64,000 bases of DNA from Bacteroides cellulosilyticus. Its GTDB lineage: Bacteria; Bacteroidota; Bacteroidia; Bacteroidales; Bacteroidaceae. The stretch lies in NCBI RefSeq assembly GCF_020091405.1, contig NZ_CP081903.1:1612001-1676000 (forward strand), written 5' to 3'. Below the pieces are notes generated by a model. That model made no database searches, was not told the DNA's origin, and was given only the letters and a program-made list of their open reading frames with translations. The position numbers and the translations under genes are program-made. Positions 1 through 64,000 of the stretch are shown in pieces (positions within the stretch are counted from its first letter, which is position 1; each line of letters starts with the position of its first letter).

Positions 1-587
1 TGCTTATCGAATTTATAAGTAGCACACCAGGCATTGGCATCACCGGATACACTCTTGCCGATACGGAAACAGAACTCACTCTCGCTATCGCGCAACGTAT
101 TAATCAGCTTGCGGCAATCATCCGGCACAGTAGGGCTATCCGACAATTCGCTGATTTTTTCTGCCATTTGCGATAACCATTCCACATCGTGAATGTGCTT
201 CTTGTCGAGGGCAAAAACAAACACTGCCGGATAGTAATCGTTATCTCCCGGTCTCCACAAGGCACTGTTGGCCTGCACCACTGCTGCATATATGACGGGA
301 GACTCCGTATATTTCTTCTTCCAGCGATCCTTGAACAACCAGGGAGCATTGCCTGCCACTGCCCTGAAGAAGGGAGTTTCCATATCCCGGGGTGTTTGCA
401 GATAAGGTTTCAGCCTATCCAGACGAGTAGGATTATCGAAAGTTTCCTCTCCTTCTTCATCATCTTCCGGCACGGAGGGCCTGTTACGCAGTCCGTTTAC
501 ATCACACCCTTGCGCTTCCAGTTTCGCAATATCTTCTTCTGTCAGGTTATTCTCCCAGTCTTTGCCGGGGTTCACAAAAAATGCCAT
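1..587 (-). CDS. Partial hypothetical protein, runs off left edge
   Basis: Only the first 195 codons are inside the window. The translation opens MAFFVNPGKDWENNLTEED and stays open to the edge. There is no signal peptide or membrane segment in the visible part, so a cytosolic protein is likely. Residues about 38-50 are strongly acidic (PEDDEEGEE), and the rest is rich in Trp, Phe and Tyr. I do not recognise a family. The start is the first ATG after the stop of the small lemA relic at 668-733. The promoter region further upstream is a diverged copy of the one that drives the lemA operon (5754-6326), so this gene may be expressed together with that operon and may have arrived by duplication of the locus. 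The open frame is clear; its function is unknown. Confidence 0.7.
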   Translation of the reverse strand, partial: MAFFVNPGKDWENNLTEEDIAKLEAQGCDVNGLRNRPSVPEDDEEGEETFDNPTRLDRLKPYLQTPRDMETPFFRAVAGNAPWLFKDRWKKKYTESPVIYAAVVQANSALWRPGDNDYYPAVFVFALDKKHIHDVEWLSQMAEKISELSDSPTVPDDCRKLINTLRDSESEFCFRIGKSVSGDANAWCATYKFDK

Positions 588-667
588 AATAATTCTAGTT
601 TAAGAGTTAATATTCTGTCAAATAGTTAATATAATAAATGCATATTAGTTAAGCCTCAATTCATCCG

Positions 668-733
668 CTACCTGACAAGCAAGAAACACAATAAGCCTAT
701 CCTGATATAAAGAAGAATTCCCTGGTTTTCCAT
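668..733 (-). pseudogene. lemA 5' relic or 21-codon leader peptide
   Basis: Reading leftwards from 733, the frame begins MENQGILLYI, the same ten residues as the intact LemA protein that starts at 6326. It then diverges and stops after 21 codons. The DNA on both sides of the ATG also matches the intact lemA start region. It is best read as the stump of a duplicated lemA gene whose body was deleted. It could still be translated as a short leader before the gene that starts at 587. Confidence 0.6.
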
Positions 734-945
734 AATTTTACTTTCTGATATAGATTAATAGTAGTTCCATTGCAGCTGCCAAGGAGACTGTTACAAAAAT
801 AAGAAGATACCCATGAACCGGAAAACAAACAGGGGGGATAAATGAGAAGGGAGTTTTACTTCATAAAAATCTGTTTTTCAACCCGTTATTATCCAGTAAA
901 AGTAAGAGCAAAGGGGATATTTTCAATTTCCAAAAGAAACAGCAG
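690..945 (-). repeat. Diverged copy of the lemA promoter region
   Basis: About 250 bp here aligns by eye with 6290-6535, the start and upstream region of the lemA operon. Shared landmarks, in order, are the lemA start codon, a stretch ending ctgatatagattaata, the word acaaaaataagaaga, a run of six G in caggggggacaaat or caggggggataaat, ctgtttttcaac, and ggggatattttcaatt. On the minus strand both copies contain a TAnnTTTG box (TATTTTTG, here at 801-794). The upstream half is as well preserved as the rest, which suggests the promoter is still under selection. Confidence 0.7.
794..801 (-). promoter_or_regulatory. -7 promoter box for the partial gene at 1-587
   Basis: The minus strand reads TATTTTTG, a match to the Bacteroidetes -7 consensus TAnnTTTG. 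It sits at the same place in this copy as the box at 6387-6394 does before lemA, which supports it as a real promoter. Confidence 0.5.
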
Positions 946-1036
946 GCGTTTTAAAGGAAAAAAACAAAGAATTCCGACCTTAATCATTCAAAGTTCTTGA
1001 TTTCACAAAAGCCTGAAGGTTATGATTATTACAAGT

Positions 1037-1216
1037 GACTCATTGGCGGAATTAGGTCCTTTTTGAGCGGTTATGAATCTTTTCACCACAGAGGACACAG
1101 AGTCTCACAGAGTTTAATCAATTTGAAATCAAAAGAATAGAACTCCGTGAGACTCTGTGTTACTCTGTGGTGAAAACTCATTACTGTACCAAATGAATCA
1201 ATTCCGCCAACAGGTC
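1037..1216. mobile_element. 180-bp MITE-like element with terminal inverted repeats
   Basis: The ends are 17-bp imperfect inverted repeats: GACTCATTGGCGGAATT on the left and, reverse-complemented, GACCTGTTGGCGGAATT on the right (14 of 17 match). The hexamer ACAAGT flanks both sides (1031-1036 and 1217-1222) like a target-site duplication. Inside is a second, longer inverted repeat (1080-1114 with 1141-1176), about 35 bp with one small indel, built around CACCACAGAG and ACACAGAGTCTCAC words. No protein is encoded. A related word (tctgtgtattctgtggtgaa) occurs near 61079. Whether it moves, or is only a folded extragenic repeat, cannot be told from one copy. Confidence 0.5.
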
Positions 1217-1229
1217 ACAAGTAGGATAA

Positions 1230-1600
1230 GAAGAGTGATAACCCACTGTAAATAAACCCCGTGCCTACTTCTTCAGTAAAGTATTATTAATCAAATATCA
1301 TTCCGTTATAAAGAAACGTAAGTCTCACTTTATCGGAACGTTTGTCTCCTTACTATGAGACATCCGTTTCTTACCTGAGAAACTTTTATTTCTCTATTGT
1401 GAAACTCTTGTTCCACAGGCAAGGCACTTTTATTCCAATAGGGAGAAACAAAATAGAACAAATAGAGGCGCGACAAAGCACTGATGTCTCCCTCCTCAGC
1501 CACAAGGAAAGGCGTAATCTCACGACTATAACTCCCGCTTGACAACAGGCTTATTTGCTGAATTCCACCATCGGATTAAGAAACTCTTTTTATTAACCTA
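1230..1600. other. Gene-free stretch, nothing recognised
   Basis: Short open frames occur on both strands here but overlap each other, lack a convincing promoter or ribosome-binding context, and resemble nothing I know. I see no hairpin followed by a T-run. It is probably non-coding upstream sequence of the DUF3836 gene at 1696. Confidence 0.4.
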
Positions 1601-1649
1601 ACGATAACATTACGATAACATTCATCCTCATGCCCCTGCCCTATCTTTG
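1601..1649 (+). promoter_or_regulatory. Promoter with tandem 11-bp repeats, DUF3836 gene 1
   Basis: Two perfect tandem copies of ACGATAACATT occupy 1601-1622. The -7 box TATCTTTG follows at 1642-1649, with 20 positions between the end of the repeats and the first base of the box. The second repeat overlaps the expected -33 region. Tandem 11-bp repeats touching the promoter are typical of OmpR-type activator sites. The same arrangement with identical spacing occurs at 6760-6808 and 10305-10353. Confidence 0.7.
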
Positions 1650-1695
1650 CAACATCAAAAGTAACGAAATGTATAACTTAAAAAATAAAACGATT

Positions 1696-2181
1696 ATGAA
1701 AGCTTTAGTATTATCAGTAGTATTCGCATTGACATCAGTAGTAAACGCAGTAAGTGGTAACAATGTAAAAGACTTCGCCTACAACAGTGAGAAACAGGAA
1801 AACGGTGTAGAAACCCAGACAGTCTACAAAGTAAAAGAAGGCAAGTACCTGGAACGCCACCTGCAATACAACTACACACATGATGAAAAAGGACGTGTAT
1901 CCGCAAAGGAAATCCTGAAATGGAACCAGGACAACAGCCGTTTCGAAAAGCAGTATTGCCTCAACTTCAGCTACACCGACAACGAAGTAAACGTGGAATA
2001 TGTAGCATGGAACAGCAAAGCCGGTGATTACACAAATGTGAAAGCCAAAGCCGTTTATCAGATGAACGAGAATGGCATGAACTACATGGCTTACAACTGG
2101 AATGAGAAAAACAACTCCTGGAATCTGGTAACAGAACACAATGCGACAAATTGGAACAACGCTTTGCTGGCAAACAGATAA
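1696..2181 (+). CDS. Secreted DUF3836 family protein
   Basis: The 161-residue product has a clear signal peptide (MKALVLSVVFALTSVVNA), then a compact domain with many Tyr, Asn and Trp. It matches the Bacteroides DUF3836 family as I know it; function is unknown. It is a close paralogue of the protein at 10401, sharing YNSE/YNTE, LQYNY, KQYCLNFSY and NVEYVAWNSK segments. The -7 box at 1642-1649 puts the transcript start near 1656, so a more upstream ATG at 1630 cannot be used. An in-frame ATG at 1669 (MYNLKNKTI before the signal peptide) is possible, but that segment is also conserved at DNA level at the other two copies of this promoter and may be untranslated leader. It is convergent with the protease gene at 2289. 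Confidence 0.8.
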   Translation: MKALVLSVVFALTSVVNAVSGNNVKDFAYNSEKQENGVETQTVYKVKEGKYLERHLQYNYTHDEKGRVSAKEILKWNQDNSRFEKQYCLNFSYTDNEVNVEYVAWNSKAGDYTNVKAKAVYQMNENGMNYMAYNWNEKNNSWNLVTEHNATNWNNALLANR

Positions 2182-2221
2182 TTACTCTAACAAGAATTCT
2201 CTCTTACAGTTTCCAATGAAA

Positions 2222-2271
2222 AAACGCGGCTGCCAAAAGATAATCGACAATCTTTATAGGCAGCCGCGTTT
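2222..2271. terminator. Bidirectional intrinsic terminator
   Basis: A 13-bp perfect stem (AAACGCGGCTGCC at 2222-2234 with GGCAGCCGCGTTT at 2259-2271) encloses a further AAAGAT/ATCTTT pairing. On the minus strand it is followed by a T-run. It lies between two convergent genes, so it probably serves both the DUF3836 gene and the lemA operon. Confidence 0.8.
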
Positions 2272-2288
2272 GCAATTATTACTTAAAG

Positions 2289-3371
2289 TCAGTCTTCGTG
2301 TTTAGAATATTCAGAAAATTCGCAACCAAACTCTTCTACCATCATATTATCCATCTCATCGGCTTTCAATGCCAGATTCACCAGATTAGTCAGGATTTCA
2401 TCTTCCGATGCATCCGTAATGTCAGACAGATGTACACGATATGCTATGTAGATCTGGCGTCCTTCAATACCGAGTTTGTAAGGACTGAAATCTTCACCCA
2501 GGATATAATCGAGCACCCTTTCCACCTCTTTCTTTGGCAACAGATTGATAGGAGAAACAGCAAACAGATAAGTATTTTCATAAACAAAGATACGCACTTC
2601 GGAACTGCCTTTATGGAATGTCCAGGAGTCATAACCGTCACGCGCAAGGATCGGATTAACTCCCATCTCACGGATGGCACGTTCGCAGAAGGTACTCAAT
2701 GAAGACGGTTCGCGCTCTTCAAAGATACCCTCGGGCAGCTTTTCGCCGCATGAAGGGCAGAATTCTTCCTCTTCCGATATCAGCTCGTCACAACTGTCGC
2801 ACTGCACCTGAAAAGCTGTACGGTCCACAGCCTCCACAAATTCAAGCAGCTTCCGTAATGCTTCTACACGGATGCCGAAACCCATATTGTCGGCATTACT
2901 CAGCTTACTCACCGTTACACCTACCACTTCGTTCTTTTCATTGAAGATAGGACCGCCGGAGTTACCGGGATTCACTGCCGCATCAGTCTGTATATAGTAC
3001 TTTCCATCCACCAGCTGTTTGGGCGAAGACACAGAGCCTTCGGTCACCGTAAAAGGCATGCCATAAGGATAACCGGCCACACAAACCTTTCCACCGATGG
3101 ACAAGGAATTATCTCCTGCCAGATTCAGGGAAGGCAGAGCTGAGAAATCACCGTCTACGGACAGCAGGGCTATGTCCAATGAAGGGTTCACCAGTACCAC
3201 CTTAGCCAGATAAGGATTCCGGTCATTATCATGTACCGCCACTGCATGAAAGCCTTTCACCACATGGTAGTTCGTCACAAAAAGATCATAGTCTTTCAGA
3301 TAGAAACAGCTGCCTGATCCACCTGCATGGGTTACTTTGAAAACCAACTGATATATATTGTTCTGTTCCAT
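2289..3371 (-). CDS. Cytosolic trypsin-like (S1C) protease with zinc ribbon and YbjN-like tail
   Basis: The 360-residue protein has an HtrA/Deg-type protease domain at residues about 5-180 with the full catalytic triad: H36 in TNYHVV, D66 in SLDIALL and S138 in NPGNSGGP. A four-cysteine zinc ribbon follows (C191, C194, C205, C208). Residues about 225-350 resemble the YbjN / type III chaperone-like fold. There is no signal peptide and no PDZ domain, so unlike DegP it should act in the cytosol or at the inner face of the membrane. It is the last gene of an operon with lemA, a DUF3137 gene and a 437-codon gene, 21 bp after the previous stop. The association suggests an envelope or stress-related complex, but the substrate is unknown. 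Confidence 0.85.
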   Translation of the reverse strand: MEQNNIYQLVFKVTHAGGSGSCFYLKDYDLFVTNYHVVKGFHAVAVHDNDRNPYLAKVVLVNPSLDIALLSVDGDFSALPSLNLAGDNSLSIGGKVCVAGYPYGMPFTVTEGSVSSPKQLVDGKYYIQTDAAVNPGNSGGPIFNEKNEVVGVTVSKLSNADNMGFGIRVEALRKLLEFVEAVDRTAFQVQCDSCDELISEEEEFCPSCGEKLPEGIFEEREPSSLSTFCERAIREMGVNPILARDGYDSWTFHKGSSEVRIFVYENTYLFAVSPINLLPKKEVERVLDYILGEDFSPYKLGIEGRQIYIAYRVHLSDITDASEDEILTNLVNLALKADEMDNMMVEEFGCEFSEYSKHED

Positions 3372-3392
3372 TGATTCATTATTTTTAATCTG

Positions 3393-4706
3393 TTATTGTT
3401 GTCCGCCAAGTGCCTGTTGCATCATCTTCTGTTGAAGTTCCTGAGCCAGACGCATATACTCGGCCATATCTCCCCTCATCATGGCAGCCTGCATATCGGC
3501 CTGCGCCTTCATGATTTCCTCTTGCAGAGATGCTGCCATACCCTGTATTTGCTCGATGGCTTCTGCCGATATATCTTCCAGGTCATCTTCATCCGGTTCC
3601 AGGTCACCTTCCATTATTTTATCCATCGCATTGTAAAGGATTTCAGATGCATCCTCCATCGGCTTGCCGCTTGCTTTTTCAAGCGCATGCGAAAGAATTA
3701 CGTTAATATCATCCTGCACATCATTATAGAAGTAAGCCTCATAGAAAATATAGAGCAGACGTACCGTACTCCGCTCATAATTTTCCGTCTGAATGGCTTC
3801 AGTAGCTTCTTTATAGACACTCATAAAGTTCTCCTGCATATTCTTCAGAGACGAACGGCGCTTGGTAGACACCAATGTATCTACGAAATAAAGGTCAGCC
3901 GCCAGTTCCTCCTTAGGCATGGCGAGCAATTTCTCAAGGAAAGCCTTTCCTTTCGCTACCACCTCGGCAGTAGGCAGTTCGGCATCCATATCGTCCACCG
4001 CTTTATCAAGATCATTCAATAACTGGCCTTGCGGACGGGCAAAGTAGGAAATCTGATAGAAAGTTGTATCGAGCACATTCCAGGAGTAGCCATATTTCCG
4101 GTCGGCATCATACTCTTTCACGGCTTCCAGTGTTTCGCGGCCCAAGATTTGCAAACCTTCATAAATGCGGTCTATCTCTTCCTGCGGATAAGGGGTGACC
4201 TGCGGCTCATAGCACCGCGTAGCACCGAACTTCGTACAGAACTCGTCATCATATTTATCGCCGATGTGGCAGATATTCTGTAACACGAAGTACATCTTAT
4301 GGGGATGGCTCTGCGAGAGAGAACACGTGTACTCCATTCTCAACTTGTCATTGTCCTTCACAAAGCGAGGCAACAGCAGCTTGTTCAGATTCAGGTCTGC
4401 AATCTGTCGAAGCATGGCTACACGCCCTTTCTCGGGCAAGTTCAGGAAGTCGGCACTGATACGGTAAAATCCGTCTTTTACAGAAATATGCACCAGTATA
4501 GAACCGTGGGGAATATGAAATTCAGTACCATCCGCATTGCCATACTTCGTCCGGAAGTCCGCATTCAGGTAATCCAGCAAACTGTGGAAAGCTTGCAGGT
4601 ACTCGCCTTGGTTATACAAGTCCACGCTCTTTTCGTAAGCCTCCGTATGAATGGAACTTTGCGTGGAGTCCACTACGGGAGGAATAAATGTAAGTGTTTG
4701 TTTCAT
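3393..4706 (-). CDS. Uncharacterised protein, YbjN-like domain and coiled-coil tail
   Basis: The 437-residue protein has no signal peptide. Residues about 25-60 look like a TPR-type helical pair (SVDLYNQGEYLQAFHSLLDY). Residues about 60-165 resemble the YbjN/type III secretion chaperone-like fold, similar in style to the tail of the protease encoded next. The middle is helical and without recognised motifs. The last 80 residues are a charged segment followed by a Met/Gln/Ala-rich coiled coil ending QQALGGQQ. It lies between the DUF3137 gene (14 bp upstream) and the protease gene, so it is probably made with LemA and DUF3137. I assign no enzymatic role; a scaffold or chaperone is an inference from the folds. 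Confidence 0.75.
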   Translation of the reverse strand: MKQTLTFIPPVVDSTQSSIHTEAYEKSVDLYNQGEYLQAFHSLLDYLNADFRTKYGNADGTEFHIPHGSILVHISVKDGFYRISADFLNLPEKGRVAMLRQIADLNLNKLLLPRFVKDNDKLRMEYTCSLSQSHPHKMYFVLQNICHIGDKYDDEFCTKFGATRCYEPQVTPYPQEEIDRIYEGLQILGRETLEAVKEYDADRKYGYSWNVLDTTFYQISYFARPQGQLLNDLDKAVDDMDAELPTAEVVAKGKAFLEKLLAMPKEELAADLYFVDTLVSTKRRSSLKNMQENFMSVYKEATEAIQTENYERSTVRLLYIFYEAYFYNDVQDDINVILSHALEKASGKPMEDASEILYNAMDKIMEGDLEPDEDDLEDISAEAIEQIQGMAASLQEEIMKAQADMQAAMMRGDMAEYMRLAQELQQKMMQQALGGQQ

Positions 4707-4720
4707 GTTATAATATGGTT

Positions 4721-5743
4721 TTAAAGGATATCTGTCACCTGACAGGCAAGGTTTATATCATTGTATATCTCTTCAAGCAGATGTTCATTGTCCAGTGCCC
4801 GCTTGCGAAGGCAGAGGAAACCGTCGGGCATCACTCCCGCATAATAAAAAGTACCTTTGTTGAAAGAAAGCATCATATCGTGCCCGAATGTTTCGCGCAA
4901 ACGGGTAATCCGGCGCATGACCGCCGGTGTCAGTATCATACGGGCGGTTACTTCGTCATCGGCATAAACCACGAAATACTTCTCGAAATCCGGGTCTTCC
5001 AGATGAACGAAGCGGGCATTATAGCGTTTCTTCAAGCCCTGGATATTCTTTGCCAGATAGCCGGCCTTTTGTTCCAGATGGTCGGGCAGGATAATCGTGC
5101 TGCCCTTAAAACTACGCTCCAGACGGCACCAGCCAAACATCCCGCGGAAGTTATGCGCACTACTTTCGTACCTGGAGGCGAACAGCGGACGGAGCACATA
5201 ACGGTAAAGCATCACCAAATAGCCTGTTACAGAGTTCAGTTCCAACTTATTCATCAGTCCATAGGAAACCCCTATATCGGCTATATAAAGGGTACGATCT
5301 CCCCGCGGCACTTCCAGATAAGCATAGGTGGTAGCCGCCAGTGCCGGATCAGAGAAAGAAGAATTAAAGAGCCTGCTACCGGATAATATACGCTGGTCCA
5401 GTTGCGAAGAGAAGGAGAAAAGAACGGATGGAAACATAGCAGACATAATGCTGCGCATGATATCATTTTCCTGCCCTTGGAATTTCATAAGAGAGCGGCT
5501 GAATGCGAAGTTCAGCACAATAAATCCCATAAAGACCGGGAAAATGTATTGCGTAACCACACTGTAGTTCTCTAAGCCGATATATCCAACAAGATAGCCC
5601 CCAAACAGGACGAACATCATCCAGCAAAACACAAAGAGATAGACTATGATGCTCAGAATACGAACAATCTTCTGCCAGAAATATACACGGGACAGTTCGG
5701 TACGAAGCCTTTCGGAAAGGCTTCTGAAGTCAATTGATTCCAT
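4721..5743 (-). CDS. DUF3137 family membrane protein
   Basis: The 340-residue protein has two adjacent hydrophobic segments near the N-terminus (about residues 27-55 and 64-82), followed by a cytosolic domain. The C-terminal half shows the DUF3137 pattern: HLEQKAGYLAKNIQGLKKR, then HLEDPDFEKYFVVYADDEV and ARMILTPAVM. Family members have no known activity but are often encoded beside lemA, as here, with 10 bp separating the two genes. It is inferred to act with LemA at the inner membrane. The start ATG directly follows the lemA stop and precedes the first membrane segment. Confidence 0.85.
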   Translation of the reverse strand: MESIDFRSLSERLRTELSRVYFWQKIVRILSIIVYLFVFCWMMFVLFGGYLVGYIGLENYSVVTQYIFPVFMGFIVLNFAFSRSLMKFQGQENDIMRSIMSAMFPSVLFSFSSQLDQRILSGSRLFNSSFSDPALAATTYAYLEVPRGDRTLYIADIGVSYGLMNKLELNSVTGYLVMLYRYVLRPLFASRYESSAHNFRGMFGWCRLERSFKGSTIILPDHLEQKAGYLAKNIQGLKKRYNARFVHLEDPDFEKYFVVYADDEVTARMILTPAVMRRITRLRETFGHDMMLSFNKGTFYYAGVMPDGFLCLRKRALDNEHLLEEIYNDINLACQVTDIL

Positions 5744-5753
5744 ATTACGTCTA

Positions 5754-6326
5754 CTACTTTAAAAGTGCACTGACATCCACATTCCGCTGCTCCTGCTCGG
5801 GAATATCAATCAGTTCTTCCTGATGATGATTCTGCCGGCCGGCTACGATGGAAGAGGGAAACATCTCAATGGAGTTATTATAGTCGGTGACCGCAGCATT
5901 ATAGGTGCGGCGTATGGCTTGCAGTTGTAATTCCATATCTTCAATGCTCCTTTGCAGTCGGGTGAACTGCTCGCTTGCCTTCAGTTCCGGGTAATCTTCT
6001 ACGGATAATTGAAGTTTGGAGATTAAAGAAGAAAGCTCATTACCGGTTTTTATCTGTTCATTCTCCTGTGAAGGCTGAAAAGTTCGTGAACGAAGTTCCG
6101 CGATACGGGTTAGCGTCTCATTCTCATGCCCCATATAGGACTTTACGGCAGCTACCAAATTCGGTATCATATCGTTCCGCTGCTTCAATGCCACGCAAAT
6201 GCCGCTACGGCATTGCTTTACCCGATTCCGTTTTGCAATCAGATTATTGGCAGTCCAGATATACCAAAGTACCAATAAGATGGTAAGGGCTATTCCGATA
6301 TAAAGAAGTATTCCCTGATTTTCCAT
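5754..6326 (-). CDS. lemA: LemA family protein
   Basis: The 190-residue protein begins with a single membrane anchor (about residues 7-25) and continues as the long helical LemA domain, with the signature RNDMIPNLVAAVKSYMGHE and a following coiled-coil region. LemA proteins are membrane-anchored helical bundles of unresolved function, usually oriented with a short N-terminus outside. It is the first gene of a four-gene operon (lemA, DUF3137, YbjN-like, S1C protease). A promoter box lies about 60 bp upstream of the start. The first ten residues and the upstream region recur as a relic at 668-945, so the locus was once duplicated. The C-terminus (IPEQEQRNVDVSALLK) is complete. Confidence 0.9.
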   Translation of the reverse strand: MENQGILLYIGIALTILLVLWYIWTANNLIAKRNRVKQCRSGICVALKQRNDMIPNLVAAVKSYMGHENETLTRIAELRSRTFQPSQENEQIKTGNELSSLISKLQLSVEDYPELKASEQFTRLQRSIEDMELQLQAIRRTYNAAVTDYNNSIEMFPSSIVAGRQNHHQEELIDIPEQEQRNVDVSALLK

Positions 6327-6535
6327 AATTTTACTTTCTGATATAGATTAATAATAGTTGTATCGTATCTACTTACGAGAACGGAACAAAAATAAGAAGA
6401 TAGACATAAAACAGGAAAGAAACAGGGGGGACAAATAAAGAGTCTCATTTTTATTATAAATCTCTGTTTTTCAACTGATTATTATTACCAAGCAGAGAAG
6501 AAGCAAGGGGATATTTTCAATTATAAGGGGAATAG
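6290..6535 (-). repeat. lemA promoter region, partner of the copy at 690-945
   Basis: This is the intact copy of the duplicated start-and-promoter segment. On the minus strand the -7 box TATTTTTG lies at 6394-6387. The match to the other copy extends through about 200 bp upstream of the start codon and about 30 bp into lemA. Confidence 0.7.
6387..6394 (-). promoter_or_regulatory. -7 promoter box of the lemA operon
   Basis: The minus strand reads TATTTTTG (TAnnTTTG), about 60 bp before the lemA start codon. The same box is conserved in the duplicated copy at 794-801. Confidence 0.6.
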
Positions 6536-6590
6536 TCCAATAGAATAACAGACAAAACTAAGGATAATGATCTAATTCATGCTGGAAAAG

Positions 6591-6666
6591 TTACGAGCTA
6601 CCGGCTACAAGCTACAAGTAGCTGCGCTATATTCCGAAAGGTACTTGTAGCTCGTAGCCTGTAGCT
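6591..6666. repeat. Extragenic palindromic repeat, GAGCTAC family, copy 1
   Basis: Words of the type TTACGAGCTAC and GCTACAAG on the left (6591-6620) are answered by TACTTGTAGCTCGTAG on the right (6642-6657), giving a long imperfect hairpin. A second member of the family lies at 15283-15359 after leuS. Such repeats are typical of Bacteroides intergenic regions; no gene is encoded. Confidence 0.65.
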
Positions 6667-6759
6667 GATTCATAACCATACAGAAAGGATTTGCCAGCAA
6701 GTTTTATTAGCTCTTTATACCTTACTAAACTTGCATATCGACTTATAATCGTTAACCTA

Positions 6760-6808
6760 AAGATAACATTGCGATAACATTCCTTCTCTCCCTGCCGCCT
6801 TACCTTTG
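6760..6808 (+). promoter_or_regulatory. Promoter with tandem 11-bp repeats, small membrane peptide gene
   Basis: AAGATAACATT (6760-6770) and GCGATAACATT (6771-6781) form a tandem repeat, with the -7 box TACCTTTG at 6801-6808. The 20-bp spacing is the same as at the two DUF3836 promoters, and gttaacct precedes the repeats as at the 10.3-kb copy. Confidence 0.65.
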
Positions 6809-6854
6809 CAACATCGAAATAACCCCAATGTATCACTTAAATAATAAACAAGCC

Positions 6855-6992
6855 ATGAAGAAATTTCAGAAAACAGGAATCGAATTTGCAAAAGGTATTG
6901 CAATCGTTTTGGCAGCTTACGTATTAATGGGCACAGTCAATCCTGCATACACAGGACTCAAACACGCCATTGCAAATATATTCTTCAATTAA
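6855..6992 (+). CDS. 45-residue single-pass membrane peptide
   Basis: The frame encodes MKKFQKTGIEFAKG, then a hydrophobic stretch (IAIVLAAYVLMG) and a short polar tail ending IANIFFN. It is supported by a promoter of the shared direct-repeat type, by an A-rich leader, and by its tight spacing (12 bp) to the DUF3267 gene, with which it is probably co-transcribed. An in-frame ATG nine codons upstream (MYHLNNKQA) mirrors the MYNLKNKTI segment before the DUF3836 genes. The peptide has one predicted membrane helix and no recognised family. Its place in the same putative regulon as two secreted proteins suggests an envelope role. Confidence 0.65.
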   Translation: MKKFQKTGIEFAKGIAIVLAAYVLMGTVNPAYTGLKHAIANIFFN

Positions 6993-7004
6993 TAAAAAGA
7001 ACAG

Positions 7005-7550
7005 ATGATGAAAGCGGATATCTCAATTGTACAAAGCAAGAAAGGAACTGAAATCATGGTTTCGGGAAATAAGATCAACAAGTATGGAATACTGGCTGCA
7101 ATCCTTTTTACAGTACCCATACTGCTCTTATTCCGATGGATACACGGAGAAGATATGGCTCATGTATCATTACTGATATTCTGGTCGTGCGCCCTGGCAG
7201 GCTTTGGAGTAAATCTATTGCTTCATGCACTATTCTTCGGAATCTTTTCGCCTAAAGGTTTCCGGTCCATCTCTTTCGTAAAGCATAAGGGAGGCATACG
7301 CTTCTGCCACTGCAACGAACCCATCAGAATGTGGCAATATCGCACAACCTGCTTCTTACCTATTCTGTTGTTAGGCATCCTTCCGCTTTTGTACGGCATG
7401 GCAACAGGGAATTATTATTTCACATTATTCGGAACATTCTTACTTATCGGTAGCATGGACGACATCTGCATCCTCTGGAAACTGCGTTCATTCGGCAAAG
7501 ATGCATTTATCAACGACTGTTCACAGGAGTTGCGATTCCATATATGGTAA
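7005..7550 (+). CDS. DUF3267 family membrane protein, degenerate metalloprotease motif
   Basis: The 181-residue protein has about four hydrophobic segments and the DUF3267 layout, including FCHCNEPIRMWQYR and the late SMDDICILWKLR segment ending in D-x-x-x-E. DUF3267 proteins are regarded as putative membrane zincins with HExxH. Here the motif position reads N70-L-L-L-H74, so both the first His and the Glu are missing and zinc-dependent proteolysis is unlikely. It follows the 45-codon gene by 12 bp and is convergent with the histidine kinase gene, whose stop lies 3 bp beyond. The family call rests on the overall pattern; a non-catalytic binding role is an inference. Confidence 0.75.
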   Translation: MMKADISIVQSKKGTEIMVSGNKINKYGILAAILFTVPILLLFRWIHGEDMAHVSLLIFWSCALAGFGVNLLLHALFFGIFSPKGFRSISFVKHKGGIRFCHCNEPIRMWQYRTTCFLPILLLGILPLLYGMATGNYYFTLFGTFLLIGSMDDICILWKLRSFGKDAFINDCSQELRFHIW

Positions 7551-7552
7551 TG

Positions 7553-9778
7553 TCAGGATCGTGCCGGAAAATAAAGAGTAAACTCACTGAAACGGCCTTC
7601 TTCACTCTCCACTTCTACCCTGCCCTCATGTGCCAGCATCACTTGCTGCACATAGTTCAAACCTAAGCCAAAGCCTGTGGCTCCCCCTTTACTACTGCGT
7701 GCTGCCGCCGCAGAGCGTTCAAAACGATTGAAGATACGCGACTGGTCTTTCAAGGAGATACCCAACCCGTTATCGCATACTTTAATTTTGCAGACTCCCC
7801 TCTCCGACTCACAGATTATATCTATTTTCACCTCTTCACAAGAATACTTGATCGCATTGTCCAATAAGTTTCCCAGCACTTCACGCAGGCAGAAAGCATC
7901 CGCATAGACCGTCTCACAGCGATGATAAACCGTATTGAATTCCACCCTCTTACCGGCTTTCAGAGAAATCTTCGCAACCAGATCATCAATCAACGGACGC
8001 AGGGAAACATCTTCCTTATGCAGCTCCAAATGCCCTTCGTCCAATTGTGTCAGCATCAATACCCTGTTCGATAAAGCCAGCAGATGCTCGCTTTCTTCCG
8101 TCATCACCCGTCGGTATTTCTCTTCTTTTTCAGGCTTATCCGCCAGTTTCCCCCCTGCCAGCACATGTGCCGCCATCAGTATGGAGTTCAACGGAGATTT
8201 CATATCATGAATCATAGCGTAAGTAAAGTCTTTCTGAAACTGCTCCAGGCGATGTTGCATCCGAAGCACTTTCACCTGACCGAAGATACAATCGAGCATT
8301 ACCAGGAATGTAATCCATAAGGGCAGCAAAAGATACCAGATAGAAGTCGCCACATAACGATAAGGGTTCTTCACAACTCCCTGCACGCAAAGCGTACTAT
8401 CTTCTTTCAAAGGAATAAACTGAGAAGTATAATCACCATACTTTGGGGAGGCGTATCCAACCTCTGTAACCGTACTGTCCGAAGAACGGAGAAACTGGCG
8501 AATACCACTACGCGACTTCATGCCCAACCGGCTCAAATGCCCGGCAAATACCGAATCCAGGAAGAAAGAAGACATAGGTATCTCTACACTGTCCTGATTG
8601 ATTCTCTGCTGCACGATCAAGGCTGACCGAAGGCGATAGTTTTGGTCAATCGTGTTATAGGTATGTACCACAAACAAACGGTTTATCACATACTCCGATT
8701 CCTTTCCCCGCAGAAACTTCTGTTGCTCTTTAGCGAAAGGAGTCTCTTCTAAAATGCTCACATCTTTGTACGCCCCTACTTTTGTGACATGTGAAAGGAA
8801 ATGTCGATAACGATTATACATCACCTCATCATAGAAAGCTGCTTCAAAACAATCATTCACCTGATAAGCAGTCTCACGGGCAGCTGTACGGTACAAATAG
8901 GCAAACCAAGCTACCATCAACAAACAACTTGCCAGCAGACTGACTATGAAGAATACCTTAAATGAATGTTGTTTACGGGCCTGACGTTTCCGTTCCTCTT
9001 CTTTAGCCATGGAAAGTGTTTGCTCCGTCATATCCAGAATCTGCCTGCTCGATGTTTCTATGGCCTCCCACTGTTGTTCGGGAATCTGCCGGCGCACCTT
9101 ACCTATCGGCAATCTCATTTTCTCCGCCAAAGCATAGAAAGCAGAGCGCTGTTCTTCAATCCCCCGGCGCTGGCTGATGATATATTTCATCTGCTGTGCC
9201 CAGCTGTAAATGAGGAAAGCAGTCAATAACAAAGTAGGAAGGAACAGGAAAAACACATCCTTTACAAGTGGAAGGAAAGGAGAAATGATGGCAGCTTCTA
9301 TCGCTTTCCCCTTACCTTCATTCAGCCATGCTTGCTCCGAAATAACCGTTTTGAAACGTCTGTAAGCGGAATATTTACTGTGATCTTCTACCGAATCAAT
9401 CCATACGGTCCTATCGATGTTCTTCCATTTCAGCTTCTTTTCCAACACCTTCTCCATCTCATCCAAAGGTATCTCCACATGATAAGCATCTTCCAGGAAA
9501 GAAGCCACTTGCTGATATCCAAGAAATACCAGTTCATCATAAGACATCTTTTCATCTCTGCGGATGTACGAATAACAAGGTATGGTATTGTCAGGAAAAG
9601 GCAGGTTATTCACCTGGTTATCCACCGTTTCTATAAAAGCCTGCCGGAAACATTCGTTCAGTGTACGCTTCGCCTCATTTTTATAGCTGTCATAAGCATA
9701 TATCATGCCTCCCAATTGTATCACCACAACGAGAAACAATCCTATGATAGAGAGGATATAGAGTGAACGAAGCTTCAT
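7553..9778 (-). CDS. Orphan sensor histidine kinase with an internally duplicated sensor half
   Basis: The 741-residue protein is laid out as TM (6-27), extracytoplasmic sensor (28-165), TM (171-193), cytosolic linker (194-270), TM (273-296), second sensor (297-470), TM (477-500), DHp with phospho-acceptor H524 (YAMIHDMKSP), then an ATPase domain with NLLDNAIKYS, DNGLGI and GFGLGL boxes. The two sensors are related (LNECFRQAFIETV at 40-52; VNDCFEAAFYDEV at 307-319). The linker resembles a decayed DHp: YALAEKMRLP at 215-224, with Glu219 where the catalytic His should be. No response regulator gene is adjacent. The promoter box TATCTTTG lies 20 bp upstream, inside the ATPase relic. It may drive the regulator that binds the direct-repeat promoters nearby; that is inference. 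Confidence 0.9.
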   Translation of the reverse strand: MKLRSLYILSIIGLFLVVVIQLGGMIYAYDSYKNEAKRTLNECFRQAFIETVDNQVNNLPFPDNTIPCYSYIRRDEKMSYDELVFLGYQQVASFLEDAYHVEIPLDEMEKVLEKKLKWKNIDRTVWIDSVEDHSKYSAYRRFKTVISEQAWLNEGKGKAIEAAIISPFLPLVKDVFFLFLPTLLLTAFLIYSWAQQMKYIISQRRGIEEQRSAFYALAEKMRLPIGKVRRQIPEQQWEAIETSSRQILDMTEQTLSMAKEEERKRQARKQHSFKVFFIVSLLASCLLMVAWFAYLYRTAARETAYQVNDCFEAAFYDEVMYNRYRHFLSHVTKVGAYKDVSILEETPFAKEQQKFLRGKESEYVINRLFVVHTYNTIDQNYRLRSALIVQQRINQDSVEIPMSSFFLDSVFAGHLSRLGMKSRSGIRQFLRSSDSTVTEVGYASPKYGDYTSQFIPLKEDSTLCVQGVVKNPYRYVATSIWYLLLPLWITFLVMLDCIFGQVKVLRMQHRLEQFQKDFTYAMIHDMKSPLNSILMAAHVLAGGKLADKPEKEEKYRRVMTEESEHLLALSNRVLMLTQLDEGHLELHKEDVSLRPLIDDLVAKISLKAGKRVEFNTVYHRCETVYADAFCLREVLGNLLDNAIKYSCEEVKIDIICESERGVCKIKVCDNGLGISLKDQSRIFNRFERSAAAARSSKGGATGFGLGLNYVQQVMLAHEGRVEVESEEGRFSEFTLYFPARS

Positions 9779-9782
9779 CTTG

Positions 9783-10217
9783 CTATTGTTTGGGGGACAA
9801 AGATAACGTTTTCAACATCCACTTCCATACAGGAAGAACATGAATCGTATATTCACCAGCATTTTTACCCTTATAGTAATGCAGACTTCCCTGTACCGGC
9901 AAATTCCAGCGTAAATAAAAATAAACGGCATTCTCAAGCAACTTGCCATTATCTTCACTTTGAGGATTAAGCAACACAGAGCGTAAACCATTATCAATGC
10001 AATAATATTTCTTATCTCCACTACTCTCTTTCACGAGTGAGGGTTCATATTTCGTTAACGGGAAAAACAGATATATACTTCCACAGGTAATCCTGCCTGG
10101 AAACCTGCAATCAACTGTTTTAGTAATTCCTTCTTCTTCATAAAGACATTCTATTTGATTTCTTTCCCTCTGAAAAAGATAAAAATACAAAAAACTTTCT
10201 TTTTGAAAAAGAAACAT
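9783..10217 (-). pseudogene. Decayed C-terminal part of a DUF4143-type ATPase
   Basis: Residues in the middle read KKYYCIDNGLRSVLL, then GKLLENAVYFYLRW and LHYYKGKN. This is the C-terminal region of the AAA_14/DUF4143 ATPases, and it parallels KYYLNDLAF and YLLENAVYIELRR in the intact ATPase at 28277. The Walker motifs are absent, and the expected D/E-x-V-D-F segment after YYKGKN is lost, replaced by unrelated sequence before the stop. The gene is therefore a relic. The promoter of the downstream kinase gene lies within its last codons. Confidence 0.65.
9798..9805 (-). promoter_or_regulatory. -7 promoter box of the histidine kinase gene
   Basis: The minus strand reads TATCTTTG, 20 bp upstream of the kinase start codon, giving a leader of about 12 nt. 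Confidence 0.6.
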
Positions 10218-10304
10218 CTGCTAAATTCTAAAAAACATCAGATTTACCAAGATACAAAGTGACTTTGCAGTTGATAAAATCAACGGGATTTCTGCGTTAA
10301 CCTA

Positions 10305-10353
10305 ACGATAACGTTACGATAACATTCATCCTCATCTCCCTGCCCTATCTTTG
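10305..10353 (+). promoter_or_regulatory. Promoter with tandem 11-bp repeats, DUF3836 gene 2
   Basis: ACGATAACGTT (10305-10315) and ACGATAACATT (10316-10326) are followed by the -7 box TATCTTTG at 10346-10353. Spacing and flanks (gttaacctaacg before, ttgcaacatcgaaa after) match the other two promoters of this type. Confidence 0.7.
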
Positions 10354-10400
10354 CAACATCGAAAGAAACAAGAATGTATAACTTAAAAAATAAAACGATT

Positions 10401-10898
10401 ATGAAAACTTTAGTAGTATCAGTAGTATTCGCATTGACATCCGTAGTAAACGCAGTAAGCAACAACAACCTGGAAGGTTTCGCTTATAACACGGAAATGA
10501 ACGAAGGTCGCGTAAAGACGGAAACTGTATTCAAAGTAGAGAACCGGAAGTATCTGCACAATCATTTGCAGTATAACTATTCGTACAATGCCGAAGGACG
10601 CATATCAGCCAAAGAAGTATTGAAATGGAGCAAGGAGAACCAACGTTTTGAAAAGCAATATTGCCTGAATTTCTCTTATGACGGAACAGATATAAACGTG
10701 GAATACGTAGCATGGAACAGTAAAATGAACGCTTACGCTGACGTGAAAGCTAAAACTGTTTATCAAACTGTTTATCAGATAAACGCAATGGGGGCAAATT
10801 ATCAAAGCTACAAATGGAACAAGAAAGATAATTCCTGGAACCTGACAGCAGAACACAGCACGCAAGCGGAAGAAATTATGTTGTTTGCTGAAAAATGA
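10401..10898 (+). CDS. Secreted DUF3836 family protein, second copy
   Basis: The 165-residue protein has a signal peptide (MKTLVVSVVFALTSVVNA) nearly identical to that of the paralogue at 1696, and the same domain (HLQYNYSYNAEGRISAKE, KQYCLNFSY, NVEYVAWNSK). It carries a small in-frame tandem duplication of 12 bp (10755-10766 and 10767-10778), which yields VYQTVYQ where the first copy has VYQ. An alternative start nine codons upstream gives MYNLKNKTI before the signal. The promoter is of the shared direct-repeat type. The gene is convergent with the EamA gene, with only 8 bp between stops and no separate terminator seen. Function of the family is unknown. Confidence 0.8.
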   Translation: MKTLVVSVVFALTSVVNAVSNNNLEGFAYNTEMNEGRVKTETVFKVENRKYLHNHLQYNYSYNAEGRISAKEVLKWSKENQRFEKQYCLNFSYDGTDINVEYVAWNSKMNAYADVKAKTVYQTVYQINAMGANYQSYKWNKKDNSWNLTAEHSTQAEEIMLFAEK

Positions 10899-10906
10899 TC
10901 CGTCGG

Positions 10907-11785
10907 TTATTTTCTTCCTGCTATATACACCCCACACATAATGCAACCTGCACCAATCAGCGCAATGATCGTCAGATGTTCATTCAGCAGAATTGCAGAC
11001 CCTACCAAGGTAAACAGCGGATTGAGATAGATATAATTGGAAGCACGCACCGTACCGAGATTTTTTAGCACCACATTCCAGACTGCGAAACAAACCAGCG
11101 AAGCAAGTACACCTAAAAATAGCAGGTTCAACAAGACAGAAGGTTCCAAAAGCAAGGAAAGGTCTGCTTGCCAGGGCTGGAACAAGAAAACAGGAAGTAT
11201 GCTCAATATCCCATAGAAAAATATCTTACGGGTAATAAATATAGTATTGTATCTCCCTGTCATCTTCTTCATTATCAAGCTATAAAATGCCCAGGAAAGA
11301 GCAGCAAGCAGAGTCAGGAAATCGCCCAACGGAGATATTTTCAAAACAAAACTCCCATTATAAACCACCATTGCCACCCCTACCAATGCCATCAGTGAAC
11401 CGCCTATCAAAGTGCGGGTAGCTTTCTCCTTCTTATAAATCATCAGTGAAAAGATAGTGGTGAGCAACGGAGCCGTACAAACAATAAACGCCACATTGGT
11501 AGCCAATGTAATGCCCAAAGCCATATTCTCCGTCAGAAAATAGACGGAACCGCCCGTAATACCACCCAATAACAACCAAAGTTCATCTTTCCAGTTGTTC
11601 GCAAACAGTTTGCGGGGAGATATAAACCAGATACCAATATAGGCAATCAGAAAACGAAGCAAGAAGATCTCTTTCGGAGAAAGTCCATTGGCAATTAAAA
11701 CTTTGGTGGAGATAAAGGTTAATCCCCACACTCCTACGGTGAAGATCGCTATCAGATGATAGGTGTAATTTTTCTTCTCATTCAT
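10907..11785 (-). CDS. EamA/DMT family inner-membrane transporter
   Basis: The 292-residue protein has about ten hydrophobic segments in two five-helix EamA repeats, with the typical opening WGLTFISTKVLI and second-repeat opening GDFLTLLAALSWAFYSLIMKK. Members of the drug/metabolite transporter superfamily export metabolites or amino acids; the substrate cannot be told here. The frame extends 20 codons further upstream, but a -7 box (TATCTTTG on the minus strand at 11814-11807) puts the transcript start near 11800, so MNEKKNYTYH at 11785 is the real start. Confidence 0.85.
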   Translation of the reverse strand: MNEKKNYTYHLIAIFTVGVWGLTFISTKVLIANGLSPKEIFLLRFLIAYIGIWFISPRKLFANNWKDELWLLLGGITGGSVYFLTENMALGITLATNVAFIVCTAPLLTTIFSLMIYKKEKATRTLIGGSLMALVGVAMVVYNGSFVLKISPLGDFLTLLAALSWAFYSLIMKKMTGRYNTIFITRKIFFYGILSILPVFLFQPWQADLSLLLEPSVLLNLLFLGVLASLVCFAVWNVVLKNLGTVRASNYIYLNPLFTLVGSAILLNEHLTIIALIGAGCIMCGVYIAGRK

Positions 11786-11806
11786 ACGTTCCCGATAAAT
11801 TGCAGG

Positions 11807-11814
11807 CAAAGATA
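11807..11814 (-). promoter_or_regulatory. -7 promoter box of the EamA gene
   Basis: The minus strand reads TATCTTTG, 22 bp before the chosen start codon, and so decides that start over an upstream in-frame one. Confidence 0.65.
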
Positions 11815-11961
11815 TACCATTTCTACTTTTTGTACAATAAAACAAGGGATTTAATAGACGCCGGAAACGTTTTTAATAAATAAGGGTGACGTTTTTTAAA
11901 AACTTTACCCACGTTTATTAACAACGTGATTAGAGTGCTTTTCAGCAATTCGGCATAAAAA

Positions 11962-12092
11962 TAAACAAAAAAAGGATGCAATCTTCTCAGACTTCATCCT
12001 TTGAAATATCCTAAAAACACTTTTGTGTAAAATCCTATTGAATTAACTTAGCCATTTTTTGTATTACATTACTTGAATTAGTTTTAATAAGC
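11962..12092 (-). ncRNA. Candidate small RNA with own promoter and terminator
   Basis: On the minus strand a strong promoter (TTGA, 19 bp, TATATTTG) is followed about 125 nt later by an intrinsic terminator: AAAGGATG (12002-11995 read on the minus strand) pairs with CATCCTTT (11978-11971), then a run of T. No gene on this strand explains the terminator: the next minus-strand gene (EamA) has its own promoter 150 bp further on, and leuS is on the other strand. The RNA would contain a small ACAC-AAAA-GTGT hairpin and a six-codon frame (MAKLIQ), so a leader-peptide mRNA is an alternative. I do not recognise a named RNA family. Confidence 0.5.
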
Positions 12093-12098
12093 ACATCA

Positions 12099-12129
12099 CA
12101 AATATAAGCAATAAAAATTACTTTGTCAA
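12099..12129 (-). promoter_or_regulatory. Promoter of the candidate small RNA
   Basis: Read on the minus strand, TTGA at 12129-12126 lies exactly 19 bp from TATATTTG at 12106-12099, close to the Bacteroidetes consensus (TTTG, 19-21 bp, TAnnTTTG). Confidence 0.55.
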
Positions 12130-12225
12130 GTATTTATTTATATTTTTTCCATCTTTTCCGCTACTTTATCACTAAACAGGAAAAAACATATATTTTCAAA
12201 TGTTCCGCTACCTGTCTGAAACGTA

Positions 12226-12327
12226 TCCGAACCGTACTTGCTCCGTACATTCTTCGGTCAAAAGTACTTCTACACGGAGAAAGTACGGCTTTGGTACGGA
12301 GCAAGTATATCCCTGGTACGGTCCGGA
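12226..12327 (+). other. Highly structured segment upstream of leuS
   Basis: A perfect 13-bp inverted repeat (ACTTGCTCCGTAC at 12235-12247, GTACGGAGCAAGT at 12294-12306) is nested with a second pairing option (TCCGAACCGTA at 12226-12236 with TACGGTCCGGA at 12317-12327). The word GTAC recurs many times between. The leuS promoter box lies downstream of it, so it may be an operator or an RNA element of another transcript rather than the leuS leader itself. Confidence 0.5.
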
Positions 12328-12374
12328 CAAATACTTTTTTGTTGTACTAAGCTATGAATCTGAAAATAAACCCG

Positions 12375-12382
12375 TAAATTTG
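12375..12382 (+). promoter_or_regulatory. -7 promoter box of leuS
   Basis: TAAATTTG matches TAnnTTTG and lies 60 bp before the leuS start codon. I do not see a good -33 element. Confidence 0.5.
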
Positions 12383-12441
12383 CACCGTTTAATAAAGTAT
12401 ATAACTAAGTATCAACCATAAAATAACGAAAGAAAACCATT

Positions 12442-15279
12442 ATGGAGTACAATTTCAGGGAGATTGAAAAGAAGTGGCAGAAAAGGTGGGTGGAAGAGAA
12501 AACCTACCAAGTGAAGGAAGATGAGACGAAGCAGAAGTACTATGTACTAAACATGTTCCCCTACCCCTCCGGTGCGGGCCTACACGTAGGACACCCGCTG
12601 GGATACATCGCTTCGGACATTTATGCTCGTTACAAACGACTGCAGGGCTTCAATGTACTAAATCCCATGGGATATGATGCTTACGGACTTCCCGCCGAAC
12701 AATATGCTATACAAACAGGACAACATCCTGCAATTACTACGATCAACAATATCGACCGCTACCGTGAGCAGTTGGATAAGATAGGTTTCTGTTTCGACTG
12801 GAGCCGCGAAATACGTACCTGCGAACCGGAATATTATCATTGGACGCAATGGGCATTCCAGAAGATGTTCAACAGCTATTATTGCAATGATGAACAACAG
12901 GCCCGCCCTATCGAAGAGCTGATACAGGCTTTCGAGCAAGTAGGTACCAACGGCATGAATGTGGCTTGTGGCGAAGAACTCAGCTTCACTGCCGAAGAAT
13001 GGAAAGCCAAGAACGAGAAAGAGAAACAGGAAATCCTGATGAACTATCGTATCGCCTATCTGGGTGAAACGATGGTAAACTGGTGTGCCCAATTGGGTAC
13101 GGTTTTGGCCAACGATGAAGTGATAGACGGTGTATCCGAACGCGGAGGTTTCCCCGTAGTTCAGAAGAAGATGCGTCAATGGTGCCTTCGCGTTTCTGCC
13201 TATTCACAACGCTTGTTGGACGGACTGGATACCATCGATTGGACAGATTCTCTGAAAGAAACTCAAAGAAACTGGATCGGTCGCAGCGAAGGTGCCGAAG
13301 TACAGTTCAAAGTAAAAGACAGCGATCTGGAATTTACCATCTTCACCACTCGTGCAGATACGATGTTCGGTGTTACTTTCATGGTGTTGGCCCCGGAAAG
13401 CGAATTGGTAGCCCAACTGACTACTCCTGAGCAAAAGGACGAAGTTAACGCTTATCTGGAACGTACAAAGAAACGTACCGAACGTGATCGTATCACAGAC
13501 CGCAGCGTGACGGGTGTATTCTCCGGAAGTTATGCCATTAATCCTTTCACAGGTGAGGCAGTGCCCATCTGGATCAGCGACTATGTACTTGCCGGTTATG
13601 GTACAGGTGCCATCATGGCTGTACCTGCACACGATAGCCGCGACTATGCTTTTGCCAAGCATTTCGGATTGGAGATCCGTCCGTTGGTAGAAGGTTGTGA
13701 TGTCAGCGAAGAAAGCTTTGATGCCAAAGAAGGTATCGTTTGCAACTCTCCGAGACCTGATGTAACTCCTTACTGTGATCTTACATTGAACGGACTGACC
13801 ATCAAAGAAGCTATCGAAAAGACCAAGAACTACGTAAAAGAACATAATCTGGGACGCGTAAAGGTGAATTATCGTCTTCGTGACGCTATCTTCTCCCGCC
13901 AGCGCTACTGGGGTGAACCGTTCCCGGTTTACTACAAGGATGGAATGCCTTATATGATCGATGAAAGCTGTCTGCCGCTTGAATTGCCGGAAGTTGCCAA
14001 ATTCCTTCCTACCGAAACCGGAGAACCACCGTTGGGACATGCTACCAAATGGGCTTGGGACACCGTAAACAAATGTGTGGTAGAGAATGAAAAGATAGAT
14101 AACGTTACTGTATTCCCTCTTGAACTGAATACCATGCCGGGCTTTGCAGGTTCCAGCGCTTATTATCTGCGTTATATGGACCCGCACAACAACAAAGCAT
14201 TGGTTGATAAGAAAATAGATGAATACTGGAGAAGCGTCGACCTCTATGTAGGTGGTACGGAACATGCTACGGGGCACTTGATTTATTCACGTTTCTGGAA
14301 TAAATTCCTGCACGATGTAGGAGTGTCTATCGTGGAAGAACCGTTCCAGAAGTTGGTGAACCAAGGCATGATACAGGGACGGAGTAACTTCGTTTACCGT
14401 ATCAAAGATAGCAACAAGTTCGTTTCTCTGAATCTGAAGAATCAGTACGACACTACCCCACTCCATGTGGATGTAAATATCGTATCCAATGATATTCTGG
14501 ATCTCGAAGCTTTCAAAGCATGGCGTCCTGAATTTGCCAACGCTGAATTTATCCTGGAAGACGGTAAATACATCTGCGGCTGGGCTGTGGAGAAGATGAG
14601 TAAATCCATGTTCAACGTCGTTAATCCCGATATGATTGTTGAGAAATACGGTGCGGATACATTGCGTATGTACGAGATGTTCCTCGGTCCGGTAGAGCAA
14701 TCCAAGCCTTGGGATACGAACGGTATCGACGGTGTGTACCGCTTCATCAAGAAGTTCTGGTCACTGTTCTACGACCGTAACGGAAACTATATGGTGACGG
14801 ATGAGCCTGCAACCAAGGAAGAACTGAAATCTTTGCATAAACTGATTAAGAAAGTAACGGGTGATATTGAACAGTTCTCTTACAATACTTCCGTCAGTGC
14901 TTTCATGATCTGTGTAAACGAGTTATTCAGCCTGAAATGCAGTAAGAAGGAGATATTGAATCAACTGGTTATCGTATTGGCTCCTTTCGCTCCGCACGTA
15001 TGTGAAGAGTTGTGGGATACACTGGGCCATGCAGACTCAGTTTGCGATGCCAAGTGGCCTGCTTACAACGAAGAATATCTGGTGGAAGATACAATCAACT
15101 ACACCATATCTTTCAATGGCAAGGCACGCTTCAATATGGAATTCCCTGCTGACGAAACATCAGAAGCCATTCAAAGCACCGTATTGGCAGATGAACGTTC
15201 GGCTAAATGGATGGAAGGCAAATCAGTAGTGAAAGTGATTGTCGTTCCGAAGAAGATCGTAAACATTGTTATTAAATAA
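12442..15279 (+). CDS. leuS: Leucyl-tRNA synthetase
   Basis: The 945-residue class I synthetase charges tRNA-Leu with leucine in the cytosol. The HIGH motif is present as HVGH (48-51) in [13 protein letters not shown], and KMSKS is intact at 718-722. Between them lie the editing domain (with [16 protein letters not shown], including the T-rich and conserved Asp regions) and the family-specific insertion before KMSKS. The C-terminal anticodon-binding domain includes [17 protein letters not shown]. Length fits the longer LeuRS of Bacteroidetes. It may be co-transcribed with the YitT gene 87 bp downstream, from which it is separated only by an extragenic hairpin repeat. Confidence 0.97.
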
Positions 15280-15282
15280 CAT

Positions 15283-15359
15283 AAGTTACGAGCTACAAGA
15301 GACAAGTCAACTTGTCTCATTTACCTACACTTGTAGCTCGTAGCTCGTAGCTTGTAACT
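15283..15359. repeat. Extragenic palindromic repeat, GAGCTAC family, copy 2
   Basis: AGTTACGAGCTACAAG on the left is answered by CTTGTAGCTCGTAGC and CTTGTAACT on the right, with an inner hairpin GAGACAAG-TCAA-CTTGTCTC (15299-15318). It is the same family as the repeat at 6591-6666. It may also act as an RNA hairpin between leuS and the next gene. Confidence 0.65.
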
Positions 15360-15366
15360 AACTAAT

Positions 15367-16269
15367 ATGCAAATTACAAAACCAACCAAAGCCGAAATGA
15401 TGAGAGAGTTGCGGGACTATATCTTCATCACTGTCGGTCTTATCAGTTATGCCTTGGGATGGGCGTTGTTTCTGATTCCTTATCAGATAACGACGGGCGG
15501 TACTACAGGTATCGGTGCAATTATCTATTACGCCACGGGGTTTCCTATCCAATGGTCATACTTCATCATCAATGCTGTCTTAATGACATTTGCCATTAAA
15601 ATACTGGGTCCTAAATTCAGTATTAAAACCACATTCGCCATCTTCGGGCTGACATTCTTTTTATGGTTTTTCCAAATGCTTGTAAACGGTCCAGACAATA
15701 CACCACCACTTATACTGGGACCGGGACAGGACTTCATGGCTTGCATGATAGGTGCCGTGATGTGCGGTGCAGGCCTCGGAGTCGTATTCAATTGCAACGG
15801 AAGCACGGGAGGAACGGATATCATCGCCGCCATCATACATAAGTATAAAGACGTCACACTGGGACGTATGGTGATGCTTTGCGATGTGGTTATCATCAGT
15901 TCCTGTTACTTCGTATTCCATGACTGGAGACGCGTGATATTTGGTTTTGTAACTTTGTTTGTTATCGGTTTCGTATTAGACTATATTGTGAACAGTGCCC
16001 GCCAGTCCGTACAATTCTTTATCTTCTCCAAAGAGTATGAAAAGATTGCCGACCGTATTACGAAGGAGACACACCGCGGCGTAACCGTTCTGGACGGTAT
16101 AGGATGGTACAGTAAACACAATGTAAAAGTACTCGTTGTATTAGCTTATAAGCGCCAGTCAATTGATATTTTCCGTTTGGTGAAAGACATTGACCCGAAC
16201 GCATTTATCTCTCAAAGTTCCGTTATCGGAGTCTATGGAGAAGGTTTCGACCGGTTGAAAGTGAAATAA
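15367..16269 (+). CDS. YitT family membrane protein (DUF161 + DUF2179)
   Basis: The 300-residue protein has about six hydrophobic segments with the YitT signatures TTGGTTGIGAIIYY near residue 45 and CNGSTGGTDIIAAIIHKY near residue 145, two related halves of the membrane part. The C-terminal soluble domain (about residues 215-300; FFIFSKEYEKIADRI, then RGVTVLDGIGWYS) is DUF2179, a ligand-binding-like fold. The family is thought to be transport-related but its substrate is unknown. It follows leuS on the same strand and ends 4 bp from a convergent gene. Confidence 0.9.
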   Translation: MQITKPTKAEMMRELRDYIFITVGLISYALGWALFLIPYQITTGGTTGIGAIIYYATGFPIQWSYFIINAVLMTFAIKILGPKFSIKTTFAIFGLTFFLWFFQMLVNGPDNTPPLILGPGQDFMACMIGAVMCGAGLGVVFNCNGSTGGTDIIAAIIHKYKDVTLGRMVMLCDVVIISSCYFVFHDWRRVIFGFVTLFVIGFVLDYIVNSARQSVQFFIFSKEYEKIADRITKETHRGVTVLDGIGWYSKHNVKVLVVLAYKRQSIDIFRLVKDIDPNAFISQSSVIGVYGEGFDRLKVK

Positions 16270-16273
16270 TACT

Positions 16274-17785
16274 TTATCTGAATATGCTTTTTTCTTCATC
16301 CAGATAAACAGATGTAATGGAAGAAGCATCCAAAATGCTGTGAAACATGAAACTCGTAGTGACATGTTTCACAGCATTTCTTTTCATAGCTTCTATTTTC
16401 TGAGGAAACAAATTTTCATACTTAACCGAATACCATACAAAAGCTGCCGGATAATGAAGCGGTTCATTATCTTCCGCATGAAGATATTTTTCGTTTTCTC
16501 CCAAAGATTCTCCATGATCGGAAAGATAAATAAGAATAGCTGTTTTATCTCTCAGTTCTTCAATCAGCTGATGCAAAAACCAATCAGTATATATGATAGT
16601 ATTATCATAAGAATTTATAATAGCCTCCCGAGTACTTGAAGAGATATTTTTTGAACGGAGAATAGGAGAGAAAACTTCTTTTTCAAAATGAGAATTATAC
16701 CACCAATGTGAACCTATCGTATGGAGAACAACCAACTTCCGTGGGTTTGAATATTCTAATTCTTTCAAATAAGAAGGCAATAAAGCTCCATCCAGCCATT
16801 TATCAAACATATACACATTCTTTCCCTCATTAGCATATATCAATGTATCGGCTTCATACATAAAATCCGAATAAGTATTTACAGGTTCCTGACTAGCAAG
16901 CCAGGATGTGCGAAAACCAGCCTTTTTGAAGAGAGAAATAAAAGATCGTTCTGTTTGTGCTCTTTTATCATCAATACTGTCTGCTCTTGTCAAGATAACC
17001 GGCAGACTGGTGTGCGTAAAAACCTCTTTAGTATAAACATTGGAGAAGGAACAGATCTGCACATCAGATGTAAGTAAAGGAGTGGTATTTCTTCTATATC
17101 CGTTCAGTTGCAAATGGTCGGCACGTAATGATTCCCCCAATACCACAATTGCAGTTAAAGTATCCACATCACAACGAATATCTTCCTTAAAGTCAATTCG
17201 TGTACCTTGTGTCTGGCGTTGCAACGTATAATCTTTCAATACATAAAAGAAAGAAGCCGGCATACGCCGTGATACGGAACCGGATAATTTTCCCACACCA
17301 TGAAACACAAATAATAAACATAAGGAAGATACTATAAAAAGTTCCCATTTATTTACTTGTATTTTGCTGAAACGCCAATATACAGCAAACAAGGAATACA
17401 GCAAGGCAATCAGAACAAACAGAAACAACTTAAAAGTCATAAAGCCTATTCCGAAACCTGCATCATTTACTACAATCAGATCAATCAGCATCGGAGTTAG
17501 CGTAATATGAAGCGAATAGCGAAAATAAGCAAAAATGCTACTAAGTAACACAATAGCAGGAAAAGAAACACAGAAAACATATCTGTTGACTCCTAACAAA
17601 AGAAATAAGGGAAATGAAGCTAAGGTGATAATCCCCCATTGCAATACAAGTATCAGACAATCAGTAAAACCGGAACAAGGAATATCCAGAAATTCCCATA
17701 TAACAAAGAGAAGTCCGTAACCTATAGTTAAAGACAATATGAACAAAGCATATTTTAGGTCCTTATTGAAAAATATTCCCTTCAT
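16274..17785 (-). CDS. Phosphoethanolamine transferase-like sulfatase-fold enzyme
   Basis: The 503-residue protein has about five membrane helices in its first 185 residues and a periplasmic alkaline-phosphatase/sulfatase-fold domain after that. Motifs typical of EptA/CptA-type lipid A or LPS phosphoethanolamine transferases are visible: VVLGESLRADHLQLNGYRR, the probable nucleophile Thr in FTHTSLP, HTIGSHWWY, YDNTIIYTD and LSDHGESLGE with a following HAED. It most likely transfers phosphoethanolamine from phosphatidylethanolamine to lipid A or LPS; the acceptor is inferred. The open frame extends 29 codons further, but a -7 box at 17809-17802 places the transcript start near 17795, so the start is MKGIFFNKDL. 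Confidence 0.85.
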   Translation of the reverse strand: MKGIFFNKDLKYALFILSLTIGYGLLFVIWEFLDIPCSGFTDCLILVLQWGIITLASFPLFLLLGVNRYVFCVSFPAIVLLSSIFAYFRYSLHITLTPMLIDLIVVNDAGFGIGFMTFKLFLFVLIALLYSLFAVYWRFSKIQVNKWELFIVSSLCLLFVFHGVGKLSGSVSRRMPASFFYVLKDYTLQRQTQGTRIDFKEDIRCDVDTLTAIVVLGESLRADHLQLNGYRRNTTPLLTSDVQICSFSNVYTKEVFTHTSLPVILTRADSIDDKRAQTERSFISLFKKAGFRTSWLASQEPVNTYSDFMYEADTLIYANEGKNVYMFDKWLDGALLPSYLKELEYSNPRKLVVLHTIGSHWWYNSHFEKEVFSPILRSKNISSSTREAIINSYDNTIIYTDWFLHQLIEELRDKTAILIYLSDHGESLGENEKYLHAEDNEPLHYPAAFVWYSVKYENLFPQKIEAMKRNAVKHVTTSFMFHSILDASSITSVYLDEEKSIFR

Positions 17786-17791
17786 CTTTTG

Positions 17792-17809
17792 TACTTTTGC
17801 ACAAATATA
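17792..17809. promoter_or_regulatory. Overlapping divergent promoters
   Basis: On the plus strand TACTTTTG (17792-17799) serves rdgB; on the minus strand TATATTTG (17809-17802) serves the phosphoethanolamine transferase gene. The two -7 boxes lie 2 bp apart, so polymerase could occupy only one promoter at a time. Confidence 0.6.
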
Positions 17810-17833
17810 CAACGATAAATAATACCAATTATT

Positions 17834-18418
17834 ATGAAAAGAAAATTTGTATTTGCCACAAACAATGCACACAAATTGGAGGAAGTTACTGCCATTTTAG
17901 GCAACAGGATAGAACTCCTTAGCCTGAAAGACATTCACTGCCACGTAGACATTCCCGAAACAGCAGATACCTTGGAAGGAAATGCCTTGCTGAAAGCTCA
18001 ATACATTTTTGAAAACTACCAGATGGATTGCTTTGCCGATGACACCGGACTGGAAGTGGAAGCACTGAATGGAGAACCTGGAGTTTATTCTGCCCGCTAT
18101 GCCGGAGACGGACACAATGCAGAAGCAAATATGCTGAAACTCCTGCACAACATGGAAGGAATAGAAAACCGGAAAGCACAATTCCGTACAGTATTTGCCC
18201 TGATTATTGACGGAAAAGAGCACTTGTTCGAGGGTTTTATAAAAGGAGAAATCATTAAAACCAGACGAGGTAATTCGGGTTTCGGATACGATCCGATATT
18301 TGTACCCGAAGGTTACTCGCAAACTTTTGCAGAGATGGGCAATGAATTGAAAAATCAAATAAGCCATCGCGCCATAGCCACAAACAAACTCTGCAAATTC
18401 CTCAATAGCATACAATAA
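17834..18418 (+). CDS. rdgB: Non-canonical purine NTP pyrophosphatase (RdgB/HAM1)
   Basis: The 194-residue cytosolic enzyme hydrolyses dITP, ITP and XTP to the monophosphates, keeping deaminated purines out of nucleic acids. Family motifs are complete: the N-terminal [10 protein letters not shown] (9-18), [14 protein letters not shown] with the catalytic Asp pair D69-D70, SGFGYDPIF (148-156) and ISHRA (176-180). Length is typical. It is transcribed from a promoter that overlaps the one of the divergent gene and is followed by a strong intrinsic terminator. Confidence 0.95.
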
Positions 18419-18430
18419 ACCCATAAATAT

Positions 18431-18486
18431 AGAGTTATTAGTTTGTAAGTGTGTTGCTTACAAACTAATATAGCTCTGACCTTTTT
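18431..18486 (+). terminator. Intrinsic terminator of rdgB, abutting the next start codon
   Basis: A 14-bp perfect stem (TATTAGTTTGTAAG at 18436-18449, CTTACAAACTAATA at 18457-18470) extends with AGAG/CTCT and is followed by TTTTT at 18482-18486. The T-run ends at the base before the ATG of the next gene, which leaves no ribosome-binding sequence other than the terminator itself. Confidence 0.75.
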
Positions 18487-20517
18487 ATGAGATTTTTATA
18501 TATACTTTTATTCAGCTTATGCATTCTATTGCCCGTTAATGCACAAAACGCAATAGGAGAGTGGCAAACTTACCTTTCTTATCACACCCCCACCCGCAGT
18601 GAAGTCATAGGAAGCAAACTCTTCATACTTGCAAACGGAGATTTGTATGCTTATGATAAAGAAGATACCAGTATACGAACTTATTCAAAATCTTTTTCGC
18701 TAAGCGATACGGAAATATCCTATATTGCTTACCAATCAGCCTATAAGTTATTAGTCATTATTTATTCCAATGCGAATATAGATTTATTAGTGAATGAGGA
18801 AGATATTTATAATCTTCCCGATTATAAAAACAAGAATATGACACAGGACAAGACAGTCAACCATGCTTGTTTTTATAAAGAATACACGTATTTATCCACT
18901 GCCTCGGGTATTCTTTGTATTAATCTGAAAAAGCGGGAAATCAGCAATTATTATCCCTTGAATAAAAACGTTCTGGCATGCAACGTATCGGAGAATTATC
19001 TTTATGCAGCTACTTCCGAAGGATTGTTCGCAGGACTATTAACTGAAAATCTATTAGATATTAACAACTGGAAAAAGGTTTCGGACGATACCTCTGAATT
19101 CCTTTCTAAATACAAGGACATTCCCTTTAAAGAAGAAATACCGGAAAATATAACGCCAAACAGTCCTATACGTAACTATCCATATTATATGAATTTTACC
19201 GGAGAACGATTATTAATAACCGGGGGCGGACATATAGCAAACAGACTGGATCGTCCAGGTACTATCATGACATTTGAAAATAATACCTGGAACAGTTTTC
19301 AGGAAGAGGGTATCAGTGAACAAACCAAACAACGGTATGATGATATCAATTGTATCGTTCAAGATCCTCAGGACAATACTCATCATTTTGCGGCATCAGC
19401 AGGAGAGGGGATTTATGAATTTAAAGATGGGAAGTTTATTAATTGGTACAGTATGCATAATAGTCCGTTGGAAAGTGCACTGCCAAACAGTGATTCAAAA
19501 CATAATTATGTACGCGTAAATGGACTTATCTATGATAAAGATAATAATCTCTGGATGGTAAGTTGCGGTGTTGCTAAAAATCCGGTACAGGTATTAAGAA
19601 AAGATGGAAGCTGGGTAAGTCTTCATTATCCGGAAGCCATGGAAAGAAGTAATTTCGGACGGACTATCTTTGATAAAAGAGGTTGGCTGTGGGCTACTTC
19701 TTCACGTATAGAATCAGGAGGATTATTCTGCTTGAATTATAACGGCACTATTGCAGATACTTCGGACGACCAACACAGGTTCATTACCCGGTTCACTAAC
19801 CAAGATGGAACCCTTTTAGAACAACTGGCGGTTTATTGCATTGCCGAAGATAAAGAGGGAGCTATCTGGATAGGTACTAACAAAGGTCCTTTGATACTGA
19901 ATAACCCTTCTCGTTACTTTAATGATAACTTCTATTGTACACAAATTAAAGTTCCGCGCAATGATGACAGCGGCTTGGCTGATTTCTTATTGGTGAACGA
20001 AGCGATTAATGCCATTGCAATAGATGGTGCCAACAGAAAGTGGATAGGTACGGCGTCCAATGGAATTTACCTGATAAGTGCGGATGGAATGGAAACGATT
20101 CATCACTTTACGGAAGAAAACAGTCCGCTGCTTTCCAATAGCATCGTATCTATTGCCATACATCCCCGTACCGGTGAAGTCTTCATCGGAACAAGCAAGG
20201 GACTCGTTTCTTATCAAAGTGACGCTACAGAGGCTGAAAACAGCTTTAAAGAGAGTAATGTACGTGCTTATCCTAATCCGGTACGTCCGGACTACAGCGG
20301 AGTGATTACTATTACGGGAATGGTTTACGACAGTGATGTGAAGATTGTAGATACTGCCGGATATCTTATTTACCAAGGTACTTCCCTGGGAGGGCAATTC
20401 ACCTGGGACGGAAGAAACAAACAAGGTAGGAGAGTGGCCACAGGAATATATATGGTGCTTGCCGCAGACAGTGAAGGAAAAGAGGGGATTGTTACGAAAA
20501 TTGCATTTATAAGATGA
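18487..20517 (+). CDS. PorZ-like secreted beta-propeller protein
   Basis: The 676-residue protein has a signal peptide (MRFLYILLFSLCILLPVNAQ), two large beta-propeller-like regions made of repeats with the W-x-G/W-A-T pattern (GWLWATSS, AIWIGTNKGP, RKWIGTASNGIY, VFIGTSKGL), and a C-terminal domain (YPNPVRP, then TWDGRNKQGRRVATGIYMV) of the FlgD/type IX sorting-domain style. This architecture matches PorZ, which in Porphyromonas helps attach type IX cargo to A-LPS. No other type IX gene is in the window, so the role here is open. The start is fixed by the signal peptide; the gene begins right at the end of the upstream terminator. Confidence 0.75.
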   Translation: MRFLYILLFSLCILLPVNAQNAIGEWQTYLSYHTPTRSEVIGSKLFILANGDLYAYDKEDTSIRTYSKSFSLSDTEISYIAYQSAYKLLVIIYSNANIDLLVNEEDIYNLPDYKNKNMTQDKTVNHACFYKEYTYLSTASGILCINLKKREISNYYPLNKNVLACNVSENYLYAATSEGLFAGLLTENLLDINNWKKVSDDTSEFLSKYKDIPFKEEIPENITPNSPIRNYPYYMNFTGERLLITGGGHIANRLDRPGTIMTFENNTWNSFQEEGISEQTKQRYDDINCIVQDPQDNTHHFAASAGEGIYEFKDGKFINWYSMHNSPLESALPNSDSKHNYVRVNGLIYDKDNNLWMVSCGVAKNPVQVLRKDGSWVSLHYPEAMERSNFGRTIFDKRGWLWATSSRIESGGLFCLNYNGTIADTSDDQHRFITRFTNQDGTLLEQLAVYCIAEDKEGAIWIGTNKGPLILNNPSRYFNDNFYCTQIKVPRNDDSGLADFLLVNEAINAIAIDGANRKWIGTASNGIYLISADGMETIHHFTEENSPLLSNSIVSIAIHPRTGEVFIGTSKGLVSYQSDATEAENSFKESNVRAYPNPVRPDYSGVITITGMVYDSDVKIVDTAGYLIYQGTSLGGQFTWDGRNKQGRRVATGIYMVLAADSEGKEGIVTKIAFIR

Positions 20518-20540
20518 TAGGAGATTATTCTCCTATCATC
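20513..20540. terminator. Bidirectional terminator between convergent genes
   Basis: A perfect 12-bp stem with a 4-nt loop (GATGATAGGAGA, TTAT, TCTCCTATCATC) overlaps the stop codon of the PorZ-like gene. It lies between two convergent genes. Confidence 0.65.
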
Positions 20541-20547
20541 TTTAACA

Positions 20548-21477
20548 TTACTCTACAAACTGTCCTGAAGATATATTCACTTTAATAGTATATGTTTTCA
20601 TTGGAGCATCTATGGATGAAATTATAATTTCATACTGCCATATATTGCCATTATTTCCAACATATTTTATATATTTACTATCATTATTTAATGACGTAAT
20701 ATTCAAGTATTTCTCTATTTTAGAAATATGTATTTCCCATATATTCTTACCTTCCTTAAAATTTATTCTCAATATTGAATTGGATGAAATACAAATAGCC
20801 TCTTCTAATGAAACTGGAAAAGCTCCTCCTTTATAACTGAAAGTTTCTGGAGTAGAATGATCTTTTGGTATACTATATTGTAAATTTCCATCCGTAGAAT
20901 AACATTTATCTTTTACGAATATATTATCTCCATACCACTTCATTATAAAAATCCCATTAGATGTATTATATAAACGTTTAGATAATAATACACCATTAGA
21001 AACAAAATTTAGATAAGAAGAATAATCTGGATTTATATTACCAATATTTATATTACCAGTAGTACAATAAAAAAATAGAATGAACCCATTATTGGTTTTC
21101 AAAAACTTCGTAGGAATAAATCGTTCACATTTGAAAATTTTACCTGTATTATTTGTTTGAGTAGTATCAAAAGCCTTTGAATCAACCCATTCTACTATCT
21201 TATTATAATCTTCATCAAAGCATGCGTACCATAGCTTGTCGTTCTTTAGTCCCATAAATCCAACCAAAGAGTCTTCATTATCAATAGCTTTCATATAATA
21301 ATAAGTCAGATATTCAATATTTGAAGAGTAATTTCCAAAATATTTTTTATATACTTCATCTACTTCAGATGAATCATCATTATCATATATAAATTCAGTA
21401 TCATCACTTTTTGTACATGCTATAAAAAAGGATGTTACCACCATATTTATTAGTATAAAATATAAATATTTTTTCAT
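20548..21477 (-). CDS. Uncharacterised AT-rich lipoprotein
   Basis: The product of about 309 residues opens MKKYLYFILINMVVTSFF, with a lipobox IAC and the acylated Cys at position 21, so it should be a lipoprotein. Asp and Glu after the Cys (CTKSDDTEFIYDNDDSSE) are the kind of residues that favour surface export in Bacteroidetes. The rest is rich in Asn, Tyr, Ile and Lys with no family I recognise; it may be a beta-rich fold. The DNA is markedly more AT-rich than its neighbours, which hints at acquisition by transfer. The frame can be extended two codons to a TTG, but ATG at 21477 is preferred. Confidence 0.7.
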   Translation of the reverse strand: MKKYLYFILINMVVTSFFIACTKSDDTEFIYDNDDSSEVDEVYKKYFGNYSSNIEYLTYYYMKAIDNEDSLVGFMGLKNDKLWYACFDEDYNKIVEWVDSKAFDTTQTNNTGKIFKCERFIPTKFLKTNNGFILFFYCTTGNINIGNINPDYSSYLNFVSNGVLLSKRLYNTSNGIFIMKWYGDNIFVKDKCYSTDGNLQYSIPKDHSTPETFSYKGGAFPVSLEEAICISSNSILRINFKEGKNIWEIHISKIEKYLNITSLNNDSKYIKYVGNNGNIWQYEIIISSIDAPMKTYTIKVNISSGQFVE

Positions 21478-21553
21478 ATTCAATAATATGTATTAATTAT
21501 TTATCGGTAAAAATTACCTCATCTTAAACCGTTTTAAATAAATGAGCTTACTC

Positions 21554-22492
21554 TTATAATCCCAACTTTGCCGAAATCTCCAGCATCCTCTTGATAGGCT
21601 TCACTGCTTTCTCAGCTATTTCAGGATCTACTGTTATTTCCGGAGATTCGTCTTTCAAGCAATTATAAAGCTTTTCCAGCGTATTTAATCTCATGAAGCT
21701 ACATTCATTACAGGCACAGGTGCTATCGTTAGGAGGGGCCGGAATAAACGTTGTTTGCGGACATTTCTTCTGCATCTCATGAAGGATGCCCGATTCGGTA
21801 GCAACAATATACTCTTTCTCGGGATGATTCACTGCATACTTCAACAATGCTGCCGTTGAACCTACCACATCAGCCAACTTCAGAACTACACTCTTACATT
21901 CGGGATGTGCCAAAACCACTGCATCGGGATGCTGCGCCTTTAATTCAACAATCTTTTCAACCGAGAATTGTTCGTGTACATGGCATGCGCCGTCCCATAA
22001 TAACATATTGCGCCCCGTGATAGAGTTAATATAATTCCCCAGGTTTCTGTCAGGACCAAAGATTATTTTCTCATCTTTGGGGAAACTTTCCACGATCTGC
22101 TTCGCATTGGTAGAAGTTACCACAACATCTGTCACTGCTTTCACGGCAGCTGTCGTATTTACGTAAGATATCACCGTATATCCGGGATGCTCTTTGACAA
22201 ACTGACTGAACTTGTCCGCCGGACAACTGTCTGCCAACGAACAACCGGCTGCCATATCAGGAACCAGCACTTTCTTATTCGGACAAAGCACCTTGGCCGT
22301 TTCACCCATAAAGTGAACACCGCACATCACAATGATATCCGCTTCCGTTTTGGCTGCCCATTGAGCCAATGCCAGACTATCGCCGACGTAATCGGCTATA
22401 TCCTGTATTTCCCCCTTCTGGTAATAGTGCCCCAGAATAATCGCGTTCTTCTCCTTTTTAAGTTGCTTGATAGCTTCTATGAGATTATTCAT
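21554..22492 (-). CDS. nadA: Quinolinate synthase A
   Basis: The 312-residue [4Fe-4S] enzyme condenses iminoaspartate with dihydroxyacetone phosphate to quinolinate, a step of NAD synthesis. Visible motifs are GHYYQKGEIQDIADYVGDSL, FMGETAK, GC84SLADSC, WDGAC170HVHE, HPEC199K and CACNEC (259-264) followed by FMRLNTLEKL; C84, C170 and one Cys of the last cluster are the probable cluster ligands. The open frame extends 25 codons upstream, but that segment (MSTLLTAYHHHQ) is not family-like, so MNNLIEAIKQ is taken as the start. No nadB or nadC is adjacent. A possible promoter (TAACTTTG, minus strand at 22715-22708) would give a leader of about 210 nt. Confidence 0.95.
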   Translation of the reverse strand: MNNLIEAIKQLKKEKNAIILGHYYQKGEIQDIADYVGDSLALAQWAAKTEADIIVMCGVHFMGETAKVLCPNKKVLVPDMAAGCSLADSCPADKFSQFVKEHPGYTVISYVNTTAAVKAVTDVVVTSTNAKQIVESFPKDEKIIFGPDRNLGNYINSITGRNMLLWDGACHVHEQFSVEKIVELKAQHPDAVVLAHPECKSVVLKLADVVGSTAALLKYAVNHPEKEYIVATESGILHEMQKKCPQTTFIPAPPNDSTCACNECSFMRLNTLEKLYNCLKDESPEITVDPEIAEKAVKPIKRMLEISAKLGL

Positions 22493-22922
22493 AATTATAT
22501 TTTTTATTTCTCTTTCTAATTTAAAAATCCTTTGATGGTGATGATAGGCTGTTAATAGTGTCGACAAGTAAATACGATTTTTCTTGCCTATGAAGTTATT
22601 AGTATGAGATAAAACTTTATTCGTACGTTATCAACGGGCAAATAAAAGGTATATCTCTTGATAATAAGCCATCTATAAAACTCTTTCAACACCTTGTTGA
22701 TAAAGTGCAAAGTTAATAACTTTATAGTTATAAACCGGTGTAATAGGGCTGAAAAATGTGTTTATATAACCTCGGAAAGTTTCTCTTAACTTTTTTGGAA
22801 TGTTCATTCTGGTGGGTGCATATACGTTATTTTGAATATTGCAAGAATTATTTTTGAATTTCTTTCCCTACTCTTTTGACAGCTTTTCAACGGTTATTAA
22901 CAGGGATGTGAACGGAAAGAAG
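22493..22922. other. Intergenic region with DnaA-box-like words
   Basis: The gap between divergent nadA and the TrmH-type gene is AT-rich and holds TTATCAACG (22628-22636), TGTTGATAA (22695-22703) and TTATTAACA (22894-22902). A further TGTTGATAA lies at 23508-23516 and a weaker ATATCAACA at 23669-23677. The first two resemble DnaA boxes. No gene or strong terminator is seen. It may be no more than a promoter region for both genes. Confidence 0.3.
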
Positions 22923-22930
22923 TATCTTTG
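22923..22930 (+). promoter_or_regulatory. -7 promoter box of the TrmH-type gene
   Basis: TATCTTTG matches TAnnTTTG and lies 45 bp before the start codon at 22975. Confidence 0.6.
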
Positions 22931-22974
22931 CAAATCAATCTATTAATAAAAGTCATTTAAAGAGTATAGCTGTC

Positions 22975-23502
22975 ATGCGTAAACTGAAAATAACAGAACT
23001 GAATCGTATTAGTATAGAGGAGTTTAAGGAAGCTGAGAAGCTGCCCTTGGTGGTGGTATTGGATAATATCCGCAGTCTTCATAACATTGGTTCTGTATTT
23101 CGTACTTCGGATGCTTTCCGGGTGGAATGTATCTATCTGTGTGGCATTACAGCTACTCCGCCCCATCCTGAAATGCATAAAACAGCTTTAGGTGCTGAAT
23201 TCACTGTCGACTGGAAGTATGTTGATAACTGTGTTGAAGCTGTTGATAACCTTAAAAAGGAAGGATATACTGTTTATTCCGTAGAGCAGGCGGAAGGTAG
23301 TATCATGCTGGATGAGCTGTCTTTAGACCGTACTAAGAAGTATGCGGTAGTTATGGGAAATGAGGTGAAAGGAGTTCAGCAGGAGGTTATTGACCATTCC
23401 GATGGATGTATTGAGATACCCCAATATGGTACGAAACACTCATTGAACGTATCTGTAACTGCCGGTATCGTTATCTGGGATTTATTCAAGAAACTGAAAT
23501 AA
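22975..23502 (+). CDS. TrmH/SpoU family RNA 2'-O-methyltransferase
   Basis: The 175-residue protein is a minimal SPOUT methyltransferase with the three SpoU motifs: VVLDNIRSLHNIGSVFRTSD near residue 28, AVVMGNEVKGV near residue 123, and IPQYGTKHSLNVSVTAGIV near residue 148, which together form the knot that binds S-adenosylmethionine. It should methylate a ribose in tRNA or rRNA; the target base is not predictable from sequence alone. There is no N-terminal substrate-binding extension of the RlmB type. It is divergent from nadA and has its own -7 box. Confidence 0.92.
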   Translation: MRKLKITELNRISIEEFKEAEKLPLVVVLDNIRSLHNIGSVFRTSDAFRVECIYLCGITATPPHPEMHKTALGAEFTVDWKYVDNCVEAVDNLKKEGYTVYSVEQAEGSIMLDELSLDRTKKYAVVMGNEVKGVQQEVIDHSDGCIEIPQYGTKHSLNVSVTAGIVIWDLFKKLK

Positions 23503-23691
23503 CAAGGTGTTGATAAATTGTTTGAACAGGGTTCAAACAGTGGTTATTATGTCCTTATCAATAGAGAAATGAACAATGGTTCATAGTAGTTTTCAACATA
23601 GATAAGTGATTGAAATACATGGTTTTCTATAATGACTACTTTTCATTACTAACAGTGTTCTTAACATCATATCAACAGGAGGGTTCAAACT

Positions 23692-24516
23692 ATGAAAAAG
23701 GTTTTATTAATTCTTTTATTCTGTATTTTCCATAGCTGGAATGGTAAAGCGCAAGCGGACTTTTATTCGTTGCAATCATTGGGCGACAGGTATATTTATG
23801 ACTCTGAATATTTTGATGATTCACGTGAACTGCAAGTATACCGGAGTGGGGTAGATGCTACTTTGAAGAGTGATTCATTGTTGACTATCTATGTATTCGA
23901 TGCTCAATATCCGCCTACTTTCAATTTGTTTTGTTCTACCTTTGAATTGTTGTATCCGGGTGTTCCCTGTATAATCGTTGGTATTTCGAATCCTAACAGG
24001 CAGAGTGAATTAACTCCTCCTTATACGGATGAAGAATCGGTAAAGGGGTATGATGATCCTGGGAAGGCGGATTCTTTATTGTTATCTCTGGAAAAAGAAA
24101 TTATTCCTTTTATAAAGAGCAGATATAATACGGGTTCGCGGAATATACTGGTAGGACATTCGTTAGGCGGTACGTTTGTGACGTATGCTTTACTTAGCAA
24201 CCCCGGTTTGTTTCAATGTATTCTGTCTGTATCTCCTAACTATATGTATAGCAGGAAGATGATGATTGATAAACTTTCAGAATTTACTAAAGAGTACAAA
24301 GGGGATAATCAACTTTATATGTATCTGGCAAGCGGGAAGAAGGATAAAATAGAAGAGTTATTTAAGCCTACCACAGAGGAGGCAATAAAGATTTTATCCG
24401 CTTGTCCGAAGATTGTTTTGAACTATGATTCTTTGAATATAGAAAAACACAGTCATACGATCTTTGAAGGTTATTACAGGGGGCTGTTGGGATTGAAAAA
24501 TTACATAAATAAGTAG
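23692..24516 (+). CDS. Secreted alpha/beta-hydrolase of the esterase D type
   Basis: The 274-residue protein has a signal peptide (about residues 1-20, ending NGKAQA) and an esterase D/putative esterase fold. The nucleophile elbow GHSLGG places Ser157, and His255 in KHSHTIFEG is the likely catalytic His. Related Bacteroides proteins are annotated as enterochelin or feruloyl esterase-like, but nothing here shows the substrate. It is probably periplasmic. The gene is isolated: 190 bp after the TrmH-type gene and convergent with the DUF4294 gene 15 bp downstream. Confidence 0.85.
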   Translation: MKKVLLILLFCIFHSWNGKAQADFYSLQSLGDRYIYDSEYFDDSRELQVYRSGVDATLKSDSLLTIYVFDAQYPPTFNLFCSTFELLYPGVPCIIVGISNPNRQSELTPPYTDEESVKGYDDPGKADSLLLSLEKEIIPFIKSRYNTGSRNILVGHSLGGTFVTYALLSNPGLFQCILSVSPNYMYSRKMMIDKLSEFTKEYKGDNQLYMYLASGKKDKIEELFKPTTEEAIKILSACPKIVLNYDSLNIEKHSHTIFEGYYRGLLGLKNYINK

Positions 24517-24531
24517 TAGGATATTTCTATT

Positions 24532-25131
24532 TTAAAGCTGTCCGCTTTCTACCAGCAGAATAACCCGTTCGGTAAGCGCATCATCTCCTGTGGGATCATA
24601 TTGCTTTTTCAGACTGGCACCGAACAGTGCGGCGAAAGTCTGATAGAAACCTGCTTTAAAAGGTCCCATGAAGGCTTTTACCAGTTCGTAACCCGTGGAA
24701 TTGGTTTGGCGATCCACTAACTTGATTAATAACTTTCCTTGAGAGAAAGAAAGCTTTTTCATGCGTGGAGTATATTGTTCTTTCAGGCTTTTTTCTACTG
24801 CTTTCATGTGTTTCTGACGGCTCTTCTCATCAGGCAAAGTCATCATATATTCGTAAGTTTCAATAACTGCACGGTTGATTTCTTTGGAGATAGGCAATAC
24901 CTTCTTTACGTTATATACCAGTCGGTTATATTCATTCAACTGTTTCTTGTTCTTGAATTTGAGAGGTTTGAAGATATAAACGGTGGGTATCTTTATATAC
25001 GGGATAGTGTCTCCTTCGTAAACGCACATAGGAACCAAGTATCCTTCGGTTTTCGTTTCCTGTGCCTGGCATAAGGAAGTCCCGAACAGAAGGAAGACTA
25101 CGATGATGAATATGTTCAGTCGTGCGTTCAT
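24532..25131 (-). CDS. DUF4294 family exported protein
   Basis: The 199-residue protein has a signal peptide (MNARLNIFIIVVFLLFGTSLCQAQ) and a helical, Lys-rich domain with the DUF4294 features YEGDTIPYIKIPTVYIF at the N-terminus, RLVYNVKKVLPISKE, and a late KLLIKLVDRQTNSTGYELVK segment. The family is restricted to Bacteroidetes and has no known function. It is divergent from the HHH/outer-membrane gene, with a short shared upstream region. Confidence 0.85.
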   Translation of the reverse strand: MNARLNIFIIVVFLLFGTSLCQAQETKTEGYLVPMCVYEGDTIPYIKIPTVYIFKPLKFKNKKQLNEYNRLVYNVKKVLPISKEINRAVIETYEYMMTLPDEKSRQKHMKAVEKSLKEQYTPRMKKLSFSQGKLLIKLVDRQTNSTGYELVKAFMGPFKAGFYQTFAALFGASLKKQYDPTGDDALTERVILLVESGQL

Positions 25132-25155
25132 GCCACAAAATTAAGTGTTTATCTT

Positions 25156-25163
25156 TATATTTG
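25156..25163 (+). promoter_or_regulatory. -7 promoter box of the HHH/outer-membrane gene
   Basis: TATATTTG lies 77 bp before the chosen start at 25240 and about 41 bp before the alternative start at 25204, so it does not decide between them. Confidence 0.5.
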
Positions 25164-25239
25164 GTCTGATTGTCGATGTTTTCCTTGTCGTGTTAACTTA
25201 TTTATGGTAATTTCGCGACAATTAAACTTATTTACACGA

Positions 25240-27246
25240 ATGAAATTACTCAAGTTGGGAGTTTTTCTAAGTATGCTGTTGATGACTCCTGTACTTGAAG
25301 CTCAAAATACAAGTGTGTCCTTGTGGGAAGAGAATATAGAGCAACTCTCTATGGATGAAGAAGAAAAGAACTGGGAAGATGAACTTGAAGAGCTCTCCAA
25401 TCGCCTGCAGGAACCTGTTAATATCAATGTTACTACTAAACGTGAATTAGAGCAATTTCCTTTTCTTTCGGATATTCAGATTGAAAATATCTTGGCTTAT
25501 GTGTATATACACGGGCAGATGCAAACCATTTATGAACTGCAATTGGTGGAAGAAATGGATAAGCATACCATCGACCTGCTTCTTCCTTTTGTTTGTGTAC
25601 ATCCTATTCCTGAAAAGACAGGTTTTCCCCGGTTGAAAAGTCTGTTGAAATATGGTAAACAGGAGGTATTAACCCGGCTGGATGTGCCTTTCTATACCCG
25701 TAAAGGTTATCAGAAGAATTATCTGGGACCTGCAATGTACCACTCTCTAAGATATGGGTATCGCTACGGAGATTATCTCCAGATGGGAATTACGGCTGAA
25801 AAGGATGCAGGAGAACCTTTCTTTGCCCTGCATAATGAAAAAGGATATGATTATTATTCTATCTACTTTCTGCTTCGTAATCTGGGTAAGTTGAAAACGT
25901 TGGCATTGGGAAATTACAGATTAAGTTTCGGGCAAGGGCTAGTAGTCAGCACTGATTTCCGTTTAGGGAAAACTTATTCTCTCTCAACGGTGGATAACCG
26001 TAGTGGTGGCATCCGGAAGCACAGCTCAACGGATGAATATAATTATTTCAGGGGTGCTGCGGCAACAGTGGAGGTTATTCCTGCACTTCAGTTATCTGGT
26101 TTTTATTCACATCGTTCTATGGATGGAGTCATAGAAGGGAATGAAATTACCTCTATTTATAAAACCGGATTGCATCGTACGGAGAAGGAAGCGGATAAAG
26201 TAAATGCTTTCACTTTACAGTTGATGGGTGGAAATATTACCTATGAAAAGAACAATCTAAAAGTAGGAATGACAGGCATTTACTATTTTTTCAACCGGAG
26301 TTATCAACCGGAGTTAAGAACCTATGGCAAGTATAATTTGCAAGGGAATTACTTTCATAATGTAGGTGTAGATTATAAATATCGCTGGAATCGATTTACT
26401 CTGACAGGTGAAGCAGCTATGGGCAAACAAGGTTATTCACTGTTGAACCAATTGAAATATAATATATTAACCGGTTATCAACTGTTGATTGTTCATAGAT
26501 ATTATAGTCATGATTACTGGGCAATGTTTGCACGTTCGTTTGGTGAAAGTAGTACGCCGCAAAATGAAAATGGCTGGTATCTGGCTGCCGAAGCATCGCC
26601 TTTGGCACATTGGAAATTCTTCGCTTCTCTGGATTTATTTTCTTTTCCCTGGTGGAAATACCGCATCAGTAAACCGTCGCAAGGTGTGGATAGCATGTTT
26701 CAGTCAATCTATTCTCTTAAGCGAAATTTATCTATGTATGTTAACTATCGCTATAAGCGAAAAGAGAGAGACGTAGCGGGAACGGATGGAAAAGTTATCC
26801 TTCCTACTTATCAGCACCGCCTTCGTTACCGACTGACTTATTCACCGGATCATCTACAGTTACGAACAACGGTGGATTATAATCATTTTCATTCCCAGGG
26901 GCAGGAGGGAAGCCAGGGATATCAGTTTACACAATCCTGTTCGTATGCTTTTTCTTTTCCGCTGAAGATATCTGTGCAGGGTACTTATTTCCATACGGAT
27001 GATTACGATTCCCGTATTTATGCTTCCGAAAAAGGTCTGCTTTACACCTTCTATACGCCTTCGTTTTATGGACAAGGATTTCGCTTTTCTGCCTGTGCCC
27101 GGTATGATGTGAACAAAGCTTTTATGTTCCTTGTTAAATTCGGGCAGACCATCTACGAAGACCGTGAGAATATTGGTTCGGGTAACGACCTGATACAAGG
27201 AAACAAAAAAGCCGACTTACAAATGCAGCTTCGTATAAAGTTTTAG
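25240..27246 (+). CDS. Helix-hairpin-helix domain outer-membrane-like protein
   Basis: The 668-residue protein starts with a signal peptide (MKLLKLGVFLSMLLMTPVLEAQ), followed at residues about 60-125 by ComEA-like helix-hairpin-helix repeats (VNINVTTKRELEQFPFLSD, then MQTIYELQLVEEMD). The rest is rich in alternating aromatic and polar residues with many Tyr and Trp and ends LQMQLRIKF, the pattern of an outer-membrane beta-barrel with a terminal Phe. Proteins with this HHH-plus-barrel layout are common in Bacteroidetes and uncharacterised; DNA binding is suggested by the HHH but unproven. An in-frame ATG 12 codons upstream exists, but the internal start gives the normal signal peptide. Confidence 0.75.
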   Translation: MKLLKLGVFLSMLLMTPVLEAQNTSVSLWEENIEQLSMDEEEKNWEDELEELSNRLQEPVNINVTTKRELEQFPFLSDIQIENILAYVYIHGQMQTIYELQLVEEMDKHTIDLLLPFVCVHPIPEKTGFPRLKSLLKYGKQEVLTRLDVPFYTRKGYQKNYLGPAMYHSLRYGYRYGDYLQMGITAEKDAGEPFFALHNEKGYDYYSIYFLLRNLGKLKTLALGNYRLSFGQGLVVSTDFRLGKTYSLSTVDNRSGGIRKHSSTDEYNYFRGAAATVEVIPALQLSGFYSHRSMDGVIEGNEITSIYKTGLHRTEKEADKVNAFTLQLMGGNITYEKNNLKVGMTGIYYFFNRSYQPELRTYGKYNLQGNYFHNVGVDYKYRWNRFTLTGEAAMGKQGYSLLNQLKYNILTGYQLLIVHRYYSHDYWAMFARSFGESSTPQNENGWYLAAEASPLAHWKFFASLDLFSFPWWKYRISKPSQGVDSMFQSIYSLKRNLSMYVNYRYKRKERDVAGTDGKVILPTYQHRLRYRLTYSPDHLQLRTTVDYNHFHSQGQEGSQGYQFTQSCSYAFSFPLKISVQGTYFHTDDYDSRIYASEKGLLYTFYTPSFYGQGFRFSACARYDVNKAFMFLVKFGQTIYEDRENIGSGNDLIQGNKKADLQMQLRIKF

Positions 27247-27278
27247 ATTGGAAATAGACGGTTATCTTATTTATTTCA

Positions 27279-27286
27279 TATCTTTG
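27279..27286 (+). promoter_or_regulatory. -7 promoter box of the radical SAM gene
   Basis: TATCTTTG lies 43 bp before the start codon of the radical SAM gene. Confidence 0.6.
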
Positions 27287-27328
27287 TTTAATATAATAGT
27301 TCCATTTTAATTTAAAATAGTAAATACA

Positions 27329-28102
27329 ATGACTGTTATCTATCCGTCTCCCATCTTCGGTCCTGTTCATTCCCGCCGTTTGGGAGTATCCTTAGGGATT
27401 AACTTATTGCCGGAAGATGGTAAGGTGTGTTCGTTCGACTGCATTTATTGTGAATGCGGTTTCAATGCAGACCATCGTCCCAAGAAAGCATTGCCTACCC
27501 GCGAAGAGGTACGCAATGCCCTTGAAGCCAGATTGCAGGATATGCAACAGAATGGACCTCAACCGGATGTATTGACCTTTGCCGGAAACGGTGAACCTAC
27601 AGCTCATCCGCATTTCCCTGAAATCATAGAAGATACGTTGATGCTTCGTGATAAGTATTTCCCGAATGCCAAAGTCAGTGTATTGAGTAATTCTACCTTT
27701 ATTCATCGCCCTGCAGTGTTTGATGCGCTGAATAAGATAGATAACAACATATTGAAACTCGATACGGTAGATGAGGATTATATTCATACTGTGGATTGTC
27801 CTACAGGGCATTATTCTGTGGGTGAAATCGTAGAACATATGAAAGCTTTTCAAGGCAACTGTATTATTCAGACTATGTTCATGAAAGGCAGTTATCAGGG
27901 GAAAGATGTGGATAATACTTCGGATAAGTACGTTCTTCCGTGGCTGGAGGTTGTGAAAGAGATAAAACCCCGTCAGGTGATGATTTATACTATTGATCGT
28001 GAAACACCTGACCATGATCTTTGTAAGGCTACTCATGAGGAACTGGACCGTATTGCTGCTTTAATTAAGGAAGAAGGTATTCCGGTTAGTGTTTCTTATT
28101 AA
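27329..28102 (+). CDS. Radical SAM protein
   Basis: The 257-residue cytosolic protein binds a [4Fe-4S] cluster through C34, C38 and C41 (CSFDCIYC). The opening GPVHSRRLGVSLGINLLP is characteristic of a widespread group of radical SAM Fe-S oxidoreductases. LTFAGNGEPTAHP is the SAM-binding GE motif. There is no SPASM-type cysteine-rich tail. The reaction is unknown for this group. The gene stands alone with its own promoter. Confidence 0.9.
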   Translation: MTVIYPSPIFGPVHSRRLGVSLGINLLPEDGKVCSFDCIYCECGFNADHRPKKALPTREEVRNALEARLQDMQQNGPQPDVLTFAGNGEPTAHPHFPEIIEDTLMLRDKYFPNAKVSVLSNSTFIHRPAVFDALNKIDNNILKLDTVDEDYIHTVDCPTGHYSVGEIVEHMKAFQGNCIIQTMFMKGSYQGKDVDNTSDKYVLPWLEVVKEIKPRQVMIYTIDRETPDHDLCKATHEELDRIAALIKEEGIPVSVSY

Positions 28103-28139
28103 ACTACCTATAGGTAGTGATGCAATTACCTATAGGTAA
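28103..28139. promoter_or_regulatory. Pair of ACCTATAGGT palindromes
   Basis: ACTACCTATAGGTAGT (28103-28118) and TTACCTATAGGTAA (28126-28139) are two perfect palindromes with the same core, 23 bp centre to centre. They begin at the stop codon of the radical SAM gene and lie about 130 bp before the ATPase gene. They may be paired protein-binding sites. Confidence 0.5.
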
Positions 28140-28182
28140 AATAAGTACAGGGTAACCGCATCTTGATTAAAACAATCGCTTT

Positions 28183-28252
28183 AAATAGTTTCGATTATAA
28201 TCGAATTTTTAAATAAAGTCATCTAAAAATTCGATTATAATCGAAACTATTT
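28183..28252. promoter_or_regulatory. Perfect 29-bp inverted repeat operator before the ATPase gene
   Basis: Positions 28183-28211 and 28224-28252 are perfect inverted repeats with a 12-bp spacer. Each arm also contains a 16-bp palindrome of its own, TTCGATTATAATCGAA. The right arm ends just before the -7 box TATTTTTG (28254-28261), so a bound protein would block the ATPase promoter. Confidence 0.7.
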
Positions 28253-28276
28253 ATATTTTTGTGGAAAACTTAGCTT

Positions 28277-29551
28277 ATGGATGATAAATGGAGTGCACTG
28301 GAAAAGTATAATCTCTGGAATGGAAATTCCTATAAATTGGGGTTAGAACGTACATCTTACATTAATAAGATTCATGCTTTTGTAGGAAATACCTTAGTAA
28401 AGGTACTTATAGGTCAACGTCGTTCCGGGAAAAGCTATATTCTAAGGCAAATAGCTTCCGGTTTGATTTCTGACTTAGGTGTTCATCCTAATAATATTCT
28501 GTATATCAATAAGGAATATTTGGAATTTGATTTCATAGACAATTATCAGGAGTTAGAAAAACTATATCAACTTTATCGTGAAAAACTTAATCCTCAGGGA
28601 AAGGTTTATTTATTCTTCGATGAAATACAGAATGTGGATGGTTGGGAGCGGTTTGTCAATTCTCATTCTCAGGATTTTGTGGAAGAATGTGAGTTGTTTA
28701 TCAGCGGTTCAAACTCAAAGATGCTTTCCAGTGAACTGGCTACTTTGCTTTCCGGTCGCTACGTTGAGTTTCATATTTTCCCATATAATTATATGGAATA
28801 TATTCAAGTGACGGATACAGTGGCAGGACGTTCCTCTTATTTATCTTATTTACAACGTGGAGGGCTACCGGAATTGTATAATTTGCCTGATATGGAATCC
28901 CGGAAGCAATATGTTGCTTCGGTCAAAGATACCATATTATTGCGTGATATAGTGAAACGTAAACCCATTCGTGATGTCAGACTTCTGGATGATGTTTTTA
29001 TTTATTTGGTGAATAATGCATCCAATTTGTTTTCGATTCAGAATGTAATAAATTTCTTTAAATCGAAGAACCGTAAAGCATCATACGATACGTTATCAAA
29101 TTACTTAAGTTATATAGAAGAAGCCTTTTTGGCTTATAAAACAGAGCGTTACAACATTAAAGGAAAAGAAGTTCTGGCGGGTAATTGCAAATATTATCTG
29201 AATGATTTGGCATTTAAGAACTTTTTATATCCGGGCTTTGCATATGGTGTAGGATATTTGTTGGAAAATGCGGTATATATCGAGCTTCGCAGGTTTGGTT
29301 TTCAAGTTTATGTGGGCACTATTCGTGATAAAGAGGTCGATTTTGTGGCTATGAAAGACGACCGTATTATTTATATTCAGGTTGCTTACATGATGGAAAC
29401 GGAAGAAACAATGGAGCGTGAATACGCTTCTTTATTATCAATTGCTGATAGTTATGAGAAGTATGTTGTTTCAATGGACGAAGTTCAATTGCCTTCAAGA
29501 GAAGGTATACGTCATGTACAAGCATGGAATTTATCAGAAATATTAAAGTGA
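28277..29551 (+). CDS. AAA_14/DUF4143 ATPase
   Basis: The 424-residue protein has an N-terminal P-loop domain with Walker A GQRRSGKS (46-53), Walker B VYLFFDEIQ (D115-E116) and a sensor-like ISGSNSKML, followed by a middle winged-helix-like region and a C-terminal DUF4143 domain. The last part (KEVDFVAM, then IYIQVAY) resembles a PD-(D/E)xK nuclease core. Such ATPases are abundant and mobile in Bacteroides and other anaerobes, with no agreed function. The promoter overlaps a large palindromic operator. A decayed relative lies at 9783-10217. Confidence 0.9.
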   Translation: MDDKWSALEKYNLWNGNSYKLGLERTSYINKIHAFVGNTLVKVLIGQRRSGKSYILRQIASGLISDLGVHPNNILYINKEYLEFDFIDNYQELEKLYQLYREKLNPQGKVYLFFDEIQNVDGWERFVNSHSQDFVEECELFISGSNSKMLSSELATLLSGRYVEFHIFPYNYMEYIQVTDTVAGRSSYLSYLQRGGLPELYNLPDMESRKQYVASVKDTILLRDIVKRKPIRDVRLLDDVFIYLVNNASNLFSIQNVINFFKSKNRKASYDTLSNYLSYIEEAFLAYKTERYNIKGKEVLAGNCKYYLNDLAFKNFLYPGFAYGVGYLLENAVYIELRRFGFQVYVGTIRDKEVDFVAMKDDRIIYIQVAYMMETEETMEREYASLLSIADSYEKYVVSMDEVQLPSREGIRHVQAWNLSEILK

Positions 29552-29564
29552 TTAATTTTATAAT

Positions 29565-30083
29565 ATGCATACAATGAAACCTATTGCAATTAAAGACCTT
29601 TCAGAGAACTTCTTTGAAGTTATCGGTAAAGAATGGATGCTGGTGACGGCAGGTAATAAAGATCATTTCAATACGATGACTGCCAGTTGGGGCGGTATAG
29701 GCTTCCTATGGAACAAACCGGTGGTCTATGTCTTTATCCGTCCGGAACGTTATACGTTTGAGTTTATTCAGAAGAGTGAATACTTCACGCTCTCTTTCCT
29801 GGGAGAAGAGAACAGAGCTATCCATAAGATATGTGGAAGCAAATCGGGTAGGGAAGTAGACAAGGTAAAGGAAACGGGACTGAAACCGGTTATTACAGAA
29901 AAAGGAAATATTCTTTTTGAACAAGGCCGTCTCAGTCTGGAATGCCGTAAGCTTTATACGGATGTAATGAAAGAAGACTGTTTCATCGATCCAAGTGTTT
30001 GTAAGCAATGGTATGGTGGTGCCCATGGCGGTTTGCATCATATTTATGTAGCCGAAATTACCGGAGCATGGATGAGGGAGTAG
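29565..30083 (+). CDS. Flavin reductase family (FMN-binding) protein
   Basis: The 172-residue protein has the split-barrel flavin reductase fold: NTMTASWGGIGFLWNKP is the FMN-binding segment, followed by VVYVFIRPERYTFEFIQ and FTLSFLG. Family members bind FMN and can reduce flavins with NAD(P)H or serve as flavoproteins of unknown partner. It follows the ATPase gene by 13 bp, yet its role looks unrelated. Its last 26 bp overlap the 3' end of the convergent DUF4384 gene. A second in-frame ATG three codons in (MKPIAIKDL) may be the true start. Confidence 0.85.
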   Translation: MHTMKPIAIKDLSENFFEVIGKEWMLVTAGNKDHFNTMTASWGGIGFLWNKPVVYVFIRPERYTFEFIQKSEYFTLSFLGEENRAIHKICGSKSGREVDKVKETGLKPVITEKGNILFEQGRLSLECRKLYTDVMKEDCFIDPSVCKQWYGGAHGGLHHIYVAEITGAWMRE

Positions 30084-30945
30084 TTATACTAATGTTCTTT
30101 ATAGCCACTCCCATTTGCGCATCTCTTTTCCTGCAATTACTCAACCATTTGCTAAATGCCTCGTAATCAAGTTCTCGTGGAATGGTTTCTTTCACTTGAT
30201 TATCGAGTGCTTTAGTAAAAGGTTTAGGTGAGAAGATAACATAAATTTGGTTATGCTCTTCTTCTTTGCTGCAAGTTAGAGTATATTCGTCTACTATATC
30301 GGGATGATTGACGTCGTGTTTGGGAGAAAAGAATATATATTTTTCTCCATGCTTTACCGGCTGTTGTCCGTCGCCATCCTTTCTGTAAGGAAGCAGACAG
30401 TAAGCAGTAGGGGTTTCGTCTATCAGATACACGGCAATAAAACCGTCTGTAGGAGATTGAAATGAAAGGAACATGTCATCTCCACTGCGGAATATTTCAC
30501 TTTCATTTTGAACTTCAACTCCGTTTCTTAATACTTTGGCCATAAACTCAATCTGTGCACTTATAATTTCTCTGGCCTTACCACAAATAGAGCAGGTGAC
30601 AACTAATGTTCCGTTTTCCTTATCAGTGTCGTAAGTGTATTTGGGTTCGCCTTTATCTTCAATCCATTCTCCTTTTACTTCCGTACCGCTAAGTGAAAAG
30701 AAGTGGCTGTCCGCTTTTCCATTATCATCTTTAACCACACTGGTATTTACTTGCGAAATTACTGTTCCAAACTCATCGGCAAGCGCTTGCAGTTTAGCAC
30801 GTTCCAGTGCAATGCGCTTTGCTTCGCTCAGCGATACGTTTTCGGGTGCATAGAATGTATATTCTCCACAGACGTTTTTTACTTTTTGGGCAAATGCGGT
30901 GGTGGAGAGAATAAATATGAAAAAGATAAAAATAAATTTATGCAT
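30058..30945 (-). CDS. Exported DUF4384 domain protein
   Basis: The 295-residue protein has a signal peptide (MHKFIFIFFIFILSTTAFA). The N-terminal half (about residues 25-120) contains a conserved helix with SLSEAKRIALERAKLQALADEFG, as in LPP20/FlgT-like secreted domains. The C-terminal half (about 140-260) is DUF4384: SGDDMFLSFQSPTDGFIAVYLID, then TAYCLLPY. DUF4384 is often joined to caspase-like or kinase domains in other bacteria, but here it stands alone. A -7 box TAAATTTG (minus strand, 30974-30967) precedes the start. Its 3' end overlaps the flavin reductase gene by 26 bp. Confidence 0.8.
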   Translation of the reverse strand: MHKFIFIFFIFILSTTAFAQKVKNVCGEYTFYAPENVSLSEAKRIALERAKLQALADEFGTVISQVNTSVVKDDNGKADSHFFSLSGTEVKGEWIEDKGEPKYTYDTDKENGTLVVTCSICGKAREIISAQIEFMAKVLRNGVEVQNESEIFRSGDDMFLSFQSPTDGFIAVYLIDETPTAYCLLPYRKDGDGQQPVKHGEKYIFFSPKHDVNHPDIVDEYTLTCSKEEEHNQIYVIFSPKPFTKALDNQVKETIPRELDYEAFSKWLSNCRKRDAQMGVAIKNISITTPSSMLR

Positions 30946-30966
30946 AGTTATCAGGTATTTCTATTT

Positions 30967-30974
30967 CAAATTTA
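30967..30974 (-). promoter_or_regulatory. -7 promoter box of the DUF4384 gene
   Basis: The minus strand reads TAAATTTG, 21 bp upstream of the start codon. Confidence 0.6.
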
Positions 30975-31174
30975 AAGGTTTATGTAATAATAGCCAACTT
31001 ACGTATGGTTTGTTTACCGCTTTTTGAGTATTAATTCAGCTTATTTGGCTATAAATAATGACTAATTGGTAGAAATTGATATTTGATGGGCGATGATGGA
31101 GGAAATTCTTTACAATAGGTATTATTTGAATATAAAATAACAATCCTGATAATCAAACATATACATATCCTTAA

Positions 31175-31256
31175 TTTCTTGTCGACAAAAAGTTAAGAGT
31201 TTGTCGACAAGAAGTTAACTCTTTGTCAACAAACTCTTGACTTCTTGTATACAGAG
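31175..31256. repeat. Interlocked direct and inverted GTCGACAA repeats
   Basis: AAGAGTTTGTCGACAA (31195-31210) pairs with TTGTCAACAAACTCTT (31223-31238), 15 of 16. The words TTGTCGACAA and AAGTTAA recur as direct repeats (near 31179 and 31201), and CTTCTTGT ends the block. It lies in the 400-bp gap between two lipoprotein genes and the DUF4384 gene. The rest of this gap (30975-31351) shows no gene. Confidence 0.55.
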
Positions 31257-31351
31257 AATTTGTTATTTTTAAAATATTTTACAAGTATATTTATGGTAAA
31301 GTCGGTTTATGGCTACACGAGCAGATATAAATAGCCTCGCATATCTTTTTC

Positions 31352-31825
31352 TTATTTTTTCTTCTTAGAGAAGAATTTCTTGTGCCAAGGCTGTGTTACA
31401 TTATAAACTTCCATTTTCGGGGCTGGAATAATTATTTCTAAAGCTTTCAGATCTTCTTGATTAGCTTTTCTGAAATTTTTGAATGAGGCTGGAAATCCTG
31501 TGATGGTTAAAGTTCGCTCGCCAAAAGATTTTTTGGTAAAGGTAACTTGAGGCTCCAATAAAACGTCAGCTTTGTTTTCTTTGATAATATCTGCTACCAG
31601 ATTGCTTTTACGTAGCTCTAATGGAGGCTGTCCGAAGTTGAAAGGTACAAAGTTCCACGTAATTTGTTTCTCCACTTTTTGCTTTACATCTAAATCAGCT
31701 ACTGTGGGGTATTGATAAATACCCGATTCTACGGTCATGGTTGTAGAGGTACTTTTCTTCATGGTTGAACATGAAGTAAACAGTATGGTTACGCAAGTGA
31801 ACAGTAAAATAATATTTAGTTTCAT
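31352..31825 (-). CDS. Small lipoprotein, paralogue of the next upstream gene
   Basis: The 157-residue protein has a lipoprotein signal (lipobox ILFTSC, Cys19), then STMKKSTSTTMTVESG. It shares with the product of 31834-32208 the segments STSTTM-x-V, T-x-ADL-x-V, NADVLLEP versus NADILVER, and TITGFPASFKNFR versus TITGYPATYKNFK, so the two arose by duplication. It has an extra Pro-rich, Lys-rich tail (QPWHKKFFSKKKK). The genes lie 8 bp apart and are probably co-transcribed. No family or function is recognised. Confidence 0.75.
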   Translation of the reverse strand: MKLNIILLFTCVTILFTSCSTMKKSTSTTMTVESGIYQYPTVADLDVKQKVEKQITWNFVPFNFGQPPLELRKSNLVADIIKENKADVLLEPQVTFTKKSFGERTLTITGFPASFKNFRKANQEDLKALEIIIPAPKMEVYNVTQPWHKKFFSKKKK

Positions 31826-31833
31826 ATTTGGGG

Positions 31834-32208
31834 CTATTTAAAAGATTCAACTTTGAAGTTCTTGTATGTAGCAGGATATCCTGTTATTGTAACGGATTTA
31901 ATTTTCTTTCCAAACATACGTAATTTGAATACTGCTTCATATTGTCTTTCTACCAATATATCGGCATTTCCGTTTTCTTTTAGTGCAGCGGCAACAGCAT
32001 TGCTGATGACGTGATTTAGACCGGCTTTGCGTTCTTGTTTTTTAGGATAATAGGTATAGGAGATTTTTACGTCTGAAACCTGTAGATCAGCAGTAGTTGT
32101 GCTGGTGAGTGAAGAATCTACATTCATTGTGGTTGATGTAGATGTTCTGAGTAATGAGCAAGAACTTACCGAAATGATCAGTAATAATCCTAATAAAATT
32201 TGTTTCAT
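31834..32208 (-). CDS. Small lipoprotein, paralogue of the next downstream gene
   Basis: The 124-residue protein starts MKQILLGLLLIISVSSC, with the acylated Cys at position 17, and continues SLLRTSTSTTMNVDSS. The remainder is a small basic domain ending TITGYPATYKNFKVESFK. The frame extends nine codons further upstream, but a lipoprotein signal begins at this internal ATG, and a -7 box TATTTTTG (minus strand, 32268-32261) lies 53 bp before it. It is the first gene of a two-gene operon with its paralogue. Confidence 0.75.
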   Translation of the reverse strand: MKQILLGLLLIISVSSCSLLRTSTSTTMNVDSSLTSTTTADLQVSDVKISYTYYPKKQERKAGLNHVISNAVAAALKENGNADILVERQYEAVFKLRMFGKKIKSVTITGYPATYKNFKVESFK

Positions 32209-32260
32209 AATAGTGATAATTTTTAGTTTAAACAAATAGAATTTAAGTTTGATATATTAA

Positions 32261-32268
32261 CAAAAATA
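32261..32268 (-). promoter_or_regulatory. -7 promoter box of the paired lipoprotein genes
   Basis: The minus strand reads TATTTTTG, placing the transcript start about 46 nt before the chosen start codon. Confidence 0.55.
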
Positions 32269-32384
32269 AAGCAATATCTTTAATTAAGGAAAGGTTGAAA
32301 TCGTTGAAAGTAACTAAACATTAGTTTTTTGAGCTTAAATGGTCAAAAAAAAGGACTATATGGTTCGCTTTTTTCATTAATGAG

Positions 32385-33020
32385 TATTGTAGCATTGTAT
32401 CTGTATTGCAACGTCGCTATATATAGCTTGCACTACCGTTGCATATAGCTTATAGTAGTGCTGCATATGCTTTGCAGTGAAGCTGCAACAGTATTACAGC
32501 GATACTGCATCTGTCTTGCAGCGATACTGCACCTGCCTTGCAGCGATGCTAAATCATTTAGTATAGGGAGATGAAGTGACGATGACTGACTATCAACACT
32601 TATCCCGTCAATTGAAATATATCAGAATATGGGCTCCCGCTGCGATAAATATCATAAGAAAAGGCCTTTTATGCAAAAAGTAGGAAGATTATTCCATAGT
32701 TGCAAAATATGAAGTATTATTTTGACTGACAGTAGTATACATCGAAAAACGGCCTAAAATCCGGTGCTGACAAAACGTTTGTCGTCACTTATAAGCACAC
32801 TGTCAGCACTACCGTCAAATGCCGATAAGCAAAGGGTTTGAGCGCTATCAGTGCTGGAGTGCTGATAACTTATTGAAAAACTATATCTACAAGCTGCAAA
32901 TGCCACAGCTTATCAACTGAAATGCCACACCTTAGTAGATAAAATGAATGGCATTTGGCTTGCTGAGGTGTGGCATTGAGGATATTGAGGTGTGGCATTT
33001 GAAACGGTAACGCGTGGCAT
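32385..33020. repeat. Gene-free block with three families of short repeats
   Basis: No protein-coding frame is credible here. First, 32385-32555 holds degenerate units of TTGCAGCGATACTGCA with a 22-bp period in the best part (units starting 32494, 32516, 32538). Second, 32765-32875 repeats GTCAGCACT/AGTGCTGA words and contains GACAAAACGTTTGTC. Third, 32893-33020 holds about six TGCCACA/TGTGGCA words, including AATGCCACACCT (32921-32932) and AGGTGTGGCATT at 32966 and 32988, again 22 bp apart. Confidence 0.6.
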
Positions 33021-33041
33021 CGGGAACGAAGAAGTGCGTGA

Positions 33042-33078
33042 AGAAATAAAAAAACGGAGAAGCAATGCCTCTCCGTTT
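33042..33078 (-). terminator. Intrinsic terminator of the caspase/fimbrillin operon
   Basis: On the minus strand AAACGGAGA (33078-33070) pairs with TCTCCGTTT (33060-33052) and is followed by a T-run. It lies about 100 bp after the last fimbrillin gene. Confidence 0.8.
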
Positions 33079-33181
33079 CTCCTAATTTAAAATTGAAGTA
33101 TCTAAAATTCTACGATACAAATATACAACATCTCGAAAGAGATGTCAAGTGTTTCGGTAGTTATTTTAGTTTATCCAATAT

Positions 33182-34804
33182 TTAGAAAGAAGCAACTGGA
33201 CGAACATTAAATGCTGTTTCTTTGGTATATATGTCTGTAGAATGCTCATCTAATATGTCACCACAGACATCTAAAGATCCGTCTTTTAAAGAACCAAGCC
33301 AAGCATCATAGTGAATATCTCCTCCGCCAAAGTTCTTTATTCCTTCTGTTGAAGTCCAATAATGCCTAGAATACGAATCATATTCTTCTAAATTGATAAA
33401 TAGATTATTGAATACCTTTTGTTTTGAATTATCTATCATTTTAATACCGCATGCCATCATTAATCTTCCCAATTCACCAGTTGAAGGTAGATACCAAAAT
33501 CCTTTGTCACCTTTAGCAGGCGAATAAGAATAACATGCATAGCCAGCCGGATATTCTTCTGTTTTTAAGTAGGATGAATGTTGTCGTCCTGCATAATCAG
33601 TTAAGGAAAACTCAGCCCCTTTTGTGGTTGGCCAATTGTAATAATTATATGGGAGTAGATACTCTTCTGGCACATTATAATACTGGTTTTCTCCGTCAAT
33701 GGGCAGGAAATATTGATCAGGTGAAATGTCTTCTGTTGCCCATGCACATTCGTAGTAATTCATTATACCTTCTATATCGACAGCAGGTCCCCATGCAAAC
33801 TTACCTATATCTTCTAATGCTACAATTCTTCCATGCATAGACTCTGATAAAGATACATTTATATCTCCGTCTTTTTCTTCGCTCAAAGCAAAGACTATGC
33901 CTATGCAGGTTCTATTGGCATCATATTCCGTTGACCATAAACCGTCACTATAATAGTAATCGCCTACTTTGGCCGGAGTTACTACAATATGTGCGTCTGC
34001 CCTGTTAATCGTAATAGGATAAGTGTATTGCTGCTCTGCCTCCCATGTAGCAGCAGGCATCTTTACGATGTATTGCGAATTATCAATCGTCAATGCCAGT
34101 TCTGCCATACCTTCCGTTTCCATTGCAGCAGGTATTACGAGTATATCTACATTTTGGACAGTTTCACTACTGAGTGTGTAGTCCACATCCAATGAAATGG
34201 TACCTGCTACTTTATCTGATATTTCTCCCGTAGTAATATCCATCCAACCGGAAGTTGCAATAGTTTTATTGCTTCCAGCGTTCTGTAAACGAACTTTGGA
34301 AAGCACACCATAACCGGGATCTTCAGCACTACGTTTGATGGACAAAGTGATGCGTGCTAAGGCATGATTGAAATGGATAAATGCATCAGGAAAAGTTGCA
34401 CTTGCTTCTTTTGCTGACATTCCGTAAAGATAATCTGCTTGACCCGTAACGATTGCATCGGATGTAATATCCACGTTGACCTTTTGAACTCTACAGTCAT
34501 TTCTGTAAGGATAATAAGCATAGATCAAGGCAGGCGTTTCTGTTAATGATATGCTTTTTTCTAAAGTCCATTTTGTATTATTGTATGTTGCACAGACATT
34601 CGTCTGATTGCCGTTGGAGGCTAATATACCTATCTGGTCGCCACTATTGAATGTGGAAGATTCAATCACTGAACGGGTGGTAATATCGGTCGTAATGCGG
34701 AGGGAAGAACTTTTGGTATACTGTCCTTCTTCATTCTCATTGCTGCAAGCATAGAAACCTATCATACTTGCGCAAAGAAGCAGTGATGTTATTTTTAGTT
34801 TCAT
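33182..34804 (-). CDS. Fimbrillin-like lipoprotein with DUF1566/Lcl-type C-terminus
   Basis: The 540-residue lipoprotein (lipobox FYAC, Cys20) has a fimbrillin (Mfa-like) N-terminal half: TTRSVIESSTFNSGDQIGI, then LIYAYYPYRND, DYLYGMSA and FIHFNHALARITLSIKRS, the usual family landmarks. From residue about 290 it continues into a DUF1566/Lcl-like domain (FAWGPAVD, FWYLPSTGELGRLM, HYWTST, FNVRPVASF), a lectin-like fold found on surface proteins. It is the last gene of a six-gene operon. The combination suggests a surface-exposed or pilus-associated binding protein; the ligand is unknown. Confidence 0.85.
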   Translation of the reverse strand: MKLKITSLLLCASMIGFYACSNENEEGQYTKSSSLRITTDITTRSVIESSTFNSGDQIGILASNGNQTNVCATYNNTKWTLEKSISLTETPALIYAYYPYRNDCRVQKVNVDITSDAIVTGQADYLYGMSAKEASATFPDAFIHFNHALARITLSIKRSAEDPGYGVLSKVRLQNAGSNKTIATSGWMDITTGEISDKVAGTISLDVDYTLSSETVQNVDILVIPAAMETEGMAELALTIDNSQYIVKMPAATWEAEQQYTYPITINRADAHIVVTPAKVGDYYYSDGLWSTEYDANRTCIGIVFALSEEKDGDINVSLSESMHGRIVALEDIGKFAWGPAVDIEGIMNYYECAWATEDISPDQYFLPIDGENQYYNVPEEYLLPYNYYNWPTTKGAEFSLTDYAGRQHSSYLKTEEYPAGYACYSYSPAKGDKGFWYLPSTGELGRLMMACGIKMIDNSKQKVFNNLFINLEEYDSYSRHYWTSTEGIKNFGGGDIHYDAWLGSLKDGSLDVCGDILDEHSTDIYTKETAFNVRPVASF

Positions 34805-34867
34805 ATATGTTATTTTTCTGATTATATATTTTATAATTATTTGCCAATTTTATTGAGATATCGTAAC

Positions 34868-36520
34868 TCAAGGAACCAGTACAAGGCGGAAACCAACATA
34901 ACCATATCTGCCGTTCATTGCTATGATTTTTCGACGAGATACTCGGCATTCGCTGGCATTGTCCGATTTGTCGATACTCCAGTAACTGCCACCACGCAAA
35001 ATGGGATGAGAGCCGAGAATAAACACTTCCGGATCGACTTGTGGACCAGCACTGTACTTATCAAGCCGATCACTACACCATTCCAATACATTACCACTCA
35101 TGTCATAAATGCCCAATTCATTAGGTTGCTTAGTAGCTACAGGATGGATTACATCATTACTGTTCATAGTATACCATGCTACCTCACCGAGGTTATTGCT
35201 TCCACTATACATGAAACCTTTAGATTGATCTCCACCACGAGCTGCATATTCCCATTCGGCTTCCGTGGGAAGACGGAATTCTTTTCCTGTCAGACTGTTG
35301 ATCTGCTTCATAAAGTCGTCAGCAGCATCGTAATAAGCTATCCCCATTGCAGGAAGAGTAACGTCACTTGGTGGTATTCCTCCCATAACGGCTTGCCATA
35401 ACCCCTGCGTTACTTCTGTTTCTCCTATATAATAGTCTCTTGTTAGGGTTACTTGATGAGCGGGTTTTTCATTATCATCAGGATTTACTTGTTCTTCTGT
35501 TGCCCCCATAGTGAATGTGCCTGCCTTTACAAGAATCATTGAAAATTGTACACCTTTCACTTCATTGGTTATTTTCTCCTTTAAATAGTTATCATCTCCT
35601 ATCTCAATTCCTCCTTGTTCACTATTCTTCCATTCGCTAATCTCCGCCTGATTGATATCAAGACTACCATTCTTTATCGTCACCGTATACGTATACTGCT
35701 GTCCTGCCTTCCAGTTCGTCACCGGTACAGCAGCAGAGAGTCCATTCTCGAAACTGCTGATATTATCGCTCATATTCAGCATGATCTTTTTCCCTTCTGT
35801 ATTTCCTGGAATGACAAGGAAATCAGCAACAATTTCATTGTCAGAGTTCTCAAGTGCATAATCAGAAGGCTTTGCAGTGAGATTGGAAGTTCCTGAAGGA
35901 TCAAGAATTGCACCGTTTTCCAGCACATTCACGTAAGCACTTTTATCCACATTCAAGAGATTGATATAAGGAAACTTATAAGTTTTCTCATTGTCTGCCG
36001 ATTTCTTAATTCTCATCGTTACGCGAGCCATGGCATGCTTGAAGTAGATATTAGCCTTGGGCTGCTCAGTATTGACATACGTCAGCCTATTGTCGCTGTC
36101 GGCGCTATATCCATATAAGTAATCCGTTTGGGTAGTGGCGTCAATGGGCATTTGCAATAAATATTCTATATTTGAATAATTTGCATTATACGGATAATAG
36201 GCATATACGGGCACATCCACACCTTCGGGCAGGTACACATTCTTACTAAGCGTACTGTTACCTTTCGAGTAATTGACGCATAAATTCACCCCATTCTCGA
36301 TAATGGCCATTTCACTGCTTGTAAAGATACCATACTGGCAATCATCAACAAACTTACTACCTTCGATAATGCTACGGGTAGTCTGCACCCCGTCTACTTG
36401 TACTTCCAGCGGAACTTGTTTGCCGACAGTCGCAACTTCATCTTCGTTGCTACATGACGCAACGGACAGCATACCGCCTATCATCGTTGCCACGTAAAAT
36501 ATAGATTGAATTCTTTTCAT
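34868..36520 (-). CDS. Fimbrillin-like lipoprotein with SUMF1 domain
   Basis: The 550-residue lipoprotein (lipobox SVASC, Cys23) has a fimbrillin N-terminal region (TTRSIIEGSKF, VYAYYPYNANYS, DYLYGYSAD, YFKHAMARVTMRIKKS). From residue about 310 it becomes an SUMF1/formylglycine-enzyme-like domain (VKAGTFTMGAT, YIGETEVTQGLWQAVMG, FRLPTEAEWEYAARGG, YDMSGNVLEWCSDR, LRGGSYW, YVGFRLVL). The cysteine pair needed for formylglycine generation is not evident, so it probably serves as a lectin-like binding domain, not an enzyme. It lies 14 bp after the upstream fimbrillin gene and 63 bp before the next one. Confidence 0.87.
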   Translation of the reverse strand: MKRIQSIFYVATMIGGMLSVASCSNEDEVATVGKQVPLEVQVDGVQTTRSIIEGSKFVDDCQYGIFTSSEMAIIENGVNLCVNYSKGNSTLSKNVYLPEGVDVPVYAYYPYNANYSNIEYLLQMPIDATTQTDYLYGYSADSDNRLTYVNTEQPKANIYFKHAMARVTMRIKKSADNEKTYKFPYINLLNVDKSAYVNVLENGAILDPSGTSNLTAKPSDYALENSDNEIVADFLVIPGNTEGKKIMLNMSDNISSFENGLSAAVPVTNWKAGQQYTYTVTIKNGSLDINQAEISEWKNSEQGGIEIGDDNYLKEKITNEVKGVQFSMILVKAGTFTMGATEEQVNPDDNEKPAHQVTLTRDYYIGETEVTQGLWQAVMGGIPPSDVTLPAMGIAYYDAADDFMKQINSLTGKEFRLPTEAEWEYAARGGDQSKGFMYSGSNNLGEVAWYTMNSNDVIHPVATKQPNELGIYDMSGNVLEWCSDRLDKYSAGPQVDPEVFILGSHPILRGGSYWSIDKSDNASECRVSRRKIIAMNGRYGYVGFRLVLVP

Positions 36521-36534
36521 TGTTTTTTCCTTTT

Positions 36535-37701
36535 TTAGTCGTTAACTGTGATATCGCCCCCCTCGTTATTTTCCCACTCTCTTATAGTGACATCGCCGAT
36601 AGTAATTACTGCGTCATCAATGGTGACAGGATATTCGTATACCTTTCCGGCTTCCCAACTTGAAGCCGGGAAATCTACTTTGATAGAGTGACCCTCGCTC
36701 GTACTTAAGAGTAAAGAAACCGTCTTCTCTCCAAATTCGGAAGGAATCAGATTCATGAACGCTTGAGATGCCTCGTCTGTCGGAGTAATGTTGGTTTGCC
36801 GGAAATTACCATCTTCCATATAACTGCGGTTTCCAAATTCTCCTGTGGCTATGTCTAAATCTGCACCCGTAGGCAGTAAATTCTTCCCATTATCCATGAT
36901 GACTACGCTTGTAATGGTAGTATTGGAATTAAAATGTTCTCCCGCCTTCACGAGCAAAATGATACGGGACAACACCTGTTTCATTTTTATGTGGGCGACA
37001 GGGTTCTTGTCGGTGATTGTTTCACTGCATCCCCACATAATCTCATCATCATATTTATATGTATCCACGCGAACAAACATATCGTCCGCTTTCTTATTTT
37101 CTATATAGGGGAAGTAAGCGCAAAGTTTAAGAGGGGTGTTGGCAGGAGGAACAATCTCTTTAGGAAGATTCCAAAGGTCTTTCTCGGTGGCAGAGTCATA
37201 TTTTTTCGTGGTATACATATTGCCATAGCCACCGTATAGTGAGAATTCTCCGTTGTCCGTAATGAGGTAAGTGCCTAAGAAATCCCATGTTACATTTTCT
37301 GTTTTGCCCTCCCAATCAGTCAGCATAACAGATTCCAGCCTGATGGAGCTGTTTGTTGTGAAGGACTTCATCTCTCCCTTTACCTCATTCTTCCCATCGA
37401 AACTACGCATCATGGCTATATAATAATAGGTGGTGCCGGGGGCCAAGTTCCTCAGTAACATATTCTCGCTTTCATAAGCATCACTCATATCTTCTGAGGT
37501 GGAAATCTGGAAAATGACTCTGCCACTGGCTGTGCCATTACTTAAAATTGCGGTAATCGTGGCGCTTGTTGCTGTAATTTCTGTTGCATCTCCCGTTTGA
37601 ATTGTGGGAATATTATTGGTGGGACTATCTAATTCCTGACATCCGGCCATCATGGCGCATACGCCCAATGCCATCATTAATATATATCGTATCTTTTTCA
37701 T
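36535..37701 (-). CDS. Fimbrillin-like lipoprotein with N-terminal fibronectin-like region
   Basis: The 388-residue lipoprotein (lipobox MMAGC, Cys21) first shows a fibronectin type III-like stretch (ITATSATITAILSNG, then LAPGTTYYYIAMM, residues about 40-120). A fimbrillin domain follows, with LKLCAYFPYIEN, AHIKMKQVLSRIILLVKAG and FPASSWEAGKVYEYPVTI, and the protein ends IREWENNEGGDITVND. The order resembles fimbrillin-family proteins that form or cap pili. It is the fourth gene of the operon, 18 bp after the outer-membrane protein gene. Confidence 0.82.
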   Translation of the reverse strand: MKKIRYILMMALGVCAMMAGCQELDSPTNNIPTIQTGDATEITATSATITAILSNGTASGRVIFQISTSEDMSDAYESENMLLRNLAPGTTYYYIAMMRSFDGKNEVKGEMKSFTTNSSIRLESVMLTDWEGKTENVTWDFLGTYLITDNGEFSLYGGYGNMYTTKKYDSATEKDLWNLPKEIVPPANTPLKLCAYFPYIENKKADDMFVRVDTYKYDDEIMWGCSETITDKNPVAHIKMKQVLSRIILLVKAGEHFNSNTTITSVVIMDNGKNLLPTGADLDIATGEFGNRSYMEDGNFRQTNITPTDEASQAFMNLIPSEFGEKTVSLLLSTSEGHSIKVDFPASSWEAGKVYEYPVTIDDAVITIGDVTIREWENNEGGDITVND

Positions 37702-37719
37702 ATCTTCTTTATTTATAAA

Positions 37720-38499
37720 TTAAAAGTACATACCAACACCGAAGTTGCCCACACAATCTTTGAAACTGTTTGAATCGTTATTCAGCATTACACCTCCATT
37801 GATGAAGAATCTTTTTATTTTCAGCATCACACCGCACTCAATGACAATTCCATTATAGCTGTCAGGCTCATATTCTACAGAATTTCCATCAAATTCTTCC
37901 CAAGCTACCGTACGGTCAGAGTAGCCTGCGCCTACATAAACATGAATAGGACTCCATAGGCGAGCTATGAAACCGGCTGTGGCATTCCAATAGTTTTGTT
38001 CCATTTTGCCGGTCAGCCAATGTTGGTAGTAGTCTTCAGCTTTCATGGAACCATTGGTATCGGGCTCCTTGCTGTACACTCCTTTCACATACCAACCGAT
38101 GTCCTTCACCCGTCCCAGCATCAACCCCAATGAAGGTTTAAATTCTGCATTATCAGGAATAGCCATCTGCACGCCCACCAGCCACTTATACTTGTCCGGC
38201 TTTTCCCGCCACCAGCTGCTGTCCGACATTTTGATAAGCATATCCGGTTTCACCTTCTGTTCTTTCGCCTGCATACCCACATAGTAGACTTTCACCTTTT
38301 GCGCTGGAGTTTTTGTCTCCAGTGTAAACGTACCGTCCAGCTCTGTAATGGTTGATTCAGTCCCTCCCTTGATTTCAACTTTGGCTCCCGGAATAGGGTT
38401 TCCCTTCTTGTCCGTAACAATTCCACTCACCGTGTTCTGTGCGGATAGATAAAAGCCGCCCAGCGAGAGGAAAAAGCCCAGTAATAGTAATTTCTTCAT
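37720..38499 (-). CDS. CarboxypepD-type outer membrane protein
   Basis: The 259-residue protein has a signal peptide (ending FYLSAQ) and then a carboxypeptidase-regulatory-like domain (TVSGIVTDKKGNPIPGAKVEIKG, then TITELDGTFTLE; residues about 23-105). The C-terminal 140 residues are rich in Tyr, Trp and Gly and end GNFGVGMYF, as in a small outer-membrane beta-barrel. It may anchor or position the caspase and fimbrillin products at the outer membrane. It lies 33 bp after the caspase gene. Confidence 0.8.
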   Translation of the reverse strand: MKKLLLLGFFLSLGGFYLSAQNTVSGIVTDKKGNPIPGAKVEIKGGTESTITELDGTFTLETKTPAQKVKVYYVGMQAKEQKVKPDMLIKMSDSSWWREKPDKYKWLVGVQMAIPDNAEFKPSLGLMLGRVKDIGWYVKGVYSKEPDTNGSMKAEDYYQHWLTGKMEQNYWNATAGFIARLWSPIHVYVGAGYSDRTVAWEEFDGNSVEYEPDSYNGIVIECGVMLKIKRFFINGGVMLNNDSNSFKDCVGNFGVGMYF

Positions 38500-38532
38500 T
38501 TGTTCTGTATTTTTAGAGTTATGATTGTTCCG

Positions 38533-41112
38533 TTATGGCTTTAGCTTTAATTCTTTCCAGCTGCTGCTCAATGTTGCCGAAGGAGATACTGTTGGCGTTT
38601 GTACTTTCCGGTTCACTACAACCGATTGCTGTTTAACCTTCTCCGTCAGATAACTGCCTAGCTCTTCCAGCGTTGTATTCCCTTTGCTTTCCTGTAACTT
38701 CTTTAGTAAGAAGTAAGTGAATAATCCATGTCCTTTGTCTTTATAAGGAAAAGCAGTTTCATCGCCCGAGGCGGCACTGAAGATAACCATGTTTCCTTTC
38801 GGATCTTCTTTCTTCGCTTTCAATGCTACGCCACGGGCGGAAGCAAGCATACCGCCATCACGTTGTGCACCACTGAAACAAGCATCCAGAAAGACCACTA
38901 CATAATTGGCGTTCAGTCCGCCCAGTTCCGTATAGAGTTTGTTGAGCGAGTAGCATCCTTCTGTCTGCTGACCGTCGGCGTCAATAGGAAGCAGGAAAGC
39001 GTCTTTAGTGGCTTCGTTGGGGATGCCGTGCCCGGCATAGTAGAACACTACTTTTATTTGTCCCGCATAAGCATTGGATATATCTTTGATATCACGCATG
39101 GCACGTAGCATCGTTCCATAGGAAGCATCGGGATAAAAACGGATATTATCTTTAGGTATTCCTAATGTCTTTTCACAGTAGCGGCTGAAGGTTTCTCCGT
39201 CGTTCAGTGCCATTGGAACTTTAGATACCATGGTATAATTCTCATTAGAAATAATGACGGCAAAGGTTTTGTCGTTGTTGGCACGTACTTCCGGTATGTT
39301 TATATCTACATCCGAACTTCCAACCTTGATTTCATTCTTTTGTATCCTTGAAGCAGGAGCAGTAGAGGCGTCTGCTTGTGCCAGTATACCATAGTCGATG
39401 GCATCGAAACGCACGTCTACCGTGGTTGCCGCATAATTTACCGCTTCCTTATTATCGTACCGGTAAGAGTTGCCGGTGGGGGTGACGAAAGTCAGACTTG
39501 CTAATGCCAACTTTCCATTGTTAATGCAAAATTGGGGATCTTTAAACTGCATTCCTTTCCAACTGCTCTCGAAGATACGGGCCTCATTATTCTCGCGGGG
39601 AACGGGAACCACCAGTTCGCCGAATTTAGATTCTACAAGGAAAGCGCGGTTGTCGGCATCGTATGGTTTCAACTCCATTTCGCTGAAGCGTATGCCCTGT
39701 GTATAAGTCCGGATATATTGTTTCTCGGCTTCCGCCAGGAGTTCTTTGACCTTGGCGTCGCGGGTGGTTTCGGTTACGCGTGCCTTATATTCGTCTACTG
39801 TTTCATAATCGTCCTTGAGCTGCCAGGTTTTTATTTTCTCTTCTACGTAGCTTTTGGCAAAAGTCTGGTATTCGGGCACTTCTTCCGCAGAGGCGGTTGC
39901 CGCAGGGGTTGCAAAGAGCAGTGAGTTGTAGTTCTTTGCCGTTGTAGAGGTTGCCGCAGGGGGCGAAGCCGGGACACCGTTATCCGAGAAAGCCATCAGT
40001 GAAGGTATGGAAGAAGCTGATACGGCATTTCCGCCCAATGAAGATATCTTATTGTTCAGGGCGCTCATTTCGCCCGAATTACCCAGACATTGGTAGGAGG
40101 TAGCCAGCGCTTCCATATATTTCAGAGAGGTGGGGTCTGATGCCAGTACGTCTTTGAAGATAGTCACGGCAGCCGAGAAGTACTCTTCGGATTGCTTTAT
40201 GAGTTTTTTGGCAGCCGATGAATTCTTTTCCATGGTGCCTTTATTGTTGAAAAGCACTCCCAGATTATAATAATTCAGTCCCAGATGCTTGTATATGTCC
40301 AAGCTGCGCGGATTGGTGTTGCGCAGCGTGGTATAAACCTGCAGTGCTTTCTGGTATTCCTGCGTTTCTTCGTAGAGTTTCCCCTGGATGTTAAGCAAGG
40401 TGTTGTCGTTGGGTTTTATAATCAATGCTTTGGATACATATTTCTGCAAACCTTCATTATCCTTGAGGTCGATGCAACAGTTGATACCCATAGACAGGAG
40501 GTTGAAGTCCGAAGGATAACTGTTTATCGCTTCATCGAGCACGGTTTTGGCCAAAGTATAGTTCTTAATATTTGAGCATGCCTTTGCCATGTAGCTGAAT
40601 ACGCTTTTCCTGTTCTTTGGATCCCCGGTCTTCAGGTACTCTTGGAAATAGACGATTGCTTTCGCATAATCCTTCACATTGTAAGTGCCGGATGCGGCAA
40701 AATAAGCCATTGTGGCGTAGTAGTTGTCTTTCGGGAAAGACTCTGTCCGAAAGGCTTCCATCAGCGGAACATCTATATAAGCCTGCGCCATCAGCAATGC
40801 GTTTTGCTGGCTTCCCTTCTGCGAATTGTAGATGGCTCCGTTCTGAAGATACGGATGGATGTCGCGCAACGTGCTTTTGGCCTGCTCGTAGGAGGGGCTG
40901 CCGGGGGCAGCGGACTTCAGTACGGCTACATACTCTTTGTAACAGTCATACAGGGTTACGTAGAGCGTACCTTTGTCCGCATTCTCATTATTCAGGCGGA
41001 CAAAATTCTTGTATTCCGTATTAGCCTTATCAAGCGATTGTGCCTGCACCGGCTGATATGCGATGCAGGAACAAACCAACAAACCAATTGACAATAACTG
41101 TTTCTTCATCAT
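38533..41112 (-). CDS. Exported caspase-family (C14) protein with TPR domain
   Basis: The 859-residue protein has a signal peptide (ending QPVQAQ), about six TPR-like repeats (residues about 110-340), a Ser/Ala/Pro-rich linker (355-412), a module at 418-560 that is shared with the WD40 protein encoded just upstream, and a C-terminal caspase domain (about 605-850). The catalytic dyad is intact: H695 in FYYAGHG and C745 in FLDACFSG. Caspase-like proteins of this clade usually cut after Arg or Lys, but specificity is not readable here. An export signal on a caspase points to periplasmic or surface work, for example processing of the fimbrillin-like lipoproteins encoded downstream; that is inference. 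Confidence 0.9.
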   Translation of the reverse strand: MMKKQLLSIGLLVCSCIAYQPVQAQSLDKANTEYKNFVRLNNENADKGTLYVTLYDCYKEYVAVLKSAAPGSPSYEQAKSTLRDIHPYLQNGAIYNSQKGSQQNALLMAQAYIDVPLMEAFRTESFPKDNYYATMAYFAASGTYNVKDYAKAIVYFQEYLKTGDPKNRKSVFSYMAKACSNIKNYTLAKTVLDEAINSYPSDFNLLSMGINCCIDLKDNEGLQKYVSKALIIKPNDNTLLNIQGKLYEETQEYQKALQVYTTLRNTNPRSLDIYKHLGLNYYNLGVLFNNKGTMEKNSSAAKKLIKQSEEYFSAAVTIFKDVLASDPTSLKYMEALATSYQCLGNSGEMSALNNKISSLGGNAVSASSIPSLMAFSDNGVPASPPAATSTTAKNYNSLLFATPAATASAEEVPEYQTFAKSYVEEKIKTWQLKDDYETVDEYKARVTETTRDAKVKELLAEAEKQYIRTYTQGIRFSEMELKPYDADNRAFLVESKFGELVVPVPRENNEARIFESSWKGMQFKDPQFCINNGKLALASLTFVTPTGNSYRYDNKEAVNYAATTVDVRFDAIDYGILAQADASTAPASRIQKNEIKVGSSDVDINIPEVRANNDKTFAVIISNENYTMVSKVPMALNDGETFSRYCEKTLGIPKDNIRFYPDASYGTMLRAMRDIKDISNAYAGQIKVVFYYAGHGIPNEATKDAFLLPIDADGQQTEGCYSLNKLYTELGGLNANYVVVFLDACFSGAQRDGGMLASARGVALKAKKEDPKGNMVIFSAASGDETAFPYKDKGHGLFTYFLLKKLQESKGNTTLEELGSYLTEKVKQQSVVVNRKVQTPTVSPSATLSSSWKELKLKP

Positions 41113-41126
41113 ATTATAGAGATTGA

Positions 41127-43190
41127 TTAAAATGCATCTACAAAGGTGAATGCTACGCTGATTCTTCTGTATTCGCTGCCTTTCTCTTTGGTCACCTCGA
41201 TATAATAGTTATAGTCGGAATTCATTTTAGAGAAGGCCGGAATGTTTTGCAGAAGATACTCTTTTACGCCTACGGCACGGAGGAAAGCGAGCTGGTCGTT
41301 CTGGGTGATACCGCTTTCTTTGGTGACTGTGATGTTCGATAAGTCATTATCTTTATATACGGGCTCGTTCGTGTATTCTCCGTAAACTCTGTTGTAGGCT
41401 ATTTTTCCGTTAATAGGGCTTGCATCGGCCATTCCGGTGATTTTCACCCGCAGCTTTTTGCCTGCCTGCACATATTGGGCGAAGTCTTTCTCGAAGGCTG
41501 TCTTCATGATGGCCAACATGGACATGGCGGCACCCGATTGGTCGGTGGCATATTTCCCCGGTCCGAAGTCCTCTTGGGCAGAGAACCCCTGTTCCACTTC
41601 GTAAGAGAAGTTGATGTTGTAGTTCATGATTTTCTTTCCGTTGGCATCTGTTTCGGAGGCAATCCCGGCATCCACTGATATTTTGGTATGGTCGGATATC
41701 GTCTTTTGTTGTTTAGCCATGTTCATGATGCTCTCCTTGATTTCCTGTAGTTTGATTTCGTCCATATTGGATTGCTGAACCAGATTGAGGGGGATGAAGT
41801 TGTCGTCGGACTTCATATAGTCGAATGACTCACGGTCCAGATTATCGTACTTGTAAGTTTTTCCGGAAGCCTTGTTGTATACGTCGGCGTAGATAAGTTC
41901 GAATTTGTCGTTCTTGGTCAGGCCGTACTTGGCGTTGCGGAATTCCAGGTCGCCGGGATTCATGAAGTCGGATACCTCTTCTGTGGGCACGTCCAGGTAG
42001 ATGGTGGGCATGGTGTTGAATTCGAGTGCCAGCACATTGTCGGTGGGGTTATAGTTTCCTAAGGTTACTTCCGATTTTTCTACCAGATTGTCGGCCATGC
42101 GGGTAGCGATTTCTTGTTCAAACAGTTTCATTTGTTCGGCACGTGTCTCGTCGTTTACACGGAGGTTGTACTCTTCCAATGTTTCGCCGGGCATCATCTT
42201 CATCCAGGTGTTCATGCGGTCACTCAGTTCATCGCTCATCAGTCTGGTGTAGTTGGGCGACAGTTTGCTCATCAGCTCGTAAGTGATGGAATTTACCGTA
42301 TTGTATGCCAGAAAGATTTCTCCTTTTCCGTTTTTCAGGAAACGTGCGTCTGTAATTCCGCCTTCGGCATTGTCAATGTATTCACGGTCTGTTTCGTCCA
42401 TCAGGTTCAGGATGGAGATGCGGTTGTCTCCGGTGATGATGGCTATGTATTTTCCTTCCGGGTGGAAGTAGCAGTATTTGGCTGTCCCCATGGCATCGTA
42501 GCTCTGGAGGATGAAGAAGGTGCGGGTGTCATAGGTATTCAGTTTGCCGTCGGCGGTCAATACGGCAAGCAGGTTGTTGTCGGCGGAGAAGGTGAAGCAG
42601 TTGATTTTATCGTCTGCCTCAATGCTTTTGCGCAATTCTTTGGTTTGCAGGTTCCAGATGTCCAGTGTGTTGCCATTGGATGCCGCAATGAAATAGTTGT
42701 TGCTGCTGATGGCTATGTTTTCCGCAACGAAGGGTATTTCCATCTTGCTTTGCAGGGCGTATTGCCGGGTATCGAAGAACAGCAGTTCTTTGTTGTCGCC
42801 GGATATCACGAGGCTTTTGGCATCGGGCGCGTAACAGAGGGATACGGGTGTTATGTCTTCTTCGAATTCGTGTTTCACCTTGTTGGCCATCCATAAATCA
42901 TACACGGTAACGCTGCTTTTCTTGCCTTTCGTCTGCACGATGGCGAAGGAAGAGCCTGCCGGATTTATCTTCATGGCAGATATCATATCGGAATTGCTCA
43001 GCACCGAATTACGCAGATTGTATGTCTTCTTTCCGTTGTAGTAATAAGTTGAAAATAGATAGTTATCTATTCCTGTCGGAGACACTTTTTGAGGATAAAC
43101 ATATTTTTGTCTCTCTTCATTGTTTGTGGTTTGAGCAGATAACTGGGGAAGACACAAACTGCAAAGTAAAAATAGAATAAAGTTTTTCAT
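41127..43190 (-). CDS. Exported WD40-like protein with shared module and OmpA-like C-terminus
   Basis: The 687-residue protein has a signal peptide (ending PQLSAQ) and a beta-propeller of WD40-like repeats at residues about 60-300 (SVTVYDLW, LLFFDTRQ, LDIWNLQTKEL, LNTYDTRT, ISILNLMD). Residues about 318-465 form the module also found in the caspase protein, ending KTYKYDN versus NSYRYDN there. The C-terminal region (about 540-687) looks like a diverged OmpA-type domain (VKITGMADASPINGK, QLAFLRAVGVKEYL, RRISVAFTF), which would bind peptidoglycan. It is the first gene of the operon and 14 bp before the caspase gene. A scaffold for the caspase is the simplest guess. Confidence 0.8.
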   Translation of the reverse strand: MKNFILFLLCSLCLPQLSAQTTNNEERQKYVYPQKVSPTGIDNYLFSTYYYNGKKTYNLRNSVLSNSDMISAMKINPAGSSFAIVQTKGKKSSVTVYDLWMANKVKHEFEEDITPVSLCYAPDAKSLVISGDNKELLFFDTRQYALQSKMEIPFVAENIAISSNNYFIAASNGNTLDIWNLQTKELRKSIEADDKINCFTFSADNNLLAVLTADGKLNTYDTRTFFILQSYDAMGTAKYCYFHPEGKYIAIITGDNRISILNLMDETDREYIDNAEGGITDARFLKNGKGEIFLAYNTVNSITYELMSKLSPNYTRLMSDELSDRMNTWMKMMPGETLEEYNLRVNDETRAEQMKLFEQEIATRMADNLVEKSEVTLGNYNPTDNVLALEFNTMPTIYLDVPTEEVSDFMNPGDLEFRNAKYGLTKNDKFELIYADVYNKASGKTYKYDNLDRESFDYMKSDDNFIPLNLVQQSNMDEIKLQEIKESIMNMAKQQKTISDHTKISVDAGIASETDANGKKIMNYNINFSYEVEQGFSAQEDFGPGKYATDQSGAAMSMLAIMKTAFEKDFAQYVQAGKKLRVKITGMADASPINGKIAYNRVYGEYTNEPVYKDNDLSNITVTKESGITQNDQLAFLRAVGVKEYLLQNIPAFSKMNSDYNYYIEVTKEKGSEYRRISVAFTFVDAF

Positions 43191-43312
43191 GTTTCATATC
43201 CCTTACTCTACTTAGTTCCAGAAGTAGTTGTTAATACTTTATGGAGGGCGTGGAACTGTTTTCATATCTGTTCATTCAATTATCGTATACTATTTTGTGT
43301 GCTGAACGGACA

Positions 43313-43380
43313 AAATAAAAAACGCCTTCTTTTCTGTAAGCAAATTTAGATGAATATAAATTAACAGAAAAGAGGGCTTT
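43313..43380 (-). terminator. Intrinsic terminator after the LytTR regulator, with an embedded -7 box
   Basis: On the minus strand AGCCCTCTTTTCTGT (from 43378) pairs with ACAGAAAAGAAGGCG (43337-43323), followed by a T-run. The 26-nt loop contains TAAATTTG (43348-43341), a match to the -7 promoter consensus. A transcript starting there would be the WD40-caspase-fimbrillin mRNA, with a leader of about 145 nt. Confidence 0.65.
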
Positions 43381-43450
43381 GGAGGAAATCAGTTCAAGTC
43401 TTTAACAACTACGCTTAACTGGTTCAAAAAAATGTTTGTACGGTATTTTT

Positions 43451-44212
43451 TTACAGGAAGTTCAATGCTTCCTTTATTTTGCTGTAATGGCGTCTGCTTG
43501 CCGAAATCTCCAGATGATTGAATGGAGCATAAAGTATGCAGCGCAGTGTATTGTTCTCTACAGAAGAAAGATAATCAATGTTCAGAATGTAATTCGTATT
43601 CACCCGGATGAAAGAAGGGCAGAAGTTCAATATATCCTTCGCCTTGGTACTGAGCCGCAATCTGTATTGTTCCATATTGGTCAGGGTCATTTGCCAACAG
43701 CGGGTTTCATCCGAATATTGAAAAAACAGTATTTCGGACCGTCTCAGAAGTAACAAGCGGCTGATGGTTTGAACAGCGAATTTGCAATCGTTACTTAATA
43801 ACTGACGCATGGCTTGGTCAAAATTGATGGAGTTGTTGCTCTTTTCCCGCTTGATTCTTTCTACAATTTGTTTGAGTTCGTTTGTCTGATAAGGCTTCAG
43901 CAGATAGTCAAAGGCAGAAGCTCGTAATGCATCGAGCATATACTTGTCAAAAGCGCTATAGAATATGACACGCATATTATTGCGCACATACGGGCGTATC
44001 TCCTGTAAGAGTTCGATGCCGTTGATATATGGCATTTCCACGTCAAGAAACAGCAAGTCCGGTTGATATTGTATGATGCTTTTCTTTGCTTTCTGTGAAG
44101 AGGTGAACGTGTCCAGAATTTCTATTTCAGGATAGGTTTTCAAATCATCCTCTAAATTTTGGATAGAGTTGATTTCGTCGTCAACAATGATAGTTTTAAT
44201 AGTATTTGCCAT
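43451..44212 (-). CDS. LytTR-family response regulator
   Basis: The 253-residue protein has a receiver domain with D11-D12, phospho-acceptor D57 (LFLDVEMP) and K106 (LLKPYQ), followed by a LytTR DNA-binding domain (residues about 150-250: RSEILFFQYSDE, FIRVNTNYILNIDYLSSVE, ISASRRHYSKIKEAL). The start MANTIKTIIVDDE lies 4 bp after the kinase stop; a longer frame would overlap the kinase gene. It is co-transcribed with the sensor kinase and sits directly upstream of the WD40-caspase-fimbrillin genes, its probable targets. Confidence 0.92.
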   Translation of the reverse strand: MANTIKTIIVDDEINSIQNLEDDLKTYPEIEILDTFTSSQKAKKSIIQYQPDLLFLDVEMPYINGIELLQEIRPYVRNNMRVIFYSAFDKYMLDALRASAFDYLLKPYQTNELKQIVERIKREKSNNSINFDQAMRQLLSNDCKFAVQTISRLLLLRRSEILFFQYSDETRCWQMTLTNMEQYRLRLSTKAKDILNFCPSFIRVNTNYILNIDYLSSVENNTLRCILYAPFNHLEISASRRHYSKIKEALNFL

Positions 44213-44216
44213 TATT

Positions 44217-46244
44217 TTAAATATTGAATTGATAATTGAAAGGGACAACCATTGTCACCAAAGTACCATGCTGGGAGGTGGAGGATGTAGCTATATTCTG
44301 GATATCGAATATGATTTTCTCAGAATTCTTGCTATTTAATAGCTCTATGGTACGGAACAAAACTTTCAATCCATTTCCTGTCCCTCGTTTTGAGTCGGCA
44401 TGTTTTCCCGGATCATATCCACTGCCGTTATCCTGGATGTATATGGATAGATTTTTGATTTCATTTGAAATTTGTATGGAAAGTATATTTTCTTGTTCAC
44501 ATTCCTCTCCGAATGCATATTTCAGTGCATTCTCTACCGGAATCTGTATACACATGGATGGAATGAGAGTTTGCAAGGGAACTTGTCTGTCAATTTCCCA
44601 TTCAATGCGTATCTTATCCGGATTGGTTTCTTTGCGGAGGGCGATGTAGTTTTTCACCAGTTCTATCTCTTCCTGAAGTTCGACAGCTATTTTTTCAGAT
44701 GCCAATAGGTTTCCACGCAATACTTGTATAAGCAGCTGGAGTGGTTGTGCCAATTCCGAATATTGCTTAAATGTCGGCATCACTGCATTTAGCACATTGA
44801 ATACGTAGTGCGGTGATATGCGGTTTCTTATATTCTCCATACGTAGTTGTGTGGCTAATGCCATTTGGCGGTTATATCTCTGCTCGTTTTTCCGCCGGAT
44901 ATAGATGAAGATTAATATTGCCAGCAAAATGGATATGACTAACAATCCTACAAAAAACATGATTGCATTCTGCTGGCGAGACAGTCGGGTTTTATCGTTG
45001 CTGATAAGGATATCTTTTTTCAATAGGGTGGTGTCCTGGCTGTAGCGGTAATCTATCTCGTTGATATTATTGATATTCCGTATATTTCTCATGGAGTCAT
45101 CATATTGTTCTACTATGTTTTTGTAGTTATAAGCCTTTTCAAAGTCTTTCTTTTGGGCATAATACTCCATCAGGCGTTTGTTGTGCAGATAGATGTAGGA
45201 GGGGCCGATACGCTGTGGGCTGTAAGGTTTGGAAAGATAACGGTTGGCTGCCTCCAGTTTATTTTCGCGCAACGCTAAAGCTCCTTGAAGGCTGTTCAGA
45301 TAGAATAAGACTTCCTCATTGGCAGTGGAGTCATTCATTAATACGGAACAGGATTTATCCAGATAATAATGGGCTGAGTCATGCTTTCCCAGTAACATGT
45401 AAATCTCCCCTAAATTGGCTTCTACCAATGCGTTAAATGAAGGTTGGTTGAACGGTTTTACTACCTGATAGGCTTGCTGAAAATAGGGTAAGGCCTCTGC
45501 GTACTTTTCTTCATAGTAAAGACAGTTTCCTTTTGAATTCAGAAAATGATAGTTCTCATACTCCAGGCGTTGTTCGGGTACTTGTTCGGCCAAGTCAAAG
45601 TAACGGTGTGCCAGTGTGAAGTTATGCAGGTCAGCATAAGTCTGTGCAAGCCCCATGTAAATGCTGAATTTGACATATTCGGATTTCAGCGAGTCTACCA
45701 CCCATAATGCTTTTCTGTAATATTTGGAAGCTTGGACAAGCTCTCCTTTCTGGCGGTATGCGTCAGCTAGGTTTATACATATATTTTCCAGCTCCAGGCG
45801 GTCGTGTGAACGATACGTGGCATTGTAGGCATGGTGGAGGCAAGCTATGGAAGAATCTCGTTGGTTCATTCCCTGTAGTAGTGAAGAACGATGATTCCAG
45901 CACATGCCCTCTAAGGCGGATGTTTCGGGGTGTTGTTTGCAGAAAGTCAGAACCTTTTGATTGATGTGCAGAGCACTGTCCGGATATCCCTGAAGATAAA
46001 GGCAATATCCGGCAAAAAGTTCCAATTTATAGTAAGCTGCACTGTCAGATGTCTTTTTTTGTGCTTCTCTGAAGCATGTTTTCATCTTTTCCGGATAAGT
46101 GTATATCGAATCGAACTTACTGATTAGTAAAGCATCGATCTCACTTCGCACTCTTTTCCCATCTTTTTGTGAGTTACATGCCAGTAATGAAAATAGAGAT
46201 ATAATAATATATATGACTATTCTGCCGTATTTGTCCATTCCCAT
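44217..46244 (-). CDS. LytS-type sensor histidine kinase with TPR sensor
   Basis: The protein of about 675 residues begins with a hydrophobic signal (VIYIIISLFSLLACNSQ) that could be a lipoprotein signal or a membrane anchor. An extracytoplasmic TPR region follows (about residues 50-375), then one TM helix (about 427-449) and a His_kinase-type DHp with H479 in RISPHYVFNVLNA. The ATPase part has PVENALKYAFG, QDNGSGYD and GTGNGLKVL. This class pairs with LytTR regulators, as it does here. The frame extends ten codons further up, but a -7 box (TATATTTG, 46279-46272) lies there, so the start is at 46244 or 46238. Confidence 0.9.
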   Translation of the reverse strand: MGMDKYGRIVIYIIISLFSLLACNSQKDGKRVRSEIDALLISKFDSIYTYPEKMKTCFREAQKKTSDSAAYYKLELFAGYCLYLQGYPDSALHINQKVLTFCKQHPETSALEGMCWNHRSSLLQGMNQRDSSIACLHHAYNATYRSHDRLELENICINLADAYRQKGELVQASKYYRKALWVVDSLKSEYVKFSIYMGLAQTYADLHNFTLAHRYFDLAEQVPEQRLEYENYHFLNSKGNCLYYEEKYAEALPYFQQAYQVVKPFNQPSFNALVEANLGEIYMLLGKHDSAHYYLDKSCSVLMNDSTANEEVLFYLNSLQGALALRENKLEAANRYLSKPYSPQRIGPSYIYLHNKRLMEYYAQKKDFEKAYNYKNIVEQYDDSMRNIRNINNINEIDYRYSQDTTLLKKDILISNDKTRLSRQQNAIMFFVGLLVISILLAILIFIYIRRKNEQRYNRQMALATQLRMENIRNRISPHYVFNVLNAVMPTFKQYSELAQPLQLLIQVLRGNLLASEKIAVELQEEIELVKNYIALRKETNPDKIRIEWEIDRQVPLQTLIPSMCIQIPVENALKYAFGEECEQENILSIQISNEIKNLSIYIQDNGSGYDPGKHADSKRGTGNGLKVLFRTIELLNSKNSEKIIFDIQNIATSSTSQHGTLVTMVVPFNYQFNI

Positions 46245-46271
46245 CGTCTTTGTTGTTTTGCTTTTAGGGAA

Positions 46272-46279
46272 CAAATATA
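46272..46279 (-). promoter_or_regulatory. -7 promoter box of the kinase/regulator operon
   Basis: The minus strand reads TATATTTG, which puts the transcript start near 46265 and rules out the longer kinase start. Confidence 0.6.
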
Positions 46280-46424
46280 ACCTTTTTTAGGGGCTTGGTA
46301 AAGATTTTGTAATAAGAATAGGGTGTAATATAGTAGTTTATATGCTTATCTGGTCGAAAAATGAGTTTATTTGGTTGTTATTTATGTCCTGTTTTTCAAA
46401 GATAGAATATGCTTATTTTTTGAA

Positions 46425-46474
46425 TGAAAAAACGTTCCACAAATATATGAGACTACGCATATTTGTGAAACGTT
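46425..46474 (-). terminator. Intrinsic terminator of the SulP gene
   Basis: On the minus strand AACGTTTCACAAATAT pairs with ATATTTGTGGAACGTT, with one mismatch, and is followed by T6. It lies just past the SulP stop codon. Confidence 0.75.
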
Positions 46475-46502
46475 AATATGTTGATAAAATCTGAGGAGAA
46501 AG

Positions 46503-48182
46503 TTATGCTAGAAGTGATTTTGCTCTTTCCAATGCCACATTGATATTCGGGCAGATATTCTTTTCACCCAGCAGTTCATAGAAGCCGGATTTTTCCAACG
46601 TTTTGTGCACCTTTTCATTCACACCGGAAAGTACGATTGTTGTCTTCTCCCGTTGCGCCATTTGGCAAAGATTAGTCAGGTTGTGAATACCTGTGGAATC
46701 GATGAAGGGTACTTTTCTCATACGGATAATGCGCACTTCGGGGCGATCACCCAGTCTGGACATGATTTCCTCGAACTTGGTGGCAATACCAAAGAAGTAA
46801 GGGCCGTTTATTTCATATACTTCCACACCTTTAGGGATAGACAGGTTTTCTTCATCTTCTTTACTGTTAGATTCTTCATTCAGATTAATCTCATCTTTAA
46901 TAACAGAAATTTCAGTGGTTTCCATAACACGATGCATGAAGAGTACACAAGCTATGACAAGACCCACTTCAATAGCGATGGTTAAGTCGAAAATAACTGT
47001 CAGGAAGAAAGTGATCAGCAATACGGTGACGTCTGATTTCGGATTCTTCAGCAGTGCCTTGAATGTGCGCCAACCACTCATGTTATAAGAGACAATCACC
47101 AATACACCTGCCAGACAAGCCATCGGAATATATTGTGCCAGCGGCATAAGGAACAGAAGGATAAGCAAAAGCACCACTGCATGTACCATACCTGCAACAG
47201 GGGTTTTACCACCATTGTTTATATTAGCCATTGTACGTGCAATAGCACCGGTGGCAGGAATACCACCAAACAGGGGTGTTATTAGGTTGGCAGCTCCTTG
47301 TGCTATCAATTCCGTATTTGAATCATGCTTATCGCCAATAACACCATCCGCTACCGTAGCGGAAAGCAGCGATTCGATGGCTCCTAATACTGCAATGGTA
47401 ATGGCTACAGGGAATAAGTCCTGAATAGCCTCCCAGTTTAGTGAAGGCATCACTGCGTCCGGCAGTTCCGCTTTGATACTGAAGCGGTCGCCAATGGTAT
47501 CTATACAATTAATTCCGGCATAAGTCTTCATCAGATATACCGCTACCGTTACTACAATGATAGCAATCAGAGATCCCGGTATCTTCTTTGAGAATTTCGG
47601 GGTTATGGCAATAATTGCAATACTTACAATGCTGACAATTGTGTTCCACCAGTTGATGGTATCGAAATGCTGGAAATAGATCATCCATTTCCCGACAAAA
47701 TCTCCGGGAACTTTTTCACCACCGAAACTAAGTCCGAAGATATCAGCTATCTGCGTAGTGAAGATAGTGACAGCAATACCACTGGTAAATCCCACGATGA
47801 TAGGATAGGGTATAAACTTGATTACAGCACCCAACTTGAATATCCCTAACAGAATAAGAATGACTCCCGCCATTAGCGTGGCTACAATCAATCCCGCTTC
47901 TCCGTATTGCTGGATAATGCCATAAATAATAACGATAAAAGCTCCTGTAGGACCACCGATCTGTACTTTGCTACCTCCCAACATGGAGATAATGAATCCA
48001 GCAATGATTGCCGTGATAATACCTTTCTCGGGTGATACACCGGATGCAATACCAAATGCAATAGCAAGCGGGAGAGCAACGATACCTACTATGATACCGG
48101 CCATCAGGTCTGCCATGAATAATTCTTTCGAGTAGTTCTTCAAAGCCGTGAATAGCTTTGGTCTGAATTCGAACGCTTTCAT
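46503..48182 (-). CDS. SulP family anion transporter with STAS domain
   Basis: The 559-residue inner-membrane protein has the SulP transmembrane core of about 12-14 helices (ADLMAGIIVGIVALPLAIAFGIASGVSPEKG, then IGGPTGAFIVIIYGI and LFGGIPATGAIARTMAN) and a C-terminal cytosolic STAS domain (residues about 440-555: VPFIDSTGIHNLTNL). SulP proteins carry sulfate, bicarbonate or dicarboxylates; the anion cannot be assigned. A Glu/Asn/Ser-rich linker (about 415-440) joins the two parts. It has its own -7 box (TAATTTTG, minus strand, 48221-48214) and terminator. Confidence 0.92.
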   Translation of the reverse strand: MKAFEFRPKLFTALKNYSKELFMADLMAGIIVGIVALPLAIAFGIASGVSPEKGIITAIIAGFIISMLGGSKVQIGGPTGAFIVIIYGIIQQYGEAGLIVATLMAGVILILLGIFKLGAVIKFIPYPIIVGFTSGIAVTIFTTQIADIFGLSFGGEKVPGDFVGKWMIYFQHFDTINWWNTIVSIVSIAIIAITPKFSKKIPGSLIAIIVVTVAVYLMKTYAGINCIDTIGDRFSIKAELPDAVMPSLNWEAIQDLFPVAITIAVLGAIESLLSATVADGVIGDKHDSNTELIAQGAANLITPLFGGIPATGAIARTMANINNGGKTPVAGMVHAVVLLLILLFLMPLAQYIPMACLAGVLVIVSYNMSGWRTFKALLKNPKSDVTVLLITFFLTVIFDLTIAIEVGLVIACVLFMHRVMETTEISVIKDEINLNEESNSKEDEENLSIPKGVEVYEINGPYFFGIATKFEEIMSRLGDRPEVRIIRMRKVPFIDSTGIHNLTNLCQMAQREKTTIVLSGVNEKVHKTLEKSGFYELLGEKNICPNINVALERAKSLLA

Positions 48183-48213
48183 AAATAATCTGTACTTTTT
48201 GTGAAACGAGGTG

Positions 48214-48221
48214 CAAAATTA
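48214..48221 (-). promoter_or_regulatory. -7 promoter box of the SulP gene
   Basis: The minus strand reads TAATTTTG, 31 bp upstream of the start codon. Confidence 0.55.
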
Positions 48222-48263
48222 GACAAAATAATGCATATATTGGTTGGTTGCTTTCAAATATAT

Positions 48264-48271
48264 TATATTTG
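48264..48271 (+). promoter_or_regulatory. -7 promoter box of the HTCS gene
   Basis: TATATTTG lies 20 bp upstream of the ATG at 48292. It excludes the in-frame TTG at 48244 as a start. Confidence 0.65.
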
Positions 48272-48291
48272 CAGCATCTAACAGTAATATT

Positions 48292-51200
48292 ATGAAATCA
48301 CGGCTGCTTATATTCTTTCTTTTTCTTTCTATTTTTAATATATATGCTTCAGATGTGAAGTTTTATAATATTAATACGATGTATGGAATTTCCATGCGGG
48401 AAATGGCTTCTGTCTGCAAAGATGAGAATGGCTTTATTTGGGCTTCTTCTAAAACGGGTATATTGAGAATTACGGAAAGTGATTATCGCATTTATCAGCT
48501 TCCTTATAAAACTGCCAATATCATAAATGTCAAGCTGGCCTATAATAACTCGTTTTTAATAGCATATACGAATAATGGGCAATTCTTTCATTATAATGAA
48601 CTGTATGACCGGTTTGATTTATTTCTGGATCTCAGAATATCTTTCAATAATACTTTTTTAAGTGTAGGCAAAGTCATTATTGATGATGAACAGGCTCTCT
48701 GGATTCCTACTTCCGGAGGATTGTGCAAATATAAAAATGGAATGTTTACTCAAATAGGTGAGAAACAAACTATGACACAGAGCATAGCACCTTATGATCA
48801 GACACACTTACTTGTAACGTATCAGGATAGCATTGGTTTGCTGAATATGAATACATTGGAGCGAAAAAGTGTATGTGAAATAAATAATACTTTTCAGATA
48901 AGCAGTCTTTTTTATGATAATAAAGGAGAGGTTTTATGGATAGGAACTTCTACTGACGGTCTTTTTTATCTGGATATGCAAAAAAAATCGTTATTGCCAT
49001 TTTCTGATTTTCCAAAGCAGCCAATCGGAGTGATAACGGAAAGTTCTGATTCGACATTATTGGTTGGGATTGACGGACAGGGAGTATGGGAATTGGATAA
49101 GGATAAAAAAACGGTTCTGAACATTCTGAAAGAAGATATTGATAATCCTTTCTCTCTTCGCGGGGATGGAGTTTATGATATTTATTGCGATGGTAAGCAG
49201 AGAGTGTGGGTCACTACCTATACTGGCGGACTTTCTTTCTTCGACTGGAAATCTCCTTTAATTAATCAAATTACCCATCAGGTTAATAATCCGAATTCTT
49301 TAGGGAATGATAATGTAAACAAGATACTGGAAGATAGCAAAGGAGATATCTGGTTTGCTACGAATAATGGGATAAGCAGGTGGAGAGTAGCCACTAATGA
49401 ATGGGATACTTATTATCAGAATAAACAGGAACAGGCACAGGTCTTTCTGGCTTTATGTGAAGATGATGAAGGAAACATTTGGGCGGGTTCGTTCTCATCC
49501 GGATTTTATGTTTTAGATCGGAATACTGGAAAAGAATTGGTTCATTATCCACGGAATACATCGGATTTGAAGTCTGATGGTAAATTTATAATGAATATAT
49601 ATAAGGATAGCGAGGGTGATATCTGGATTGGAGGTATCCAAGATGTAATATGTTATTTAACGAAAGAAAAACGTTTTCATACGTATGGTGCACAGCCCAT
49701 GCGTACGTTTATGGAGTTTTCTCCGGGAAAAATGTTGCTGGCTTGTACTTATTCTGTGCTTTTGTTAGACAAAGAAACGGGGAAAATCACTTTTTTACCG
49801 GAATGCCTTGCACAAGATCTTTTAGTAATGGAGGATGATATTTGGGTGGCTACTTCCGGAGACGGATTGCTACACTATAATTACACGAATCGTGAAACTC
49901 ATAAAATAACAGTGGAATCCGGATTGCCATCTAATTATGTTAACAGTGTCATGTATGATAATGGGTATTTATGGTTAGGTACGGAAAATGGTTTGTGTCG
50001 TTATAATCCTGCCGACAGCACGGTGCATACTTATTATTCTACTTTAGCTCTTTCCAGTGCTTCGTTCAATGTGAATGCCAGCTGCAAATTACGCAATGGT
50101 GAGTTGATGTGGGGTACAAATAATGGGGCAGTAATGTTTAATCCTGATAAATTATATCATACCCAGCTCAACGGGCAGATTTATTTCCAGAATATCAATA
50201 TTTCCGGCAGTTCTATCAGAGAAAATCAGGATTTGTTGCGTGGAATCCCGGTAAATAAGCAAACAGATATTTCATTCAAATATGATCAGAATACTCTGAC
50301 GCTTGAGGTATTGCCTATTGGTGTTTCTTCCAAAGAAATAAAATTTTCATGGAAAATGGAAGGGCTTGATGCGGAGTGGTCACATCCTTCCAGTCAGCAA
50401 ATAATTACTTATACCAATATTCCTAATGGAAATTTCCGGCTTAAAGTAAGAATGTATAATAATTCACTTTCTCAGATAGTCGATGAACGTACATTGGATA
50501 TACACGTTATTCCACTTTACTGGCAGACGTGGTGGTTTCGCCTGGTGATATTCATTATTATAATGAGTACTACTTTCTTTGTGCTTAAATTCTATATAAA
50601 TCGTTTAAAACAGCGCCATGCCGAAGATAAGATTCGTTTTTTCACAAATACCGCTCATGATCTTCGTACATCGATAACGCTGATAAATGCACCTATTCAG
50701 GAATTGAATAAAGAGGAAGAATTGTCAGAGAAAGGACATTATTATCTGAATCTGGCTATGGAACAGTCTGAACGTTTATCTAATGTTGCAACCCAACTTC
50801 TGGATTTCCAGAAAGTAGATATGGGGAAAGGACAACTGTTTTTGGTAATGGTTGATGTTGTTAATTTGGTATATAGGCGGAAAACAATGTTCAAGTCTAC
50901 AGCGGGAAAAAAGAATGTTATATTGGAGTTTGTCTCTAACAGGGAATCTTATATGTCAGCTGTCGATGAATTGAAAATAGAGAAGGTCGTTGATAATTTG
51001 ATATCTAATGCAATCAAATATTCCCATACGAATGGTAGGGTGGAGCTTACATTGAATTGTAATGAGTACTATTGGAGCTTGGAGGTGAGAGATTATGGAT
51101 TGGGTATCTCGGATAATGCTCAAAAGAAGCTGTTCAAAGAGTTTTATAGAGGAGATAATAAGGTTAATTCACGCATGGTAGGTTCCGGGATAGGCCTGTT

Positions 51201-52158
51201 ATTGGTGAAGAATTACGTTTTGATGCATGAGGGAAAAGTCTCACTTGAAAGTAAGGAGAATGAAGGTTCTTTATTCAAAATAAACATCCCTTATAAAGAA
51301 GTGGTTGAGGTTGCACCTGTTGAACATGAAGAACCGGGCAATATAACATCTGCCGATGGTCTGTCTGATCAGTCGGAATATAAACAGGAAGATGATAGAT
51401 CCGGAAAGAGGAAATCTATATTAATCGTAGATGATAATAAAGATTTGCGGAACTTCCTGAAGTGTTCTTTTGAAAATCAATATTACATTTTAGAGGCTGG
51501 CAATGGCAATGAAGCATGGGAATTGCTTCAGAAGGAATCTCCCGAATTGATTATTTCGGATGTGATGATGCCTGATATGGATGGGTTTGAGTTATGTAAA
51601 TTGATCAAATCTACTTTTGAAACTTCGCATATTCCGGTAATCCTGTTAACTTCACTTTGTGATAAAAGTGACCAGTTGGAAGGTTTAGGTCTGGGGGCAG
51701 AGGATTATATCACAAAACCTTTTGATATCTCACTTTTGGAGCAACGGATAAAGTCCCTTATGCGAAACAGGGAAATTGTCAGAGAGAGAGCTTTGAAATT
51801 GATAAAACCGGAGAATGATGAGCAACAGGTTATTCTGGCGAATGAGCTTAATGATCAGTTTGTGAAAAAAGCCGTGGAGGTGATTCATAATAATATGCAA
51901 AATTTGGATTTTGACAAAGAAAGCTTTGCTATGGAAATGCATGTGAGCGGTTCACTATTATATAAAAAAATAAAAGCATTGACAGGTCAATCACCTATTG
52001 ACTTTATTAAATCCATTCGTTTAAACCGAGCTTTAGAATTACTCCAATCTCATAAATACACTATCACAGAAGTTAGCGAACTTTGTGGTTATTCTAGTAT
52101 CAGTTATTTTAGTACAGTATTTAAAAAGTACTTTGGTAAGTCTCCTACAGAGGTGTGA
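48292..52158 (+). CDS. Hybrid two-component system regulator (HTCS)
   Basis: The 1288-residue protein combines all parts of a two-component system: signal sequence, two periplasmic seven-bladed propellers of reg_prop repeats (e.g. GFIWASSKTGIL, DIWFATNNGISRW, LWLGTENGLCRY), a Y_Y_Y domain (MEGLDAEWSHPS), one TM helix (about 755-780), DHp with H789 (AHDLRTS), ATPase with NLISNAIKYS and GSGIGLLLVKNYV, a receiver with D1090 (ISDVMMPDMDG) and an AraC-type HTH at the C-terminus (ITEVSELCGYSSISYFSTVFKKYFG). It should sense an oligosaccharide in the periplasm and activate the downstream susC-type locus. The locus begins 367 bp further on the same strand. Confidence 0.95.
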   Translation: MKSRLLIFFLFLSIFNIYASDVKFYNINTMYGISMREMASVCKDENGFIWASSKTGILRITESDYRIYQLPYKTANIINVKLAYNNSFLIAYTNNGQFFHYNELYDRFDLFLDLRISFNNTFLSVGKVIIDDEQALWIPTSGGLCKYKNGMFTQIGEKQTMTQSIAPYDQTHLLVTYQDSIGLLNMNTLERKSVCEINNTFQISSLFYDNKGEVLWIGTSTDGLFYLDMQKKSLLPFSDFPKQPIGVITESSDSTLLVGIDGQGVWELDKDKKTVLNILKEDIDNPFSLRGDGVYDIYCDGKQRVWVTTYTGGLSFFDWKSPLINQITHQVNNPNSLGNDNVNKILEDSKGDIWFATNNGISRWRVATNEWDTYYQNKQEQAQVFLALCEDDEGNIWAGSFSSGFYVLDRNTGKELVHYPRNTSDLKSDGKFIMNIYKDSEGDIWIGGIQDVICYLTKEKRFHTYGAQPMRTFMEFSPGKMLLACTYSVLLLDKETGKITFLPECLAQDLLVMEDDIWVATSGDGLLHYNYTNRETHKITVESGLPSNYVNSVMYDNGYLWLGTENGLCRYNPADSTVHTYYSTLALSSASFNVNASCKLRNGELMWGTNNGAVMFNPDKLYHTQLNGQIYFQNINISGSSIRENQDLLRGIPVNKQTDISFKYDQNTLTLEVLPIGVSSKEIKFSWKMEGLDAEWSHPSSQQIITYTNIPNGNFRLKVRMYNNSLSQIVDERTLDIHVIPLYWQTWWFRLVIFIIIMSTTFFVLKFYINRLKQRHAEDKIRFFTNTAHDLRTSITLINAPIQELNKEEELSEKGHYYLNLAMEQSERLSNVATQLLDFQKVDMGKGQLFLVMVDVVNLVYRRKTMFKSTAGKKNVILEFVSNRESYMSAVDELKIEKVVDNLISNAIKYSHTNGRVELTLNCNEYYWSLEVRDYGLGISDNAQKKLFKEFYRGDNKVNSRMVGSGIGLLLVKNYVLMHEGKVSLESKENEGSLFKINIPYKEVVEVAPVEHEEPGNITSADGLSDQSEYKQEDDRSGKRKSILIVDDNKDLRNFLKCSFENQYYILEAGNGNEAWELLQKESPELIISDVMMPDMDGFELCKLIKSTFETSHIPVILLTSLCDKSDQLEGLGLGAEDYITKPFDISLLEQRIKSLMRNREIVRERALKLIKPENDEQQVILANELNDQFVKKAVEVIHNNMQNLDFDKESFAMEMHVSGSLLYKKIKALTGQSPIDFIKSIRLNRALELLQSHKYTITEVSELCGYSSISYFSTVFKKYFGKSPTEV

Positions 52159-52199
52159 TTTACTTCTTTTTTCCTCTTTTTTATTATTTATTAGTTAGA

Positions 52200-52237
52200 A
52201 TATCTAATATCTAAAATTATATATCTAATATCTAAAA
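52200..52237 (+). promoter_or_regulatory. Direct repeats upstream of the PUL promoter, probable HTCS site
   Basis: ATATCTAATATCTAAAA occurs at 52200-52216 and again at 52221-52237, a 21-bp period, two helical turns. The repeats end next to the expected -33 region of the promoter at 52258, as expected for an AraC-type activator. Confidence 0.55.
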
Positions 52238-52257
52238 GTGTATTGGGTACACTTCTG

Positions 52258-52265
52258 TAGCTTTG
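52258..52265 (+). promoter_or_regulatory. -7 promoter box of the polysaccharide utilisation locus
   Basis: TAGCTTTG matches TAnnTTTG. Transcription would start near 52272, which leaves a leader of about 250 nt before the first gene. The leader itself shows no clear structure by eye. Confidence 0.5.
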
Positions 52266-52525
52266 TGCATCAATGTACGGAATGTATATTGATGGAGTTA
52301 TTGTTATGTTAAATCTAATCAAGTTAATCTTATGAAATGTATGTATGATGATGACGGTTAAGTCAGCTATTATGTAAAGACTGTAAAATCAGAGATAACC
52401 GTAGTGATGCATATCACTTTCGGTAATCTGTAATGAATTTCATGTGGCTTTGACATTTAAAGGGGGGCTGGTGTCAATGGCTGCCGTTATGAATAAAAAA
52501 CATAGAACCCCATTACTTATATATT

Positions 52526-53854
52526 ATGAAGAACAACAAGCTTTATTTTGTTTTTCTTTTCTTAAGTATTTTGTTCGCAAGTTGCAATGGCGAAGAAGTA
52601 ATTGAGAAATGGCCTGAAATAGGCAGCTATTATGATTCGAGCAAGCCTATTGAGTTAAAATCCATGTCACCCGACTGGGGAAGAATCAACGATTCTTTTA
52701 TTATCAAAGGAAACTTTCCGGTTGACACGACCAGAAAAGTCAAAGTTTTCTTTGCCGACAAGGAAGCTGTTATCGTAAACAACAACGGAAATGAACTGTA
52801 TGGGCTTATCCCCAAGCAGTTTCCCGGCTATAACGAGATAACATTGGAAGTGGATGGCAAAAGGTATACATCTGATAATGTGAAGTTTAAGTACTATCAG
52901 ACTCAATCTGTGAAAACAATATTGGGAAAATTTGGTGAAAATACCTGGACATCGTCAAATGATTGTAAAATAGATGAATTCCGAATGGATGATTCTTCAG
53001 GAATTGTAGCTGTTGCAGGACAAAAGAGTGATAATTTCATTTTCTATGCAGGAGTATGGGGCGATCGTACTTATTTTGTGTCATTAGAGGATAATATGGT
53101 GATGCGTCTGACTTCTATTGGTTTTATGGGTTCTGTTGCAGTTGATAATTCAAGAGAAAAAGTGAGCATCATGCCTCGTGATGGAGGTGAGTTATACACA
53201 GCCACCCGTGGGGATGGATGGACTATAAACTCTCTTGGTCTCAAAATACCTTCTTCAAACAGTTGCGTGGGGGTATTGACTTATGCCGAGGATGACCGCT
53301 ATGTGTATGCAATGTCCGATGATGGTCTTTATGAAGTGGATTTGACAGATAAAAGTTATACAAAATTAGTTACTCCATCAGATTACCCGGCTTTTAATGG
53401 AGTGAATCTCGGTCAGTGGGAACATTATCTGACTTACAGTAAATATGATAAGTGCTTTTTTGCCTCTTATCCTGAGAATAATGGCATTCTGAAGATATGG
53501 AAAGATACTTCGGGTGCATGGCAAGTGGAACGCTATGCCGGCTTCCAACCGGGATGGTTGAATACAACTTTTGGGGATCGATTGACGGATGCCGTATTGA
53601 AACAACCTTGCGGAATGGCGGTGAATAGTTACGGTGAACTCTATGTATGTTGCAAAGCGAGCCATTGCATTGTGAAAATCAAAGGAAGGCTTGTTTCTTT
53701 GGTAGCGGGAGTTCCCGATCGGTCAGGAAGACTAAACGGATTCCCTACGGATGCAATGTTTGATAATCCAGTGGATATTGCTTTGGATTCGGAGGAGAAC
53801 TTCTTCATTTGTGAACGATCTTCAAATGCAATCCGGAAAATGACAATTGAATAA
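52526..53854 (+). CDS. TIG/IPT-domain lipoprotein with NHL-type propeller
   Basis: The 442-residue lipoprotein (lipobox LFASC, Cys20) has an N-terminal IPT/TIG domain (residues about 40-125: IELKSMSPDWGRINDSFIIKG) and then an NHL-like six-bladed propeller (DNPVDIALDSEENFFICERSSN and QPCGMAVNSYGELYVCCKA are typical blades). Such proteins are often the first gene of a SusC/SusD operon in Bacteroides, and are thought to bind glycan or protein at the surface. It stands 28 bp before the susC-type gene and is probably co-transcribed with it. Confidence 0.85.
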   Translation: MKNNKLYFVFLFLSILFASCNGEEVIEKWPEIGSYYDSSKPIELKSMSPDWGRINDSFIIKGNFPVDTTRKVKVFFADKEAVIVNNNGNELYGLIPKQFPGYNEITLEVDGKRYTSDNVKFKYYQTQSVKTILGKFGENTWTSSNDCKIDEFRMDDSSGIVAVAGQKSDNFIFYAGVWGDRTYFVSLEDNMVMRLTSIGFMGSVAVDNSREKVSIMPRDGGELYTATRGDGWTINSLGLKIPSSNSCVGVLTYAEDDRYVYAMSDDGLYEVDLTDKSYTKLVTPSDYPAFNGVNLGQWEHYLTYSKYDKCFFASYPENNGILKIWKDTSGAWQVERYAGFQPGWLNTTFGDRLTDAVLKQPCGMAVNSYGELYVCCKASHCIVKIKGRLVSLVAGVPDRSGRLNGFPTDAMFDNPVDIALDSEENFFICERSSNAIRKMTIE

Positions 53855-53882
53855 AAGTAGAAATCATATAAAATGAATCAAG

Positions 53883-56800
53883 ATGAAGATTAAACATATA
53901 TTACTGTTTCTCATGGCATGGGTAAGCTCTATGAGTTTGGCCTATGCGCAACAGACTGTGGTAGCTTCTGGTTCGGTTATGGACGAGAAAGGCGAACTCT
54001 TAATCGGAGTATCGATTTCTGTAAAGGAAGTTCCTTCTATGGGTGCTATTACGGATATTGACGGTCGTTTCAAGATAGGGGGTATCAAAGCCGGGCATAC
54101 GTTGGTCATATCCTATGTGGGGTATGATCCTCAGGAGATAAAAATGAACAAGAGCAACGAGCGCATGCGCGTAGTGTTGAAGGAGAGTTCGAATGTAATG
54201 GACGAGGTTGTGATTACGGCATCGGGTAAGGTACAGAAGAAGATTAATGTGACAGGTGCCATTACCGGAGTTGAGGTGGCTACGCTGAAAACTCCTGCCA
54301 CTTCCATAAGCAACATGTTGGGCGGACGCGTTCCGGGCATCATTTCCGTTACACGTAGTGGAGAGCCGGGCAAGGATTTCTCCGAGTTCTGGGTACGTGG
54401 TATCAGTACCTTTGGTGCCGGACAGGGAGCTTTGGTGTTGATTGACGGTGTCGAAGGCAACTTGAATACGCTTGATCCCGAAGACATTGAGAGTTTCTCT
54501 ATCTTGAAGGATGCCTCTTCTACGGCGGTTTACGGTGTACGTGGTGCCAACGGTGTGGTATTGGTAAGTACCAAGAAGGGTAAAGCCGGAAAACTGAATT
54601 TGCAGGTAAAGGCAAATGCCGGTATCTCTTATTCTCCTCGAATGCCCAAATATGTACGTGCTGCGGAATATGCGGCACTCGCCAACGAAGCTGCCGTGAC
54701 ACGTGGACGTATTCCTGTCTATTCCGATGTGGATGTGGATTTGTTCGGGAACCACATGGACCCTGATTTTCATCCGGATGTGGATTGGAGGGATGTTATC
54801 TTGAGAGATTATACCTGGAACCAGCAATACTTCCTGAGTGCGTCGGGAGGTGGTGAAGTAGCTCGCTATTACATCAGTGCCGGTTTTACGACAAAAGATG
54901 CCATCTTTAAACAAGATAAAGGGGTAAACAAATACAATACGAACGTAAACTACAACAAGTTCAATTTCCGTGCTAATGTGGATGTGAATGTCACTTCCAC
55001 CACTACGCTTTCGCTGAATGAAGAGAGTGTGATTGTTACTCAGAATTATCCGGGATATGGAAACGACAGTAGGGTATTGTGGCAGGCACAATCCAATCTG
55101 ACTCCGGTGACAGTACCGTTGATGTACACCACAGGGCAGGCACCTGGATATGGCACTGATAAATCGAATATTAGTCCGTATGTATTGTTGAATATGACGG
55201 GTTATCGCAAGTTCTATTCCAATGATAATAAAATCACGATGCAGCTCAATCAGGATTTGAAGATGATAACTCCCGGACTGAGTATTGCAGGATTGGTCAA
55301 CATTAATTCGATAGGTGCGAGAACCCAAGTTCGCGAAAAAATGCCGGCCATTTATTATGCTCATGGTTATAAACGTGATGGAACACTCGATTTGGAGAAA
55401 ATATCTGATGCAGTGGAGCCCTATTATACAAATTGGAATGACACTGAGCGTAGAATTTATTGGGATTTCCGACTGAATTACGACCAGACATTTAATAAGG
55501 TACATAAGGTGGGTGCTTTGGTGAAGGCCGAATGGAGCGATTATGAAGCATCGAAATATAATAAATTGCTGACTGCTATCCCTAAACGATATAATAGTTA
55601 CTCAAGCCGTTTCTCTTATTCGTATGATGATACTTATATGGCCGAATTTAATATGGGTTACACCGGTTCGGAGGCTTTTGAGAAAGGTAAGAAATTTGGT
55701 TGGTTCCCTGCTGTTTCTATAGGTTGGGCTCCCACGCAATATCGCTTCTGGCGTAATAAGAACAATTTTATCAATTATTTCAAAATCAGGGCTTCGTATG
55801 GTATAGTAGGTAACGACCGCCTCACTTGGGACGACTCGGTACGTTTTCCCTATCTTACTTTGATTGGTTACACAGGTTCCGGCAGTTGGAATAACGGTTC
55901 CGGTTTGACCGAAACGCAAGTAGGTTCCAGCAACCTGCGCTGGGAAAAGGCCAAGAAAGCTAACATCGGTATTGATGCACGTTTCTTCCACGAACGTTTT
56001 GAGATGACAGTCGATTTCTTCCAGGATATACGTTCCGGTATTTATCAGCAACGCCAGAGTGTACCGGAAGAGATGGGACTTCCGTCATTGCCTTGGGCCA
56101 ATGTGGGTGAAATGAAGAGCTGGGGTATGGATGGACATATCTCATATACGCAACCTTTGGGTGACAATGACAAATACCTGATTGTACGTGCCAACTATAC
56201 ACAGTCCATGAACAAAATCACCAATTTCGAGGAAGACCTTAAGAAATACGATTACCAATCAGCCGTAGGATATCAAAGTGGAGTTAACCGAGGCTTGATA
56301 GCTTTGGGCTTGTTTAAAGACCAGGCAGATATAGATAATAGTCCTCGTCAGGATTTTGGCAATTACTTGCCGGGTGACATCAAGTATAAGGATGTCAATG
56401 GCGATGGCATTGTCAATTGGGATGATATTGTACCTTTGAAGTATTCTTATGTGCCTCAGATACAGTATGGATTTGCCACAGAGTTTAACTGGAAGAACTT
56501 CAATGTAAGTGTCCTGTTCGAGGGGGTAAGCCGCGTGACTTATTTTAAAGGTGGAAATATGTATCAGCCATTCTCGGGTAGTACAGCCGGTAATGTGATT
56601 ACAGATTTTGCCAACCCGGCAAACCGATGGATTTCACGTGAGATCTCAGGCAACCCTGCCACCGAGAATCCGAACGCCAAGTACCCTCGTCTTTATTATG
56701 GAGGTAGCAGTAATAATAGTCAATCATCTTCTTTTTGGTTGTCTGATGGTAGTTACTTGCGTCTGAAGAATGTGCAAGTCTCTTATACACTCAAGAACCA

Positions 56801-56966
56801 ATTCCTGAAAAAGTTTGGTCTCCAGAAAGCAGTAATTAGTGTGATTGGAGACAATTTGGCAGTTTGGTCTAAAGAGAAGATGCTGGATCCTGCACAAGCG
56901 GGAGATAATGGAACAGTCTATCCTGTCCAGCGAGTGTATACTTTACAGCTTAATCTTTCATTCTAA
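53883..56966 (+). CDS. SusC-type TonB-linked outer membrane transporter
   Basis: The 1027-residue protein has a signal peptide (ending LAYAQ), a CarboxypepD_reg-like N-terminal domain (VVASGSVMDEKGELLIGVSI), a TonB-box-like EVVITASGK, a plug domain (IRNMLGG-type SNMLGGRVPG, then STAVYGVRGANGVVLVSTKKG) and a 22-strand-type barrel ending TLQLNLSF. It imports an oligosaccharide across the outer membrane with TonB energy. With SusD directly downstream (15 bp) it forms the core pair of the locus. The substrate is not evident. Confidence 0.95.
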   Translation: MKIKHILLFLMAWVSSMSLAYAQQTVVASGSVMDEKGELLIGVSISVKEVPSMGAITDIDGRFKIGGIKAGHTLVISYVGYDPQEIKMNKSNERMRVVLKESSNVMDEVVITASGKVQKKINVTGAITGVEVATLKTPATSISNMLGGRVPGIISVTRSGEPGKDFSEFWVRGISTFGAGQGALVLIDGVEGNLNTLDPEDIESFSILKDASSTAVYGVRGANGVVLVSTKKGKAGKLNLQVKANAGISYSPRMPKYVRAAEYAALANEAAVTRGRIPVYSDVDVDLFGNHMDPDFHPDVDWRDVILRDYTWNQQYFLSASGGGEVARYYISAGFTTKDAIFKQDKGVNKYNTNVNYNKFNFRANVDVNVTSTTTLSLNEESVIVTQNYPGYGNDSRVLWQAQSNLTPVTVPLMYTTGQAPGYGTDKSNISPYVLLNMTGYRKFYSNDNKITMQLNQDLKMITPGLSIAGLVNINSIGARTQVREKMPAIYYAHGYKRDGTLDLEKISDAVEPYYTNWNDTERRIYWDFRLNYDQTFNKVHKVGALVKAEWSDYEASKYNKLLTAIPKRYNSYSSRFSYSYDDTYMAEFNMGYTGSEAFEKGKKFGWFPAVSIGWAPTQYRFWRNKNNFINYFKIRASYGIVGNDRLTWDDSVRFPYLTLIGYTGSGSWNNGSGLTETQVGSSNLRWEKAKKANIGIDARFFHERFEMTVDFFQDIRSGIYQQRQSVPEEMGLPSLPWANVGEMKSWGMDGHISYTQPLGDNDKYLIVRANYTQSMNKITNFEEDLKKYDYQSAVGYQSGVNRGLIALGLFKDQADIDNSPRQDFGNYLPGDIKYKDVNGDGIVNWDDIVPLKYSYVPQIQYGFATEFNWKNFNVSVLFEGVSRVTYFKGGNMYQPFSGSTAGNVITDFANPANRWISREISGNPATENPNAKYPRLYYGGSSNNSQSSSFWLSDGSYLRLKNVQVSYTLKNQFLKKFGLQKAVISVIGDNLAVWSKEKMLDPAQAGDNGTVYPVQRVYTLQLNLSF

Positions 56967-56981
56967 TATAACCTGACAATT

Positions 56982-58979
56982 ATGATAAAATTTGGAAATT
57001 ATAAAAGAGAATTCGGTTTTCTCGGCAGAATAGCCGCAATAACCGTTATTTTGGTCTCAAGCATTATGTTCGGTTCGTGCGAAAAATACTTGGACATTGA
57101 CAAATATGTGTACGATCAGACCACGCTGGACTCCATTTTCCTTTCCCGCTCCAGAACGGAAGAGTATATCAATGGAGCGGCTGCACTGCTTCCCGATGAA
57201 TCAATACTTATGAATGGTTGGGGATGGTCTTCTACATTGCCCAGTGGATTGGGCTCAGATGAAGCAATCGTTCCGTTCGTAACGAATGGAAATGCTATAC
57301 TTTATGATGAAGTGAAAGAAACGAACTCATGGTTTAATCCGTGGCCCGGGTGCTATAAAGGAATCCGTAAGGCCAACATCGTATTGGAGAATATATCCAA
57401 AAACCAGGAGCTTACCGAGATGGAAATGCGTGATTTCAAGGGAAGGGCTTATTTTCTGCGGGCTTACTTCTATTTCTATTTGGTAAGATTGTACGGGCCT
57501 GTGGTTGTACTTCCCGACCGTCCTTTCGATACGGACGAAGATGTAGCGTCAGTTTCATTCGAGCGTTCCACTTACGATGAGTGTGTAGAGAAAATCTGTG
57601 CCGACTTTGAAGAAGCAGCTAAATTGCTGCCTGCAAGTCGTATAGATGCATTGCAGTATATACCTACCAAGGGTGCTGCTTTGGCGTTCAAGGCTCGTAT
57701 GCAGCTCTATGCTGCCAGCCCCCTTTTCAATGGTAACAGTTACTATTCCGATTGGAAAGACTCAGAGGGGAGGAATTTCATTGCCCAGACGGAAGACAAG
57801 GTTAAGTGGGGAAAAGCTGCCGCCACGTTCAAGCGGATTATTGATATGAATAAGTATGCCATTCATACTGTATCCAAAATAGTGAATGAAAAGGGTACAG
57901 GCACATTGCCTCTTCCCGAGACGGTATCTGATGCCGACTTCCCTGATGGAGCCGGAGGTATAGACCCCTATAAGTCATACAAGACGCTGTTTGATGGTAC
58001 TTACCAGCCTGAGTTGGTTAAAGAATACATCTATTTTTCAAAAAATAATGGAAACTATATTCTTGTGACACCTTCCAAATTGGGGGGAATATCTTCATTT
58101 AGTGTTACTTTAGATATGATTGATGAATACCGGATGGCTGACGGTAGACCGTTTAGTGAAGCTACTCAGGCGGAAAAATCATGGCAGGCAGTGGGACAAG
58201 ATAAAACATTCTCGTCAGATTATCTTCTTTCCGGAAACAGAGCTCATCGTGATGATGGTCGCGAACCGCGTTTTTATGCGGCTATTGGTTTCAATGCTTG
58301 TATCTGGCCTACAACTTCCCACCGTGACGGTTTGTCAGCAGGTACCAGAAACTATGTTACCGACTATTACTACGGAGGTAGTGCATCTGATATGAATAAT
58401 AATGATAACAGAACCAGGACCGGATATACCTGCCGGAAATATGTGCATCAGGATGATTGTATCTTTTGGAATGGAGTGGTAAAAGCGAAGACTTATCCGA
58501 TATTCCGCTATGCCGAAGTATTGTTGGGGTATGTAGAAGCGATGAACGAAATGGAAGGTTCGTATACGGACGAAGATGGGCAGGTGACGGTTACTCGTGA
58601 TGTGGATCAAATGGTGAAATATTTCAATCAGATTCGTTATCGTGCCGGTCAACCGGGAATCACAACTGCCGATGCAGCCGACCAAAGCAGGATGCGTGAA
58701 CTAATTAAGCATGAAAGGTTGATTGAGTTTGCTTTCGAAAGTCATCGTTATTGGGATTTGCGCCGTTGGAAAGATGCCTATGACGCTTACAACAAACCCA
58801 TCAGAGGATTGGATGTAAGTGCTCGCGAATCACAACGCGAACAGTTCTATACAGAAAGAATCTGGAATACAGAAAAAACCATGAAACGTATGTTTTCCAA
58901 CAAGATGTATCTGTGGCCGCTTGACAGAAATGTGCTGAGAAAGAACGGTAAGTTGGTACAGAACCCAGGATGGAATTAA
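56982..58979 (+). CDS. SusD/RagB family surface lipoprotein
   Basis: The 665-residue lipoprotein (MFGSC, Cys33) has the SusD fold: an N-terminal part with YLDIDKYV and four TPR-like helical pairs (e.g. RAYFLRAYFYFYLVRLYGPVVVL is the classic SusD segment), and a C-terminal SusD part with RYAEVLLGYVEAMNE, YFNQIRYRAGQPGI, ERLIEFAFESHRYWDLRRW and the terminal WPLDRNVLRKNGKLVQNPGW. It caps the SusC barrel and captures oligosaccharide at the surface. Confidence 0.95.
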   Translation: MIKFGNYKREFGFLGRIAAITVILVSSIMFGSCEKYLDIDKYVYDQTTLDSIFLSRSRTEEYINGAAALLPDESILMNGWGWSSTLPSGLGSDEAIVPFVTNGNAILYDEVKETNSWFNPWPGCYKGIRKANIVLENISKNQELTEMEMRDFKGRAYFLRAYFYFYLVRLYGPVVVLPDRPFDTDEDVASVSFERSTYDECVEKICADFEEAAKLLPASRIDALQYIPTKGAALAFKARMQLYAASPLFNGNSYYSDWKDSEGRNFIAQTEDKVKWGKAAATFKRIIDMNKYAIHTVSKIVNEKGTGTLPLPETVSDADFPDGAGGIDPYKSYKTLFDGTYQPELVKEYIYFSKNNGNYILVTPSKLGGISSFSVTLDMIDEYRMADGRPFSEATQAEKSWQAVGQDKTFSSDYLLSGNRAHRDDGREPRFYAAIGFNACIWPTTSHRDGLSAGTRNYVTDYYYGGSASDMNNNDNRTRTGYTCRKYVHQDDCIFWNGVVKAKTYPIFRYAEVLLGYVEAMNEMEGSYTDEDGQVTVTRDVDQMVKYFNQIRYRAGQPGITTADAADQSRMRELIKHERLIEFAFESHRYWDLRRWKDAYDAYNKPIRGLDVSARESQREQFYTERIWNTEKTMKRMFSNKMYLWPLDRNVLRKNGKLVQNPGWN

Positions 58980-58980
58980 A

Positions 58981-59931
58981 ATGAAAACAATAAAAGCTGA
59001 TAATATGAAGAGAATAGCATTTTTTTCGATAACCTTGCTGTTGGCATGTATGGCGGGTTGCGACAATAAAATACCTATGGAAGAGAATTTATGGCCCGAA
59101 ACGGTTTATCTGGTTGGGGCAAAAGATAAGATTATAAATAGAGATCTGAATATAGGTTATGAAAAAGATACCATATATGCATCGGTTGCCATCAGCGGTT
59201 CGCTGTCTACCAAGGAAGATATAACTGTTACTGTTGAAGAATTTCCTTCTGGTATTGAAAGTTATAACCAGAAAGAACTTGGTTCGGGTGATATAAAGTA
59301 TCGTACGTTGACAAATGGTATCTATAGTTTTCCGCAAGAAAATGTAATTGTGAAAAAGGGTGAAGCCTATGGCACGTATCCTGTTCACATTGACCCATCC
59401 ACTTTGCATATAGATTCGCTCTATATGATGGCGTTTAAACTTAGTGGAACATCTCGTTTTGAACTGGCTAAAGAAGATACAGTGGTGCTAATCCGTCTGA
59501 ATCTGATGAATGACTATTCAGGGCTTTATTATATGGACGGTGTGATTAAGCCTGCTGATAATCCAAAGGATTCCGTTATCTATAAGTCGCCTCGCACGTT
59601 GCAAGCTGTAGTCGATGGTAACACTGTACGTATGTATCATCAAAAGAATGAATGGTCGAAAGGTGCTACAGACTACAGACCCGATTATTGCTTTAATATC
59701 ACCGTAAATCCGGATAATTCAGTAACCTTAACGTCTTGGGATAAGTTTAACCTTGTCAGTGGTGGCGGTAAGTATTACCCCGAAATGGAAGTGTACGATT
59801 TGTGGTATACTTTCAGAGAGGATGGTATGTTGAAGAAAACCCGGGGATTTGTGTACAAAGAGCGTAAGAACGATGATGAAGTACGCAAGATAAACGACTG
59901 GATGGAAGAAAATAGAAAGTACGATTATTAG
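58981..59931 (+). CDS. Surface lipoprotein of the DUF1735/DUF4361 type
   Basis: The 316-residue protein (308 if the second ATG at 59005 is used) has a lipobox MAGC. Residues about 40-175 resemble the BT_3987-like N-terminal domain DUF1735 (VYLVGAKDKIINRDL, then VAISGSLSTKEDITVTVE and LYMMAFKLSGTS). The rest resembles DUF4361 (YSGLYYMDGVIKP, then WDKFNLVSGGGKYYPEMEVYDLWYTF). Such proteins are surface glycan-binding or endoglycosidase-associated lipoproteins of PULs. It follows SusD by a single base, so it is clearly in the same operon. Which ATG is used is not clear; the second gives a standard lipoprotein signal. Confidence 0.8.
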   Translation: MKTIKADNMKRIAFFSITLLLACMAGCDNKIPMEENLWPETVYLVGAKDKIINRDLNIGYEKDTIYASVAISGSLSTKEDITVTVEEFPSGIESYNQKELGSGDIKYRTLTNGIYSFPQENVIVKKGEAYGTYPVHIDPSTLHIDSLYMMAFKLSGTSRFELAKEDTVVLIRLNLMNDYSGLYYMDGVIKPADNPKDSVIYKSPRTLQAVVDGNTVRMYHQKNEWSKGATDYRPDYCFNITVNPDNSVTLTSWDKFNLVSGGGKYYPEMEVYDLWYTFREDGMLKKTRGFVYKERKNDDEVRKINDWMEENRKYDY

Positions 59932-59986
59932 AAAGGTGTTTTTAAGGTAAAAAACAGATTGTGACTTTTTTATTATCATTAGTTTA

Positions 59987-60016
59987 AGAATGGTGCTTCG
60001 TGAGAAACACCATTCT
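59987..60016. other. 9-bp hairpin in the PUL operon
   Basis: AGAATGGTG (59987-59995) pairs with CACCATTCT (60008-60016). There is no T-run, so it may be an RNA processing or stability element, not a terminator. Confidence 0.35.
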
Positions 60017-60054
60017 ATAAGTAAATATTGTCAAATTTTTAAAGCAGAACCATT

Positions 60055-60966
60055 ATGAAGCATTTATTTTATTGTTTGTTTCTGATGCTATTATGTATCG
60101 GATGTAAAGGAGAAGATGATCCGATCATAGAAGAAAAAAATGACCCTTCGTCTGCAACGACAAGGGGGCCGTCGGGTTCTCTTGATTTATCATTGTTAGG
60201 GAATGTTGTTTCTATTTCTTGGAATGAGCCATTTGGTAAGTATGTTGGTATCGAAGTAGGAGTATCTACTGAGTCTGGTATGTCATTGGGTTCATTTTCA
60301 AGTAGTAACGACTCTGGAAGTGAGAAGTTTTTTGTGTCCTCTATTGCATCATACAGTGGACCTGTGATAGCGACAGTAAGAGGTCGTTCTTCTAATGGAT
60401 ATGTTGGTCAACCAATAACTATTTCACTCGGCATTATGAATGATCCTGCTGCTCCACCAAATTGTAGTCATGGATATAATCCACGATATCCAGTATTAAG
60501 TATAGGCGTAGACTTGGAGCATAATTTCTATTTTTCGAGAGGAGAGTTTCCTAAAAGAGCGTTATTGTTATATATCTTGCATGTTCAGAGTTTCGATCAT
60601 TATGAATCCCTTCCTTATTACCCTTATACCCCTAACCCTGTATATGATGTTGAAGATATTACGAATTGGGTTGATCTCCCGGTTCTTACTTCATCTATGT
60701 CCGAGGTAATAAAAATTAGCCATCCACAATTAGATAGATTTTGGGATCGTCCGGATGCGACTTTCACTTTAGATATTCGTCTTTACGATGGAGGGTGTCC
60801 CAAATTGTCTCCTGGTAATGGTTCATCATTACCAGCATGTACAAACTATTGTGTGTATAAAACAACTAATTTAGAGCCTTTGAGCCAAATAGTCCGTTCT
60901 GTAAAAATGAGTCAAGTTTTGGATGGAGTAGTTTATTATCCAGATTCTCCAATGCCTACTTACTAA
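60055..60966 (+). CDS. Uncharacterised PUL lipoprotein
   Basis: The 303-residue lipoprotein (lipobox LCIGC, Cys17; then KGEDDPIIEEKND) has a small domain of about 100 residues rich in Ser and Gly after the linker, with some likeness to a fibronectin-type fold, and then a Pro/Tyr-rich part (YPYTPNPVYDVED). I know no family for it. It may be a surface glycan-binding protein of the locus. It is separated from the upstream gene by a 123-bp gap with a small hairpin and is followed by a large hairpin, so it may be expressed to a different level. Confidence 0.65.
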   Translation: MKHLFYCLFLMLLCIGCKGEDDPIIEEKNDPSSATTRGPSGSLDLSLLGNVVSISWNEPFGKYVGIEVGVSTESGMSLGSFSSSNDSGSEKFFVSSIASYSGPVIATVRGRSSNGYVGQPITISLGIMNDPAAPPNCSHGYNPRYPVLSIGVDLEHNFYFSRGEFPKRALLLYILHVQSFDHYESLPYYPYTPNPVYDVEDITNWVDLPVLTSSMSEVIKISHPQLDRFWDRPDATFTLDIRLYDGGCPKLSPGNGSSLPACTNYCVYKTTNLEPLSQIVRSVKMSQVLDGVVYYPDSPMPTY

Positions 60967-60988
60967 TAAGTACTTGTGAAATCTTTCC

Positions 60989-61035
60989 ATTGCTTTCTTC
61001 CTTGTTTTCCATTGGAAAACAAGGAAGAAAGCAAT
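60989..61035. terminator. Perfect 22-bp hairpin after the lipoprotein gene
   Basis: A 22-bp arm beginning ATTGCTTTCTTCC (60989-61010) pairs perfectly with 61014-61035 across a 3-nt loop. No T-run follows, so it may work as a partial terminator or as an mRNA 3' end stabiliser. Confidence 0.45.
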
Positions 61036-61121
61036 CTGTTACTCTATAATGCTGATAATGAGAAAGTATTCGTGTTAATCTGTGTATTCTGTGGTGAATT
61101 AATAATTAAAAAGAAAAAATA

Positions 61122-63797
61122 ATGAAGAACATTGCGAACAGTTCTGTCAAATACATGGTATGGTTGTGCTGCCTGATACTGTCTCCCAGCCTTTGGGCAG
61201 ATGGTACCGCTCCCCAGTCTGTACCGACAGATACCCTTGAAAATCTGTTCAGAGAAGAAATGTCGCATTTCCCTCAGGAAAAGCTTTACCTTCAGACAGA
61301 CCGTGGCATTTACATGTCCGGTGAAACCCTTTGGTTCAGGGCACATTTAGTAGATGCTCTTATGTTAAAGCAAGCTAATGCCAGTCGATATGTATATGTA
61401 GAGTTGGTGAATCCGTTGGGCAACTTGGTGGAGAGAGTGAAAATAAGACCGGACTCTTTGGGGTGTTTTTACGGACATATTCCATTGGGTGAGGACCTGC
61501 CGGAAGGCAACTATTCTCTCAGAGCCTACACTTGGTTCATGCAGAATATAGGTGAAGAGTACTTTCCTCATAAACTGATTTATATATCCGATCCCGTATC
61601 CGAAGCGATATCTCCGGAAATCAGTTATTCTGCTGAAAACAACGACGTTCATGCGGAAATACATTTTCTCAGTAAACCGGACAACCGATCCGTCACTCCT
61701 ACACAAGCCATTCTTTTCCCCGATGGAGACAGGGACAAAAAAGGAAAAGTCTTATCATTGGAAGGGGAAAATATCCATTACACTTTCAAGAAGAAGGAGA
61801 TTCCTGCTTCGCGCACGTTTTTGTTGCAGACAGTGTATGACGGCAAAATTTCCAATCGCTATTTCAAAATCCCCGAATTGAGTAAAACCTTTGATGTGGC
61901 TTTCTTCCCCGAAGGAGGTCATGCAGCTCAATCCACCACAATCAAAATGGCATTTAAGGCCATCGATGCAGATGGTTTGTCTACAGAGGTAGAAGGTCAA
62001 GTATTTGACGAAGAAGGTCAGGTATGTGCCGATTTCAAAAGCCAGCATTTGGGTATGGGGAGTTTTCGGATGTATTATGTTCCCGGAAAAAAGTATCATG
62101 CCGTTTGTAGTGACGGAACAGGCGTTTCCAAGCGTTTTGATTTGCCCGAACCTTCTCCGGATGCTATCTCCCTGAACACACTTTGGTCTAAAGATTATTT
62201 GCGGGTAAGTCTTTCCAAATCACCCGATACCCCATTGGGCACTTCGCTGACACTGGTGGCGCATTTGCGGGGTATCGTTCTGTATGCACAACCTTGGGAT
62301 GATAAACAAAATTATGTTGACTTTGAAAAAGACTTTTTTCCGGCAGGCATCGTTCATTTTCTGCTGGTTGATGAAGGAAGAAACATTCTGAGCGAACGTT
62401 TAGTGTTTTCTCTGCAAAAAAGCGCGCTGGCGCAGACTGAAGTCCGGCTCGACCGCGAAAACTACTTGGCAAGAGAGAGGGTAGATATGGATATACAGAT
62501 TAAAGATATAAACGGAAACCCCATGTCAGGCAACTTCGCACTTGCGGTTGTTGACAGAACAGATGTGAAGCCGGATACCGTTTCCAACATTGTTTCCACC
62601 TTATTGCTCACTTCCGATCTTAAAGGACACATTGAGTCACCGTTGAGTTACCTGCAAGACAACCGCAGTTCTTCCTATGCCCTGGATTTGCTGATGATGA
62701 CACAAGGCTGGCGGAAATACAACATACCGGAGGTATTAAAAGGCAAAGTAACCAGCGCATTGCCCTATAATTTGGAATTGGGCGACGAAGTTTCCGGTAA
62801 AGTAGAGGGCTTGTTTTCTGCATTGAAAGAGGGAAATATCTCTTTGCTCGCCCTTAAAGATTCACTCATCGGGACAGAACTGACGAAGCCTGACCGGAAT
62901 GGGCGGTTTGTATTCGATAAACTGGAATATCCCAGTGGTACTCACTATATTGTCCAGGCGCTCAGCAAGAAAGGTTCTTCAAAAGTCTTTATTGAACTGG
63001 ACCCCTATAAATCATTTCCTGCCCCTAAAATCGGATTTATTCCCCGCATTGAAAAACCACATATAGAAGAAAACTATATGGCAAAGATGGACCAAAAATA
63101 TACTATAGAAAATGGAATGAGAGTTTATAATCTGGCGGAAGTGATAGTGACAGGTAGAAGAGAGAGAGTTGTAAAAACGGAATCTCCCTTTTATTCGGTG
63201 GGAGTTTCGAAGGTGCTGACGGAAGAGGATGTAAAAAAAGGACATTTTATTTCTACATACGACCTCTTGCGACGTTTGCCGGGTATTACTATCACGAATA
63301 ATGAAGTGCGTTATCGATTTGCTCCGGTCATGGTGTTGCTGGACAATGTTCCCGAAGAAAACTTTGATTTTGACCTGTTGGACGTGGATGACATCAAAGA
63401 TGTTTTTTACTCCCCTGCCACTTCTATCGGTCCTCTTTACGGGTCGGCTGCGGGAAATGGTGCCATAGTAGTCACTACGAAGAATGGGTTTGTACAGAAA
63501 AATAAAATGAATAGCAACATGCAGACTATTACTACTTTAGGTTATCAGCAAACTGTAGAATTCTACTCACCGGCGTATGACACGGAAGCAAAGAAAGAAT
63601 CCGTCAAGCCAGACTTACGTTCTACGATATACTGGAATCCGAGCGTGCAGGTTGATGAATCGGGAACTGTTCACGTCAGCTTCTATACAGCTGATTCTGC
63701 TGCCGATTATGGGGTAGTGATAGAAGGTGTTTGTACATCGGGCAATCTCATTTATTCAGGTGAAAAAGTAATATCGCGGCATAGCGATTCTTATTAA
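61122..63797 (+). CDS. MG2/TonB-plug domain protein of a PUL
   Basis: The 891-residue protein has a signal peptide (ending SLWADG), then an MG2-like macroglobulin domain (YLQTDRGIYMSGETLWFRAHLVD, then GNLVERVKIRPDSLG and LPEGNYSLRAYT) and further MG-like repeats. At residues about 665-790 it contains a TonB-receptor plug domain (EVIVTGRRERV, then DLLRRLPGITIT and GNGAIVVTTKNG). No 22-strand barrel follows: the protein ends about 100 residues later. Such barrel-less plug proteins occur in Bacteroidetes but are poorly described. It may bind SusC-like or TonB partners. It is followed by a GH5-like gene 32 bp downstream. Confidence 0.8.
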   Translation: MKNIANSSVKYMVWLCCLILSPSLWADGTAPQSVPTDTLENLFREEMSHFPQEKLYLQTDRGIYMSGETLWFRAHLVDALMLKQANASRYVYVELVNPLGNLVERVKIRPDSLGCFYGHIPLGEDLPEGNYSLRAYTWFMQNIGEEYFPHKLIYISDPVSEAISPEISYSAENNDVHAEIHFLSKPDNRSVTPTQAILFPDGDRDKKGKVLSLEGENIHYTFKKKEIPASRTFLLQTVYDGKISNRYFKIPELSKTFDVAFFPEGGHAAQSTTIKMAFKAIDADGLSTEVEGQVFDEEGQVCADFKSQHLGMGSFRMYYVPGKKYHAVCSDGTGVSKRFDLPEPSPDAISLNTLWSKDYLRVSLSKSPDTPLGTSLTLVAHLRGIVLYAQPWDDKQNYVDFEKDFFPAGIVHFLLVDEGRNILSERLVFSLQKSALAQTEVRLDRENYLARERVDMDIQIKDINGNPMSGNFALAVVDRTDVKPDTVSNIVSTLLLTSDLKGHIESPLSYLQDNRSSSYALDLLMMTQGWRKYNIPEVLKGKVTSALPYNLELGDEVSGKVEGLFSALKEGNISLLALKDSLIGTELTKPDRNGRFVFDKLEYPSGTHYIVQALSKKGSSKVFIELDPYKSFPAPKIGFIPRIEKPHIEENYMAKMDQKYTIENGMRVYNLAEVIVTGRRERVVKTESPFYSVGVSKVLTEEDVKKGHFISTYDLLRRLPGITITNNEVRYRFAPVMVLLDNVPEENFDFDLLDVDDIKDVFYSPATSIGPLYGSAAGNGAIVVTTKNGFVQKNKMNSNMQTITTLGYQQTVEFYSPAYDTEAKKESVKPDLRSTIYWNPSVQVDESGTVHVSFYTADSAADYGVVIEGVCTSGNLIYSGEKVISRHSDSY

Positions 63798-63829
63798 TTT
63801 TTTGTTGAAGTAATTTAAATATATAGCTT

Positions 63830-64000
63830 ATGAAAAACATTACAAACGTATTTTACGAATTTCTTATAGCTTTATGCTGTTTGATGTCTTCTTCCGCACT
63901 TTGGGCATGGGAAGATATGTCAATGCCTCGACTGCATGTTGAAGGCCGTTACCTGGTAGACCCGCATGGGAATAAAGTGAACCTGCATGGGTTTGCACAG
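63830..64000 (+). CDS. Partial glycoside hydrolase, probably GH5
   Basis: Only 57 codons are visible. A signal peptide (ending SALWAWE) is followed by LHVEGRYLVDPHGNKVNLHG, the typical N-terminal strand of GH5-type cellulase-fold enzymes (pattern v-x-G-x-x-l-v-D-x-x-G-x-x-v-x-L-x-G). It is in the PUL operon direction, 32 bp after the MG2/plug gene, and is probably the hydrolase that cuts the target polysaccharide. The catalytic part is outside the window, so the subfamily cannot be named. Confidence 0.7.
   Translation, partial: MKNITNVFYEFLIALCCLMSSSALWAWEDMSMPRLHVEGRYLVDPHGNKVNLHGFAQ

Follow-up and report, generated by a model that had tools for sequence, protein, structure and literature searches.

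Gene content and limits of the locus

In this study, we examined a window of 64,000 nucleotides of Bacteroides cellulosilyticus DNA (the whole stretch analysed), in which a two-component pair is followed by an operon for a WD40 protein, a caspase, a CarboxypepD_reg protein and three fimbrillin-like lipoproteins. The export signals on the effector-operon proteins, and their surface or periplasmic locations, are motif readings. The features are as follows:

44217..46244, minus strand: TPR sensor histidine kinase (open reading frame and Pfam)
43451..44212, minus strand: LytTR response regulator (open reading frame and Pfam)
43341..43348, minus strand: candidate Bacteroides -7 element TAAATTTG, lying 158 bp upstream of the WD40 gene
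41127..43190, minus strand: exported WD40 protein (Pfam and alignment; all 18 matches adjoin a caspase or are fused to one)
38533..41112, minus strand: exported TPR-caspase (Pfam, alignment, structure model)
37720..38499, minus strand: CarboxypepD_reg protein, CpD (Pfam)
36535..37701, minus strand: Fim1 lipoprotein (Mfa_like_1)
34868..36520, minus strand: Fim2 lipoprotein (Mfa_like_1 and FGE-sulfatase-type tip)
33182..34804, minus strand: Fim3 lipoprotein (Mfa_like_1 and C-terminal region)
33048..33082, minus strand: intrinsic terminator at the effector operon end (16 pairs)
31078..38064, no strand: replaced segment (comparison with B. timonensis)
30058..30945, minus strand: exported DUF4384 protein (linked caspase partner across the family)

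All eight open reading frames of the initial annotation were present on the minus strand, in place and in order; the gaps within the effector operon (14, 33, 18, 14 and 63 bp) agree with the 14-63 bp given there, and the closing terminator was recovered as a 16-pair hairpin at 33082-33048. The view that the eight genes form one unit is not supported, as 260 bp separate the response regulator gene from the WD40 gene and the gap holds a candidate promoter. That inventory had also overlooked the linked DUF4384 gene, 2.2 kb downstream. The candidate -7 element was judged against the Bacteroides consensus.

The His_kinase, Response_reg and LytTR domains all score above their Pfam cut-offs, and the HATPase_c domain of the kinase slightly under. 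Read from the ATG at 46244 (an alternative TTG reading starts at 46274), the kinase has TPRs, a hydrophobic stretch at ~435-460 and, by eye, a lipobox-like N-terminus; it reaches 27.3 bits against the FimS equivalog model, whose cut-off is 600, and is therefore not classed as FimS. The LytTR regulator is 99.2% identical to its counterpart in B. timonensis, the only one of the fetched loci (where upstream DNA was covered) in which the pair was matched. Because of this single match and the 260-bp gap, the pair looks like a local regulator outside any conserved eight-gene unit. An invertible promoter in the window was considered and rejected: the candidate promoter lies between the arms of an 11-nt inverted repeat (43224-43234/43402-43412), probably by chance, since the repeat is absent from the 98%-identical B. 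timonensis DNA, its pattern occurs once in the genome and 2 of 100 mononucleotide shuffles produce one as good. A 2025 inverton paper places fimbrillin genes near invertons, the excerpt bearing on them making no mention of a caspase (PMC11892184).

The caspase and its partners across the family

The window caspase is composed of TPR-type helices (~27-358), a domain shared with the WD40 protein (~409-573) and a caspase domain (611-859; H695, D743-A-C745), which scores 70.1 bits for Peptidase_C14 against a cut-off of 21.4. The H695/C745 dyad proposed earlier was borne out, being invariant in 70/70 rows when the window caspase is aligned with 69 relatives (54-93% identical) out of the 120 listed; equally invariant is D743, two residues before C745, at a position that presumably bears on cleavage specificity. 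In structure comparison, the domain shows a C14 fold with the His-Cys dyad and lies near MALT1 and metacaspases, which have Arg/Lys specificity, and the window caspase is predicted to be, and probably is, Arg/Lys-specific. The arrangement of domains in the model is unreliable because its pTM is only 0.54. The N-terminus resembles a signal-peptidase-I signal (motif reading), which suggests the periplasm rather than the surface. A polymorphic-toxin caspase (excerpts of PMC3482391) and a pseudo-orthocaspase (excerpts of PMC6426788) were also considered and set aside, with no toxin domain among the Pfam matches of the operon.

The WD40 protein consists of a seven-bladed propeller (~28-309), the domain homologous to that of the caspase (~308-469) and a C-terminal domain (~500-687). 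Its earlier description as WD40/OmpA-like is right in the first part and weak in the second: no PF00691 (OmpA_C) match was found in the window protein, and 4 of 11 relatives match, at best with an E of 0.002. A PDB profile search with the C-terminal domain gave nothing below E 0.13, and since the propeller dominates what Foldseek and VIA-align return for the modelled WD40 protein, this domain was barely probed structurally.

Across 251 family genomes (E <= 1e-20), DUF4384 was matched in 36, each of which also has a caspase, and 17 of 18 WD40 matches adjoin one, the remaining match being a fusion of the WD40 C-domain to a caspase. No caspase match was obtained at this threshold in 211 of the 251. 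The caspase is tied to DUF4384, and often to WD40 too, across 16 of the 30 family genera sampled, and judging by this co-occurrence the DUF4384 gene belongs to the caspase system. Of 10 close-subfamily loci, 8 have the gene order WD40-caspase-CarboxypepD-(Fim1-type lipoprotein), for which reason the association of the caspase with surface proteins is real, as first proposed; the two-component pair, counted in the same proposal, is not conserved in the loci whose upstream DNA was covered. Among divergent WD40-caspase pairs, none of five has CpD or Fim matches, so that the core must act without fimbrillins there, and four loci (L066, L068, L073, L074) have a caspase and DUF4384 with no adjoining fimbrillin. 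Families of ~490 aa and ~220 aa were found in 12 and 10 of 23 clustered stretches, respectively. As a separate observation, caspase, WD40 and DUF4384 are often accompanied elsewhere by a possibly transglutaminase-like protein.

Fimbrillin-like lipoproteins and the replaced segment

Mfa_like_1 (PF13149) scores above its cut-off in Fim1, Fim2 and Fim3, upholding the annotation of three fimbrillin-like lipoproteins. Fim1 has an extra N-terminal part, its match beginning at profile position 29 (positions 1-28 missing), and is 37% identical to its B. timonensis counterpart. In Fim2, Mfa_like_1 (48-297) is followed by an FGE-sulfatase-type tip (327-547, 140 bits) that had gone unnamed; it lacks the catalytic cysteine pair, with Ser and Asp aligned to the two catalytic Cys of the Streptomyces-type FGE chains 6muj/2q17. 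The closest PDB match of this tip is the variable protein TvpA, and between alleles the N-domain of Fim2 is kept while the tip is swapped. The C-terminal region of Fim3 is related to that of its B. timonensis counterpart, a protein with 33.7 bits for Lcl_C (cut-off 34.9).

In comparison with B. timonensis, identity is 98.3% over 14.2 kb upstream and 95% in the downstream flank, and the ~7 kb between them (31078..38064) is divergent, patchily similar or unrelated. The breakpoint falls inside the gene of CpD, which, judged by eye, is probably a small barrel of the outer membrane and whose residues 1-80 are 100% identical and residues 161-240 50-60% identical. The fimbrillin end of the operon thus appears to be a replaceable cassette, with the contrast between fixed and variable parts drawn from one genome pair and from protein alleles without genomic context. 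Silent cassettes elsewhere in the genome were sought by DNA searches with its own and the B. timonensis fimbrillin regions; no separate copy was found, and besides the locus there were only partial matches downstream of fimbrillins.

Possible roles of the caspase and significance

Since DUF4384 and WD40 proteins co-occur with the caspase, and the cassette is replaced and its tips swapped, a fixed exported caspase/WD40/DUF4384 module may serve exchangeable surface lipoproteins, the caspase controlling what is displayed; we regard this as quite possible, though short of probable. The fixed part would comprise DUF4384, the TPR-caspase, the N-terminal half of the CarboxypepD barrel protein and, in the periplasm, a WD40 scaffold whose weakly OmpA-like end perhaps binds peptidoglycan; WD40 and caspase would probably sit in one envelope complex near the barrel. 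The cassette would supply fimbrillin-like lipoproteins displayed at the surface, whose swappable tips probably bind ligands. The caspase would be devoted to controlling the displayed proteins, or their barrel, by proteolysis, whether in processing, quality control or release. Expression would be under local switches: in this genome the kinase/LytTR pair and, in a relative, probably an invertible promoter.

The initial annotation had instead proposed that the caspase responds to envelope damage or processes the fimbrillins, in the latter case in effect as a gingipain-like maturase cutting at an N-terminal Arg for polymerisation. Operon linkage, the Thr-Arg-Ser in Fim2 and Fim3, the fold near MALT1 and metacaspases, the orthocaspases reported to cut after basic residues (excerpts of PMC6426788) and the Arg-gingipains that cleave such pilins in P. 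gingivalis (excerpts of PMC5954841) speak for such a maturase. However, a lipobox was recognised in 28 fimbrillin ORFs of the genome, and among them a Ser/Thr-Arg pair lies 24-30 residues past the lipid Cys in 19 (shuffled mean 1.5, maximum 6) and within 75 residues in 26 (shuffled mean 12.1), Fim1 having none within 75; no substrate site specific to the caspase operon emerged from this comparison. Because the site is generic and a 2025 review, in the part available, names a surface clostripain as the protease of these pilins (PMC12632263), maturation by the caspase is unsupported; the putatively periplasmic caspase, the many family genomes lacking a caspase match and the caspases without a neighbouring fimbrillin make it more doubtful still, and we consider it unlikely, though a cut dedicated to these particular proteins is conceivable.

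The tips might alternatively serve as interchangeable receptors whose ligand comes from a phage, a competitor or the host, with the envelope caspase as executioner or signal protease, in a surface counterpart of the conflict systems that combine caspases with FGS/C-type-lectin domains. Conflict systems in which FGE/C-type-lectin sensors accompany caspase-type effectors (PMC7159879, PMC10907252), the presence of orthocaspase-lectin proteins among DGR targets of cyanobacteria (PMC7517822) and the prominence of WD40, TPR and FGE-sulfatase among metacaspase partner domains (PMC3501461), all as given in excerpts, are consistent with this, as are the TvpA-like tip of Fim2 and the best NCBIfam match of the caspase, the EACC1-associated model (NF047832, E 6e-17), which at 61.7 bits is nevertheless below its cut-off of 140. 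Against it stand the export signals, the lack of an NTPase or adaptor domain in the Pfam matches of the eight proteins and DUF4384, the weak, single-gene PADLOC matches (caspase 29.3 bits) and the caspase loci without such tips, and it seems unlikely. A similarly improbable alternative sees in caspase, WD40 and DUF4384 a general module for proteolysis or stress in the envelope, with fimbrillins as co-transcribed passengers in one subclade; the four fimbrillin-free loci, the five divergent pairs and the recurrent ~490-aa and ~220-aa families fit it, but CpD and a Fim1-type lipoprotein follow in most close-subfamily loci, and the breakpoint within CpD makes one gene unite core and cassette. Rather unlikely, too, is an envelope caspase receptor, in which lectin-fold sensors on pilin-like lipoproteins would signal through the small barrel and WD40 scaffold to the periplasmic caspase, with DUF4384 (elsewhere the possibly transglutaminase-like protein) as partner and the sensor cassette swapped as a block between fixed upstream and downstream parts.

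The architecture of PG1058 (PorE) of type IX secretion, with TPR, WD40, CRD and OmpA in one protein, was not found at the locus. PG1058 likewise has TPR, a WD40 propeller, a CarboxypepD fold and OmpA_C (excerpts of PMC5053529), whereas here the domains lie on three neighbouring proteins, a caspase is added and the OmpA match is weak. Type V pili (FimA/Mfa) of Bacteroidota, as excerpted from PMC12632263, share the Mfa_like_1 lipoproteins, the generic Arg site (here present in Fim2 and Fim3 and not found in Fim1) and a tip with a C-terminal ligand-binding domain, diversified through DGRs. Fim2 has such an extra C-terminal domain, with ligand binding as a prediction, and by eye no reverse transcriptase was noticed among window ORFs of at least 150 aa. 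Unlike those pili, the present system, known from its genes, adjoins an exported caspase, WD40 and DUF4384, and whole tips are swapped along with half of the adjacent CarboxypepD gene. Metacaspase operons likewise pair a caspase with WD40, TPR and FGE-sulfatase, and in the excerpts OmpA occurs in 14 of 217 and extracellular metacaspases were already predicted (PMC3501461); one metacaspase-CarboxypepD_reg fusion is on record (excerpts of PMC4933709). In caspase-FGS conflict systems, as far as excerpts describe them, the effector, NTPase or vWA protein itself carries the lectin-type domain as a fusion, whereas the tips here are on separate lipoproteins. Surface virulence factors of P. gingivalis likewise undergo domain rearrangement and allelic exchange (excerpts of PMC5266723), but here a gut species is concerned and the exchange adjoins a caspase module that stays fixed.

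Among open-licence papers, none joining fimbrillin, caspase, WD40 and Bacteroides was found, and DUF4384 together with caspase turned up in three. The exported caspase of this locus has a conserved dyad and is linked with DUF4384, often with WD40 and, in one subclade, with tip-swapped surface proteins. We know of no role of exported bacterial caspases in the envelope; in this gut commensal, the substrates of such a caspase can be studied, along with a possible partnership in sensing between caspases and pilus-like tips.

Gene set and neighbourhoods in relatives

The host genome is a single 6.94-Mb contig, of which the window covers 1612001-1676000, and the ORF listing of the window bore out all eight minus-strand genes in the order proposed by the initial annotation. 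The gaps of 14-63 bp within the effector operon (WD40 gene to Fim3) and the terminator after it were confirmed from coordinates and by a terminator search. The proposal that all eight form one unit stood as regards gene order, but the regulator and WD40 genes stand 260 bp apart, and a candidate Bacteroides promoter falls in that gap.

Genes of the locus and their Pfam domains
Kinase (HK), minus strand: His_kinase and TPR
Regulator (RR), minus strand: Response_reg and LytTR
WD40 protein, minus strand: WD40-type propeller models
Caspase, minus strand: TPR and Peptidase_C14
CarboxypepD protein (CpD), minus strand: CarboxypepD_reg
Fim1, Fim2 and Fim3, minus strand: Mfa_like_1 in each
Fim2, minus strand: additional FGE-sulfatase domain, 140 bits

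By our reading of the N-termini by eye, signal-peptidase-I type signals are predicted for the WD40, caspase, CpD and DUF4384 proteins (the last encoded at 30058-30945, downstream of the fimbrillins), and lipoboxes for the fimbrillins.

Twenty-three genomic stretches were compared, with L006 and L058 being the same contig. Close WD40-caspase pairs occupy ten distinct loci (the window, L005 of B. timonensis, L056 to L062, and L067), and in eight of them a CarboxypepD gene and a Fim1-related lipoprotein gene follow, so that the order WD40-caspase-CpD-Fim1 recurs in other genomes. No such continuation was found in L059 and L062, the latter having two other CarboxypepD genes. Six of the eight loci gave a fimbrillin-domain match; in L057 and L061 only the N-terminal part of Fim1 was matched, in L057 in a protein to which Pfam assigned an Lcl_C tip but no Mfa domain, and in L061 by sequence comparison rather than Pfam. 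CpD or Fim matches were absent from all five divergent pairs (L036, L063, L064, L071, L072), and none lay directly beside the caspase in the eight stretches lacking a WD40 gene (L065, L066, L068 to L070, L073 to L075), though in L065 a fimbrillin-cluster protein is encoded at a distance of 2.5 kb.

The L036 pair (8745-13709), with identities of 39% and 29%, is a second one in the same genome; its neighbours include polyA-polymerase-type and methionine sulfoxide reductase genes, with no Fim or CpD match. L068 (2050-11018), from one genome of the same genus, holds three caspase genes in 9 kb. By single-linkage clustering, a family of mostly ~490 aa recurs in 12 of the 23 stretches and one of ~220 aa in 10. 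The former may tentatively be called transglutaminase-like, the label being tentative because one member exceeded the cut-off of such a Pfam family by a narrow margin (2.5e-4) and three other members scanned gave no hit.

Replaced cassette and exchanged tips

B. timonensis is close to this genome (98.3% identity over 14.2 kb). Read from 52257, where the fetched locus ends, high identity continues as far as 38064 and stops inside the CpD gene; below this, only patches of 76-89% are found until identity resumes at 31078 (95%), with DUF4384 in the conserved flank. Protein identities are 97.8% (HK), 99.2% (RR), 99.4% (WD40), 99.2% (caspase), 77.8% (CpD; 100% over residues 1-80, 50% over 201-240), and 37, 57 and 62% for Fim1, Fim2 and Fim3. 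Past a patch at 32383-32886, B. timonensis has ~5.4 kb against 1.3 kb in the window. No second copy of either cassette version was detected in this genome, the only other hits being partial ones to the segment that follows the fimbrillin genes.

The patch itself, which follows Fim3 and is ~500 bp long, contains no listed ORF of at least 80 aa. Its conservation in B. timonensis is 88%, and partial copies of it occur elsewhere in the genome, such as at C1:4313406, 3625420 and 2235734 (C1 being its contig). In B. timonensis, two genes labelled by eye as transposase/nuclease-like and SNF2-helicase-like (L005 20776-23722) separate its Fim3 from the conserved flank. The window has two small lipoprotein genes (~125 and ~157 aa) at 31352-32211, in the interval from Fim3 to DUF4384, where the DNA differs in B. 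timonensis. Upstream of DUF4384, TTGTCGACAA is surrounded by dense inverted repeats (31173-31260), and short matches to this region are scattered across the B. timonensis genome.

The Fim2 search scored 7998 proteins and compared the best 120, most of which match the FGE part. Its N-terminal domain was matched by 17 of these 120 (including P0001, the window's own cluster) and by the B. timonensis protein, at 67-99% identity, and the relatives diverge past a conserved linker near residue 305. Typed by eye, the 18 comprise three FGE tips, eight 'AVDLGLSVKWA', two 'VGDxYYSDG' and five without a tip, of which P0101 may be truncated. Pfam placed the tips of P0093, P0095 and P0102 with Lcl_C/Fib_succ_major, all below cut-off, and recognised no tip domain in P0031, P0077 and P0089; P0031, whose N-domain is 94.8% identical to that of Fim2, does not match the window's tip. 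The best match of the FGE tip is TvpA of Treponema denticola (E 4e-28). Given this match, and with Ser and Asp aligned to the two cysteines of FGE chains, the tip more likely serves in binding than in catalysis.

Caspase and DUF4384 across the family

When 251 genomes of the family were searched with the caspase, DUF4384 and WD40 proteins (E <= 1e-20), matches were obtained in 40, 36 and 16 genomes, respectively, all of the DUF4384 and WD40 genomes being among the 40. The DUF4384-caspase co-occurrence (Fisher 2e-39) is descriptive rather than a test, as the genomes are related. Copy numbers are lower bounds, because about three caspase candidates were scored per genome in the first search. Of the 44 DUF4384 matches, 36 have a caspase match no more than 10 kb away, and for 34 of them the distance is at most 5 kb; in the window it is 7.6 kb. 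The remaining eight are on contigs without a caspase match.

Four caspase genomes (G006, G093, G095, G125) had no DUF4384 match at this threshold, though in G093 a small search detected a weak homologue (L139:1479-2504; 25%, E 4e-14) 0.7 kb from the caspase. For 17 of 18 WD40 matches, a caspase match is at most 1.5 kb away; the other is a fusion in G093, a single 763-aa ORF (L139:3216-5507) joining the WD40 C-terminal domain (residues 481-687 of the window's protein) to the caspase domain (residues 599-824). A near-full-length caspase was matched continuously in eight of the 251 genomes, and a second set of 100, overlapping the first in part, yielded one additional genome apart from this one; more distant full-length caspases give a match split in two pieces.

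Control, maturation and overall reading

Of the stretches compared, B. timonensis alone gave matches to the kinase and regulator. No match was found in L057, L060, L061 and L067, each with at least 5 kb upstream of WD40; L056, L058, L059 and L062, with at most 2.4 kb, are little informative. In L056, a 27-nt inverted repeat upstream of the operon (93% complementary, arms 151 nt apart; 14558-14762) adjoins a Phage_int_SAM_5 tyrosine recombinase gene (14783-15985), which looks like an invertible promoter. In the 500 bp ahead of the WD40 gene there, a single -7-like element was found, and it faces away from the operon, possibly an OFF state. Together with the restricted kinase and regulator, this putative promoter suggests that control of the module seems to have been recruited locally.

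The initial annotation proposed, as one of two alternatives, that the caspase processes the fimbrillins; as a general rule this is probably not so. A lipobox was recognised in 28 of 29 distinct fimbrillin ORFs of this genome, and in 26 of the 28 a Ser/Thr-Arg pair lies no more than 75 residues from the lipid Cys (mean 12.1 and maximum 19 across 500 shuffles), while in 19 it stands 24-30 residues after that Cys (shuffled mean 1.5, maximum 6); a narrower earlier count gave 18 of 30. Being so common across the genome's fimbrillins, the site is a property of the fimbrillin family, not of this operon. Fim1 lacks the motif; Fim3 bears it, yet was missed by the lipobox rule. A review of type V pili names clostripain as the protease that cleaves these pilins (PMC12632263), and Arg-gingipains perform the cleavage in P. 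gingivalis (PMC5954841).

The newness lies in the combination of an exported caspase, a DUF4384 partner and swappable tips on pilin-like lipoproteins, no single part being new; this combination was not found in the portions of the open-licence literature consulted, which is limited evidence. Our results agree with a model in which the envelope module is fixed and a surface cassette is swapped. The caspase may control the surface proteins, or these may trigger the caspase; both readings are kept, with the caspase as controller ahead.
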